Positions 1 to 64,000 of a stretch of 64,000 nucleotides of DNA are shown here, one piece after another; within the stretch, counting starts at the first letter, position 1, and the number at the start of each line of letters is the position of its first letter. A model generated the notes under the pieces. That model made no database searches. It saw only the letters and a program-made list of their open reading frames with translations, and had not been told where the DNA came from. Made by a program: the position numbers and the translations under genes. Source of the stretch: Telopea speciosissima (Eukaryota; Streptophyta; Magnoliopsida; Proteales; Proteaceae); NCBI RefSeq assembly GCF_018873765.1, contig NW_025317348.1, forward strand, positions 1,008,127-1,072,126, in the 5' to 3' direction.

Positions 1-3000
1 TACCGCGTCCAGTCTATTCCGAAGGTGCAAGATAGGTTCCCGATTGAAAGAAGTCCGAAAGTTCATTCAAACAAAATAGGTTCCATTCCGAAGTGTATTT
101 CCACATATTGAAAAGCTATTTTCTTTCTCAGCCGTCTTCGGCCTCCAAACCCTTCCAGGGCCTGACTTCCTACACCTACCTGGTCTCAAGCATTCCTCTC
201 TCACTTAATCAATGCCCGGGGGTGCCCCTCCCCGGTCTCAAGAACTCGAGCGCCCTCGCTGCACTAAAGGTTCAAAAACTCCCCCTTTGACTCAGGAGGG
301 TAGCCTTTTTCTGTCCTATAGCCCCTCTGGCAGGCAGTAACCGCAGGATCTCATTCGAAAGCCACTAAGCCTTAAGCTTTATTATTATACCCCAACCGAA
401 TAGCAAGACCTCAGAGACAGGGCATCTCTCCAAAGCGCGCTTTTGTTCGCTCCGCAAGTAAGTACGAACCGGTCAAAGACGCAACGACGACTGCATCTGG
501 GGGGGGATCGGTGAGCATACTTTAACCTGCCCCAGCCACCGCCCTTGGGAGTACTAAATGTAGAGAAGCAACTTGGGAATAGACTAGGCACATACCTAGC
601 GCTTAGATCGCGGTACCTTCTTTCAAAATCCATTCCAGCCCTTAGTGGCATTTCAATCTAAAATTCCATTTCAATCTCAGCCCTTCCTCTGCTCCTATTC
701 TGGTTCTATACCCACCCGCCATCCCTCTTTTGAAAAGAAAGAATTCCCTTCCTTCCCGGATCAAGGGTGCTCTACGATCAGCTCGACCACCGGGAGAGAG
801 TGGTCTACGATCAGCTCTCTTGCTTTGTTTGCTTTGCCTTGCTTGCTTATTAGCTTAGCTTGGTTTGAAAAGTCAAGTGCGAAAGCTAAAGCGCTTAAGC
901 TTTGCGGTCACATAACGGACTCTTGCATTCAGGCTCTGTCAAGACCAGTCGGAAATAGAATCATAAAAGCTGTGCCTTAACCAGCCCCATGGACCTTGTG
1001 GAAGCCATGACATAGGGCCGCTTGAAGCGTGAAGAAGACTGAGACGCAACAAGCATTACTCCAACTCATCAATGCAATTTTAGACAAGGCTATATCGACT
1101 GAAAACTAGATTCAGACAAAGACATTTCGACTGAGAATCACATCTTATTCGCTCTGCAAAACGCACGAGTCTAAAAGGATAGTCCCTTCGGAGGGGGGCG
1201 GCTAGACAAGCCATAGCGGGAGGAACAAGGGCGTGGTGTGAAAGTTGTGGAACCGAAATGAGTCAGAAAGGAGTGAACGAGGCCTGACAGGTTAAAACCC
1301 AAAGAGAAAGGCTTATGACTGAACACCAACCGGAACGAATCCCAACCGAGCAGTTGGTCCCGCGTAGTTCAGTTCAATCAGACCCGAAAGGGAAGAAGCG
1401 GGCGGTAAAAATACTTCAGCAAGAGTGAACAGAAGGATGAAGTAAGTGCAACAAGGGCCAGTCAACGAGAAAAAGGACCTTCACTCTCGTTTTCTGTCTT
1501 CGAGTCTTGGTTCAGTTCGTTCCTCTCTCGACTGTAGGAGTTGATCCTACATTCCGTGTAGCAATCAATGTCTGGGGACATAGAAAACCTTAACAGGGAT
1601 TCGATAAACGAAAGTATGTATACCGTACGGGACAGAGCCCGGGACGAAAGGTAAGAAATTAGAGAACGCATTCGGGTCAAGACTATAACGCGCTATCCGG
1701 ATTCCCCTACCTAGACACGCTCGCTCGCTTCTCGAGATAGAAGATTGGAACAGAGGAAGAAGGCTCTAATTACACCACTTCGCTGGAAGAACGGTTTGGT
1801 ATAATCGCCAGGATTTCAATCTTCATGATAGTTTGAATGCCTGAAAAAAGACTGTACAAGAGGTCATGTACAAGAAAAAAGAAAAGGTAGACTCAATGTC
1901 ATAGAAAGATAATACATCGGAATCAGCACCGTCTTATTCGTTTGCAACAATAGGACTAAAAAGAATCATGATTCGGTAAATAGGCCACTGATCGGCATCC
2001 AAGACTGAGTGAGGGGCCGGGAAGCGCGTACCAAGCCATTCGAGGGTAGCCAAGAACGGAAATAAGCAAAGACAGCTTATGGTCGTGTGCTGGCAAAAAG
2101 AGTCTCATCAAAGCTTCCAGTGTCGAGTTGTCACAAGTAGGTTTTTTAGTCATAGCTAGACAGCCAAGACAATATTCATTTCCTCGGTCAGACTCAGTAT
2201 CTTTGGTTGGAAAAGGGATTGGATAAGGCTCACCTTACTGCCACTTCACCAGAAGATCAAGGCCATGTCGAAACTGAAATACCAGAGGCACTTCCTCTTA
2301 GCCATTCACTAGAGTTCTTTCTTTTTAAAGAAAGGGGTGGTAGAGCAAGATTCGCATCCAGTTGTCCGGGTTTTAATTATAATGTTCACAAGCGCGAAAA
2401 CAAGATTCAACAAAATGCTCAATCCACATCCGGAAAACAAAAAAACGATAGTCTAAAGAAAGAAGAGGGGTCGTGCCCAGTCCCAAACAGTGCGTTCTTC
2501 AGTTCCGCCTTTCGGGAATCGGATGATGAGAGGACCAAGGCTAGATGATCGTGTCATTCTCTATACGCCTGAAAAACCGTCGTATTCTATCTCTTTCTTT
2601 TTGCCTTCGTCCAGTGGAAAGTGGAATTCACCTAGGTTTGCAAAACTTATGTTGCAGGTGAGTCACCACTTCAACAGGAGACCGAACAAGGCTTCTTTCG
2701 GCTGCTGAGGATCGCTTTGTGCCTAACTCCACTCACTACCTTTTAGCGTTTTCGGATAAAGAAAGGCCCTCAAAGAGCTCGGTACCAAACAGGCACAGCT
2801 AAGGAATAGTGCACTCAAAGGAACATGTCATCGAAGAATTTCCAACATTCATTCTCGAGCGGGGAGCGAGTTCAAGACCAAAGAAAGCCAGAGCATCTCT
2901 TCCTTTTCGCCTTGCCTCGAGGGCTTACGGGTCTGTGGGCACAGTTGAACAAGGCTCGTATTCAGATACTACACCTGAAGAAGAGGTTGAAAAAGGCCGG

Positions 3001-6000
3001 ACCAAATTAAAAAAAACAAGTAAGAAGAGAAAGAACCATAGCCAGAAGAACAAAGGAACTGTACATTCAGTGTTGTTACACAAACAAAAGACAGAGATAT
3101 AGTCCTATCCAAGCTTGTCAGGATCAAAGACGTTGGGATTAGATTAGCAGACTATGGATGGGTCAAGACGTCGAGTAAAGTCTCCGTCATCTGGCTCCTT
3201 CCACGCAAGACGACTAGGATCAAATGGTTGACAATAATGCTAGGAAAGAAAAAGATCGAGACTATGTCTTGGCTTCTATCGGGTCAGCGTCGAGGGAGAG
3301 TACACCAACTAGTTGGCTACGTAAAAAGAGAGTGGGCTAAAAAAAGGGCATTTTTTGAATTAGAAGATTCTCTTTCTACACTGACGACATATCCTGCCTC
3401 TTCCTTCCTTGCCCGCCAAAGAATATTCCTTCCTTTTCGACTGGTGGGACGAAGTCGCATTGATTGAATCGGCTCTGGCCTTCGCTGAAAAAAGTGAGGC
3501 TTTACTTGACGAGTAGACCTCAGTTACCCGCTTATTGGGACCTGCAAGAAGCTGAGTTTCTTTGCTTTCTTTCGTCACAGTAGGTGGAAAAAGAAAGAGT
3601 CAAAGCAGCAGACCTGTAGTAACATTATCCACCTTTACAGACATTTATGAAGAAGGTTCCGTTTAACACATCTTGGCCGAGCAGGAAGAGCAGGCAACGA
3701 AGTTGTCGGTTGAAGGTGCTCTCTTCTCTACTCCGTCACATAGGATAGAGGCTCACTCTGCATCTATAGTTTACTCTGCTTCTTATGCATCTTCTGTCTC
3801 GTCTCTTGGTTTCAGGGAGCCAGGGAGCAAGAGTTCTCCCCCGAAAGTAGCTCTGACGGAGGGAAGTGGGCTTCATTCAATGGAATGCTTTGTTGGTTCA
3901 GCTCCAAGGGTCCGGTTTCTCGGTTTAGTGTGGAGGGAGGCGCTCTTTTTTGACCTTTCAGGGGACATGTTGTAATTTGAAGCTGGCAATACGTGCTTGA
4001 GTCGATGATCAATCCGCCGTTCAATCCTTCTATAGATGGTGATCAGACTTGTGTTGATCTCTTCTATGCTGAGAATCATCTGTCAATCCCCGCTTTGATT
4101 GACCTTGACCGGTCATTGCTGGAAAATAGGGCTTGGGGCGACGCTTCAATGCTTCTCCTCCTCTCCTATCTTTCCATGGGCTTTCTCCTCACACGAGGTC
4201 CCCTTCCTTTCAAAATCTTCCTTTCCGCGCGAAAGACTCTTTGCCTTTTTCACAGTCAATGGTCACACAGGCTTTCCTCTCGATCGGAGTCGACCTCAGT
4301 CCCCCGCTTCCGAATAGAGTAGTTCGCCGTCATCAAGCGAACCGGGACTGAGCTCTAATTGTCCTTCCTTCGCAGCTCCGGAGGAGCCTCTCAAACCCAT
4401 CAACTCGTCGGCTACTTTGACAAATCTGGTTTAGAGTTCAAAAGCATTCCGCCTTCAACTTCTGCTTAGTTTGACTTGGCCAGCTTACCTTACTTCGTAA
4501 CCTTGACTACTGCTTTTTCTTACGCTGCTTAGAAAGAACCTTCCACAGCGTTGGTTGAACTATAGGACTACAACAAGCTGGCCGCTGCTTACCTCTCTTC
4601 AGACGAGCTAGCTCTCGTTCTCTCTTCCTTGTTGAGCCGTCAACAGCTTTCGTCACAATTTGAAGACCGAAATGAGGGGTTTTGTTACATAGTGGTTGGA
4701 ACAAGATGTCCAAGCGGACCAGTAGGCAGGCGCTCGATAGAGCCCTCATACCTTTTTGAAGAAGGTTCTTTTAGCCGAGCGGGAAGAGCAGGAGGAAAGT
4801 TAGGCACAAACTCCCCTCAGCAGTAAGTGAAGGCAGTCGGTAGCCCATAGATGATCGAAGCCCAAAAACAAAGGATTCTTAGACTGCATCCGATGATGCT
4901 TTCGAGCAAGACTTGCGTCTTCCCTTTCCTTTCCCAATGAGTGAACGAGACGAACGGTAGGGTCAGAAAGGGCAGTCCGACGAGTCAGTCAGTGGAAAGG
5001 CGAACTTTGGTCGATCAACGCTTCAAAAAAAAACTGATTTTTTTTTCTCACGATGTCGCCCCAATCTTCCTCCCATACTGAAAAGGAAGACGAAAAGAAG
5101 AGCTTGAATGACCAAGGAAACCGACTTGTCCCGTGGCGGGGGTCAAAGTAGTCAAAACAGTCCATTCCGGGTAGGAAGGCAAGAATCCCAGCTTTCTTCC
5201 TCGACCAGTGGATATCGGACTCTTCTCTCCACGCGCAAGCAAAGGTTTTTTTTCCTCCTTGGAAAGGTTGTCGATTCGGAGAATTCCAGGCGATGATGCA
5301 AGTTCCAAGCACTCGCAAAGGCATTCTCCGAATCGATAAGTTTATTAATAAAAATCTTATAGTCAGTCGATCTTCCTCTCCTCCATAAAGAAGGTTCTTG
5401 TGCCTCAGCATCAAGTCCGCTGTCAAATCCGACCCGGAGCTTGAACTTGACTTTGTTGGTACTACACCTGCACCTGAAGGACAGTTTGAGAGCGAAGCGG
5501 ACACAACTATTGATTCAAAAGCCTTATCCTGACGCGCCGTGCGCCATCTTTTCTTTCTCTTAGCCTTAGAAGGCTATAGTTTTTATAAGAAGTATCCTAT
5601 AAGACTCAATAACGACTAAAAAGAAAAAGGTATACGAGCCGGTCAGGTCAGGCTTAATGGCAGGTGGGATTGCTACCTGATAGGAAAGATGGGACCATCG
5701 GAGACAAGATAGGCTAATGACCAGGGTGACCCAAGGCAATTTCAATTGGCGAGCCAACCACGAGAACGAAACCCCGCGGCCAGAGAGAAAAAGGCGTCCG
5801 ACCGATAGGAAATGTCACCCATGCATAAGTGAGGCACACAAGGGCCACTGGCAAGAGAGATTGAAGGCATGCCAGCCTGGAAGTGATTCGCTGTGAAACG
5901 GAACTTGCCCTCTTAGGTACTTCATCCGAGCAGAAATGAGGCACACAAGAGCCACTGGCACATCGATGCCAGCCTGGGAAGTGATCTGCCAAGTCAGGTT

Positions 6001-6445
6001 TTTCCAGCGGCCTAACGAGTAAGCAACCCGTTCCTGTCGAGTTTTCCAGCGACCTATCGATACCGGAATAAGTACCTCTGGCCTGCCATGGCTATACTAA
6101 CGACGCGGCTCCATACCTCTTCCAGTCCGTGTAGCTCACTGGACTTGATGCAACTTGAAATCCGGTTCAATCCGGAATTCAAAATATGTAAAGTTTCAAG
6201 CTGAGCTATATGGAAGAGGGTGGTGAGCAGAGAAGGCAGCCGGCCCTCGCTCCTAACACTCACTGTTTTAGATCGAGCGGATAGTCTATGGGGAGGGGTC
6301 TGTAAACCTCGGACATGACAACAAAACAATCGTATCTACTTAGGTTAAGTAAGATCCAATCAATGTATTTAGTTCAGTCAGTCACTTCGTTCCTTCCTTC
6401 CTTCAGTCGTTTAACTCACTTTAGTCATAGTTCAACATCAAAGGA
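1..6445. other. gene-poor mitochondrial spacer
   Basis: I see no recognisable gene here. Open frames are short (under about 175 codons), overlap on both strands and have no familiar motif. The stretch contains short repeated words, such as TCTACGATCAGCT twice at 771-783 and 804-816. A phrase around GAAGAAGGTTC followed by GCCGAGC(A/G)GGAAGAGCAGG appears at about 3650-3695 and again, better preserved, at 4758-4795. This is typical of angiosperm mitochondrial intergenic DNA. Confidence 0.5.
5829..5990. repeat. diverged direct repeat, two copies
   Basis: The words GAGGCACACAAG(G/A)GCCACTGGCA and ATGCCAGCCTGG(G)AAGTGAT occur in the same order at about 5831-5888 and 5939-5984. The second copy has a shorter middle. 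This is a local duplication that has diverged, with no coding sense. Confidence 0.5.
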
Positions 6446-6485
6446 AATGAGCTACAAGGCCTCTAAATTGAGCTAAAAGCGGACT

Positions 6486-6865
6486 TTAGAGTTGTTGTAG
6501 GGTGATTGTGCTAACGTACACACTGTAGTTTTTCAGCTCGTTTTGAAGCAGGGAATCGGGCTCTGTTGCCCTAGCTTGTTGATCTTGCTCCTTCAGTAGG
6601 AGTAGGGGAGATGTAGTTGATCCCACAGCTGCAGGACTTGGGCCATTGTGGGGCAACGTGCTGGGTGGCATGGTACCACTGGTGGATGAAGCCATGGGGC
6701 CGGTTGAACGCCTTGGACTTGAATTGTTGCAGTTGCATGAGGCATGGAAAGCATGCGCTGCATCATCTGCTGGAGTTCTGCCATTTGCTTTTTCAATGCT
6801 TCGAAGTCAGCTGAAGAGGGTGTCCCTGTGGGGCTTGCCTGGGATTCTTGCGAGTTTACTTGCAC
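6486..6865 (-). pseudogene. possible retrotransposon gag N-terminal remnant
   Basis: Two overlapping minus-strand frames (90 and 69 codons) encode a Gln/Pro/Ser-rich stretch that starts with a short helical segment around ALKKQMAELQQMMQRML. This resembles the coiled-coil leader of many plant Ty3/gypsy Gag proteins, and the Gag at 52.9 kb in this window has a similar EMKELKKMMADL segment. No Gag core or zinc knuckle follows. It could equally be an unrelated low-complexity ORF, so the call rests only on style and composition. Confidence 0.2.
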
Positions 6866-6906
6866 ATCTCTACGAGGGCGTTTTCTTCTTCCATAGGTGC
6901 GCCTAG

Positions 6907-9900
6907 ATTCAGACGCCGCTTTGCAGTAAAAGACCGAGTTTCTATGGGATCAGTTCGAATGAACTTGGATCGAGCCAGATGAATTCTCAATCGAACTCTC
7001 TTCTTCTTCATCTTTTCTTGAGGCGCTGTAAGCGTTTAGGATGAAAAGGAAGGGTTGAGAGCAGCAAGATACGGCGAAGCCAACAAGCGAGAAAACGGAA
7101 GTGCGCGCTAGCGCACTACGGCTTTCAAGCGCTGACCGGCGGCTCCCTGAGATAACCTGTTTTCTGATCAGGAATAGCCCCTAGGAATAGCCCTTTAGGC
7201 TGGCCCCTACTTCATTTACTCTTTCCTTTCCTTCCCCATCCCCCCCCCTAATCGTCGTTTATCACTGATCACCGGATTGGGATTATTCTTCTTTCTTTTC
7301 TTCCCTTCGTTTAGCTGTTCAGTGAATCCCCCGTAGGCTGGCTTTGATTGCTTCTTCTGGCTCTTGCCTAATCGCTCTACCCCGTCGCTCGCTCTGTTCG
7401 CCTCTCTTTACTCTTCCCTTATGCGCCCCATGCCGACATGCCTGGTGTGCCGGTTCCGATGACAAAGTTGAGTCCGTACCGACCCCCTTCACTTCGTCCT
7501 GCTTAGTCTTGTCCAAACATTTGATGGGATCACTCTTTCTAACATTCTATGGGCCGTCGGTTACCCCTTCCATTGCCTCTGCCCTCATTGGTCAGAATAT
7601 TTTCCTATTGTAATTTTTACACTACCGATTCACTTTTTCGATCCGATAACAAATTATATTATAATAAAGTCTTTGTTGAATAAAGACGGTTGGGCGCTAT
7701 CTTTTCTAGCTCATTTTGGAAGTGAAGATTCGTCGATTCATGTACTGAGTTTACCCCGGCATCCCACCCGCTATCTACGGATTGCCCTATCCTTACGTTG
7801 TATGGTTAGGTGTGGAGTAAATTGCACTCCTTCCCTACTTTGATACAGACCTTTTGTGTTAAAATCCTTTCTATCTAACTCGAACCTTGGAAAATGCATA
7901 CTTAACAACTTTGCTTAGCGCGCTAGGGCGATCGATTCCTTTCTGGCTTCCTCGCTACTCATAGTTCAAAGCTCCGCTCCTTGATTGTCTTTCACAAGCA
8001 AGTTCCGCCTCTTTAGCCTGCTGGCAGTTTATGCTCACATCCAACTCCAAGGCATAGGTCGTACATGGCAGATCAGAATCGACCAAAATAGCTGTAGATG
8101 ACCTCGTATCAGCACCTAGTTGAAACTGTAATAAACTTGAATTTGCTTCTATGAGCAGAGTTCTGTGTTTATAACGATGTTTAGTCAAGAAGAACGAAGT
8201 CTTTTACAGATCAGGCTTTGATCCAGCGAAGGGTTAAAGCAGTTACTTTTGCTGGCGACAAAGTTAGGACATCTCTTGTTACAGCTATAGGGCAGATAGC
8301 TGCCAATCGTGCCGCTTCCTATTCATGATCAAGTGAAAGGGCGGGCTTCTTTACTGAGAATCTTTATAGCTCTCCTGATGGGGAAGAATGGTTGGCTTTC
8401 ATGCCTGGATACTTTCCCTATTCTTCTTGTGCCTGACACTTTTCTTCTCATCGTCCAGGTGAAAGAAAGGCGGAAGTCACTCCCTCTTCAGTGAGGGCGC
8501 GTCTACGGTACGGTTCTGCTAGCTCCCGTGCTACTTTTGCTGCATCTCTAGTATCAACCTTGGGGCTAGGCTTTGCTTGCATCTGGCTATCCATGTAGCC
8601 TGGAGAATGGGAATCAAGGTAGAAGTCCGGATGAACTCTCCGCTGTTGATGACATAGAAAAACATATATGATAGGTCGCATCTATTCATCGGAAGGCCTT
8701 CAGATCCTATTCTTTTTGAGTCTGAGGAGATAAGCACGGAGAGGACTGAAGGGAAGGGGGAGTTCGATCCTCCCGCGATCTTAAATAGGTTAGGGATTAA
8801 AGTATGTAACCACTGAAAGCTAGCCTCTCTCAATCGGTTGACTTTCTCCTGTTGGACTAATATGTATGGCATGAAACTAGGCATGAAACTGGATCAATGA
8901 ATTCAGTCCTGTTGCAGCTAGTGGAGATAGGACAGATTCCATTCCATCAGTGAAATAGGGCGGAAAGAGAGAGACAATACATGACAGGAGATCGTTTGAA
9001 GCGAGGGGGGAGAGGGTCTTATCATGAATTGAATGTTGGCCTAGATAGAGGTTAGGAACTAAGATGAATTCCAACCAGCTATATTAGTATTGGATCGATT
9101 GGCTTACAAGCCTTCTCGTCGATTCGATTAAAAGTGCGCCTTTTACCGGTCTTATTTAACGTTTGAACTCTTTAGCCCTAGAACGATAATAGTAATTGGA
9201 TTGTTCAATGAAAGCCTAGGGCATCAATTCATGCTATCAGATCGCTCTCTCCTAGTAGGCAAGTCCGGAATGAAAGCCTTCTCGACCATTGATTAATTAA
9301 TCTACCTCCGACTCCGAACTCTTAGCTTCTAGCTTCTGAGCTCTAAGTCCTAAGCCTTATATTACTATTACAGTTGGTAAGCTAGACCCCTTCTCTTTCA
9401 TTCTCAAAAGCAGGAAGCCTTTCACTCTTTCAATAGGCTGAAACTAACCTATCTCATTAGAATCCAGGATTGTAACTAGAGCCTGAGACAACTAGTTATT
9501 CTTTTGAAGTAGGAATGAAAGCAAGCCTTTCGCCCCTTTCTTGAATCAATACGATTTCTTCCCCATGAAAAAGGGATTGCTCAATGAAAGCCGGTCAAAA
9601 TCCCTTCTTTTATTTTAGGGCATCAACTACCTGCATTTAGGGAGTTAAAACTTAGTCGACTATATATAATATAGGGAGAGGAACTAAGCCCCAAGATTCA
9701 AATAAATGCATGAGCTTTAGTAGAATTGAGTTCTAAGGCAAGCGATGAAAGGCTACTCAAAGTACTAATCTGTCATTGAAAGTCTTCGAATTCATGTTGG
9801 CCTATTCCATTCAAACAATCTATCCTCATTCAAACCTTTCTAGTCGCTGAAGGAGTTACCTATTCTAGTTGACCATAGGGTGAGGGAGGACTGAAAAGGG

Positions 9901-12900
9901 GTCGATAGGCTTAACCTTATCCGATTTTAGCCCTATTTATATTTAACAGAATGCCTTTAGTCATAGAGGTTTCAAATCAAAGTGGACTGGTTGTTTTCGA
10001 TTCCACTAGTGCAACAGGAGAAATCGATTGAGAGCGAGAAAGTAAACCGGGCGAACAAAGAAGGAAGGCAAGAAGCCACCTCGAATAAGAATTGGAAATA
10101 GCTCTACTATATATAGTATAGGGGGAGGAATTGGCTTTTTGATGAAACCGGGTACTAAAAAGGCATAAACAAGCCTCTTTCTATCTGGATTGGATAAGGA
10201 ATTCAAACCTGATAGAGGGATTCCTTGTTGGCCTCTTCGAATGAGCCTATATTAGATTAGATACCTTTCTCGGCTTCCAGCTTTTGTCATAGAATAGCTT
10301 TCGAAAGCAATGGAATCGGTAAAGTACTACTAATAGGAGGCTTAAGATCGGTGTCGGTGGAATAGCAATCGGGCGGTGAGGCAAGGGCATTAAGCCTAGA
10401 TAAGATATCGGAATGAAAACCAGATAGCATGTAGATTCTGTCACTGAGCTACATTCCTTAAATCACTTTCAGAGAGGGAAGGGATCGAAACACTCTCCTG
10501 ACGGCATAGCTGAAGGTCGACGCCATGGTAACTTTAAACTAGAGGGTACCTATCATGAAATTGTTGGGCACTATCTAATAGGTTGAAGTATAAAAAAAGA
10601 AATCCTTTGTATATACATTCGAACCACTGTCGGTCATATTTCTTTTTATCGAGAAATAGAAGAAGCCATACAGGGGTTTTGTCGGGCCTACTCATACTAA
10701 CCGGGTACGTCGTTCCAATCGTATTTCTGTTCCTCTTGTTCGGTTTGCTGATGTTGATACCTTTTTACCTCGACATAGAGCCTGAACTTGCTGCCATTCA
10801 CACCTTTTGGATGATAAGCCCTGATTAAATGATATGGGCTTATAGAACCATTAGGGAGGGGATTATGGGTATGATAAGACCCAATAAAGGAATATGGAGA
10901 AGCCCCCTCTTTTTCTTTCAATAGTGGGCGCCTGGATCTCTTATTCCATCAAACCAAAGCATTCCCTCCCCTTTGCTAGCCGGCTCTTCCTCCCTAACCA
11001 GTATAAACAAATCCTGTTCTACTCTAGCCCCCACCAGTATTCGATAGATGCAGTTTGTAGGGCCCTATTCATTTTATTAATAGTAGGGCGCCAACTACCC
11101 AATCTTAGAGTAGGATTCGATCCGTAGATTCAGATACCTAACATTATCTGGGTTGCCCTTTTGACACGAATAGTGGGCAAATAAATGGCTTTACTAGGGG
11201 GATCTAGAACCCCAACCTGGTGTAGCATCCTCCCGGGTATAAGGTTTCGTTGATTGCAATCCATTCTATCGAGAGAAATATTGCCCTTGATTCAATAGCT
11301 TAGTATTGAGTCATTCGAAGGGAAAAGGTCCAGGTGGGCCTGGCCGGTGGTAAAAGATGTAGCGCGTGAGCAAGTTCTGAATGAACCCCCCCTTGATTGA
11401 TAAAGCTATCCTTTCCCCCTTATGGGATATATGCTTCATTAAATCCCTCCTCTTACTAGTATTCAATCCCCGCCCTCTTCTCAACCAATTACTATCCTAC
11501 TCTAATGGTAGAGGGGCTTTCCCTCTCTCGATTGTGGTAGCTTGAATCTACTAATTTGTGTTGATTGGCGATCATCGTGCATAGCCCCCCCATCGATAGT
11601 TGTGCATCTTCTCTCCGTTCGGGCCCCTGTTGGTGGTTTAGAGTAAAGGGTAGGTGGGTTCCGGATTAGTAGTGGATTGCACCGGATTAGTAGCAGCAGT
11701 GACCCTCGTAGGAATAGATGGAAGAGTATACTCATTTTTTTGTACCAATGCCGGTAAAGAAACAGAATACTAATTATGGTTTGCTAATAATGGGAGAGAT
11801 AGAAGCAGGAATCGAGCTGATACCAATACAACTAATACCGGGAGCCTACGTGAACTGATACAGTAAGGGATTAAGCCTAGGAAATGGCCAATGCCACGGT
11901 TGGGCTTCGTTCCCTTCCTTCTTTCCCATATTCCATCATTCGATTCGATTCATTTCTATCATCTACGTATTGGCACGTGCTGTTAAGAGTCCGGGGATTT
12001 CAATAATCTAGTCGTGCCCACCCTATCATTTCCTATTATCCAAGGAGCTGCCGATTCATAATAGTAGGGGATCAATTGAGAATAGTAAGGGAATGGGGAG
12101 GATTGGTGAATAGGCGAGGTATGGGTATGAATATGGTATCTAAAGAAAGATTACGATTTAGCGGGCAGCTATCGTTATCGGGGTTAGGGTGTGGGGCATT
12201 CAAGAGGGATTGGACTATTGAACCATTGGACCAACGACCGGAGGAGCATGAGAATGGGAACAGCAACGGTACACCCAAGCATCGGGGGGAAAGATTACCA
12301 GTCTTAGTGCCGGGGTAGGACATCATATCTCCGTGGTTAGATCTTCTCCTTCGGACCCTCAATTGCGATACCGAGACCTAGCTCTTAGATCACAGTGCCC
12401 GACCACTCGAATAAAGCTCCTTATGTTTCCGATTCCCCCTCTCAATGCATCCTAGGATCTCCTCCCGATCGGCACTTAACCATCCCATCCCGCACCAGAG
12501 ATGAGGGCCCCCCTATCACTTAAAGGCAGCCCTTCTCCTTCCAATCTTGAACTTTCAGAAAGAATTAGCCGAGGTTCGTTCTTAAGGAACTTTATTCCAA
12601 TTGATGTCCCCTCCCACCATCTCCCGTAAGTGTCACTTCTACGGCTACAGCTTTCTTTCCTTTTCAAGAGTAGTCGCCTTACTAAGAAAAAGAAAACCCT
12701 CAAAAAAGTATCCAACCCTTTTAACATAAAATAACATAAATGTAGCCACTGGAGCCATTCGAAAAAGGGAGAAATTAGCACTACTTGGTGAAATAGGTTC
12801 TTTTAGAATCAATTTCGAACCGCCTTCATTAAAGCCATCACCCAAGGCTTTGAGTACTTTCATATATACTCTTTCCCTGTTTGAGAATTCTGTTGGGAGA

Positions 12901-15900
12901 AAGGCGACTCTTGTGATCCTTCGACATTATTGAAGGGAGGGAGGGTATCCGGACATCTAATCCATGCAGGTATGCCAAATGACTTTCTCTTTATAACGAG
13001 GAAGGGAAATGGAATTGAGCAAACGATGTATAATAAGAAGCTTTTGAACGAGGAATGGAGATTGGGAAGTAAGTAAGAAGTGAGAGGGGAGAAGCAAACA
13101 GCACAGCTAGCGTTATAGGCATTAGCTCGAGAGAAGAGAGGGACATGAGCGCGCAAAGCCCTAGCTAATGAACGAAACAGCGCGCGTTACCTTGCTCTTG
13201 AGTTGAGCTGCAAGCTTAGAACTAGGAAAGGCGCAAAGAAAGGCTCTAATCAAGTAGGCACTCTAAAAGAAAGCTTTGAAAGCGGGCAGGCAGGAATGCG
13301 CCTTCTGGAGCTATTCCTTTCTCAACTCATACTTAAAAAGAGAGGAAGACACACTAATAGTACTACTAGAGGGTTGAGGGGGAACAGAAAGACACCTTAA
13401 GTAAGGGAGACTTTACGACACTGCCGCTCGACAACTAGAATGGAAAGCCAAGTTGGCCTTTCTCCAAAACTCCTGGTATGGATTCTTATAAGCAAATAAA
13501 AAACCTAAACCCAAAACTTTGCCGGCTAGTCTGCATTGCTTTCGTCCGCCTACCACCCCTGATTCACCATCCATCCCCTGCTACGTATGAGCGTGACAGC
13601 TGCTCAGGTTCAGAGAGAGTGGTCTTTTAATTAAGTGCAAATTGAAAACTTTGTTTCATCACTCGGTAGAGGAACCTCAACAAGAGAGCCGGTTCTAGGA
13701 TCAAAGACTCTGCTCGCCTCTAAGGTGGTCCAGCACATTCCAGGAAGACGGCAGGGAGGGGATATCGCACCGATCTACACGTTGCTGTGCGTCGCATTCA
13801 CACCCTTATTATTTAGATAGAAATAACCACTATAACCCCGTGACGAGTTCAGCCTAGTCAGTGCTACAACTGGATCAACTAGGACCACCCCTCGAAAACT
13901 AAGCCACACACAACAGAAGACACAAGTCGTTGACTTTTGTTAGGGACCAGATCTACGTAACCAGAGAAGTGGGCGCTTCCCCGCGCGTAACAAAGTCCGT
14001 CCTTCGCGCAACTGCTCGCACTGTTGCTTACCTCTCTTCTGCTCTCTCCACGCGCTCTTCCTTCGTTCGCTGTTTTATAGCGCGCTGCAGAGCGCTATTG
14101 ATAATTTAAGCGAGTCCTATGACGCACCGTGCTAAAGCATAAAGCTTCTCCCTATTCTTGCTCTTACTATTTGAAATCAGTAACCGTCCCTCCGCACCTA
14201 CCAGCAATTCATCTTCAGATTCGGGGTAAAAGGGATCTGTAGGTTCGACTAATCCTGAATCCATAGATAGAGGAGAGGGTCAGCCCGAAAAAGTCCCCTG
14301 TTTTTATTCTTTCTCCGAGACAAACACCTTTAGTTGTGCTCTCTTGCTTCTTTCCGTGCTATTGCTCTCTAAGCAAGCCCACCTTCCGCATCGAGCTGAA
14401 CGAGTCTGTCTTGCCGAACCACCAAGTCAATCGTCAAGCTAGTTTGTTGAACACGGACGAAATAGAACATTAGACTCGTCGAATCGATAAGCCCTACTCT
14501 TCATGCGTAGGAGAAGCAGATTCAAATCCCGTCCCGTCTATACATATGAGATAATATCTTCCTGCCCGCTCGCTCTAATCAAGAGCCAAGACTTTATGCT
14601 CTGCTCTGCGCGCTATACTTTTGCTTTTTACCCGATCCTGGCATAGCGCTTTGCTTTCGGTTCTTCGGAGGAAACCTTACCAACCCGACTTCGTTGCTTG
14701 TGTGCTTGGACATACATAGCCTAACAGGGCCTACAGAAGTAAACCTTTCTAAATGCACACGCTTTACTGTGCGGACGGAAAGCCCTCGATTAATGCCATG
14801 GCTAGAATAAGACAGCTTCGAAGACGAATAATGCTATGGCAAACCCTACAACTCTTTTATCTGCACCCCATTCTTTCCCTAAGAAGAGGGGTTCCACCGT
14901 CAACCTAAGTTAACTCTTTTTGGTACCCCAACTAAAAACTTCTCGTGTACTTCTTGTGTTTACAGCAAGATCTCTATCTAAGTGTTGACATCAAAAGACT
15001 TCCTTACGGCAGAGCCCGCTCTTGATGTAGAGGAATTGCTGGGCGGTTTCCTCAGCTAATTCATAAGCCCTTCTTTCGTTCGATTGCCTCAGCTACTGAT
15101 ACAGATGTTGGCTACTCACAGACGTTCTCATATCATACAGAATCTACTGGAAAGCGTCATGTTGGATGTGCAGATTTAGTTGAATATTCATAAGTAGCAG
15201 GGTACCTGTTCTTGAGTCATATCTGCTGTCTCGACTATAAACACTATTTCCAATAACCAAAAATGTGACAATGAAGTCCAAGCTTCGCTAAACGATACTC
15301 AATAGATTCACCCTCTCCTGGAACAAGATCTCTAGGTTTACCAAATCCTCAACCATAAAAGGAATGATTTGTGAAAGGGAGCGTTAAGTAAGGTCAGGAA
15401 TCCTAAACAGAAGGAGCGGGTACCGGTCCCTCCGTATCAGAATAGGCATCCAATAATCTGGTAGTAAACTAAACAACAAGGGAATGTATTTTCCACTTCC
15501 TAGGTAAGACTAAGTAGGGGCGAACGAGCTTCTCATGTCAATACTCCCATACATCATGATCAGTTCGTTCGAAAGGTCGAGCAGCAGCCTCACTTGGAAA
15601 AGAAATCCTGTCCCTTGGTTTGGTTGTTCTGGCCTTGCCATCGAAAGCACGGTTTCAGAAATGCTTTAGTTAATACCGCTCCGTGGGCTTCGCATGATTA
15701 GGATCAATCAGAACAGCCTCACCTGCCCTGGAAAGCGGATCTGCTGATGGTTAGGTGGTTAGCGAACATCGCCTTTCTCATCTAGGACTTAGACCTGTAC
15801 ACCCGCATCTTCCTCTTACGTGAAGGTATGTCATGCCCCGCCCTAACTCATATCTTCCTTCCTCTGGGACATTGGTGAACTTGAAAAGTACTCCTATCCG

Positions 15901-16154
15901 CTTGTAGAGAGTCTTTCTCCGACCTTTGAAGTTGAACACTTTCTCAATTGTGAGCTGGAAAGTGAGTCTGAAGCGAGTTGGTACGGTCTAGGGCTTCCGA
16001 TTTACAGGCTATGAGCCAACTCTTTCATAATCGTTCGAAGAAGTGGCCCAAGAAGGACCGGCTTACGAGTAAGTAGTACTAAAGTCTGTTGGTAGGTAGG
16101 GTTAAGTTGTTGAGGGGGAACCCCGCCTCTATAGTAAGTAAATAAAGCATATGT
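6907..16154. other. 9 kb spacer with decayed repeats, no recognised gene
   Basis: No reading frame here matches a family I know. A plus-strand frame near 10583-10828 (TTG start, 81 codons) has one hydrophobic stretch but no other support. Phrases such as AATGAAAGCC recur at about 9208, 9271, 9515 and 9583, and polypurine/polypyrimidine runs with many TAG-rich words dominate 9-12.5 kb. This looks like old duplicated mitochondrial spacer that has lost its original sense. Confidence 0.45.
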
Positions 16155-16335
16155 GAAGTGGCTTGTCACTTTGTAAGAGAAAAGGTCACAAGTGGACTGA
16201 TTGAAACACCCTATCTACGAAGTCAAGATCAACTAGCAGACATATTTACTAAAGGAGCGGGAAAGGATCGATTCCAACTCATGGCTGGCAAGCTTGGAAT
16301 GAAAAATCTCTATTCACCAGGTTGGTCGTAGATCA
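16155..16335 (+). pseudogene. Ty1/copia RNase H C-terminal fragment
   Basis: The frame EVACHFVREKV ... ETPYLRSQDQLADIFTKG ... LMAGKLGMKNLYSP is the classic C-terminus of plant Ty1/copia polyproteins, where the QLADIFTK motif ends the RNase H domain. It terminates in TAG at about 16328. Upstream the frame is lost (a 2-nt disturbance near 16152), and no reverse transcriptase is present. Just downstream, AGTGTAGGAG followed by TGTTTCAT could be a polypurine tract and LTR start. This is a nuclear transposon scrap inserted in mitochondrial DNA. Confidence 0.8.
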
Positions 16336-16992
16336 TAGTGTAGGAGTGTTTCATATTTTTTGTTTTGTATATAGAACTTCGCTATGTAAATAGAGGGCCG
16401 GAATCCATGCGACACCCTAACCTAAAATGAAATGAATGGATTAAGGTGAAAGTGTTATCAGGAGACGAAGGGAATATGAAGTAGGAATTTTCTCTTCAAA
16501 TTCTTGTTTTACCGTGATTTTCGCCGTCGATCAATTTCAAGAGCAGGAAATCCTGTTTTTAGTTCAAATTCTTGTTTTACCGTGATTTTCGCCGTCTTTT
16601 CCCGGCTTCGCGAGACCATAAAGGTCTACTCTTGGCTAAAAAGGGCGGAGCTTTCTCGATCTACTAGATGACTGAAGAGCATCAAAGAATAGGCAAGCCT
16701 ATCATTGGGCAAAGCTGTGGTAGAACCTGGTGAACCGGACGTAGTGTACTCTCAAGCGAAAGGGACCCCTTTCCCACTTCCCTTTCCCCGCCCCTGAAAC
16801 GGAGCGGGCCTCGCCTTTTTTTATTTTTAAGGCTACCCCATATCATAATGGAAAGGCTTTGCGTTATTTCAAAAATATAACTTTTTTAAAAAGTGTCAAA
16901 TGTAAACTCTTTCCATGCATCATAGGAAAGGCAAAGCGCTTTCTTTTAAGAATGCATCTGCCGTTCTCCTTCCATGCGTCCTCCAACACTTT
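16336..16992. other. spacer downstream of the Rep-like ORF and copia scrap
   Basis: No gene is seen. The start may include part of a copia LTR. It holds a 34-bp direct repeat (separate entry) and an A/T-rich stretch at 16800-16900 just beyond the 3' end of the minus-strand Rep-like ORF, which would form its 3' untranslated region. Confidence 0.4.
16495..16596. repeat. 34-bp direct repeat pair, 68-bp period
   Basis: An identical 34-bp word starting TTCAAATTCTTG and ending TTTTCGCCGTC occurs at 16495-16528 and 16563-16596. Such short repeats are substrates for rare recombination in plant mitochondria. Neither copy lies in a gene. Confidence 0.85.
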
Positions 16993-18348
16993 TTAGTCGC
17001 GGTTTCGCTTGAAATCTTTGAATTTGGCTAAAAGTAGGGGAAAGCCGGGGTTTTTTTTATTATTCACCCAGGGCTTTACCAAATCATATTTTGTATCAAT
17101 TTCTCCCTTCGTGAGACCGGGATGATCTAAGCCAAGAAGGTCAATGATCCCCCTTTCGGGAATGTATGCATAGTTAGTTTTTTCTGGATCAAATCGATCT
17201 AGGCTTCCATAGAAAGCCTGAACAATTTTATTTATCCACTCTTCTTTTTCAGGACCATTAAGAACCCTATTCTTTTCTGCCAATTCTATTTTCAAAGATT
17301 CCTTGTCGGAATCGGAGGATTCAGGAGTAAAGAAGAGTTCTTTTTCTGAATCTGTCTCACTGGAAGGGTGACCTTCCAAAGAAGTGGAACCCGAAGTAGA
17401 TGCAGACGAAGGCGTGGATCCTTCCGCTGCCGCCGCGGGCTGCCCCTGGGTTGGCGCCGATGGAATTTCTTCCCCGGCCGGGGTAGGAGACATCAAGAAT
17501 CTCTCGACCTCGGAAGCAGTGAAGGGGCGCGAATACCCCCCTTCCCGCGAATCCATTGCTAAAGCGAGAGGTTGGCAGGCATAAATCAAAAGGAAGAAAA
17601 TAATGAGGATCATTATGAGGCTTATTTTTGAATGATTACCATCACCCCCATTTATCTTAATTTTAGTGGACGGGTCAGAGCCTTTGTTGCACTCTTTGAG
17701 GGTCTCCTCGTGGATAAAGCGTCTCGTTGACCCTTCTAAGAATGTCGGATCAAATAGCACTTCCCCTAACGGAATCCTATGGCTTGATTCCCGGGTTTCA
17801 GCTCTTTGGTGTCTCCTCCTAGCGCGGGCCGTTTGCAATATTGCCTCCCGCTCCAATTCACCCCAAACAACGAGTTCTTCCTCCTCTTTTGTGATGTATT
17901 CACAAATCGTTCCCCACCCTTTGTGAAATTTCAGGTCAAGTTGGCTTCCCTCGAATTCAGGGAACGCCTTCCTTAGGACTTTAGCCGCAGTATGCTTTGA
18001 CGCACTGCTGTTCAAAATCCCCACATGGAAGTGGTATCCCCCTTCCGCGTGGTTTTCCCTGGCCACAACTATAGATGTACAATTTAAGCAGTCTCTCATT
18101 CTGTCTATCACAACCTGTTGATCCATCGCTCGCTCATTATTCCTTTTTTCGACATGACTCAAAGTAACCAGTAGATATTTTCTTATATGCTGCTTACTGC
18201 CTGGATAGTCCGCTGATGTCTGTTTCTGCCTTTCCATGAATCTGTTCCGCTCTAATGCCTTCGTCTTCTCCCACTTAGCGTTAACATCTGAACTCGTTCC
18301 AATACCAAAGAGCCCCAATGCCTTCCCCTTCCAGTTATTGTTTGTCAT
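16993..18348 (-). CDS. HUH endonuclease (Rep-like) fused to membrane segment
   Basis: An intact 451-codon ORF. Residues about 55-160 carry the three motifs of a rolling-circle Rep endonuclease in the right order and spacing: motif I at 59-66 (LLVTLSHV), motif II with the metal-binding pair H106 and H108 (YHFHVG), and motif III with the nucleophile candidate Y151 and K154 (CEYITKE). Enzymes of this class nick one strand at an origin and stay joined to the 5' end through the tyrosine. No Walker A or SF3 helicase follows, unlike CRESS-DNA virus Reps. Instead come an Arg-rich stretch (170-190), one hydrophobic segment (about 243-264), a Ser/Thr/Ala/Pro-rich linker (about 270-360) and a charged C-terminus. 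ATG at 18346-18348 is the first start and matches the MTNN start of the divergent copy at 19618. Intactness beside so much decayed DNA suggests recent arrival or constraint. Function in the organelle is inferred. Confidence 0.75.
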   Translation of the reverse strand: MTNNNWKGKALGLFGIGTSSDVNAKWEKTKALERNRFMERQKQTSADYPGSKQHIRKYLLVTLSHVEKRNNERAMDQQVVIDRMRDCLNCTSIVVARENHAEGGYHFHVGILNSSASKHTAAKVLRKAFPEFEGSQLDLKFHKGWGTICEYITKEEEELVVWGELEREAILQTARARRRHQRAETRESSHRIPLGEVLFDPTFLEGSTRRFIHEETLKECNKGSDPSTKIKINGGDGNHSKISLIMILIIFFLLIYACQPLALAMDSREGGYSRPFTASEVERFLMSPTPAGEEIPSAPTQGQPAAAAEGSTPSSASTSGSTSLEGHPSSETDSEKELFFTPESSDSDKESLKIELAEKNRVLNGPEKEEWINKIVQAFYGSLDRFDPEKTNYAYIPERGIIDLLGLDHPGLTKGEIDTKYDLVKPWVNNKKNPGFPLLLAKFKDFKRNRD

Positions 18349-18942
18349 GATTTGTTTTTGTGTTTGTGATGTCGGGGTTTAGCTATGAATCGTCGTTAAA
18401 TCCAATCCTTATCCTTTCGTTCGTTCAACCGGGGCCTCCTTGAGCGAGGGGGGTGTAGGCCCCCCCGAGGAACCCGCCTCTTTAGGATCTTTATGATCAA
18501 GACGGTTTCCTTTTGTTTCGATTTGTTAGGAAATCTCAAGGGAATCTCCCAGCCATTCCGGCCCTTGCTCCTTTTATTAGCCGCAGGAAAATATCTGCTT
18601 TTCTTACGCAATTTCGCATTTTGCCTTTTTCCTTACTGTTACCTTCGGGGGTATAAGGGGGTAACCGCTGTAGATGGACGAGGACGATGATTCATTGGTC
18701 GTTCGGTCACTACCTCGTATGCTACGCCTAACCCCCCTATGCTTTTTGGGCTACGGGTTATAGCTAAGGAGACATTGGTTAAGTTTGTTCAATAAACCAA
18801 CTAGAGATGAACGCATCTAATTTAATTCATCACAAACGACATTACGCGCAAATGAAATCAAGACTGACTTCTGAAGGATAGAGCCCTTTTTGGGTAGAGT
18901 ACAAAAGAAGAATCCCGGAAACAGTCACGGAACACTCGCACA
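18349..18942. promoter_or_regulatory. intergenic region upstream of Rep-like ORF
   Basis: This stretch lies between the minus-strand Rep-like start and the plus-strand small ORF, so it must hold any promoter for the Rep-like gene. It contains a GC-rich potential hairpin at 18431-18466 (separate entry). I did not find a canonical CRESS-type nonanucleotide origin (TAGTATTAC or TAATATTAC) on either strand. Confidence 0.3.
18431..18466. other. GC-rich potential stem-loop upstream of Rep-like gene
   Basis: GGGGGG at 18448-18453 can pair with CCCCCC at 18460-18465 around a 6-nt loop. Alternatively GGGGCCT at 18431-18437 can pair with AGGCCCC at 18457-18463. A hairpin about 85 nt upstream of a Rep start is where an origin could sit, but the loop does not carry a known nick site, so a plain mitochondrial 5' UTR hairpin is as likely. 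Confidence 0.35.
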
Positions 18943-19245
18943 ATGTCACAATTCAGAAAAAGCAATTACGACTGGAAATACCGACGCGGGTTCGGGGGTC
19001 GTCCCTTCGGGCGCAAAGGAACCAAGGGCAAGCCTTGCGGTCGCATATCCCTAGCGAACCAACCAGGGGATTGGCAGACCGGTAACCAAGACATCGAAAT
19101 CTCCCTCACTTACAATGTAAGGAAAGGGAAGGTCTTCTCTCAAAGAGTCATTCGATTCAGTTCATCATGTAAGGTTCTGTTATGCCTATCAAAGGATTAT
19201 ACCCGTCCTTGCGCCTTACAAGAGCGGATACTTAGGGGTTGCTAG
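18943..19245 (+). CDS. small basic ORF (100 codons) between Rep-like copies
   Basis: I do not recognise this protein. The first 45 residues are rich in Arg, Lys and Gly (RRGFGGRPFGRKGTKGKP), suggesting nucleic-acid binding, and a short stretch with beta-strand propensity (IEISLTYNVRKGKVFSQRVI) follows. It lies between the divergent Rep-like ORF and the truncated Rep copy and points the same way as the latter. The start is an ATG at 18943. It may be a real accessory gene of a captured replicon or a chance frame; composition and position are the only support. Confidence 0.3.
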   Translation: MSQFRKSNYDWKYRRGFGGRPFGRKGTKGKPCGRISLANQPGDWQTGNQDIEISLTYNVRKGKVFSQRVIRFSSSCKVLLCLSKDYTRPCALQERILRGC

Positions 19246-19617
19246 AGCTGTCTCACTAGATTCGCTATGGTGGTCTTTCACAAGAGGTAAGGTTACTGTA
19301 GTCCAATGCCAGTAATAGTCTTTTCATTGTAGGGTAAGGCCATAGTTGATAGAAGTCGCGGAATATGAGATGGTCATGACGTAATAAAGCTCCCGTTATT
19401 GGTGTTGGACAGAGAGGACAATGGGGGGTGCCCCTTTCAGGGTTTCCGCTCTAAAGTCTACTGGTAAGGGAAACCGCTCTAATAATGATAGACAACAGAG
19501 CGAGTTCTTCAGGAGGTAAAAAGAATGCCCCTCGCTCCAAGGTGACCCTCAGGCAAACGAAAAAAATATTAACTAACGAGAATAATAGGGCTGCTCGACA
19601 TAACACAGAAAAACAGC
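19246..19617. other. spacer upstream of truncated Rep copy
   Basis: No gene is seen. The sequence is purine-rich towards the ATG at 19618 and would be the 5' leader of the truncated Rep copy. Confidence 0.35.
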
Positions 19618-20007
19618 ATGACAAACAATTCTAAAAAAATTGTCCGAACCTTACCCGGTTTGGTAAGGAACTTCTCAGACAGAGATGCGAGGATTAAGGA
19701 GATGAAGGCAAAGGAATTAGCACGGATTAGTTGGGACGAAAGAAAACCTGTATCAAACGATTCGGCACTGAAGCAGCATATTAGGAAATTTTTGTTGATC
19801 ACACTAAGTCATGTTGAGAGAAGGCAGGACAGGGGTATAAATCAGCAGGTCGTTATAGAAAAAAGAAAAAACTGCTTTAATTGTACATCCATCGTCGTCG
19901 CCAAAGAGAACCATACGGAGAATGGATACCACTTTCATGTAGGAGTAATTAATAGCAGCGCATCGAAACATACAGCAGCGAATAGACCAGAAAAGGCGGG
20001 AAGCTAG
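19618..20007 (+). pseudogene. truncated HUH Rep-like copy lacking motif III
   Basis: This 129-codon frame is a divergent copy of the N-terminus of the Rep-like ORF at 16993-18348. It keeps the MTNN start, motif I (KFLLITLSHVE), the NCTSIVVA block and motif II with both metal-binding histidines (YHFHVG), then the shared SSASKHTAA stretch. Immediately after that the similarity stops and the frame ends within nine residues, so the catalytic Tyr/Lys motif III and everything beyond are missing. It cannot nick DNA as it stands. The two copies are head-to-head, about 1.27 kb apart. Many differences are conservative replacements, so the split from the other copy is not recent and the frame was probably constrained before truncation. 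Confidence 0.75.
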
Positions 20008-20040
20008 GATCTAAGAGTGAAGCTAGGAGCTGGAAAGTAG

Positions 20041-21340
20041 GGGGGAGGGGGTTATGAGGAACTATAGGTTTTTTTTAGCAACCGATAATTATCAGCTGCA
20101 AATTCTCCGCTGTTATAGTATCCGCTGTTGAGCCCCTTCCATCACCGAAGGCAAAGCAAGGAAACAGACAGTTGAGCTAACGGCCGGGGGTTTGGGGGCT
20201 GGCCCCCATGCCTAAGCCTAACAAAGAATATCTCTTTTATCCTTTCTAGCATCTAAGCCTTTCTTCGCCTACGGGGTCATTTAAGGAATCATGCTACTTC
20301 AAAGAATAACAAGGAAGCTAGACGAAGTCCTGCAAGTAAAGCATTCTAAAAGAACTCCTTAAGCCTTCCCTTCTAGCAAATATCCCTTCCATGACCGAAG
20401 GCTTTCTAGGAATCAAGCTACTTCAAGAAGGCCCATAACAAGGGAGCTGCGTACACCTTAATGGCTTGTAATAAAGACTCCTTTCCTTTTCTGCTTCTAT
20501 AGCGTATCACCCTTAGTTTGCCCACGGTGATTTAAGGTTATGAAATAAATGAGCGAAGCGAAATTAATAGGGCTAGTGAAAACCAGCTAATAACAAGGCG
20601 GCTAGACGAAGTCAATGCCGCCTTAAAAGCAGTAGAAAGTCTCTTCCTTAATCCTTATCTAGCATAGAACCTTTAAATAGCCGAAGGCTAACCTAAGGTT
20701 ATGAAATAAATGAGCGAAGCGGGCTACTCTACTGATAACAAGCTTCAAACCAGGACGAAGTCTAGCACGTCTTAGAGCAGTACTAAAAGAACTCCTTCCG
20801 TAATCCTTTGTAGCGGATAACCCTTCAATTTCCGAAGGCTAAGAAAGGAATGAAGCTACGTAGCTCGGAGCTAGGAGCTATGAGTGAAGGAGTTAGAGCT
20901 ATAGAAGAAGCCCCTTCTATGACCGAAGGTCAAGTAAGGAATGAAGCTACTGAAACCGGTGATAACAAGGCAGCTAGACGAAGTCAGGCACGTAGCTAGG
21001 CAGTGGAAAGTCTCTTATAGTCTCTAATCCCTTATAGCATCTTTCTCTTCCTTTTCCTACGGTGATTTAAGGAATTAAGGTACTTCAACCAAGCTTCAAA
21101 CAAGTGTCAGTGTCGTAGCTAAAGCAGTAGTAGAACAAGCTACTAACAAGGGAGCTAGTCCCAAAAGCCTTAGAACAAAGAGCTGTGGAGCTAGGAGCTA
21201 GAATGAGTTAGAGTTAGAGCCTTAAAGCAGTCCCCTTCTATTACCGAAGCCCTTCTGCGTCTAAGGAACCAAGCAAGGGAGTAGGCAGGCTGTCTGAGCG
21301 GAGCGAGTCAGGAAGTCAAGTAAGCAGTCGGAGCGGAGCG
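20041..21340. repeat. decayed tandem array, unit about 150 bp
   Basis: At least six diverged units recur. Each contains AACAAGG followed by AGCTAGACGAAGTC or a variant (near 20308, 20437, 20592, 20737, 20964 and 21145), a downstream AAAGAACTCC or AAAGTCTC word, and a CCGAAGG word followed by AGGAAT(G/C)AAGCTAC. It carries no coding sense. The spread of variants says the array is old. A GC-rich phrase ending GGGGGNTNNCCCCCATGCC appears at about 20190 and again near 21352. Confidence 0.6.
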
Positions 21341-22549
21341 GGCTAGGCGCGGGGTTTGGGGGTTTCCCCCATGCCTTCCAACCAAGAGAAAGTCTTTCTG
21401 GTCGGAGAGGGGTAAGATATAGTCTTCCCTGACTTCTAGGAGAGAGCGAGTATATGTGGTGCTGCAACCGATACGACTGCAACCGATATCTATCCGCTGT
21501 ATCCGCTGCTGTGCTAGGAGTTAGCAGCTAGGAGTAAGGACAAGTAATTCATTAAACCCCTAACCATACCTCAAATGAATTAAAAGAACTCACTCATAAG
21601 AATCGAAACCGCAGGAGCTGTTCTTCGAAGAGCAGGGGAGCTACGAAGCTATGAGCTAACTCAGGGCAAGAAGAAGAAAGAAACCCGAAGGCCCATGTTC
21701 TTATAAGAGCTGGAAAGCCCCCCTAGGGGGAAGGCGAAGCAAGGGGGGAAAACGTTCCATAGATAAGTGATAAAAGTCGGAGAATGAGCTGCTAAATCGG
21801 ACGATGCAGTAAGGGGTACAGGTGCAGATAATGGTGCCAATAACCGAATAGTAGAGCCTACTACGGAGAGAGAGATAGGGGAGAAAGACCAGTATCTGAT
21901 TCACAGTTACAGTTCACTAATACTACTTTCTTCTAGTACCCATCCCATACGGGGTATTTATTACACTATTAAGAGACTCGGGTTCACGCTAATTCTCTTT
22001 AATCGCCTTCAATCAATAGAGATAGAGAAGAGAAGAGAGAGGTCGGGGCTTCTAAGATCAGATCGGATAGAGCTCGAGCTTCCCCTCATCCTCACATTCC
22101 AGCCCTTAGGTTGGGCCCCACTATTGCAATAAGGGGTTGGCCTCTTAACAAAACCATCCCAGTTAAGATCAGAGCCTTCATTTCTTTATTGATGGCATAC
22201 AATACGAGAGACTGGTAAGAAGAGAATCGATCAGATCTGAATAGAAAGGAAAGAAGGGGATAGGTATTTCTCATTCCGTCGTATCGAATAGAGGAGTAAC
22301 AAGGATTCTCTAGCATCGGGAATGGGGGGGTATCCAATCCAGCCCAACCTTTACGGGAGAGTTTCCCATTCTAGCTATTCATACCAGAGGGATGGGAAGC
22401 AAGCACCCCTACTGGAATCTTGGGCTACTATTATCGGGGATTGGTGAAGCTTGGGGAAACAGAGCCATCGATATAAGTAGTTATTACATATGTAATAGAA
22501 CCTGCTCATTAATAAAGGGCCCTCGATCCATTGATAGCTTTATCCTTGG
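21341..22549. other. spacer, no gene seen
   Basis: Short frames only, with no recognisable motifs. Composition resembles the neighbouring decayed repeats. Confidence 0.4.
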
Positions 22550-23570
22550 GACCAGCTAGCAAAGGCTTATCTCCTCCTTTCGTTCTCCGAATGATGCAAT
22601 AATAGTAGGGGTAAGTGATAGATAGCCTACTCCTCGGAATAGAACAATCTGGTCTCCTCTAAATAATAGGAATCGAGGTTCGCCCGGGTCTAGTCGAAAA
22701 ATAATAGCAAAGGCTGACCCCCTACCTATGAGTAAGAAATTGCCAACCTCGGGGAACCGCCTACTAGCTACTGTTAGAGTCGGGGGAGTGGCGAATTAAT
22801 ATCCGTTAGAAACCGGCCTACTCCTTTCGAAGCTTCGAGCCAGCGTCTAATGAGATTAGCCCATCAATCCATAATAAGAGCAGGGCCAACCCGAGCTAAT
22901 ACTCGCCCGTCAATAGAAGGCGCCCATCAATTGATTAGAAATCTGATCTACTACCTATAGATAGGGGAAGCCTGACCTCCTACTTCGGAGTAAAGGGAAT
23001 ATATGATAGATTGAAATGCCCACTGCCCCTTATTAATTCATTGATAACGATAAAAGGCGGGAGCATCCCTACAGGCTGATCCACCCACCTATTAGTTAGA
23101 AGCCATACCAAAGGCGGATCACCCACCTAATTGAATAAAGAAGGCTTGGTAGCAAAGCTACCTCCTATCTCTAGCCCATCTATCAAAAGCAGGTTAGCCC
23201 CTCCATTAATGAGAAGCTATTGCAAAAGCTGATTAAGAGTTGGGGAAGGATTCTATCTACGGGAATGGGGGAAGAGTTCGCCCATCCATTAATAATAGAT
23301 TGGAAGGGATCCAAGAAAGGCTGATTAAGAGCCGGCCCAACCCGAGCGGGAAGAGGGAATCTATGATTGGTAGGAGCAGGAACCAATGGAGCAGGAATCG
23401 ATTAGCGTACCAAAGGCTGCTCCCCTTAATTAATGGTAGGGCTCCCTCATCATTCATAAATAATATAAATGCCCATCCATGCAAAGGCTGATTAAGAGGT
23501 GAGGTTCGCCCATCGATTAATAATTGGAATCGGGGGAACCAAGCAAAGGCTTATCTACGCCCATCAATCC
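22550..23570. repeat. second decayed repeat array (CAAAGGCTGATTAAGAG family)
   Basis: The word (C/G)AAAGGCTGATTAAGAG and relatives recur near 22560, 22709, 23110, 23225, 23315, 23411, 23479 and 23543. Several are paired with a companion phrase CCCATC(A/C)ATTAATAATAG and sometimes GGCCAACCCGAGC. Spacing is irregular (about 60-400 bp), so units have been deleted and rearranged. No coding sense is apparent. Confidence 0.55.
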
Positions 23571-25025
23571 ATAATGAGACAGTGAGCTGGCATCTGTTGA
23601 CAACTGATTGGATAAAGGCCACCAAGGGGATTGAAAGCTATCAACGAGATGATCCACGAAGGCACTAACTAATCGTGTTTCCCAGATGGGCATACCCCGA
23701 CTTAATAGACTAAAGGGAGGCAGTAACTGACCTACTATTATGAAACGGTTTCGACCATAGGGTGCTCGTAGATCAGACACATCCGTAGTTCATGTTTCGC
23801 TTGTCTCCTCCCATTGGATACGCATCAACAACCCTCTACTTAGGAATCACCTCCGCCCCTATTATGTGCTGATCCTAATGAGGCTCGACAACCCTACCAT
23901 TGAGAAGTTGAGATTTGCCGTTCCCAATCAATAGCTGTTCTTACCCAACCCTACTCGAGAGATCGCTTCTAATACCAAAGGAAAGCCTCTCGAGCTTAAG
24001 AAATAAGAAAGCGTGTGGATAGATGATTCGATCGATACGCGGCAATCTAAAACTAGCCACTTGAACCTGGTAACTGAGAAGCTCATTTCTCGTCCCCACG
24101 AGCTTTGGTGAACGGGGCGACTAAAAAGGGTGAAGAGCCAAAATAGTAGGGATGAAAGATCCAACCCCCGGGAAAGGGTCTTATATACTGATTAACAACC
24201 GAGAAAGCTGGTTGTTGAGCAAGCTCCTAAGCTATCACTGGTCAATTCGGTAACAACAACCCTTCTCTCCCTCTTCTTATTAGAGTAAAGAGGCGAGATA
24301 GCTATGGATACCTATCTACTCGAGTTCCACGGGAAACAGCTTAGCCTTTCTATCGGTTCCTGATTCCCATTGAAACGGCTGGAGCAACCAATGAATCGGA
24401 GTAGACAAAAGAGTGCATCTATTACATACGTATTAGAAAAGCTAATGATACCACTCTTGTTACATACGGGCGGGATAAACAACACTTAGCCAATGCTCCC
24501 TGTATCAATCGATTGCTAAAGCGGCCCGTGTCTGCCTCGGGGGCTATCGAGTGAATAATCTATTTGAGGCAGCTACCTCATTTCATAGTTCTCAATCAAA
24601 GCATAGGTTGAGGGAGAGCTCTACCCGGGTTCATTCTTCGTAACAGAATTCGCTTGAGTCATGAATAGCCCCGATCCGAAGTCGAGACTGCTCCATTTGC
24701 TTGGGGGATCAGTGGAGCTTGGGATGGAGGGACAGGTTTCTTGCTATAGCGTTGGAGAAAGAAGGCATCCATTCTTCGGGGATCTTGTGAAAAGGGGATA
24801 GGTTGGGTTACAGCCCTATTAGCAAGGGTTTATTGATGGAGTAAGGGGAGGAAGTTTGAAAGCCACTATTCCAATCGAGGCTTGGTCAGCCCATGTAAGA
24901 ATACAATTGGAGGCCTACTAGCCGTTTGTGCAAGGGTGGTTAAAGGGGATAGGGCTCTAAAACTCTTTGTTCATAGCTATTTCCAGGAGGAGAAAGAGAT
25001 CAGGCAAGGGAAGCCCCGGACCCCG
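23571..25025. other. spacer, no gene seen
   Basis: No frame longer than about 90 codons and no known motif. The sequence resembles the decayed arrays to its left but without clear repeats. Confidence 0.4.
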
Positions 25026-26821
25026 ATAGATGCTCACAGAATGTAGCTCTAGTACTATACAGTACTCAAAAGATCAATTCTTTTCAACCTTAAGGAAGTT
25101 AACAACTCATTTGTTGACCCATTTCAGTACATAAAAACAAGAGGTTAAACCGGAAAGAAAGTCATTTTTGGTAGTTATTATGAAGGACACAGAGATAATG
25201 ACTGTCCCAAGCAAGGGACAGAATACATGCCCATTCCCACAATGGGTCCTACCTTACTAATAGACTCCTCCCTTACTAAAGGAACAATCCTTTCCTACCT
25301 TTTACAAACCGATCCAAAACCAACAAAGAAAGAAGAAAACACCGATCCCACACCTCCTCTTATCGTAGCCTCTATCTCTTAGTAGGCCTAGCTAGCCTGT
25401 CATGTCCCTTTCCCTAACCAACCAACTTTTACAGAGTTCGACAAACACACACTTTTTTGGGCCTCGACCTTCCCGAACAAACCTATCCAAACCTTGACTA
25501 GCATTACGACTTTCTATATTTCAAAGTAGCCAGTCTTTTTCCCTAATAGAATTCTCACAAGTTTAGATCACCCCTATTTGTTTGGCATTATTTTCTTTCA
25601 AATCCATATCATACTGACTTGACTCGGTAGCTCTACCTTACTGAAGAGACCAGACTCCCTCTTGAGAGCGAGCTACCTCAGACACTGACTGTCCTATGGT
25701 ATACGTAGGATACTCCGAGGATGAAAGCCAACCCTCCATTCTCTCTTAAGCAGGGGTTTAAAAAAACCTTACCTTTCCCTCCGCTCGGCCCTCTCCCCGA
25801 GAGTGCCTTAGCTCTCTTTCCTCACCTTTAGATACGGTTAGCTGATAGACCTCTGACCTTTAAAGTAATGGACTACTAGGATAACTGCTCTTACCGCTAG
25901 ACTAACCGAGGATAAGAACCATAATAGATGCTCACAGAATGTAGCTCTAGTACTATACAGTACTCAAAAGATCAATTCTTTTCAACCTTAAGGAAGTTAA
26001 CAACTCATTTGTTGACCCATTTCAGTACATAAAAACAAGAGGTTAAACCGGAAAGAAAGTCATTTTTGGTAGTTATTATGAAGGACACAGAGATAATGAC
26101 TGTCCCAAGCAAGGGACAGAATACATGCCCATTCCCACAATGGGTCCTACCTTACTAATAGACTCCTCCCTTACTAAAGGAACAATCCTTTCCTACCTTT
26201 TACAAACCGATCCAAAACCAACAAAGAAAGAAGAAAACACCGATCCCACACCTCCTCTTATCGTAGCCTCTATCTCTTAGTAGGCCTAGCTAGCCTGTCA
26301 TGTCCCTTTCCCTAACCAACCAACTTTTACAGAGTTCGACAAACACACACTTTTTTGGGCCTCGACCTTCCCGAACAAACCTATCCAAACCTTGACTAGC
26401 ATTACGACTTTCTATATTTCAAAGTAGCCAGTCTTTTTCCCTAATAGAATTCTCACAAGTTTAGATCACCCCTATTTGTTTGGCATTATTTTCTTTCAAA
26501 TCCATATCATACTGACTTGACTCGGTAGCTCTACCTTACTGAAGAGACCAGACTCCCTCTTGAGAGCGAGCTACCTCAGACACTGACTGTCCTATGGTAT
26601 ACGTAGGATACTCCGAGGATGAAAGCCAACCCTCCATTCTCTCTTAAGCAGGGGTTTAAAAAAACCTTACCTTTCCCTCCGCTCGGCCCTCTCCCCGAGA
26701 GTGCCTTAGCTCTCTTTCCTCACCTTTAGATACGGTTAGCTGATAGACCTCTGACCTTTAAAGTAATGGACTACTAGGATAACTGCTCTTACCGCTAGAC
26801 TAACCGAGGATAAGAACCATA
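25026..26821. repeat. perfect 898-bp tandem duplication
   Basis: Positions 25026-25923 are repeated immediately as 25924-26821. Every line compared matches base for base with an offset of 898. The unit holds no long frame. Its right end, read on the minus strand, has a tRNA-like phrase (TCCTCGG, TTAGTCTAGCGGTAAGAGCA) but no matching anticodon or T arm. Perfect identity means a very recent duplication, ongoing copy correction, or an assembly artefact. Confidence 0.95.
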
Positions 26822-27577
26822 ACCGCTGGACTGAGAGTTTGATTGGTGGTCCTACTGCCCGCCCGCTGGAACACCAGTCATTTTTTTCTTTTCGAGCTGG
26901 AAACAGAAATGAGATGTATCGGAGAAAGGACTAACACGTAAGTGGAACGGTTTCGGTAATTAATTCCCAATCGACGATGCCGGCTCCTCGGGGCTCTATA
27001 TTCATTCCGAAGCTCCAGGGCTTCGGGTAGAGCCAGAGTATAGGATCGTCGTGCTCAACTGCTGGATGGGTGGGAACATCTTAACTATCTACCGAAGAAA
27101 GGGGTGAGCCTTATCAATGTTGAATTGAGAGGGGCGGATTAACCAGCTTTCGATAGAGTAAGCAGCATTCGAGCCAGCATTTCGCTCCCCGATCCCTTCC
27201 CTTTCGGGATCTATATACCTAGCCAGTTTACCCGATTGTTGCAGTCAAAGAAGCAGAAAAATATAGGAAGCTAGTTTGAGTTCTTACAAGTTGATCAGAG
27301 CATGTGAGTGTTTCAATAGTTGGCTCTTTATTAGAAGTTGCCGCCATTTCGGGAGGAGCCGTTGCAAGAATAGAATAATCAAAAGAAGACGTACTGGAAG
27401 GGGACGTACGATAGAAGGTTTTTGCAAGCGTACTCTAATCGCTGTAGGCGTACTTTTACTAAAAAAGTAAATTACTTCAGGCCAGGGCTATGGCGGGCAT
27501 ACTGATAATGCCTTCATAGCACGCGGATAAAAAGCAGCTGGTGGTCGGGAGGGCTCTTCACATACTTGGAGTACGAG
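26822..27577. other. spacer, no recognised gene
   Basis: A plus-strand frame at about 27276-27470 has an Arg/Lys-rich middle but matches nothing I know. Nothing else is visible. Confidence 0.35.
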
Positions 27578-27990
27578 AGCAAGATGTGTGTTGCAGGTTG
27601 TTTGCAGAAAGGCTCACTGGACAAGCGGAAGACTGGTTTCATTCGCTGCCTAATGGAACCATCACGTCATGGCAAACCTTTATAGATTTGTTCAGGAGGC
27701 GCTCCCAAGCGCACAGATAAGACTGTGAATCTATAATTAGTTCAGATGACCAAGGCTGATGATGAAACAGTTGACCAATTCATTGTCAGATTTGGGAATA
27801 TCAAATAGAGGATTCCTCCGAATGAGAAGCCAAGCAACCAACAACATCTCATTGATTGGTTTATTGATGCCATGCCAGCAGACTTGCAATTCGAGCTCAC
27901 TCAGGCGCTTGAACTTAGTCACATGGGATGAGCTAATATCTCAAGCGCGCAACATGGAAGATTAGTTATATTTATCTTATTATGAAGCTA
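27578..27990 (+). pseudogene. Ty3/gypsy gag core remnant
   Basis: The frame DVCCRLFAERLTGQAEDWF, then LPNGTITSWQTFIDLFRRR, then a shifted frame with DDETVDQFIVRF, is the Retrotrans_gag core with its conserved WF, SW..F and F..RF positions. It is interrupted by TAA near 27718, by another in-frame stop near 27807 and by shifts, and no zinc knuckle or pol follows. It is inert nuclear transposon debris in the mitochondrial DNA. Confidence 0.75.
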
Positions 27991-29321
27991 AAGCTCAAAG
28001 ACGAGAAGGCATCTAATGCGAATGAAACGGCGGATAAGCCCACTGGGAGGGGATCCAGTAAGAGTTCTTCAACCTGTTGCCTCTTAGTGAAAGCATTTGT
28101 ATCATGAAATAAGAATACCCCTCGCTCGAAAGAGCCAACAATGCTGGTGCCGGTATTCGCAGGAATAGAAGAGATAGAAACGAGCTACCGGCGAAATGTT
28201 TTTGGGGTCATGGAGAGCCGGAACAGAAAGAAAAAATGCCTATAAAAATAAGGGGAAAGGCAGACATAGAATAAAGAAAAAAGGAGGAAGGCAAAGTGGA
28301 AGGTTCGTCTAGGGGAGTATCGTAATCATTACCGCTCCTCCAGCCCTTCATGCCGCCTATCGTTCGTCATTATCCACTTCATAGGGGCGGTTTCCATCGG
28401 GTTATCCCTCTGGGTTTGCACCTGGGGTAGGCCAGGCCCTACCTTCCTGCCTGAAAGGGATATCCGTGATGTGCCACAGAGCAATTGAGTTTAGAAGCTC
28501 CCCTTGTTTGAAATCATTCACTAAAAAACGCCTACCTCTCCACAAAGCGAAGAATTTTGTTTGTTTGGATCAACAGACAAAAAAGCTGGACTTTGACTGA
28601 ATCGACAGAAAGAACTGAATCTACAACAGCTCTGCAATTGGGACTGCTCTAGCAGCTGTTCTGGTCTCTGGTATCCCGGCCTCTGCTTCCTTCGCTACTC
28701 ACTCCGCTGCGAGAAATGCTGCTCGTTCCACTGGGTGGGTCTACTACTGCTTGCTCCGGTTCTGCCCCATCCACCCGTTCTCGTGCGAAAGGCAATCCAC
28801 GTCTGTGATATCGTACCCATCTCCATCGAATCAACTTATTCCATACTGCTCGCATGAACCGCTTGCAATCCGGATTCGGTGAGGGAACGAAGGGACGAGA
28901 ACTCTACCAGCCGGGTAAGGCGGCCGTCGATCGATGAATTGAGAAAGATAGGACCCGGGATTCCATTTCATTTTGTGGTAAAAATGGGACGGGAACAGAT
29001 GGGAAGTGTGTCCCCGGTTCTATTCCCTTTTTTGTTCGGATGAGACGGCAGTGAGCAATCGATAGAGAGCAAGGGATGCTAGCGCTCTGATCCTAGTATT
29101 CCTCGCTTCAGTTGGTTCAGGAAGCTTTGGCATCGGGAAGCATTAAGCAAGAGCGAAGCGATAGCTTCGCGTTGTGTTTTTTGGAAACACCTACTTTTGC
29201 TTGCCCTAAGATCTAAAACAGAGGCGGGCTTGCCTGCGCTCCCGGTCTATTCGGCTCGGCGAACCTATTCTCTTCTCTACTAAACTAACCACCTGAGCCA
29301 ACTCGAGAAACGAAAACTAAA
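27991..29321. other. spacer and 5' leader of rps2
   Basis: No gene is recognised. The last few hundred bases (about 28870-29321) resemble a mitochondrial 5' leader and would carry the rps2 promoter, but I cannot point to a certain CRTA-type promoter motif. Confidence 0.35.
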
Positions 29322-31097
29322 ATGACAATCCATTCTATTGTTATTCAAAAATTACTGAGTACGAACGCACATCTAGGCCGTCGGGTAGCTGCTCACCATT
29401 TCAAAGTCTATATCTGTGGTTCCAGAAATGGAATTGCTATTCTCGATTCAGATAAGACACTGATTTGTTTACGAAACGCTTGTCATTTTATAGGATCTCC
29501 CATTCGTCAAAAAGGCCGTTCCTTCTTTGTAAATACCAATTCGTTATTCGATGAGATAATAGAACAAATGGCGACGAGAATCGGCTGTATCAATGATTCT
29601 CAATGGAGGATCGGGGGGTTTTTGACCAATTGTTCAAGTCCGAAAAAAATCCGTTCGAGAAACAAGAAGATCAATTTCGGGTCGAACCAACAACCAGATT
29701 GTGTAGTTATTTTTGATGCAGATAGAAAGTCCTCGGTCATACTTGAAGCTGATCGATTACAAATACCTATTGCATCTTTAGTGGATTCGAATATCCCATT
29801 GGGATCCTATAAAAGAATCACTTATCCCATTCCAGCGAATGATCCTATACAGTTTGTATATCTATTTCGTAATTCGATCACGAAAACAGTTCTTCTTGAA
29901 CGGGGAAGAATCGTTGCGATGAAGGAGACTGTGGGAGAAGAAAAAGCTCATAGACCAGAGCTACTACAAGCACTTTTAGATAAAGGGGGGTTAACTAACG
30001 AAAGAAAGATGGAACTTGTTCCCCACCCAGGAATAAAACCACATTTCCTTGCTACTAATCAATTTAGGCGCCCTTTCATCCGGGAATTTAGGTCTACCCC
30101 TTATTACTCTTCCCCACTCGAGCTCTTCGAGGCCGTCGCCCCATTCCTCAATGCTGTTAGCACTTGGGCTGGAAGTTCGATGGCGAATGGTGTATCGGGG
30201 GTGACAGATGGAAATGTGGGGGCTAATAGTCTGCCGGGGGCGGAGGTGATTCCTAGTTCCGGAACGACTTCAACGGGAATACCACCCCTGCTCTCCCTAC
30301 AGATCCCAAAAGGGGGCCACGGCCACCTCGCTTCTCTTTTTTTTGATAAAGACCTGGTGCCCGACCGGTCTTCTCTGCCTGAACAAAGCGGAAAAGTGGT
30401 CACGACCGAACCGCAAGTTGACCACTCCAGTACCGCTACTCCGGGAGCATCCGCTGCTCATAACTGTTTTGAAGAAGGGTGGGTCGAGAGCGAGAGAACC
30501 CGTCTGAACGACTTCCTTCAGACGGAACAAGACCTTTGGGGAGCACCTCAACTGCCAAGGTCCCCCTCTCCCTCCAATGATTCCCAAAAGCTGTTAGACG
30601 CTTTTATTGCGCAGGAGACGGAGGTGCTTTCTACTGAAAGGACCACTGCAACAAAATCCCCACCCTTTGGTGGCCCTCCGGCTCACGAGGCGTCCCCGCC
30701 CCCGCCCCCGCTAGCGCCAGCACCGGCGGAAGTACCCCACGCCCCCCATAATTTTGACCCCAATTTTCCGGAGAAAGAGATTGGAGGAGAAACCCCTTCT
30801 CAAATCTATAACAACCTGGTCATCGCTAGCTCGTCGAAGAGAAGACCTCCTTCGCTTGATTTGCAAATCTTTAAAACTTGCGCTATCTTTGAGGGCAAGA
30901 GCAAAATACTCCACAAAATGAATGACCTTGATCCTGGTGGAGGCTGGCTTACACGGGGGGCTAAAAGAATAAGAAATAGGATGGGGAATGAGTTTTCCCC
31001 GGATACTTTGGGTGAAATCCTCCAGGATCTCGAACGTAGTGGCACCGGGAGCTCCCACTTTAAGTATTTTTTCAAGAGAAGAGACCAGGGATTCTAG
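29322..31097 (+). CDS. rps2: mitochondrial ribosomal protein S2 with long C-terminal extension
   Basis: The first about 195 residues are a full S2 domain of the plant mitochondrial type (start MTIHSIVIQKLLSTNAHLGR, then CVVIFDADRKSSVILEADR and IPIASLVDSNIP). S2 binds the small ribosomal subunit of the mitochondrion. The ORF then runs another about 395 residues with no S2 homology: a stretch rich in Ser, Gly and Pro, a run of prolines near residue 460, and a charged C-terminus. Long processed extensions are known for plant mitochondrial RPS2, so this is family-typical rather than a fusion error. The ATG at 29322 starts exactly at the conserved N-terminus. C-to-U RNA editing may alter some codons. 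It is the only clear housekeeping gene in the window. Confidence 0.95.
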   Translation: MTIHSIVIQKLLSTNAHLGRRVAAHHFKVYICGSRNGIAILDSDKTLICLRNACHFIGSPIRQKGRSFFVNTNSLFDEIIEQMATRIGCINDSQWRIGGFLTNCSSPKKIRSRNKKINFGSNQQPDCVVIFDADRKSSVILEADRLQIPIASLVDSNIPLGSYKRITYPIPANDPIQFVYLFRNSITKTVLLERGRIVAMKETVGEEKAHRPELLQALLDKGGLTNERKMELVPHPGIKPHFLATNQFRRPFIREFRSTPYYSSPLELFEAVAPFLNAVSTWAGSSMANGVSGVTDGNVGANSLPGAEVIPSSGTTSTGIPPLLSLQIPKGGHGHLASLFFDKDLVPDRSSLPEQSGKVVTTEPQVDHSSTATPGASAAHNCFEEGWVESERTRLNDFLQTEQDLWGAPQLPRSPSPSNDSQKLLDAFIAQETEVLSTERTTATKSPPFGGPPAHEASPPPPPLAPAPAEVPHAPHNFDPNFPEKEIGGETPSQIYNNLVIASSSKRRPPSLDLQIFKTCAIFEGKSKILHKMNDLDPGGGWLTRGAKRIRNRMGNEFSPDTLGEILQDLERSGTGSSHFKYFFKRRDQGF

Positions 31098-31770
31098 TCT
31101 TTTTTTTTTTTTAGAGGTTGACCAAGTGCCGCCTGTCGGTCAAAACGACCGACCCCGGACGTACCCACCCGCGTGGGGAACCGGGTAAACAAAAGCCGCG
31201 ATTAGAATAAAGGGAGTTCGCTGGGATTGTAGTTAATTTACCTTTCCAGAGGTGTTGGTTCGAGTCCAACTCGGGGCATGGCCTTGGTCATATAGACGTC
31301 TCGACGATCTTGCTCGGACCGGGCTTTAGTCTTTGGTTGTCATCCTGAAACCAATGGTTAGAAGGGCCAACTATGTATCAAAATGGAAACGGAGATTGCG
31401 TATGGATGGATGAATGTCGAACATCTCGGATGAATCCCCTGCCAATATCTTGGTCTTTTAGATAAAAAGACCTTAGTACTTCATGTCCCTCTTTAGGGGA
31501 AAAAAAACCAGTGTTACACCCCCACCTCCCCGAAAATCAAAAACACCGAGTAGCCCGGACTCTAACAAATTATCATTCTAGTTTAAGTAGGATGTCTAAA
31601 TAATACAATTAATATATTTATACAAATCTAAAGATTTTTATTTTATTAGTTTATACATGTATTAAAATGTTGTTAGTGAGAGGGGTCAGGTCACACTAGA
31701 TCTGATCCACACGGTAGGGCAACGGGAGGCTAATTGATAGGCATGGAGACGATGCTCCTATACTATCAAA
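31098..31770. other. rps2 3' region and A/T-rich border of plasmid DNA
   Basis: After rps2 there is an 11-12 nt T run, then a tRNA-like remnant (separate entry). From about 31555 the sequence becomes clearly richer in A and T, which suggests the border with the plasmid-derived segment. No gene is seen. Confidence 0.4.
31223..31278 (+). pseudogene. tRNA-like remnant, anticodon arm missing
   Basis: GGGATTGTAGTT at 31223-31234 matches the start of organellar tRNA-Asp, and 31254-31270 forms a perfect T arm (GTTGG, loop TTCGAGT, CCAAC). The D and anticodon arms between are collapsed, and the 3' end TCGGGGCA does not pair with the 5' end. It is therefore a broken or chimeric tRNA gene. Confidence 0.35.
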
Positions 31771-31779
31771 TATATCCGG

Positions 31780-31915
31780 GGACGCTACCGGCTAATACGG
31801 GTATGCTACCTGCTAATACGGGTACGCTACGTAAAACCGCTTAAGTTTCTTTCCTATAAGATAGACTTAAGGTACGATACCTGATAATACGGGTACGCTA
31901 CGTAAAACTGCGGAG
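31780..31915. repeat. short repeats CTAATACGGGTACGCTAC
   Basis: The phrase (C/G)(C/A)TAATACGGGTA(C/T)GCTAC occurs at about 31790, 31813 and 31887. A longer phrase, GCTACGTAAAAC(C/T)GC ... TTTCTTTCC, is duplicated at about 31826 and 31900. It lies just upstream of the plasmid ORF pair and could be part of a plasmid end or leader. Confidence 0.6.
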
Positions 31916-32020
31916 GTTTCTTTCCCACCAGATGGACAACAACAGTCTGGCTCAACCTGCTGCCTAAGCAGGCTATGGGATATAAAATAAATGTTGTTAT
32001 AATTGATACAAAAGTTTGCC

Positions 32021-33064
32021 ATGATTATGAAGTTCCTACTAGAGAAGTTTCGTAAATATATGAGTAATCTATTGATCAATAACACTGATCACCGACTTGG
32101 AGAAAGAGAGAGTAGTATATCGTTTTTTCGTGGTCGTCGTATAGATTCGTATCTAAACCCATATTATGAAATGAATCGTGGTGTACCTCTATACACGCGC
32201 GAGCAGCTTAAAAGTGCGGAACAAACAATTGAAGTGGATCGAGTGATACGCACTCTGGGCAGGCTTAGAGTAAGATATGGTGCTGAATTTGTAATGCTAA
32301 TATTGGAAGAGGCACGTCGAATGAGAGATCGAGAGCGGGTGGTCGAAATAGCATCTACGTTGAGACAGCGGTTTTCCCCGTTCCCTGCTGGTGACTACCT
32401 TTCATTGGCTGAAGAGCGCTCTTTCATTTCAGGTATAGTAAATCAAGCTCTGGAGAGGGATAGGTGCAGGGCTAACTTACAACCACATAACGTCATACGG
32501 CCTCAAAGAGAGCCATCAGTAGTCTCAACTACTGTGATTACTCATGACGTGAGGACGCATCCTCCCGAGCATCAACCACTTATCCCATTCTCCCGGTCCA
32601 CGAGGATAGGATGTGGGCTTCCTCTAATAGCTGATAAATCGTCGTCTGGTACGGAGACCACAATACCGTCTGGTACGGAGACCACAAATCCCTTTGGCAC
32701 TTTCCGGGTACTCGTACCAGTCTTCTGTGTTATTTCTAGTGTGTGGCTCAAATATACGCCAATAGAACTAGCCGATATGATAAGTCACACGGGGAACTTA
32801 TTGGAGTTAAATTGGGTTAGAGAGCTGCTTGGGTATGATGCCACAGGCACTGAAATTGTAAACCCTCGGGCTATATCCGAGGCCCGTCGTGTGGTGGAAG
32901 AAGTAGTATCTAACGAATTACCTGACCCGATCGTAGATGAATTCATAGTAAAGAATCTTCGGGAGGGGTCAGCACATAGGAGTACCTTGCTGCTGGGTGG
33001 TCTCCTCATTGCATTCATAGTACAGGGGGCTATGGGAAATAACAACATAACAACTAACCCATGA
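32021..33064 (+). CDS. unknown plasmid ORF with C-terminal membrane segment
   Basis: I do not recognise a family. The ATG at 32021 is preferred over the in-frame TTG at 32003, giving 347 codons. The protein has a charged helical N-terminal half (many Arg/Glu), a short duplication SGTETT(I/N)P coded by two 21-nt repeats near 32644-32690, a hydrophobic stretch at about two-thirds (FRVLVPVFCVISSVW) and a C-terminal hydrophobic segment (TLLLGGLLIAFIVQGAM). Its stop overlaps the start of the DNA polymerase by four bases (ATGA), so the two were probably co-transcribed. By position it may be a plasmid accessory or terminal-protein-related gene, but the sequence does not prove that. Confidence 0.55.
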   Translation: MIMKFLLEKFRKYMSNLLINNTDHRLGERESSISFFRGRRIDSYLNPYYEMNRGVPLYTREQLKSAEQTIEVDRVIRTLGRLRVRYGAEFVMLILEEARRMRDRERVVEIASTLRQRFSPFPAGDYLSLAEERSFISGIVNQALERDRCRANLQPHNVIRPQREPSVVSTTVITHDVRTHPPEHQPLIPFSRSTRIGCGLPLIADKSSSGTETTIPSGTETTNPFGTFRVLVPVFCVISSVWLKYTPIELADMISHTGNLLELNWVRELLGYDATGTEIVNPRAISEARRVVEEVVSNELPDPIVDEFIVKNLREGSAHRSTLLLGGLLIAFIVQGAMGNNNITTNP

Positions 33065-35019
33065 TGAATTTTCAAAGATATTGGTATAAGTTAATAAGTT
33101 TAATTTCTAATACTAGTTATAAGTCCCCTTATAAGGGATTGAGAATTGCAGAACTTACATTTAGAGAACCATACGTACTATGTATTGATTATGAAATAAT
33201 AGCATTAGCTGTCATGCTACTCTTATTGAAGTGCGCTTACCCTACAGGTTCATCTTATGGTAAGTTTACCATAGGATATATTATGCGTATTCCGCCATAC
33301 AAAACCTCTAAAGTTAAATTTAGAAGTAAAGATACAATATCATATATAATAGGTAACTCTATACCTTTAATAGATAAAAGTGGTAATATGAAACCTAACA
33401 TGGATGTCTATGCTCAGATTTTAAGATATATCATCCAAAAAGGTGAGGAAGACCCTAATAATGTGCTTACAGGTATCTTCATTCGAGTCTATCTCAATGG
33501 TGATCAGGAATCTAGTGAAATAGAGTTGCCTCTGAGCTACTCTGAAATAGGTGATCTAATCGAGCAATTAAAGGAAGCCGGCGTAGGTAGTGATGAACCT
33601 AGAGAGGTACAAGTAATAGGGCAAGGTAAGAAGCATTATTACAAATATATAACAGCACTCAAACCGAAGAGTAAGGTTAAAAGGAGGCCTTTCATTGTAG
33701 CCGATATAGAAACGGTTCTAGTCGATGACAATCATGTACCTTACGCTGTGGGTTTCTTAGTGGTCCGGCCGGGTGAAGATGTAGCTTCCATACCTTATTA
33801 TATGTTAGAAACCTATTTCAGTGAAGATCATAAGTCTTTTATACCTAAATTTGAGGATAGGAGTAATAGAATTCTATATCTCTTTTTAGAGCGTATAGAA
33901 GCAGTTGTGAAACAAGATAAATCAATTCGAAGTATTTACTTCCATAATTTATCACGATTCGATGGTATTATATTAATTAAATATTTAGCTTCAAAAGGGG
34001 AAAGGTATAAAATAAAACCTCTTTTGAGGAACCATCAATTATATAAGTTATCAGTGTATCTTGGAAAGAAACTCCTCTTCACTTTCAAAGATTCATACAC
34101 TCTGCTTCCTAATAGTCTGGCTTCATTGTCCAAAACATTATGCCCGGAATTAGGTTCGAAAGGTTTCATCCCACATGACGAAGTGAAAGTGTCAAATCTT
34201 CTTGATAAGAGTGAAGAATTGTTAGAATACATGAGACAAGATATCCGTCTCTTAGGTGGTGTTATGCTTAAGGCTCAAGATATTTATAGGAGTCAGTTTA
34301 ATGTTGAGATCGAGAAACTCTTGACAATATCAGCGCTAGCTCTTTCAATCTATCGTACGAACTATTACGATCAAGAAAGTAGTCCTATCCATATACCAAG
34401 TAGAAACGAAGATAGTTTCATTCGGGGTGGTTACTATGGAGGTCATGCGGATGCATATATACCATATGGTGAGAATTTATATTATTACGATATAAACTCT
34501 TTATATCCTTATATCATGAAAGAATATCCTATGCCGGGTGGTAAACCTGTATGGCAGGGTCATTTGGAGGACCAGGATTTGTCCTCCTTGTTTGGATTTA
34601 TTGAGGCATATGTAGAGTGTCCTAGTCATATTAATCGACCTTTCCTCCCTTATAGGGATAATAATAATACATTAGTTTTCCCAACTGGTAAATTCGTAGG
34701 TGTCTATTATAGTGAAGAGTTGAAATTTGCCCGCGATTTGGGATACAAGATTATACCACTAAGGGGGTACTTGTATGAGAAGAAGATAAGTCCATTCGAT
34801 AAGTTTATAACAACCGTCTACGGAAACAGACTAGAAGCAAAGAAAAGAGGTGATGATGCTATGGTATATGTGTACAAGATACTAATGAACTCGTTGTACG
34901 GTAGATTTGGTATAAATCCTGAAAGTACTATAACTAAAATATGCGATAAAGAGGAATATGAATCTTATTTTTTAATGGATGATTTTATTTATGGGGATAA
35001 ACTGAGCGATAAATATTAA
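33061..35019 (+). CDS. dpo: family B DNA polymerase, plasmid type (5' part, ends at in-frame stop)
   Basis: This part encodes the exonuclease and most of the palm of a protein-primed family B DNA polymerase of the kind carried by linear mitochondrial plasmids. Exo I is seen as VADIET (about residue 213), Exo II as HNLSRFDG (about 296), Exo III as YMRQD (about 390), Pol A as YDINSLYPYIM (about 476) and the Pol B motif as KILMNSLYGRFG (about 610). The frame ends at TAA 35017-35019, after Pol B and before Pol C, so this part alone cannot polymerise. The same frame continues after the stop without a shift. Codon use is much richer in A and T than in rps2, fitting a transferred plasmid. Start ATG 33061 overlaps the upstream ORF. 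Confidence 0.88.
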   Translation: MMNFQRYWYKLISLISNTSYKSPYKGLRIAELTFREPYVLCIDYEIIALAVMLLLLKCAYPTGSSYGKFTIGYIMRIPPYKTSKVKFRSKDTISYIIGNSIPLIDKSGNMKPNMDVYAQILRYIIQKGEEDPNNVLTGIFIRVYLNGDQESSEIELPLSYSEIGDLIEQLKEAGVGSDEPREVQVIGQGKKHYYKYITALKPKSKVKRRPFIVADIETVLVDDNHVPYAVGFLVVRPGEDVASIPYYMLETYFSEDHKSFIPKFEDRSNRILYLFLERIEAVVKQDKSIRSIYFHNLSRFDGIILIKYLASKGERYKIKPLLRNHQLYKLSVYLGKKLLFTFKDSYTLLPNSLASLSKTLCPELGSKGFIPHDEVKVSNLLDKSEELLEYMRQDIRLLGGVMLKAQDIYRSQFNVEIEKLLTISALALSIYRTNYYDQESSPIHIPSRNEDSFIRGGYYGGHADAYIPYGENLYYYDINSLYPYIMKEYPMPGGKPVWQGHLEDQDLSSLFGFIEAYVECPSHINRPFLPYRDNNNTLVFPTGKFVGVYYSEELKFARDLGYKIIPLRGYLYEKKISPFDKFITTVYGNRLEAKKRGDDAMVYVYKILMNSLYGRFGINPESTITKICDKEEYESYFLMDDFIYGDKLSDKY

Positions 35020-35895
35020 AAAGTCTCTTACGTTAGCAATAAAGTAGATGTAGCCGACTCTGAGTGGAATCCACCCCGGATATCGGCTGTTCAATTGTCC
35101 GCTGCTATTACTGCTTGTTCTCGTATTCATATGTACCCATTCATATCCAGACCCGACTGTTACTATACGGATACAGACTCTGTAGTTCTAGGAAGTCCTC
35201 TTCAAGAAGATTTAATCTCTTCCACGGAATTGGGTAAGTTCAAGCTGGAGCACAAAGTCCACAAAGGTTACTTCTTAGCACCTAAGGCTTATGCCTTAGA
35301 CATGGGCCATGATGACCCTATAATTAAGTATAAGGGTCCTGCTAAAGGCTCTGTCAATTTAGATTGGTTTGTGTTACAATACAAGGATCCTTCTCTAATA
35401 AAGGTTGTCGACATTGATTCGTCATTCAGTATAAATTGGCATACACTTGAAATAGGCAAAAAGGAGTCCCAATACCGCCTGGGAACCCCTGCGAGTTCCA
35501 AAAGAGACCCTGTGTATGATGAGAACAATAAGTGGATAAACACACTACCTAAAGAAGTAATTGACTTTTGTGGTCAAGATAACACTATTCTCAAATTAGT
35601 GTTAAAAGAAGAATCTATATATAGAGAGCTGTTAACCGAAAAAGATCAGGAAATCGTCAAATTAAAGCAAGAATTACATAAAGTGCTTGCCTATAAAGAG
35701 CAAGATGTTGCTAAACATCAATCAATGAACCCATCCTCGGATGCTGCTGCTAATCTTCCTGATGCACCGCGCACTGAATCTCCAACCGTATTAGACCAAC
35801 CTACTCTGTACAAGGACCCACCCAACAAGGTGAATAAAAAGAACAAGGTGAATAAAAAGAATGCTAAGAAAAAATCAAAGGATGATGATACCTAA
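35020..35895 (+). pseudogene. dpo: family B DNA polymerase, 3' part after in-frame stop
   Basis: Directly after TAA 35017-35019, in the same frame, the polymerase goes on. Pol C appears as YYTDTDSVV at about 35161-35187 with the catalytic DTDS. It is followed by the thumb region, a short coiled coil (EKDQEIVKLKQELHKVL) and a Lys/Asn-rich tail with a KVNKKN duplication. The first possible internal start is TTG 35095. A single base change would account for the break, so this is a very young pseudogene, a readthrough case, or a sequence error. C-to-U editing cannot remove a TAA. Confidence 0.8.
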
Positions 35896-36839
35896 GGCAC
35901 GTAGTTCTTAGTGAGCTTTGCTACCTATGGCACCACCCTCAGCACTTCGAATCGGTTCCTAGATCCAACCCCGTCAGATCTAGATCCGGGGGATCTTGAG
36001 CAATGAACTCTAACTATAGGAGAAGGAAAGGTTTCTCTTTTCGATCCCATCTCTGTATCAATGTCGTACGACTCCTTTAACATCTCTTGATGCCACGGGG
36101 TGCCCTTTATACATATCCCTCCTATGAGAGGGCTCTCTATGTCTCTTCCCAATGCCCCACCTACCCCAGCTCAATCGCGAAGGTTGGTTTCTAGGGATAC
36201 CAGAAGTAGAAACGAATGGGTGGGCCATCTAGAATATGGGTTGCTTCCCCGTAAAGAAGAATGAAGGGTAATATTATTTTCGAAAAGAAAGATGCCGTGC
36301 TCCAGCTAACCCAATTGAAGAAGATGAGGATAAATCGGCACTAACTACCTTTTTTGAGTTTGGGCAAGCTGATGATGATGAGTCGAGCCAACTTGGTACT
36401 TAGTAGTGAACCTTTCTCCCAGAGGAAATAGCTGGTAAATCAATTTTATTCATTCTAAACAGTTGTGCTAGATGCACACTCCCACTAACCGGAATAGAAT
36501 CAGCAGTTGAAAGCTCTGTTCGTTATGGGTTAAGTAAATACCTAGTAGAGGTACAACTTTGGTAACCGAACCTGGCCTAAGGGCTCCACCAGCCCCTGAT
36601 TAACAACCTAAGAAGTCAGTTCGGGATGGAATTGAATTGGAATCAGCTCTGATTCTATATTTCTGAGTAACCGGATCATATCCGGACCTTCCCACCTGGT
36701 TGAGGTGGAACCCTCGGACTATTGGTAGGATAAGGAGGCAATATTCTACAAAGGTATTAACTGGCTTCGGATGCCAAGTCCATAGACTAATGATCGTGGA
36801 TGAATAGGAGGTATCGCAGATAAAGCGGAATTCGCCTTT
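35896..36839. other. spacer downstream of plasmid genes
   Basis: No gene is seen. I compared this stretch by eye with the upstream border and found no convincing terminal inverted repeat, so the plasmid ends cannot be placed. Confidence 0.4.
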
Positions 36840-37460
36840 TCTAACAATGCTTTGCCTCTCACCAGGAGGTAAAGCGGCTGTTAAAGCAATCGGGCAAATG
36901 CGTGTATACTAGCTTACTAGCTTTAGTAGCTTGTGTACTAGCGTGTTAAAGGAAGCAGGGGTACGCGGATTTGGGATGCTAACTAAGTAGATGCGGAAGC
37001 GAGGCTTGCTTGTTAAAGCAAGCGGGCAACAAGTGGATCGGGCTAACGGTTTATTTGCTCGTTAGGCTTTCCTGTTCGAGCAGGCATAGGAACAGTTAAG
37101 CCAGCATAGAGCTAAGCTCAACCAATGGGCTATTTGCTATAGTTCAAAGCCCTGTTCATAGAAGGTCCGGAGACATGAGAAGGTGGTTTACTTACTTGCT
37201 GCTTTTAAGAGCAAGGCGGTCTAGCTGCTGTTCCAAAGCTTTCATGCCACCTAAAGGGAGAACGAGATGCGAACAACGGGCAAAGGAGCAGATCAGGTTG
37301 TTTACTTACTTTTGTACTAGCGTGAGCGTACTTGTGTGTTAAAGGGGTACTTTATTTGGGCTGCTAAGTAGAAGTAGAAGCTATAGGCGAAGGCTTTCGC
37401 GCCTTGCTGTTAAGTAAGGTGGAAGCTAGCTACTTGCTTGTTAAAGGTGCTTGCCCGCGG
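36840..37460. repeat. decayed repeats around TTAAAG...GCGGGCAA and GTACTAGCGTG
   Basis: Words such as TGTTAAAGCAA(G/T)CGGGCAA (near 36881 and 37012), GCGTGTTAAAGG or GTGTGTTAAAGG followed by GGGTAC (near 36941 and 37332), and TTGT(G)TACTAGCGTG recur. It is a jumbled array with no coding sense. Confidence 0.5.
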
Positions 37461-38640
37461 CTATTCGTAGATCTGGAGTTCTGCCCTATAGCCGATTGTG
37501 CTACTTTCAATCCTTAGTTGCGGTTGTGTTGCTTATGAGCGTTACTACGCTTTCTAAAGCCTTTCTCTAACAAGCGAGTAAACTAAACTCTTCCCCTAAC
37601 AAGCCAGATAGGGAGGGGAGTGTAAGCCTAAAGCGAGGCCAGTCGAAGATTGGTTTGCTAGTATGAGTTAAGCGAGGGCAGCTAATCCGCATAAGCAATA
37701 GAGCGTGGGAATCCCATGTGTAGTTAACCCATGCGTTGGCAATGCGTGGTAATCGAGTTCAAGTCACAGAAGTAAGCCAATGAGGTGAGGTAGCGCAGTA
37801 GATGTGGCAGTAGCTGATGTGGATAGGTTAAGGTAAGGATGTGGAAGCCCACGGAGCGGTAGGAGCTACAGTAAGAGTTGTTCTTGCTTGTTGTTTAGTA
37901 GGTGAACTATGGTATGGCAGTTGAGAGTGAGCTAGGTTTAGTCTTCCCCGTAGGCCAGGTAACAGACAGGGCTAGGTCTCAGGTAAGCTACGTTGAGAGG
38001 TTCCTTTAGGATCTGAGCTCGGGTTCAACGGTTGATTGGGAGATAGTTGAGGAGAGGGCTGTGGTTCTATTGGATGAGGACTGATAGGCTGTTGAAGAGA
38101 GCTCCGCATAAGAGTTTTCATTTTCGGAGCAGTCAACTTGACAGTGATCATCATTTTTGCTTTCAAAGCTAGCAACAGGATGCAAAAAACAGCTAAGAGA
38201 AAAATATAGCTAGTCATCAAATGAGTAAGGCCACGCGGCTGGGAAGTCTTCGTCAGGCAAGGGGCGTGACATGCTCCCCCGCCTAATCATCTCGACGCCC
38301 TCGGCGAGGTAAGGTTACGAAGTAACATCCCTCCCCCACTCAAGCCGAGAACCGTCTAATTAAGTCACTGTGCCTTGTTCATTGGACCAGGAAATCACCC
38401 CAAACACCAACAAATAATGCCGTCTTCGGCATCCTGTCGTGCCTAAGACCAGCGTTGAGACATGTCTTCCACACCGTTGCCGGCTACAAACACGCCCGTA
38501 ATAGGAAAGTTACTTGTGTATGCCCTCAACTCCGATATCGGCTAGCACTCTGGAGTGCCAGGTTTCTTGATCGAAACCCTCATCCCTGAAATCTTTAATG
38601 CACGGGGCCAATCGAAGCCCTTTTTCGAAAGGGCAGGTAG
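37461..38640. other. spacer, no recognised gene
   Basis: A minus-strand frame at 37972-38220 (82 codons) has a hydrophobic N-terminus and a Pro/Ser-rich tail, but I cannot link it to any family. Nothing else is supported. Confidence 0.35.
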
Positions 38641-38890
38641 GGTCCCAGTGACTCGACTTCATTCCCCTTATGAGCTCGATAAAGAATGCTCCAAATGGCT
38701 TCACCATATATATGGGAAAGCGACATCGAGGATTTTCCCTTATGAGCTCGATCAATAAGTCGCATTTTGGCTTCGGACATAGATGCAAAATGGCATCAAC
38801 CGAATCCCCCTCATAGGCTTGATCAATAATGCTCCAAATTGCTTCACCATATATAAGGCAAAGTGACTCGATCAAGCTCCCTTATCTTTG
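38641..38890. repeat. tandem repeat, about 90-bp unit, three copies
   Basis: The phrase CTTATGAGCTCGAT(A/C)AA...AATGCTCCAAATGGCTTCACCATATATA...GACTCGA recurs three times with changes (starting near 38666, 38739 and 38810). Several short frames on both strands are by-products of this repeat. Confidence 0.65.
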
Positions 38891-41800
38891 GATACGATCC
38901 GGCCTCTCCCAACATGCTCGAAAGGCTTATCTACGTATTAGGCCTTTTCCAACCTACTCCAATCATAAGACAACATGCTCTTCAATCCAAGCTATCCTTT
39001 CTTCCCTTTCCAGCCTTCTCGTTGAAAACAGCTTTGCCACTTCCTAGCTCCTCGCTTCAGGAGAATCCTCCGAGCGAAATGCAGCTCTAGCTACACGATC
39101 CTTCTTAAAGCCAAGCTCCATTAGCTCCGAAGTCAGCAAGCTTCGACTTGCACCTTTCTCTCCGACAGACATCACAGGAACGATCTTAAGCTAACTAGCT
39201 AACAAGCCACTCTATTAGGCGACCTTCCCTTTTTGCTCATAAGTAAGTTAGCTCTGCGGTCAGTAAGCGTAGAAGCGAGTGTTTCGGGTCAAGTCAAGAA
39301 TCGATTTATCTTAACGAAAAACGGCTTTTCGGCCCCCTCACTGCTTTCTCAACGTGGCTTTAAAGCCCCGCTATTGGCCTTCTCCGCGTTTGTTTCAGCG
39401 GATTATTCCGATTAATTAAGCAGATGGCACTTCTTCCTACCTCTGCTTGGAAACCTTAGCTTGACTTCATTCTTTCAAATAAGAATCATCATTCATTCTA
39501 GTTCACGTTTTCAGCTTTAGTTATCACTTCTAGCATCTTAGCTTGAAGATCTAAGTTTCTTTTTATTAACCTCTTTTTCTTCTTAATTAAAGAAAAACAG
39601 TTGGAACACGGTCTCATAGTTATCCCACACGGCAGCTTTTGATTTAGCAGGCAAACCGTCGAGCCCTTGTGCCTTCCTCGCCCCTGAGGGTTGGAAGCTA
39701 ACTGCCGGTTCGCCGTCGTCACTCCATTCCCCATCCAAAAAGAATGGCCACAAAGAACCACTCGTTTAGTGAAAGGAGAGGCCTATTCATAGAGCTGGGT
39801 GAGGAGGCGGTACAGGTGAGCGGGTTAGAAAGAAGTCTGGCCCGAAAGCAACAGGGGATCCCCCTCTTCGCCCCGATGACCCATACTTAATCAGGATCCA
39901 TTACGCACAATATGCCGACTCCTACTGGGAAGGGTACTCGTTGAGCTCACAGGAAGGATTCATAGACGTCTCACTCGCTTCCTACGATCCAGCCTTCTCC
40001 GGGGCCGATGCTTCTCACATTCATCATGCGTCCATCGGGGTCTGTAACTAGGTTTTCGCGTCTATAGAGGTGCCCTTATGTTATTGTCTCTCGATCATTC
40101 GGTTTAGTTGTTCATCGGACCTATGATTTCAGGGATCGCTCCACTCCTTGTGCAAACGCTCTTTGCGGGTCTCCTTCGTGCACCGAAAGGTCTTGTGGTA
40201 GCGCTACATAGAGGGCTGTGTGTCGGGCGATAGAGTAAAACTCGGCCCCCTACTTCGCTATAGCTCACCCTCGTTTCGCACACCGTCTGGGTAAATGGAT
40301 CTTTGGATACGGTTCATTCTAAACGGTTTGGCACCCTCTGGTCAAGGCAACCATAGCCAAAGAAAGAAAACCAAAACAGCCGGTTCCGACCTTGAGGTCT
40401 ATTCTCGTCTTTCCCCTTATGTACCGCCAAGCGGGATACAAGGAAGCGCCTTACTTTGAACATAAATAATATCTCAAACTCTTAACCTTCCGACCGATCG
40501 ATGGTCATGAACCTTTTAATATTATTACGGACAAACAAGAGTTGGCACCTGAGAGAACTCAGTACGGAGAATGTCAGTTCGGTGGTGATGTATGGGATGC
40601 CCGGGCATTGATTGAGAAGGACGCGGCGCATCAGTTCTATTAGCCACTGCTCTCATAACAGACAAGAGATTCGGCACTACAATCTCGTCCAGCTATAATC
40701 ACTTCCTCAAAGAAAGCTTAGGGCAAGGCCACTTTCAGCAATGGGAACCCAGGCGAGGCGAGGGATGAACCTCAAGTTGCAAACAAGACAGATGACATCG
40801 GTAATGGTCGAGATGAGATTACAGGCCTTACGCGGCTAAAAAGGAAAGAAAGCTCATCAGATAGACCGCCTCTAGTAGCTGTCTCGGATGAATGAATATA
40901 GTCTTTATTATCATTTCTGTTAACGCATTTGAAGTTAGACTTTCCATTTCCCCCAGTGTAAGTCACTGTCCTTGAAACCACTTATAGGAGTGGACTTGGG
41001 CTCCTTCGTTAGACTGATTCTTTCTTTCGAAACTTCATTAACAGAGGAAAATTTCAGCTGACTGACTAAAACAAAACAAGCAAACAAACAGCTCCTTAAA
41101 TAAAGGGAGGCAAGAGGGCAGTAGCTTAAGCTTACTCAAATGGGCTTTCCGCTACTAAGAGTTGTTATGATTCTCTTTATGAGTTGTTCACGGGATTCTT
41201 ATTCTTTTCCGAGGGAGAGATGGCATGACTTCACCGGAACAGTAAGTTGATCCCCTCGAAGACGAATTCATTACATCCCAGGAAGTTGACTGGCGAGACC
41301 TTAGGCTCGGAGGTGGCTGTCCTGCTTCTCTTTTAGGAGAGATCGAACCAACCGTGGACAAGTAAGTTGATTGTGTAGTTCCGGATTGAGGGACAACCGA
41401 CCTTACCCTTACCTTAGATGGGGCTACTCGCTTTGATCCATGTGCCCAGAAGTGGTATGGCTATGCCTGCGTCTTTCGACGATAAGACAGACCTATGACG
41501 GAAATGGATTGAATCTTCTTCCTCAAGGAAGTAGAACTCTTAGATCACTTCCAAAACGAAACCTCTACTAAGAGAATCGACGTTTAGGGATGAAAATAGC
41601 GTCCATAGACGGACCCAAAGACGCATTCTCATGCATGCATTCATGAGCCCTTAGGAACGAAAGCCAAAGTCGACTATACAGGATATATAAACCTCAATGG
41701 GAGTGACTTTAGTTCAGCCCTTTAGAACTGGTTACGTGGTTGATTAGATCCAAACCGAAACCGTACCTAAGAAAAACTCACTTTTAAGGAAGCCAATGAG

Positions 41801-43880
41801 GGTGCAAGCATCATAACGCGAATTCTAAGGCTGACGAGAGGCCTTCTGGCTTCAGACTTAAAGTAAAGTACCGATTGACTTATTCAACTGATTCCGAAAC
41901 TCCTGCTGCCGAAACTAGAACTGCTGAAAGGGCTGAACCAACGGCGCTTCCAATCCCACTTGGTGGCGCTTCCTCTCCTGCTTAGTCTCACCACTTCCTT
42001 CCTCTTCCTCTTCCGCTTGGTAGAGACAAGAACCTCTTCCTTTCGTACGTAGACTAGACTTCGCAGATTCCATCTCCTATCCCTAAAGGGGTCCTCTTTT
42101 GCATGATTCGGCGGATTCGATTACAGCAGATGTAGGTAGTACTATATCTTCGGGATCTTCGGGCATTGTTACATCTGACGATGCCCTTGCTTGATATGGA
42201 AGACTTGATCACCGCTTTTATGTCTTTGATACAGACAGCACTCTAGGGTCACAGGTAGCGTTGGGTTGGCTACGAAGCCTTTCTCTGGAAGCCGTCATAA
42301 AAAGCTACAGCCAACTAGCAGACAGAGCTAGTATCCATCGTTCAGATACAGTCTGACTCTTCCGATAACAGAACTGGTGTCAACTAAGCGAAGAAAACAA
42401 AAGAAGATCGTCGAAGGTGTAAAGACCGAAACCTGGAACCGAAGGACTTCTTTGCTAAGGAAGCAAGCGAGAAAATAGATATGGGAGGGGCTTTGCTCAA
42501 TCCGTAACCAATCGATTACTGGATGGAAGAATGGGAAGCTACGAAGGCAAAAAAAGAAAAGCGTTGACCAAGAACAAAGAACAAGAGCTAGAATGAAAGG
42601 AATCGTAAAAGAACTCTCCTTCTCTTTTCTGCTGACTATGTAATACAAAAAGATTAAACATCTCTCCTATCACTGCCATCTCTCGAACTGCTGTTCCCAC
42701 CTCTGGATCTGCCTCTACTCTGGTTAGTACTGATGCTATTGCTGAAGCTTCCGGCTCTCCCCCGGCTCTGGATCAATTGATGTTGGATCTTGACCTGGAA
42801 CAGAGCGAGGGTAAGTGAGGTAATTTTAATTCTATTTTCTTTTTGATATGGAATTTTTTCGATATGAAACTGGAAATGAAACTATTGGCTCTCAAACGGA
42901 CTTTGCAACGGCTGGGGCAAAGACTCGGGTAGTGCTTCTTCAACCGGGTTCTGAGACGCTTATGCACCTGAATTTGCTCGATTCTGAACTTGAACTCCCT
43001 TCCCTTTCCTTTGGGAGTGATCTATGAGTGAGCTCTCTCGATTGACTATGAGTGATTTCCTTCGTCTTGATGGAGTCTTTTCCTCTGATCCTGTGTATGT
43101 GGGTGGGTAACGTGTTTCCTATCGATTCAGTCTGAGCCCCTAGCTTTAGCTTTCCCTGTGTTCCCTTGCTCGGCTCGAGTGAGCTCTCTCGTTGCGAGTG
43201 TGCCTCTTCCCTGGGATTGAGTGAGCGAAAGCCTAGATTATGCGAGGCGTGGCTCTTCCTTTCACTTCGGAAAGAAAAGAATTTATGTCAATTTATTTGA
43301 ATGGAGAAAGAGACTCCTGGAAAGTGCTTTATGAGGGCTTAGATAAAGTAGAATTTAAATGTGGAGAGAAAGGACACAAGGCAGTGAATAGCCTTAAAAA
43401 GTCAAAGGAAAGCTTCTGATGCGGCATCTGAGGACAAGAAGAGAAGCTCTTCTAAAGGCCGAAGAGAAGCCTTGTTGAGATAGGGGTTGTTTTCATAGAG
43501 AAGGTAAGGAGAAAGAAAGTCCGGCAAAGGTGAGGGATCCGGAATGCTTCTGGAAGGTATGCATGGTCTTCTAAAAGCAAAAGACAAATCTTTTATGAAC
43601 TAAAGAACAATAGGCATATTGATTTCTTATATGTAACAATCAGTACTTCCAATTTCTATACTATCTTGTTAAAGAGAAAGACTCTTTCTGACTATGATTG
43701 AAGAAAAGAAAGGCACTTGGCATGCCGGTGATGTTGCTTCTTTTGGGCCTTCAAAAACTTCAATGCTTCATGATGGGAGAACAAAAGAAAGTCCCTTTGA
43801 ATGAGATAATGGCGCTTGCACGATCGCATCAAACTCGACGTCATAGGTTGCGCTTCTTTGCATCATTGACTTTTTCGCTA
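38891..43880. other. 5 kb spacer, no recognised gene
   Basis: I read all frames and see no known protein motif. Frames are under about 110 codons and overlap. The 40.0-40.5 kb stretch has better-than-average composition for coding sequence but contains stops and no family signature. Confidence 0.4.
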
Positions 43881-44870
43881 AAGAATGCCTTAGGTTGTCC
43901 CTCTTGACTTAGGACAGCGCCTATACCCAAGTGCGAAGCCTCGCAATCTACTTGAAAAACTTTTTCGAAATCCGGCAAGGCGAGTATAGGAGCACTTTTC
44001 TTTTCTCTTAAGGCATCTTCTTCTTGACTAAAGGGAAGCCTTCGTCGCCTGCTTTAGTCCATTCGAAGCTCCCTTGCTTCATGCAATCGCCGATAGAAAT
44101 CGCCTTCAATTCCGTAGAAATCGCCGATAGAAAGTAGCTAGACCATGGAAAGTACGAACTTCACCAATGGTCTTGGGTCTAGGCCACTCGACTATAGCCT
44201 GAACCAACTCTTGATCGACTTTAAGGCCATCGGCGGACACGACAAAAGCGAGAAAAATCACGCTATCGGTCACAAAGATGCACTTGAAAAGATTCATAGT
44301 GAGCTTTTCTCGCCGTAGGATTTCCATCACCTGACGGAGATGATTTAAATGGTCCCGTTCGCCATAACTAAAAAGCTCTTTCTCATCTACATAAAGCACT
44401 ACGCACTTAGCAATGAGAGGTCGGAGCACTTGGTTCATCATCTGCATTCAAGTACTTGGAGCATTGGAGAGGCCAAAGGTCAAACCAAGCCATTCGTCAA
44501 GTCCATCTCGCGTCTTGAAAGCGGTCTTCCATTCGTCACCCGGTCTAATCCGGATTTGATGATAACCACTTCGTTGGTCGATCTTGGAAAAGACTTTCGC
44601 CCCGGTCAAGATGTCGAGCATATCGTCAAGCCGGGAAAGCGAGACTTTCTGCTAATCTTGTTGATGGCACGGCTGTCCACACACATCCGAAATGATCCAC
44701 CCTAACCTAGGCTAGGTTAGGGGGGCCGGAACCGGACATGGTGACATACTCTCTCGAATCAGCCCCTTCTTCAAAAGTTTGCTAACTTGTCGATTCAACT
44801 CGGCGTGCTCCATAGGACTCACACGGTATGCAGCTTGCTTTGGCAAACTCGATCCCGGAAGACATAGACA
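43880..44870 (-). pseudogene. Ty3/gypsy RT-RNase H remnant
   Basis: Read on the minus strand from 44870 down, broken frames give the RT N-terminal region (SPMEHAELNRQVSKLLKKG, RESMSPC), the MCVDSRAINKI block, the palm region (LYVDEKELFSY where an active enzyme has a DD pair), a FYRRFLRN block and the RNase H start ([20 protein letters not shown]). The active-site aspartate pair is altered and several shifts and stops are present, so it is inert. It is a different lineage from the large element at 45-53 kb, resembling chromovirus RT. It is nuclear DNA captured by the mitochondrion. Confidence 0.85.
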
Positions 44871-45087
44871 TCTTTGATTTTGTATCTATTTCATATAGTT
44901 TTTGATAATAGTCATCTTTTTGCATAGTCAAGAGATTCCCCTATACTCAATTATGGCTTCTGTTCACTACTCTGGGCTTGCTATTCTTCTTTGAGTGGCA
45001 ACTAAACTATATGAACCCCATCTTTCCAAAAGGAATAGGTCTTTTCCTTTCCCCAGCGAATGAGTAATCAGATGTAGGCTATTTTAA

Positions 45088-46219
45088 TTCAATAAGTTTT
45101 CGCAAATAAATGCCTTTAGACCAGTTGTCCGTCCTTCCCTGAAGGAGGACTATACTGAGGACATCATGAGGTTCTTTGGGTGGTCTCATGATGAGATGAG
45201 ACACTTTATGCTTGGGAGATCCTTAGATGTCCTTGCCATAGTACGAGCTTTTGGGGATCATAGAATAGGTAGTAGGACCTATCACTCTCATAGGGAAAAT
45301 GCTTTCCTATTTTGCATCCTGTCCAGATTCCTTCTTCGTTCTGGGGCTCGTGGAGCCTCTCCAGCTATCATAGATGTGGTCCACCAGCTTAAGAAAGGGT
45401 ATTATCTTATTCCCACTGTGCTGGCTGAAACGCTGAAGGGTCTTGACGTTATGAAAGAGACCCGTTCCCACCAAGGGGAGACTTTTACTGGGAGTCCTTA
45501 TCTTCTTCAGGTAACCTTCCTTGCTCCAGAATTCTATTATTCATGGACAATTATTTGCAATCTTCTATTCACTTGAATGACTCTTGGACTTTGCTGTTTA
45601 GGTGTGGTTATGTGAGCGCCTTCGGAAGGTGAAACCTGTGACGAACGACCGCTTCCGGGTGAAGCATTACAGAGTCCGGACCCTTCTGGTGGATTTTTAC
45701 AATGTCCAGGATTGAGCTGAAAGGCTAGGGACTCTGACAGACACGGACGTGGAGTGGCATTGCGGGTGGTGGAAGGATGATAGTCCTATTTCAAATTCTC
45801 CGGGTTATAACTATGTTCGGCTGATGGGCCTAACCCATACTTCCTTTTATCTTCCTTCTTATATTCAGAGGCAGTTCAGACTTATTCAGGATGTTCCACC
45901 AGTGGTTGAGGCCTACAAGATAGGACCTCCTGAGGCTTTGAATCCCGAGCTGGTGGGGTACATAGCTGAGCATTGGTATTGGAAGTTTCATTACGTGGAC
46001 AGGGAATTTGTGGAGCCGCTAGACGCTCCAACTGAGGGATATAAAGAATGGATGAGGACACGAGCGGGTCTGCCTCAGCGTCCGAGAAGGAGCCGGTTTA
46101 GAGGGGAGAGTTCGGGTACAAAGAAACCCAAAGACGAAGATGATGATGATCCTGCCACGATCCGAGCCAAGATAGCGGTACTTCAGAAGCGCTTGGACGA
46201 TATGGAGGATATAGACTAG
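45088..46219 (+). pseudogene. antisense extra ORF of the Tat-type element, with intron
   Basis: This plus-strand reading lies downstream of and opposite to the integrase, the place where Tat-lineage Ty3/gypsy elements carry an antisense extra ORF. Exon 1 runs to 45510 (ending SPYLLQ). A 91-bp stretch at 45511-45601 begins GT and ends AG, and the protein resumes in frame at 45602 (VWLCERLR). The second exon has one TGA at 45713-45715, then stays open to 46219. It includes RQFRLIQDVPP, a block typical of plant transposon-associated mobile-domain or DUF7745-like proteins. The C-terminus is acidic and basic with a short coiled coil. The intron implies this was made for the nucleus. Confidence 0.7.
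45511..45601 (+). other. spliceosomal-type intron in the antisense ORF
   Basis: It is a 91-bp GT...AG segment with a pyrimidine-rich 3' end (GGACTTTGCTGTTTAG) that interrupts an otherwise continuous protein reading (LLQ joined to VWL). Plant mitochondria do not splice such introns. Confidence 0.65.
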
Positions 46220-46438
46220 GGTTATGTCTTTTCTGTTTTTACCTAGGATCAGCTTTGCTGTATCTTCCCTTCTCCTTTTGTCTTTTGTTGTAAATAGTGT
46301 GAAATGAATGAACAAAGGGCTTTTGTTTTTTATGTATAGCAGTGACCGTACCTGAAGAAAAATTCTTAAAGTTGCCTACGTATCCCTGGATGGTTCAGGG
46401 AATCAGGTCTTACGTAGTTCAGGGTACAATGGTAACCT

Positions 46439-47415
46439 TTAAACATGATATTTCTTGAGTTGGTCCATATTCGTCAAATAACGCAACTCTTCCCCATCAA
46501 GATCCACCAATCTGACGGCTTTTCCGGGAAGAATTTCTGTGATGGTAAAGGGGCCACTCCAATTAGGCTTGAACTTGCCCCGTGGATCATGAAGGGGTGC
46601 CCTCTGTTCTTTCAGCACTAGGTCTCCAACTTGCAGCTGTCGAGGGTGAACCTTTTTGTTAAATGCTCTAGCTACCCTGAGTTGATATTTATTAGTATGG
46701 TCTAGAGCACGCATTCTTTTTTCATCAATAAGGTTCAATTCCTCATATCTTCTCCTGAGCCATTCTGCTTCAGGGATCTGGCTTTCCATGAGGACCCTTA
46801 AGGAAGGTACCTCCAATTCGACTGGAAGGACTGCTTCCATCCCGTAAACCAAAGAATATGGCGTTGCCCCAGTAGAGGTTCGAATGGAAGTTCTGTAAGC
46901 CCATAATGCGTACGGAAGTTTATCAGCCCAATCTGTGTTTCTTTCGGCCATCTTCTCCAGGATGCGCTTCATGTTCTTGTTCGCAGCTTCAACTGCCCCG
47001 TTGGTTTGTGGTCTGTATGGCGACGACTTGTGTCTCTGGATCAACAATTTGTTGCATAATCTTTCCACTTGCCCCTGGCAGACAAGCTACCTTGATCCGA
47101 GATTTGTTCTTGAGGCATGCCGTGGCGGCAGATGATATTCTCTTTAAGAAACTTTGCCACCTTGGCTGCTGTGAGCTTGGCATATGACTGTGCCTCAACC
47201 CACTTGGTGAAGTAGTCGACGGCCACTAACACGAACTCATGTCCATTAGAAGCTTTGGGGGTGACTTTTCCTATAACGTCGATACCCCAGGTTGCGAATG
47301 GCCATGGCGAACTGAGGGTGTATAATTCTGAAGGAGGTACACGTATCAAGTTTGCAAAGACCTGACATTTATGGCATTTCTTCACATATTCTGCACAATC
47401 TGCTTCAGCGGGTAT
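46439..47415 (-). pseudogene. integrase of the Tat-type element
   Basis: The zinc-binding region begins in the preceding frame (CGPHMSARMLAKKV) and after a shift reads CAEYVKKCHKCQ. The DDE core follows: GIDVIG for the first Asp, SDQGS for the second, and after another frameshift near 47070 NGAVEAANKNMKR for the Glu. The C-terminal domain (GDLVLKEQRAP, KFKPNWSGPFTI) ends at 46439. Two frameshifts make it inactive. Confidence 0.88.
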
Positions 47416-50338
47416 TCCAATAATACCCTAGTCTGAGTACCTTCTTTGCAAGCATCCTTGCACTCATATGGGGTCCGCATATATCCTGGTGTATTTTATC
47501 CATGACGGTTTGTGCCTGTTCTTCATCAACACATAATAATTGTATCCCGTCGTAGGATCTCTTGTACAGGATACCTTCGAGGAGAATGAATTGTGTTGCA
47601 TATCTTCTCTGGAAGCGCCTCTCTTGTTTAGTGGCCTCTTCAGGATACTTCTTTTCCTGGATATAATCCACGATGTTAGCATACCATGGTCGACCATCTA
47701 TTGTAAGAGCATTTATCTCATGGTAAGCTGGTTGTTCTCTTTGCTCCACAACGAATGGTCGAATACAATCATTTGGGTTGGCATCGACCATGGAAGCTAA
47801 GGTTGCCAATGCATCTGCAAAACGATTGTAATCTCTCTGGTAGTAGTCGAATGAGATGCTATGAAATTGTTGCGCAAGACTCTCAACGTACTCTTGGTAT
47901 GGTCTCAACTTTTCATCTCTGGTCTTCCACTTCCCTTGCATTTGGCAAATGACAACTGATGAATCTCCATAGACCTCTAATTTCTGGATTCCGATTGATA
48001 TGGCCGCCTCTAAACCTATGGCACAAGCCTCATATTCTGCTATGTTATTTGTACAACCTAAATTGAGCCTGAATGCCAAGGGTATATGAGATCCATCTGG
48101 TGTTATCAGAAGTATTCCTGCTCCATATCCCCTTTGATTAGCTGCTCCATCAAAGAATAACTGCCAAACCCCTACTGATTCAGTGGTTTCAATGTTAACG
48201 ATATCTTCATCCGGGAAAACGTCCTCTAGGGGTCTGGTTTCAGGGATTGGATGGGCTGATAGATGATCAGCGATGGCCCTACCTTTGATAGATTTTTGTG
48301 TGACATGCTTGATGTCAAACTCTGAGAGTAATAGGAGCCATCGAGCGAGCCGCCCTGTTAGCGCTGGTTTCTCAAATAGGTACTTTATTGGATCCATTCT
48401 GGAAACCAACATCACAGGATGGGCAAGCATGTAATGTCTCAGGCGCTTCGTAGCCCATATTAACGCTGCACAAGTCTTTTCCAGGGCTGTATATCGTTCT
48501 TCGTATCCAATGAATTTCTTGCTCAAGTAGTAGACGGCTTGTTCCGCATGTCCTTCTGGACAATGCTGGGCCATCATTGATCCCATTGATGTCTCTGTGA
48601 CTGATAAATACAGCAATAGGGGTTGCCCAGTAATAGGTGGCATCAAAACAGGCGGATTAGTCAAATATTCCTTGATATGATCAAACGCCTTTTGACACTG
48701 TTGATTCCATACTTTGGGTTGATCTTTCTTGAGTAATTTGAAGATAGGCTCACAGACAGTAGTTAGTCGGGAGATAAATCTGCTGATGTATTGAATCCTC
48801 CCTAGGAAACCCCTTATTTCTTTCTCCGTCTGAGGAGGAGGCATTTCTCTTATAGCCTTTATCTTGGAGGGATCTACCTCTATGCCCCTCTCACTTACCA
48901 TGAAGCCTAGAAGTTTTCCTGCTGTTGCCCCGAAAACGCATTTCTGGGGGTTTAGCCTTAATTGATATTCTTTGATCCTTTCTAGAAACTTTCTAAGAGC
49001 TTCCACATGCCCCTGCCTAGTCTTTGACTTGACAATCATATCGTCAACATAGACTTCCACTTCCTTATGTATAAGGTCGTGGAGTACTGTGGTTGCTGCT
49101 CTTTGGTAGGTTGCCCCAGCATTCTTGAGTCCGAATGGCATCACCTTGTAATGAAATGTCCCCCATTGTGTGATAAAGGAGGTCTTTTCTTTATCCTGGG
49201 GTGCCATTATAATCTGGTTATAACCCGAGAAGCCATCCATAAAAGATAGGAGTGCGTGCCCTGCCGTGTTATCGACAAGGATATCGATGTGTGGTAATGG
49301 GAAATCATCTTTAGGGCTTGCTTTATTCAGGTCCCTAAAGTCCACGCACATTCTAACTCTGCCATCTTTCTTTGGGACGGGTACTATATTGGCCAGCCAT
49401 TCTGGGTATTCAGAAACTTCTAATAATCCTGCGCGGAGTTGCTTTATGATTTATTCTTTTATCTTTAGAGTCCACTCAGGCCTCATACGTCGAAGCTTTT
49501 GCTTGACTGGTCTTACATCCGGGTACAAAGGAAGATGGTGTTGGACAATATCTGAGTCAACTCCTGGCATATCTTCATAAGACCAGGCGAAGACTTCTTC
49601 AAATTCCTTTAAGAGTTCAACTATTTGGGAAGTTTCTTGCTCAGAGAGGGATGCCCCAACCTTAATTTCTCTTGGCTTCTTAGCTGATCCTAGGTTAATA
49701 ACCCTAGATTCCTCAAGAATTGCCTGTGCTTTCTTCTCTTTACTTTGTTGGATTAGCTTAAGGAAATCTGGCAAAGGGTCATCATCATTTCCATCCTCGA
49801 GCGAGGGTGGCTGAGAAGAAGAAGAAAGAGAAGGAGTGGAAGAGGAAGAGGCAATATACGCAAAAGGAACTTGCTTATTGATGCTGGAAAGATTTACATT
49901 GTAAAGAGTATTTACAGACCCTGACAAAGGAGGTACAGACTCTATGGACTGGGACTTGGTACTAGGTCCGAGCTCTGCTTCACTTTGATCCGCTTCTCTA
50001 GCTATTTCCTGAAAATGATAGTCATCCATGGTGTTCCAGTTGGGAATGGTTCCGTGGGCCGGATGAATCAGTAGCTGTGGGTTCATTCTTATTTCTTGCT
50101 CTACTGAGAGCATGGCTACCTCCTCCCCGAAGATTCCCTTGGTGCCCAGATCTGTTTCGCTCTTTTGCCAATCTTTGTCGAGCTTTTCTTTCCTGAGGGA
50201 TGTAAGCTCGAACCAGTCATATTCATCTGCGAAAAAGATTTCGAAACCAGGGATTAATTCTTTTGTATCTGGATCGAACCAAGGTTGGGGGAATCCACAG
50301 TAAAGGTGCGAAAGCCGCTTCTTGAATGAACTGTCCAT
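47405..50338 (-). pseudogene. pol: reverse transcriptase and dual RNase H of the Tat-type element
   Basis: After an acidic linker the frame reaches TAA 49451-49453, then goes on in the same frame. RT blocks are MCVDFRDLNKASPKDDFPLP, FMDGFSGYNQI, MPFGLKNAGATYQR and the active site VYVDDMIVKS. RNase H follows (YLSVTETSMGSMM, YEERYTALEK). A second RNase H of archaeal type comes next: FFDGAANQRGYGAG, NNIAEYEACAIGLE, YGDSSVVI and RFADALATLAS, with all four acidic positions kept. The frame ends at about 47405 inside the integrase zinc-binding region. Apart from the stop it is well preserved, implying recent capture compared with the other remnants. Confidence 0.9.
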
Positions 50339-51688
50339 TTAAAGTTCTGGGGTAAGGGGGAAATTCATTTACCTCTCCTATCTTTCCTTTGTCCTTTCGG
50401 AAGAACCTGTCATCTGCAAGCTTCTGCCTCTTTGCCTGATTATCTAGATCTTCTTGAGTCGGAATATACCCTAAACCATACCTTCCCTCATTATGGTGAA
50501 GGTCTGGTATGGTGAGGATCCCCTGCTGTCTCTTTCCTAGGCCCATTCCAGGAAAGTAGTTCATCAGCCTGAACATATTAAGAACGTTGGTGTTCGGGCT
50601 GTGAGGAAGCGGGATTTTCTCCTGGGGAGGGTCGTGGATGTATGTTGCACAGATTTGTTCTAACCGGAACCCACTCAAATATACATCAGGATCTGCCGAG
50701 GGAGACTGGGAATTGCTCTCTTCTATGTTGGCCAAAGTGTTGACCAATTCTGGATCGGCTGTCACGGTAACAATCCTACCATTGTGTACAAACTTGAGTT
50801 TTTGATGCAGGGTTGATGGTACCGCGCCTATCTCATGGAGCCATGGCCTTCCAAGAAGCATGTTGAAGGAAGAAGGGATGTCAATCACTTGAAAGTCGAC
50901 CGTAAAACTAGTAGGCCCAACAATAATATCTGTCGTGAGGATTCCTAAGTACTACGTAGTAGTAGTAGTACTTAGCTTCGGACTCCTTGTGTAGAGGGCT
51001 TAAGGTTCATTGGATCAAATCCCAGAAATTTTACTGTTCTCAATGGGCAAACGTTCAGAGCCGAACCATTGTCCACCAAGACTTGTGGGACTCGATTTCC
51101 GTTACAGTCAACTGTGATGTATAATGCCTTGGCATGATCCATCCCTTCTGTAGGTAATTCTGTTTCCGAAAACATGATGGAATTCACCGCGTAGACTGCC
51201 CCTACTATGTGTGCCAGTTGCGCAGGGCCTGTTTCTACGGGAACATAGACTCGAGTCAGGGCTTTCAAGACTATGTCTCGGTGTGCCTGTGATGCCATGA
51301 GCAATCCCCAGATGGATACATTAGCTTGAGTCTTCTTTAACTGCTTTATTACTTCATTCTCTGGCTCTGGTAGTGAACTACTGCTGACACCTTGGTCTTG
51401 AGTGGCCAAATCTCTTGGTCCTCTCACTGCTAAACTTGATGGCTTGAAGGCTTTTCCACTTCGCGTCCCAGATTCTATTGGGTCACACTCAGAGTCTGGC
51501 GGCCCAAAGTATAATTCTGTATCGAACTGGGCAGCGAGGTTTTCTATTTCCAGATCCTCATCCTCATCTTCCCCGTCACTGATGAAGATGGTACTGATTA
51601 GGGGAAGGATAAGGATAGAAGGATCAACTGATGCTTTGTCCTCTTCCATCATATTAATTGTATGAGGTGGGGCCAGAGGATTAGTCAT
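50223..51688 (-). pseudogene. aspartic protease region of the Tat-type element
   Basis: The first part (51688-50972) ends in the protease active-site block (PQVLVDNGSALNVCP, with DNG in place of DTG or DSG). After a frameshift with a palindromic insertion at 50946-50974, the protease flap and C-terminal part continue (IDIPSSFNMLLGRPWLHEIGAVPSTLHQ, a signature of Tat proteases). A G-patch-like stretch follows (GMGLGKRQQG). The polyprotein would be cut by this enzyme; here it is inactive because it is split. Confidence 0.75.
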
Positions 51689-51715
51689 GACGTTCGCCGG
51701 ACGACTACGGCGTAC

Positions 51716-52989
51716 TTAAAACTTTTTCTGATCTAACAGGTCTTGGATGGCATGCCTTAGCGCAAAACAACTATCCGTGGCATGCCCTTTCTGCGTATGA
51801 TACGCACAGAATAGATCAGGATTGTACCATTTTGGCGGAGGATCGGAGATAGGTCGGGGATCAACTTTGGTGATCAACCCTTCCTTGAGGAGTTTAGATA
51901 GTACAATACTTAAGGGCATGCCTGAGTCCGTAAACAGCCTTCTTTGCCGTGAGGCGGGTGCATCAAGTGTGAACGGTGCTGATGAAGATGGGGGAGCCGA
52001 CGGTTGAGAGGCTACTGCATTCACCTCTGTACTTCTGGTTGGGAACGCCTTTCGAGTTCCACTAGTGCTAGGTATTGATTTCCCAACCCTGGGTAATTGA
52101 TCGGCATGAATTGCATCCTCTATCTGCTGTCCAGCCTCGAGGAGTACCTCGAATGTCATAAGAGGTTGGGCAAACAGATATTGGGCATACTGGGGTTGGA
52201 GATTTTTAATCAACATTCTCACTTGCTCTTTCTCAGAGGGGCGGTCCCACATTTGGGCGGCCTTCTTACGAAAGCGTATCAAAAATGGGGTGAAACCTTC
52301 CCTCACTTCTTGTCGGGTCGTCTCCAGATCTCTTCTGGTCAGTTCCATCTCTGTGTTGTAGGAGTACTGATTCTTAAATGCTTTGACCATATCCTCCCAT
52401 GTACGAGTTTGTGAATGATCCAGAGACATTAACCAGCGGAGAGCAGGGCCTGAAAGGGTTAACTGGAAAGCTTGCCCCATCTGCTGCTCACTGTAATTCT
52501 TGATTCTCATCTGTCCTATGTATGACCTCAGGTGTGCTCTGGGATTTCCATTCCCATCAAATTTATCTGATTTCCAACGGAAGTCTTCTGGTAACTGGGC
52601 TTCTGGGAAAAAGCACATGCCCTCAGAATCGAGCTCCGCACCTCTACTCCCTTCACATTCTTGAAGGCATGTTCTAACTTATCCAATTTTTCCCGGAGTG
52701 CCCTGGTTTCGACTGAGTCAGAGCTAACTTGGGGTGCCTGGGCAGGCATATAGACAACTTCCTCGTCTTCTATAACAGCTTGTGAAGCACTAGGCATATT
52801 TCCTAAGGACTTGCTAGGAGTTGTTTGCAATTGGTTCTGAGTTTGGACTAACAGAGTGAGGTCTGCCATCATCTTTTTCAATTCCTTCATTTCTGCCTGT
52901 AACTGGGTAACAGCCGGGGGTGGTTCTTCTGAACTCATGGTAGAAAATTGCTGGATGGGATGAGGAGGAGACTGGGGGAAGGTCGGCAA
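51716..52989 (-). pseudogene. gag: gag of the Tat-type Ty3/gypsy element
   Basis: The leader (52989 down to about 52640) contains a coiled coil (EMKELKKMMADL). After a frameshift, the core reads through PEDFRWKSDKFDG, WEDMVKAFKNQY and FTPFLIRFRKKA, the typical Retrotrans_gag signature. Near the end CAYHTQKGHATDSC is the zinc-knuckle-like motif usual for Tat Gag, followed by a helix (FALRHAIQDLLD). TAA at 51716-51718 ends the frame, but the same frame reopens to the protease region, so gag and pro were probably one frame or separated by readthrough. Confidence 0.85.
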
Positions 52990-53273
52990 CCTGGTCAGTC
53001 TACTTGAGGTCCGTGCCCACAGGGCTTGAGGGGGAGCCCTTCTCTTGGGCGAAATGGTGCCTATATTTTGAAAGAATGTTTAGATTTTTTTGTGGTTTAT
53101 TCATTTTGAATGAATGAATGATTTCAACAAATGGGTTAGTCAAACAAAGTCAGCTCAAATGAAAACAATTCCCTGAGGCGCTGTCAAGCAGTGGAAACGC
53201 TCTTTAATTTGCGGATAATTAGTAAAGGATAATTAGTTGAGGAATTAATCAAATAAATCAATGGGCTTTTACG
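52990..53273. other. spacer between gag and the sdh3 chimera
   Basis: It may contain the element's leader and part of an LTR, but no LTR ends can be proven. No gene is seen. Confidence 0.35.
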
Positions 53274-53915
53274 TTACGGTTTTTTCAGTGAATAGTCAGT
53301 TAATAGGAAGGGCAGGACGGCGCCATAGAGCTCGTCGGTTTCGGTTGGGGCTTGGTGAGGCGGTCCCACTTCTGGCTCCCTCAAACCTACTACCTCCTCC
53401 ATCTCGGGAGGACTTGACGGGGGAAAGGGGCCCTCTCCTTGAGGTTCTTCGCTTGGGCGAGGTTCGGGAAAAAGCGGCTCCGATTCCGGTGGCCCATCCT
53501 CCTGTAAATGAGCTAGTAAAGCAGCCAATTGCTCAGCTGAATCGCTCGGAGACGGCGAACGTCGCCATTCCAGCAAGCCGTTATCTTCGGGACTCCCAAA
53601 GAAATGGAATTTCTCCACTCCTGTTTCAAGGGTGAGAAAGAGCGAAAGAGATGCCCCTACTGTTGTTAAATCCGAAGACCCGGAAAAACGCTCCAAACAG
53701 AGACGAACTCCCCGTATAAAAAGGGAGTATCCCACCTTTCTCAAAATAAGAAGACTCAAATCTATGTCAACCAGATAAAAAACTACGACTACAAACAAAA
53801 TGAATAATATATAAAGAAAAATAGACTTTTTCGACACTGCAGGAAGAAATAGAATTGGAAACGTAGAAGTGAGCTGTGACTTATAAATCGGAAGATGAGG
53901 AGATAACGGGCGCAT
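53274..53915 (-). CDS. chimeric membrane ORF with sdh3 N-terminus
   Basis: This is a 213-codon intact frame. Residues 2-21 (RPLSPHLPIYKSQLTSTFPI) are the conserved N-terminus of mitochondrial succinate dehydrogenase subunit 3, preceded by Asn-Ile codons as in sdh3. After that the similarity stops. Residues about 31-50 are one strong transmembrane segment (IFLYILFILFVVVVFYLV). The rest is a soluble tail rich in Pro, Glu and Ser (residues about 108-200). An sdh3 start, one membrane span and unrelated sequence is the classic build of mitochondrial chimeric ORFs, several of which cause cytoplasmic male sterility in other plants. Whether it is expressed is unknown. The start ATG (53913-53915) replaces an internal sdh3 position. 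Confidence 0.7.
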   Translation of the reverse strand: MRPLSPHLPIYKSQLTSTFPILFLPAVSKKSIFLYILFILFVVVVFYLVDIDLSLLILRKVGYSLFIRGVRLCLERFSGSSDLTTVGASLSLFLTLETGVEKFHFFGSPEDNGLLEWRRSPSPSDSAEQLAALLAHLQEDGPPESEPLFPEPRPSEEPQGEGPFPPSSPPEMEEVVGLREPEVGPPHQAPTETDELYGAVLPFLLTDYSLKKP

Positions 53916-54469
53916 GATATTAGGTTGGATTAATGTTCATTCGCTCTGCTGAGCGACATACCGAAAAAAATAAATTAAAAAAGAGTCTCGGCTTGACTCT
54001 AATAGGGCGCCCTGTAGCCAGTGCCTAGCTCAGCTCCGAAGATTGACGAGAAGAGACCGCCACTGTACATCTTTCTTTCAAAAGATGAGAACACGCCCTT
54101 TACTAATATAATAGAAGGTAAGGCAAAAGCAAGAGTGAAACTACGAGCTAAAGGCAGGCGTACTCCTATTTTATAAGATAATATGATACCACCTCCCACT
54201 TTTGGCGCACTTGTTTGATGAGCTAAGCCTAAGCGCCCTATAAGTCAAAAGCTAGCCTTACAACTAAAAGCAAGGTCGAAATCAATCCCTCTTTTTCCTG
54301 TGCTTTACTAGTAGGGCTAATGAACGACCCTTTGATCTATGGCGTTCCCAGTTCATCAACCAGGTCTGATTAGAAATGCTTAAATGAGTGGAGGAAGGAA
54401 GGTGAGGAATGATAGCTGGAAGGAGTGGATGGAGGAAGGCCGGAAGTGAGGAAGTGAAGAATGCCGCGC
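53916..54469. other. spacer, no gene seen
   Basis: Upstream of the sdh3 chimera start, a few bases continue the sdh3 reading (AATATC before the ATG). Beyond that no gene is visible. Confidence 0.35.
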
Positions 54470-55700
54470 TGAACGAATGAATACGAATGCTTTGATATAT
54501 TTGATTGCAATGCGTCACTCTTCATCAACTTCTGACGTCAGAAGTCCAGGCTTAGACGGCTTCGAGAAGCTCCCTTTTTTTCCACCTCTAAAGAGATTTC
54601 ATACTATTAGGAAGGTTGTGAATAGAGAGGGCAATAGACACAAGGACCGATACCCGGGACAAAGTGTTACTGGAGCACTTTATAAAGAATCCCCTTTTCA
54701 TACTTCAATGAGTGGTGAGATCCCATTCCATCTGCCTTCCTTGCCCCAGCTCTGTTGTCATAATCTATGTCGTCCCTTCACAAGGGAGGAATTTCATGAG
54801 GTAGATAAGGTTTGCCTAGAGATAAGGCAAAAAGTCTGGATGGCCTTCGTATTGCTTTTCATCAGAACTACTGGGACATTGTGGTGGAGGATCTCTTTTC
54901 AATAAAAAAGGAGTTTCAAAGAGACGGGCAAATGCTTTGGGCGATCCATAAGAAATTCATAGTTATGGTTCAAAAAGACAAGGGTGGTGGTTTTATTTCA
55001 GGTCGCATCAGCCTCTGCTCATCCTCATATAAGATCATGGATAAGGTGCTCTCACTCAGGATGGAGATTATACCATTCATTATTGCCTCTGCCCAAGGTG
55101 GATTTGTGAAAGGCCATCAGATTCACGACGGTATTCTTCTTGCCCATGAGAGGTCCTCGATGCTCAGCTTAAAAGTGGTTCTCCAGGAGTCATTCTCAAG
55201 CGTCACATGCGGAAGGTCTTATATATGGTTTACTGGGGTTTTCTGGACAAATAACTAGAGATAGCTAGTCTTCTCTCTGGCATCATTAGATCCTTGCATA
55301 TCAAAAGTGTGATATTCATCTTGATTAAAGGCTCTCCCATAGATTCTTTCAGGGGCACTCGATGCCTCGGACAAGGCGCTATTTAGCCCTTATCTTTTCA
55401 TCATGTTTGACATTGACGGAAGACTGATGGATAGAGCGACAATCAATCATAGTCAATTTTTAAGGTTTCGGAGAGATATATTATCCAAGTCACCTTACAA
55501 CGAGACTCTCATTTTCTTTGAAGGTAAAACCCCCTCTTAAAGAGACCCTTTATTTCAGACTTCTCAGGCCATTTCTGATCAAATTCTCAACTTTAAGAAG
55601 AGCCGCCTCATAGGTATTCACCCCAATCCCTTATTAGGTTAGGCAACAACTTGAGCAGATTATTGGATGCATTTTCCATTGTCTGCAACGTATCTAGCAT
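54470..55700 (+). pseudogene. LINE (L1-type) reverse transcriptase remnant
   Basis: Broken plus-strand frames give PFTREEF, then DGLRIAFHQNYWDIV and EFQRDGQM. After a gap come GRISLCSSSYKIMDKVLSLRM, IIASAQGGFVKGHQIHDGILLAHE and further on SPYLFIMF with a degenerate catalytic region. These are the ordered blocks of plant L1-type non-LTR RT. Several stops and deletions (for example the region 55240-55340) make it inert. It is nuclear debris in mitochondrial DNA. Confidence 0.8.
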
Positions 55701-56446
55701 CACTTTATTCAGTAGCAAATCAGGGACTCGATTACTGATAGGATGTCAAACTTTTCACTTGGAAAGGTATATGCACGTCTCTAGCAGCTAGCGCTTTAAT
55801 CGTAAGGGTCACTTTACAGAGTATACCTCTCTCTTTCTTGTGTGTATGCCGGCCAAGATTGAGGAAGCCCTTCACAAACAAGATCATGAGAGTTTCTTTG
55901 GAATGTCTTTGAAGATGGCTACCATCTTTCACCTAATGAGATGGCAGTTGATTTTTCGTCCCCTTTTGGAAGGTGGGCTGGGGTTGGGACAGAGACACTA
56001 GGTGCTTAAGAAGCTGATGCCTCTGCTATTCGTGGTCAAACTTAAGTTGGTGCTTCTCCTGCTTCTTCTAGCTCTTGGATCTGGATCAACATAATCAACC
56101 GCCTTAGCTACTACTCGTGCTGCTACTTTAGATGCTGGACTGGATGCAGGCACTCCATATATCTATAGATATATGTGGATATGCAACTGGCAAATGCTTA
56201 TGCTTGCGATTGGTTCTAGTGTGCTGAGACAACCGAATCTACTGCTGCATTAATGGCTTAAACAACTGAATAAACAACTGATTCAACTGACTCAACTTCG
56301 ACTGCTTAATCGACTGAAGCAACTGGATCAGGGTAAACAACCATTGATGCTGGTGGCTCAATAACATATCTTAGGTAACCTGTTTATGCACGTCGCTACC
56401 CCATCATGAGAATGTATGACATCCGCCGCCGGGTATCGAAATGAGA

Positions 56447-56570
56447 AGGATGGACTCCTGCCAAAAGGGATGGTTGCCTTAGGACAAGGGACAACTACCT
56501 TAGGACAAGGGACAGCTACCCTAGTACATCCTGCCAAAGAGATGGCTACCTTAGGGCTTTAGGGACATAT
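56447..56570. repeat. short tandem repeats (CCTTAGGACAAGGGACA)
   Basis: ACCTTAGGACAAGGGACAACT-type words follow each other with a 21-bp period at about 56475-56520. Outer copies of CATCCTGCCAAA(A)G(A)GATGG(T/C)T(A/G)CCTTAGG lie at about 56456 (partial) and 56527. Confidence 0.6.
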
Positions 56571-56939
56571 GAACGTTAGCCGGACAGGTCCAACGACGAA
56601 ACTGGTCTTCCTAGGTTCCTATTAGTTGGGGTTCTCCCATAGTGGGCCATCCCATAGGGGTAACAACTCCCATAGTGGTGGGTTTTCCCCCGGGGTTTCC
56701 CCTATAGTGCAGCGGAAGCAAAGCAAGCAGGAGTAGGGACAATTTCAACTGCTTCATCTGTACCCGCTCCTGTATCTTGGTCAACAGAATCCACAACTTC
56801 TGCTGGATATACTGCTACTGCATCAACCGACTCAACTTCTCCTGCGACTGCTACTGAACCGACTAGCTAAGCTACCTATGATGCTACCGTCTCTGCTGCT
56901 GGTGCTGGTGATGAAGGTAGTAGTGGATAAGCTGGGACG

Positions 56940-57182
56940 GGAAGGCATGTTACTGATGGAAGTCTTAGAATTCATATAGTTGTCATATCATATATAAAGA
57001 AAATGTACGTTGAGAAAACAATCTCAACAACCTAAGATATGCTGTTAGGAGGTCTTGTTGTTTGTCAGTTGTTACGATAGTTAAGTTGTTGTTTATTCTC
57101 CCGTATGTATTTCCTATATATTGATTCAATACACTTGCATGTTCATTGGGTTGACACCAACAGGAAGGGATGTTACTGATGG
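56940..57182. repeat. 20-bp direct repeats flanking an LTR-like segment
   Basis: GGAAGG(C/G)ATGTTACTGATGG occurs at 56940-56959 and 57163-57182 (19 of 20 identical). The segment 56948-57162 starts TGTT and ends AACA and contains a TATATAAAG box, like a short copia solo LTR. The flanking bases do not form a clean target-site duplication, so this reading is unsure. Confidence 0.4.
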
Positions 57183-57619
57183 CTGGCTTTGGTAGTAGTA
57201 GTGCTGTGGGCTAGCTTGGCTCTTTCTGGCTTTGCTGGCTTTCTTCTGGCTTTTCCACCTAGCCGCCAGAGAGTAGGTCTCTCTCTGAGCGTATCACCTG
57301 TAGATGAGTAGCATTTAATGACAATACTTAGCATGTCGAAAACCTATAGATGGGCATTGCGTTGTAAAATCGGATGAACGGTTTCGAGTTCTGGAGTTGG
57401 GCCACAACGTATCATTAGGGGTGAGGCGGCAGCGCGCTTCTCGTGCCAAGTCGAGATCTTTGCCCCAATTCTCCTTAGACTTAAAGAGTTCCTGTGTGGG
57501 TGGATTCCCCTCCTCCGATAGGGCCAGCTCCGATCTGGACGTTGTGATCTATATCACATCGATGCGTTATGCGCTTAGATCTGTACATCTCATCGGCGTA
57601 AACTACTAACGATACCCCT

Positions 57620-59709
57620 TACTCCGAGGTCCCCTACCAACCAAAGCCGTCCCTATGCCATACTTGGGCACCTTAGGCATCATGGATGAAGGAACACCAT
57701 GCATGATCCCAACAGTTAATGTGAAGACTAGTGTGCCCACTTTATCTGCCTTGCAGCTTGTCAAGGGAGTCAAGAAGGGCGAAGAAACCTTTGTGGCTGC
57801 GCTAGATGGGGATGAAGAAAATGGGTCAAGTGAGGAGCTACCGACTGTACTGTAATAGCAGAAGTCCTTGAAGAGTTTAAAGATGTTATGCCACCGAAGC
57901 TGCCGAAGAGACTTCCACCTAGGAGAGAGGTGGATCATCGCATTGAGCTGGAACCAGGGGCTAAGCCACCGGCAATGGCACCTTACAGGATGGACCCACC
58001 GGAGCTAGAAGAGCTGAGGAGGCAATTGAGGGAGTTGCTGGATGCCGGATTTTTTCAGCCATCAAAGGCCCCATATGGTGCACCAGTGCTGTTTCAAAAG
58101 AAGCACGATGGGAGTCTTCGACTTTGCATCGACGATAGAGCCCTCAACAAGGTAACGATCAAGAACAAATACCCCATCCCTCTCATTGCGGATCTGTTCG
58201 ATCAGCTAGGAGGAGCACGGTACTTTTCGAAGTGAGATCTTCGGTCAGGCTACTATCAGGTCCGAATCGCTGAGGGCGACGAGGCAAAGACTACTTGTGT
58301 CACCCGATATGGGTGCCTTCGACTTTCTGGTGATGCCTTTTGGCTTGACCAATGCCCCAGCAACGTTTTGCACCCTGATGAACGGCCACCCCTACCTGGA
58401 CCGGTTTGTGGTGGTATATCTTGATGACATTGTGGTCTATAGTGGGACGCTTGAAGAGCACGTGGAGCACTTACGAGCTGTCTTCCAGATATTACGCGAC
58501 AACCAGTTTGATGTCAAGAAGGAGAAGTGCTTTTTTGCTCAACAAGAAGTCTTGTTCCTTGGACATCGGATCAAGGGAGGGACCATTTGCATGGACAATG
58601 AGAAGGTGAAGGCCATAGAGGAATGGGATCCCCCATCAAAGGTATATGAGTTAAGATCTTTTCTTGGCCTGGTAAACTACTATCGTAGGTTCATCCAAGG
58701 CTTTTCGGGTCGGGCTGCACCTTTGACTAATCTCCTTAAGAAGAACCAACCATGGCATTGGACGAGAGAATGTCAAGAGGCCTTTGAGGACTTAAAGGGA
58801 GCCATCATGGCTGATCCGGTGCTGGCCTTGCCGGATCATGCTAAGCCGTTCGAGGTACATACCGATGCTTCGGACTATGCCATCGGTGGAGTTCTTATGC
58901 AAGAGGGGCACCCAATCGCCTATGAGAGCCGTAAGCTCAATGACACCGAGCGGAAATACACAGTACAAGAAAAGGAGATGACCGCCATAGTGCACTGTCT
59001 ACGCACTTGGAGACACTATCTGCTCGGGTCAAAATTCGTTGTCCGAACGGATAACATAGCCACCAGCTATTTCCAAACACAGAAGAAGCTCAGCCCTAAG
59101 CAAGCAAGGTGGCAAGACTTCTTGGCTGAGTTCGATATGTGTATCGAGTATAAGCCAGGACGCACGAATCTAGTGGCTGATGCGTTAAGTCGGAAAGCAG
59201 AGCTTGTGAGCTTGAAGCTACAGGAGAGAACTGCTTAGAGCCAGTTTAGGAGCACCCTTTCTGATAGGATCAAGGAGGGTCTACAATATGACGCAGTAGC
59301 TAGGAGCCTACTACAAGCTGTCAAGGAATAAAAACGTCCCTTTTGGGAAAAGGATGGTCTGCTCTACACCAAAGGGAAGAATCTTTTCGTCCCAAGGTGG
59401 GAAAACATACGTAGGGACTTGTTGAAGGAGTGTCACGACACTCGCTGGGCAGGACATCCCGGTCAGCACCGAACAATGACGTTGCTTGGCGCTCGATTTT
59501 ATTGGCCTCAGATGAAAGAAGACGCGGAAAGTTATGTCCAAACCTGTCTTGTGTGTCAACAAGACAAAATAGAACATAAGAAGCCAGGAGGAGAGCTAGA
59601 TCCTTTGCCTATCCTCACCAGACCATTCCTTAGGGAGCAGTGGTTCTTCGTACAGATTCGGCCTAAGAGCGGTGATTACGGGAGAATGTTTTTTGGTTCA
59701 AAACAATAA
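57620..59709 (+). pseudogene. pol: chromovirus-like Ty3/gypsy RT-RNase H-integrase remnant
   Basis: A protease-RT linker (57655-57855) is followed by RT. The first frame (57888-58235) holds [34 protein letters not shown] and [13 protein letters not shown], ending at TGA 58233-58235. After the stop the same frame goes on to about 58308, where one extra G shifts it. The next frame (58297-59238) has [13 protein letters not shown], the intact active site [20 protein letters not shown], and RNase H ([22 protein letters not shown]). An internal deletion lies just before the YLDD motif. The integrase zinc-binding HHCC (H..H at 59428-59460, C..C at 59550-59560) is at 59419-59640, then sequence is lost. 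It is inert nuclear transposon DNA. Confidence 0.88.
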
Positions 59710-60048
59710 AATTCATCACAGGAGAAAAAAGACAGCGTAGACGATAGATTCATCGGATAAAGAGTAGGAACGGAAACGGAGACATTAGACGCCAGCTTAG
59801 ACCTTGGTAAGCGTTTATTCTTCGAAACCTCAGCAGATATGGCAGCCTCAGGTTTCCTCTTTTTATAGGGCGGCCGTTAGGCTGCCAAAACAGACCTTGC
59901 GACCGCTTCTAAGCGACGTTTAATATCATATCAATAAAGTGGCAGCCTCATCAGCGGAACGGATGACGGAGACACTCGAATCAGACGCAGTGGCAATCTA
60001 TTAATTAAATAGGCTGAGGAAAGGGGGTCTGCCATCGGCTGTTTTTCC
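59710..60048. other. spacer, no gene seen
   Basis: The sequence after the broken integrase shows no coding sense that I can recognise. Confidence 0.35.
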
Positions 60049-60396
60049 TTACGACCAGGAATAAAAACCTCGGGAGCAGGGAGAAGAGCTCGAGCAGCAG
60101 ATTGGCGTGTTTGCCTCAGGAACTTCTACTTCAGAAAGGCCGCCATCTTTCTTAGCAGCGGGGGAATTGGCGCAACTCGTCACGGCAACAGACTTGAATA
60201 AAGGACCATCAGGCAAATAGCAGGCTTGGAAAGAGTTGAGGCGCGAGTCAGAACTCTGCCACCAGTCATGGTAAATTACTAGTGATGTGGGCTTATAGTC
60301 GTTCGGCTGAATTTTCCATTTCACATCAGAGAAATTTGCGTAATGATCCCAAGCGGTGCGAATATCCTGGAAGGGCAGAAAAGCCTTGCGTACCAA
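60049..60396 (-). pseudogene. 115-codon ORF, possible plant-mobile-domain tail
   Basis: The frame contains FLPFQDIRTAWDHYANFSD and LVIYHDWWQSSDSR. The Tyr-x-x-Trp-Trp feature resembles the end of plant mobile domain proteins carried by several transposons. The C-terminus is Ser/Cys/Pro-rich and may be off-frame. This is a weak composition-level guess, and it could be an unrelated nuclear scrap. Confidence 0.25.
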
Positions 60397-63040
60397 AGAA
60401 TTGAAACTACTACCGGGAAAGGAGCGGGCGGGGCAAGCTTTTATAATGAATTATACCAGACCTATACAACTCACATAGGTTTACCCTCCCTCCCTTGCCA
60501 TAGCAGCGGCAACCCCAATAGAAGTGGTAATCGCAGCTCCATTCCCTCCTTCCCGAATAGAGGTTGGTAGTCCCAATCTCACCATAGCAGATCGAACCTC
60601 GGTACAAAGGTTTCATCGGCAGGATCACGCCTCCCCGCTATCCGCCTTTAAGTGATAGGGTTCCAAACCTTGCTTTCGCCTAGCTGTCTATTGAGTCGAC
60701 TACTTCGGGTAGGGAGTGAATATTCGATGGATTTCATTCTGGTTTCGACCCTTGTGACTTCTTTCTTCTCTACAAATGGTAGAGCACAGGTCAGTAGAGC
60801 AGGTGTATCGTTTTCATAGCAGGCCTAGCTTCATAGCAGGTTCATAGCAGGCATAGCTTTTCTTCGCTCGCACGGTTCGCAGGTTGGAAAAGTCCCTTCG
60901 CAAGAGATAGAATCGGAAAGCCAGAAAGAAGAGTTTGTTTTCCTCCTTCTCGAACTCCTCTCCGTCCCTTGGAAAGACTTTTTCCTATGATGGTGATTCC
61001 TAATATGAACGAGACAGGGGGAACGACTATTGCTGGCCTGGCTACTCATCTAAGCTCCTCGCTCGTCGGTATTAACAAAAGTTCCAACCTGACCTTCTCT
61101 ACCCGCACAATCGCCACACGTAATTGGCACACACGAAACCGGCCGGATCAAGGTGGCTTGCCTGCCCGCCCAAGCATTCAAAATGAGGAAAGAAAGAATG
61201 AAAGCAAGCTACTCGTCTCCAACACCGGATCAGGAGTTCCGGATAGCCCCTACCCTATGGTGATTCGTCTATCATCCATGGTCAGCTCTTGCTTCCACTC
61301 TCGTCGATGGGAAGCTCTTGTCTGGCGACTAAACCTCTTTTATTGACATTACCTTTGGTTTCTTCACCTACTCGTCCTCAATTAACATTCCCTTCTCTTC
61401 CCTTCTCCTACTCCCTGATCTACGACCACCCTTTTCTTCTTGCTCTTTCCACTGCAAGGTCTAAAGACGCCTTTCTATATAGACTTTACGGATAGGTCTA
61501 TATAGTCCTGTTCTGCCTGTTCTGAGTTGTCTATCTCCTCCTCAATCCGTTTGCCGGGCCTGGTCCAGGTTCGGGTGGGAATGCTCGCTAGGGAATAGAA
61601 TCATTTTTTCAGGCAGGTAGCCTGATCTACGACCAACCTGCTCCTTCATCATCGGCTTGTTGGAGTGGCGGGGAATCTGGTACTGGCAATCCTAGAGGAG
61701 ATTCGAGAGAAGTAGGAGAGGAGAGGGTAGGGGTTGACATTCGACTATTCCCTTATCGGCTTGGGCTATCTCTTCTCGGCAAGCGAAGGGTCCAAAGGAC
61801 TATCATATTGATAGGGGCGATTCGAGTCATCGATTCAATCCCCACCCATCAGTCTCGTATACACTTAGAGGGGTCCGTTCGGATGCGTCGGAACCCCAAC
61901 ATTGATTTATCAATTCAAATGGAGTTGGCGGTAGGTGGGCTTGCGGAATCAGAAAGAAGTGAGTCGGGTAGTGCGCATGAAGGAATGGTTCTGATCTCGC
62001 TTGCTTTTATCCGCTTTCCTTGCGTTATTGTCTCGCTTCGCTCGTATGATTTATGGCTTTTATCTCCACCCGCAGCCTGCTTTAGTGCTTTCGAGCTTTT
62101 AGCCGGAATCAAGACTTGAAAATCAAGCCAAGTGCCATCAAGCTCGCCTACTGACTGATCAGGAGAATTTGAATCGCGGATTCTTGGTTTATGGCTCGTT
62201 CTTTCTACTCGCTCGCAGGCTCGTTCTCTCCACGATAAGGATTTTGCTCTCGCTCCTCTCGTCGCTCGACTTGGATTCAGTCATGACTCGCTGTAGACAA
62301 TTGTGGGCTTTCCGCAGATTCTTTACTTGAATCCCTGTCCTACTCACTTCCTTGCTGCTTTATCGCTTGCAAAGGTTTCTTAGTAGTTATGTGTAGTCAA
62401 CTTTGCAAGCCCTGAACTTGAGCTCACATGCCAATACTTGCCTACCTGCCGGAAAGAGAGAAAGAAGAAAATCCTTGATGACTCGCTTGGAAAGAAAGAT
62501 AGTGAATTATATCCGCTGGCTCGCTTGCCAACGGAACGAGACGGAACTTTCTTCTTTCTTTAATCCAAAGAACGGACAGCTTTCGAGCTTGACATCTGCT
62601 GAACAACTACACTCTTCCAGAGCCTCGCGTGCTTTCTCAAAGCGTTGCTAGCTGAACGGCTGAACAACTAGCTTTAGGCTTACTCGTAGCGTTGCTAGCT
62701 TGACGACTTTCTTTCTTAGAACTTTTTGGATTTATAAAGAGGCCACCAATTAATTCATTATCATACTCTAAAAAGTTAGAATGGCTTAATTGGTTTTGGT
62801 TTGGACTCTGCTCTCACTAACGTCGTAGAAAGCCATTCGTCAAGCGACCAAGCAATATGTGTCAATGTACTCTTTCTGTACCCCGATACCTATTGAGGTT
62901 TGGAACCCTGCACTCTCGTAGTAAATTCTCCTTTCCTCGATGAACTGATGAACTAAAGTCCGGGCTGGAACAAAAATCTCATTAGATGTGGAGCGCGATA
63001 AAATAATTTTTCTCTCCAAGCGAAGAAAAGAAGAAACTCC
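60397..63040. other. spacer, no recognised gene
   Basis: Frames are short and unsupported. GATCTACGACCA words (61416, 61625) relate loosely to the TCTACGATCAGCT family found at both ends of the window. Confidence 0.4.
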
Positions 63041-63354
63041 ATGAGCGAAGAAGAAACTCCTGAGCGCTAGCGCGCCAGAACCAAGCAACGGCTAGCGCGC
63101 CAGAACAACAAAGACAAGGCTTCTGTTGTGCCCCAGCAAGAAAAAGCCTACCGCTATATAAACGGGCTTACGCCCATGCAACCAAGCAACGGCTAGCTGA
63201 TCTACGAGCACCGTTGCGCTAACGCAGCAAGAAAAGCGCTAACGCCCCAACTATAAACGGGCGTGCTAACGCGTCAAAGCATGCTAACGCGTCTTAGTAA
63301 TAGGTTTGTGAGCTGATCTACGAGCACCCTTGCTTCTTTGGTCTACGATCAGCT
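63041..63354. repeat. short repeat cluster (GCTAGCGCGCCAGAAC, GCTAACGCGTC, GCTGATCTACGAGCACC)
   Basis: GCTAGCGCGCCAGAAC occurs twice (63066 and 63091), GTGCTAACGCGTC and ATGCTAACGCGTC once each (about 63262 and 63281), GCTGATCTACGAGCACC twice (63197 and 63312), and TCTACGATCAGCT at 63342. It is a mosaic of short duplications next to the plastid insert. Confidence 0.65.
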
Positions 63355-63499
63355 AGCGCTCAGGAGTTTCTTCTTTGCTGGGTGTAGCGAAGAAATAGAA
63401 TCGGAGTGCTATTTACATGTACATATACAAGAATTTACATGTAAATTCTTTTAGAAAATAATTATAGATTGATCTATATCAATCCCATATCTTCATACA

Positions 63500-63556
63500 A
63501 TAGATAGTGTGGTAGAAAGGTGCATCTAGTTCTTTCTACCATACTATCTATTGTTT
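63500..63556. terminator. plastid hairpin 3' of psbM
   Basis: CAATAGATAGTGTGGTAGAAAG and its near-perfect reverse complement (one mismatch in 22) are separated by about 12 nt, forming a strong stem-loop. It lies downstream of the minus-strand psbM remnant, as plastid 3' end-stabilising hairpins do. Confidence 0.65.
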
Positions 63557-63671
63557 TGGATCTATATACCGCTGATTCAATCCAGTCCACTCATTTCATT
63601 TAAGACTTTGTAATCCCTTTCATTTCTTCAATCATTGATAAGAACTAATAAATAACTCAAGTTTCATTCAA

Positions 63672-63772
63672 ATGCATCATGAGAACTTACTGTTTTTACG
63701 TAGATGAAAAGTTCTTAAGCAGTAGGAACTAGAATAAACAGTGCAGTAGCAATAAATGCTCGGTACTTCCAT
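63672..63772 (-). pseudogene. psbM: psbM pseudogene (plastid photosystem II subunit M)
   Basis: Read on the minus strand from ATG 63770-63772, the sequence begins with the psbM start (MEV), then has a net 5-nt deletion that shifts the frame. The central membrane stretch AFIATALFILVPTA is exactly kept, then a second small change creates TAA, after which FIYVKTVS is still readable. Normal psbM is a 34-residue plastid membrane protein. Here it is non-functional and sits in transferred plastid DNA. Confidence 0.85.
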
Positions 63773-64000
63773 AATCTCATCATCTTTTTTTTTTCATTCT
63801 ATATCCCTCCCCAGAACAGAAGGAGCGGATCTTTGATCTTTGATTAGTATCCCCTTTCCTTGGATTGGGACGCATACATCGAGAATCCAGTGTGCAATTC
63901 ATTTTGATGAGATAGATAGATTGTCCCCAATTAGTCATATAGGTTACACAGAATCGGAGCTAGAAGAAAGGATAGGAAAAATCATATCATAAAAGTACTC

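Follow-up and report, generated by a model that had tools for sequence, protein, structure and literature searches.

ORF A, a 451-codon reading frame at 16993..18348 on the minus strand of the 64-kb window (the whole stretch of DNA analyzed here, C12:1008127-1072126), is probably a captured CRESS-type replication protein (Rep), of mitochondrial plasmid or virus-like origin, which has recombined with a transmembrane stretch and a tail and is now a chimeric relic without a role in replication. Judging from sequence, it appears to be one of several remnants of a single Rep family in the mitochondrial genome, with an HUH nicking domain that still looks complete.

Results

Structure of ORF A

ORF A runs unbroken from its ATG at 18348 to its stop at 16993, and its 451 codons compare with a maximum of 198 for chance ATG frames among 60 simulated 64-kb sequences (first-order Markov, same make-up), so that the intact frame reported in the preliminary description holds. 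The three Rep motifs named there can be read directly within the HUH Rep endonuclease domain (residues 53-166, 17851..18192, minus strand, as are all features of ORF A). Motif I, LVTLSHV, occupies residues 60-66 (18151..18171; LVTLSH at 60-65) and lies on strand 6-13 of the structure model. Motif II, HFH at residues 106-108 (18025..18033), supplies the putative metal ligands, aligns with HLH of PDB 6q1m and falls on model strand 53-60, while motif III, YITK at residues 151-154 (17887..17898), aligns with YITK of the same structure, carries the putative nucleophile Y151 and lies in model helix 93-103. This is the layout of the HUH (Y1) Rep superfamily, with motif I on strand 1, the HUH motif on a central strand and the motif III tyrosine, with its lysine, on a late helix.

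Likeness to Rep relatives stops near residue 197. No superfamily-3 helicase follows the HUH domain, and a transmembrane segment and tail stand there instead, in agreement with the first reading of this DNA. Composition and hydropathy likewise confirm the arginine-rich stretch (13% R in residues 165-240), the single membrane segment (residues about 241-263, 17560..17628; KD 19-residue maximum 2.56, with all 19-residue windows above 1.6 beginning at 237-249) and the Ser/Pro-rich region (21% S and 10% P in residues 264-350) described earlier. The tail module spans residues about 295-451 (16993..17466) and is 76.5% identical in DNA to a second locus on the same contig, L003 (C12:526744), across 506 alignment columns.

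Identity of the N-terminal domain

The HUH domain is supported by Pfam, by PDB sequence and by fold comparison, in which the domain model has the fold of viral and plasmid Rep nucleases. The Pfam scores lie below the curated cut-offs (18.7 versus 27.8 bits, and 17.2 versus 24 for PF00799, the geminivirus Rep catalytic domain), and PDB profile searches with two alignments returned no match. One of five AF2 models of the domain was good (72.8) and the other four scored 40-48; a longer construct, residues 45-190, gave a poor model (45.6). The assignment to the HUH/Rep families made in the preliminary description thus found a match in Pfam below cut-off, in PDB sequence and in fold, with the two profile searches empty. 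Since these three lines agree whereas shuffled controls were not matched, we rejected chance similarity to HUH Reps.

A bacterial or phage source of ORF A was also rejected: tblastn gave no match against phages, and against plasmids only 11 weak places in Rhizobium, with E of 1 or worse, annotated as RraA, as racemase genes or not at all. The 216-aa piece of the Rep-related locus L009 (see below) matched neither phages nor plasmids, and PHROGs and NCBIfam searches yielded nothing Rep-like. Scans of viral contigs and of genome contigs, each with only 2-6 short exact peptides, gave no confirmed relative.

A truncated paralogue and past selection

A second Rep sequence, paralogue B (19618..20007, plus strand, 129 aa), which is absent from the preliminary description, lies 1.27 kb from ORF A. 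It is truncated at its 3' end, with motifs I and II and no motif III, and alone it has no Rep match in Pfam or PDB. It shares 51-53% with ORF A over residues 1-128 and 73% amino acid identity over a 70-codon core. In that core pS is 0.88, which is saturated so that dS is not estimable, and pN is 0.139; the differences are distributed 12/8/41 over the codon positions (chi-square P 1e-7). The other two frames of the core are 35-36% identical and hold stops, and residues 1-51 are far less conserved (pN 0.53). The Rep domain was therefore under purifying selection in the past, a measure of past divergence that is silent on present selection on ORF A and on the time since its fusion. The silent rate of angiosperm mtDNA is very low, and such saturation would be hard to reach there; the two genes therefore probably separated outside mtDNA, in a replicating element, before each was captured on its own.

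The DNA between the two frames holds one weak inverted repeat and an ORF of 100 aa with a basic N-terminus (18943-19245, plus strand), to which Pfam assigns no family. A C5 copy spans window positions 18138-20580 at 97.5%, with stops in its B. Three plain 8-bp stems were found in 15000-22000 of the window, and no origin-like stem-loop whose loop is of the TATTAC type. The single NANTATTAC match, at 19312 on the minus strand, has no stem, and by a rough estimate one match is about the chance expectation.

Related Rep sequences in the genome

With ORF A as query, the 823-Mb genome yielded 18 matches, of which 15 fall in the Rep part and 3 in the tail. When ORF A and its identical repeat are set aside, all 13 remaining Rep matches are partial, and eight of them hold stops. 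The contrast with the intact frame of ORF A fits retained function equally well, and it is one ground for considering a putative active membrane-tethered HUH nickase, which would sit in the inner membrane, nick mtDNA or a plasmid and start rolling-circle or recombination-dependent replication with a borrowed host helicase. The three intact catalytic motifs and the HUH fold seen in the model are consistent with such an enzyme, as is rolling-circle replication, reported as observed in Chenopodium album in the part of the source available to us (PMC6843274). The lack of an origin-like element nearby, the truncation of the adjoining paralogue and a selection signal that does not reach past the fusion speak against it, and we regard an active nickase as unlikely.

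Several of the partial matches retain pieces of the same domain. For example, L010 (C12:859558) carries HYH and YLIK split between two frames, both pieces without a Pfam Rep family, and L013 on C3 carries HLH and has a 50-residue match to PF00799 (E 0.015). At L009 (C12:334964, identical in C126), HUH pieces, with HYR and not HYH, lie in separate frames and are followed, again in separate frames and as read by eye, by LFLYGEPSTQKT, YYDLWVFDEFHE, VPIIMIANE and FQERFMRLRLF. We take this by-eye order to be that of a superfamily-3 helicase; a Walker A motif usually has G where L009 has Q, and none of the L009 pieces was assigned to a helicase family by Pfam.

The 216-aa piece of L009 gave 18 matches in the genome, 14 of them on other chromosomes. 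Seven of 12 nuclear pieces (L011, L015, L023, L027, L029, L031 and L032) share 89-98% identity with L009 on C12, and from this similarity we read them as putative transfers from mitochondria. Two others, L013 (74%) and L014 (79-80%), are not close to the C12 stretches compared; L047 and L051 match the same stretches in their flanks only, and L050 does not match them. Among the 18 matches, a second helicase type (L025, L024 and L028) occurs only on chromosomes. At L025/L047 (C11:28673174) a Rep helicase piece and a cytochrome b piece (PF00033, E 6.9e-18) share one open frame, and L025 also gives AAA (0.036), Parvo_NS1 (0.093) and AAA+ P-loops (3.6e-4, over about 30 residues). A petB-like ORF, recognized by eye, adjoins this locus.

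The transmembrane stretch and the tail

A search with DNA 17460-17760, which includes the transmembrane stretch, turned up the ORF A locus and its repeat and no other copy. The tail recurs: its L003 counterpart lies in a frame that is 184 aa long when counted from TTG and overlaps another ORF, and there is a further tail piece on C3 (L014). Over residues 355-451 the tail and its L003 counterpart have a bootstrap median dN/dS of 0.39 (0.20-0.75) and a dS of 0.52, and no part of the 3.6-kb L003 locus matches Rep. The Rep-free occurrence at L003 and the dN/dS thus show the tail to be an independent module with a history of constraint, and the fusion with Rep looks incidental.

Transmembrane-bearing chimeric ORFs are usual in plant mtDNA, and ORF A could be a CMS-like frame of this kind, in which the membrane segment and tail matter, the Rep sequence merely provides an N-terminus and any effect comes via the membrane. 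The constraint on the tail would agree with this, as would other hydrophobic, chimeric-looking ORFs on the contig, such as 53274-53915 and L003 1122-1724. However, no other copy of the transmembrane stretch was found, and the Rep core has been conserved far more strictly than such a role needs, which makes this explanation improbable. Another proposal is that the Rep-transmembrane-tail protein came whole from a mitochondrial plasmid or virus and was not built by mitochondrial recombination. The dS between the tail copies is much for angiosperm mtDNA, as if they had diverged in a faster-evolving element, but no Rep match was found beside the tail in the 3.6 kb of L003, and in L009, the broken relative on C12, the HUH pieces are followed by helicase motifs and not by a membrane segment and tail; we consider such an origin highly improbable.

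Mitochondrial setting

Contig C12 is 1,435,540 bp long and holds cox1 in two copies, presumably of the plant mitochondrial type with codons needing editing, which bears out the earlier assignment of this DNA to the mitochondrion. The contig has large repeats: the A-B locus is duplicated 403.5 kb away at 100% identity over 6,501 bp, and the cox1/tail region recurs 197.7 kb away. Part of this repetition may be assembly overlap.

An organellar or viral B-family DNA polymerase in the same window is split over two ORFs (33061-35019 and 35095-35895, plus strand; PF03175, E 3.8e-96 for the first) and is apparently the broken remnant of a mitochondrial linear plasmid. It is, like ORF A, a replication gene of plasmid type, but a polymerase and not a Rep.

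Other genes were noted in passing. The rps2 gene at 29322-31097 (plus strand; PF00318, E 5.3e-27) lies in a 591-aa frame with a very long C-terminal extension, and retrotransposon-like ORFs at 46439-52989 (minus) and 58297-59238 (plus) show reverse transcriptase, RNase H and integrase motifs by eye. The ORFs at 53274-53915 (minus strand) and L003 1122-1724 each have a hydrophobic segment and then a different tail; their upstream DNA is 91% identical over 363 columns, and their starts seem to us sdh3-like. Chromosome contig C9 has an intact cox1 at 157 kb (L033, C9:156956-158299), which is strongly unlike the C12 cox1 and looks to us fungal or otherwise foreign.

Discussion

The ancestor of ORF A would have been a two-domain Rep that nicked its origin via Y151, with a metal held by H106 and H108, and unwound the DNA with its helicase. 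Fragments of such Reps would have been captured into mtDNA, where recombination probably fused a Rep 5' half in frame to the transmembrane stretch and the tail module, with loss of the helicase half. In-frame joining of such pieces is frequent in plant mtDNA. Because the L009 relative shows helicase motifs and a Rep-free tail lies on the same contig, both the loss of the helicase and the gain of the tail look like recombination. The purpose-built membrane-tethered nickase put forward in the preliminary description is not supported, given that L009 keeps the helicase motifs and the tail lies elsewhere without Rep. If it is made at all, the protein encoded today could do no more than nick single-stranded DNA at the inner membrane and rejoin it, and it could not unwind that DNA.

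A relic seems to us likelier than a working nickase, since a Rep-free tail exists, every other Rep match is partial and no origin was found. The retention of all catalytic motifs points the opposite way and keeps a bolder reading open: plant mitochondria may have had CRESS-type rolling-circle replicons of a lineage of their own, of which one Rep was kept as a helicase-less, membrane-held nickase, the missing initiator of rolling-circle or recombination-dependent mtDNA replication. We think this quite unlikely. Nevertheless, the HUH and helicase remnants on a plant mitochondrial contig suggest that plant mitochondria were once home to a Rep-based replicon or were reached by one repeatedly. To our knowledge, no nicking initiator is known for rolling-circle replication of plant mtDNA. 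As such replication has been proposed (PMC6843274, in the part available to us), an intact HUH domain encoded in mtDNA is a concrete, testable candidate, though we judge a relic more likely.

Among known mitochondrial plasmids, the accessible part of one account lists linear types with DNA or RNA polymerase, circular types with DNA polymerase and retroplasmids, and Rep-based rolling-circle plasmids are absent from it (PMC9389341). Our searches of the open-licence PMC literature brought up no account of a Rep gene from plant mtDNA. The preliminary statement that no system with this arrangement is described is thus nearly right for plants within the literature searched; it does not hold more widely, as the available part of one paper describes a truncated Rep-like gene in the mitochondria of Phytophthora sojae and P. 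infestans, nearest to the Reps of Porphyra plasmids and read as an integrated plasmid (PMC3198968). That gene is, like ORF A, a truncated Rep remnant in mtDNA, but it belongs to an oomycete and not a plant, no fusion to a membrane segment and tail is described for it in that part of the paper, and we liken the two by description and not by sequence. The nearest kind to the HUH domain of ORF A is the Rep nuclease domain of geminiviruses and other CRESS-DNA viruses (PDB 6q1m, 6we0 and 7vg8); unlike those viral Reps, ORF A has no in-frame helicase half, ends in a transmembrane segment and Ser-rich tail, and sits in mtDNA. Rep-like sequences also occur in plant nuclear genomes. One such gene is apparently listed for Populus in the accessible part of the Phytophthora paper (PMC3198968). 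These sequences, like ORF A, represent a Rep captured in a plant, yet the whole-domain copy described here lies on a mitochondrial contig.
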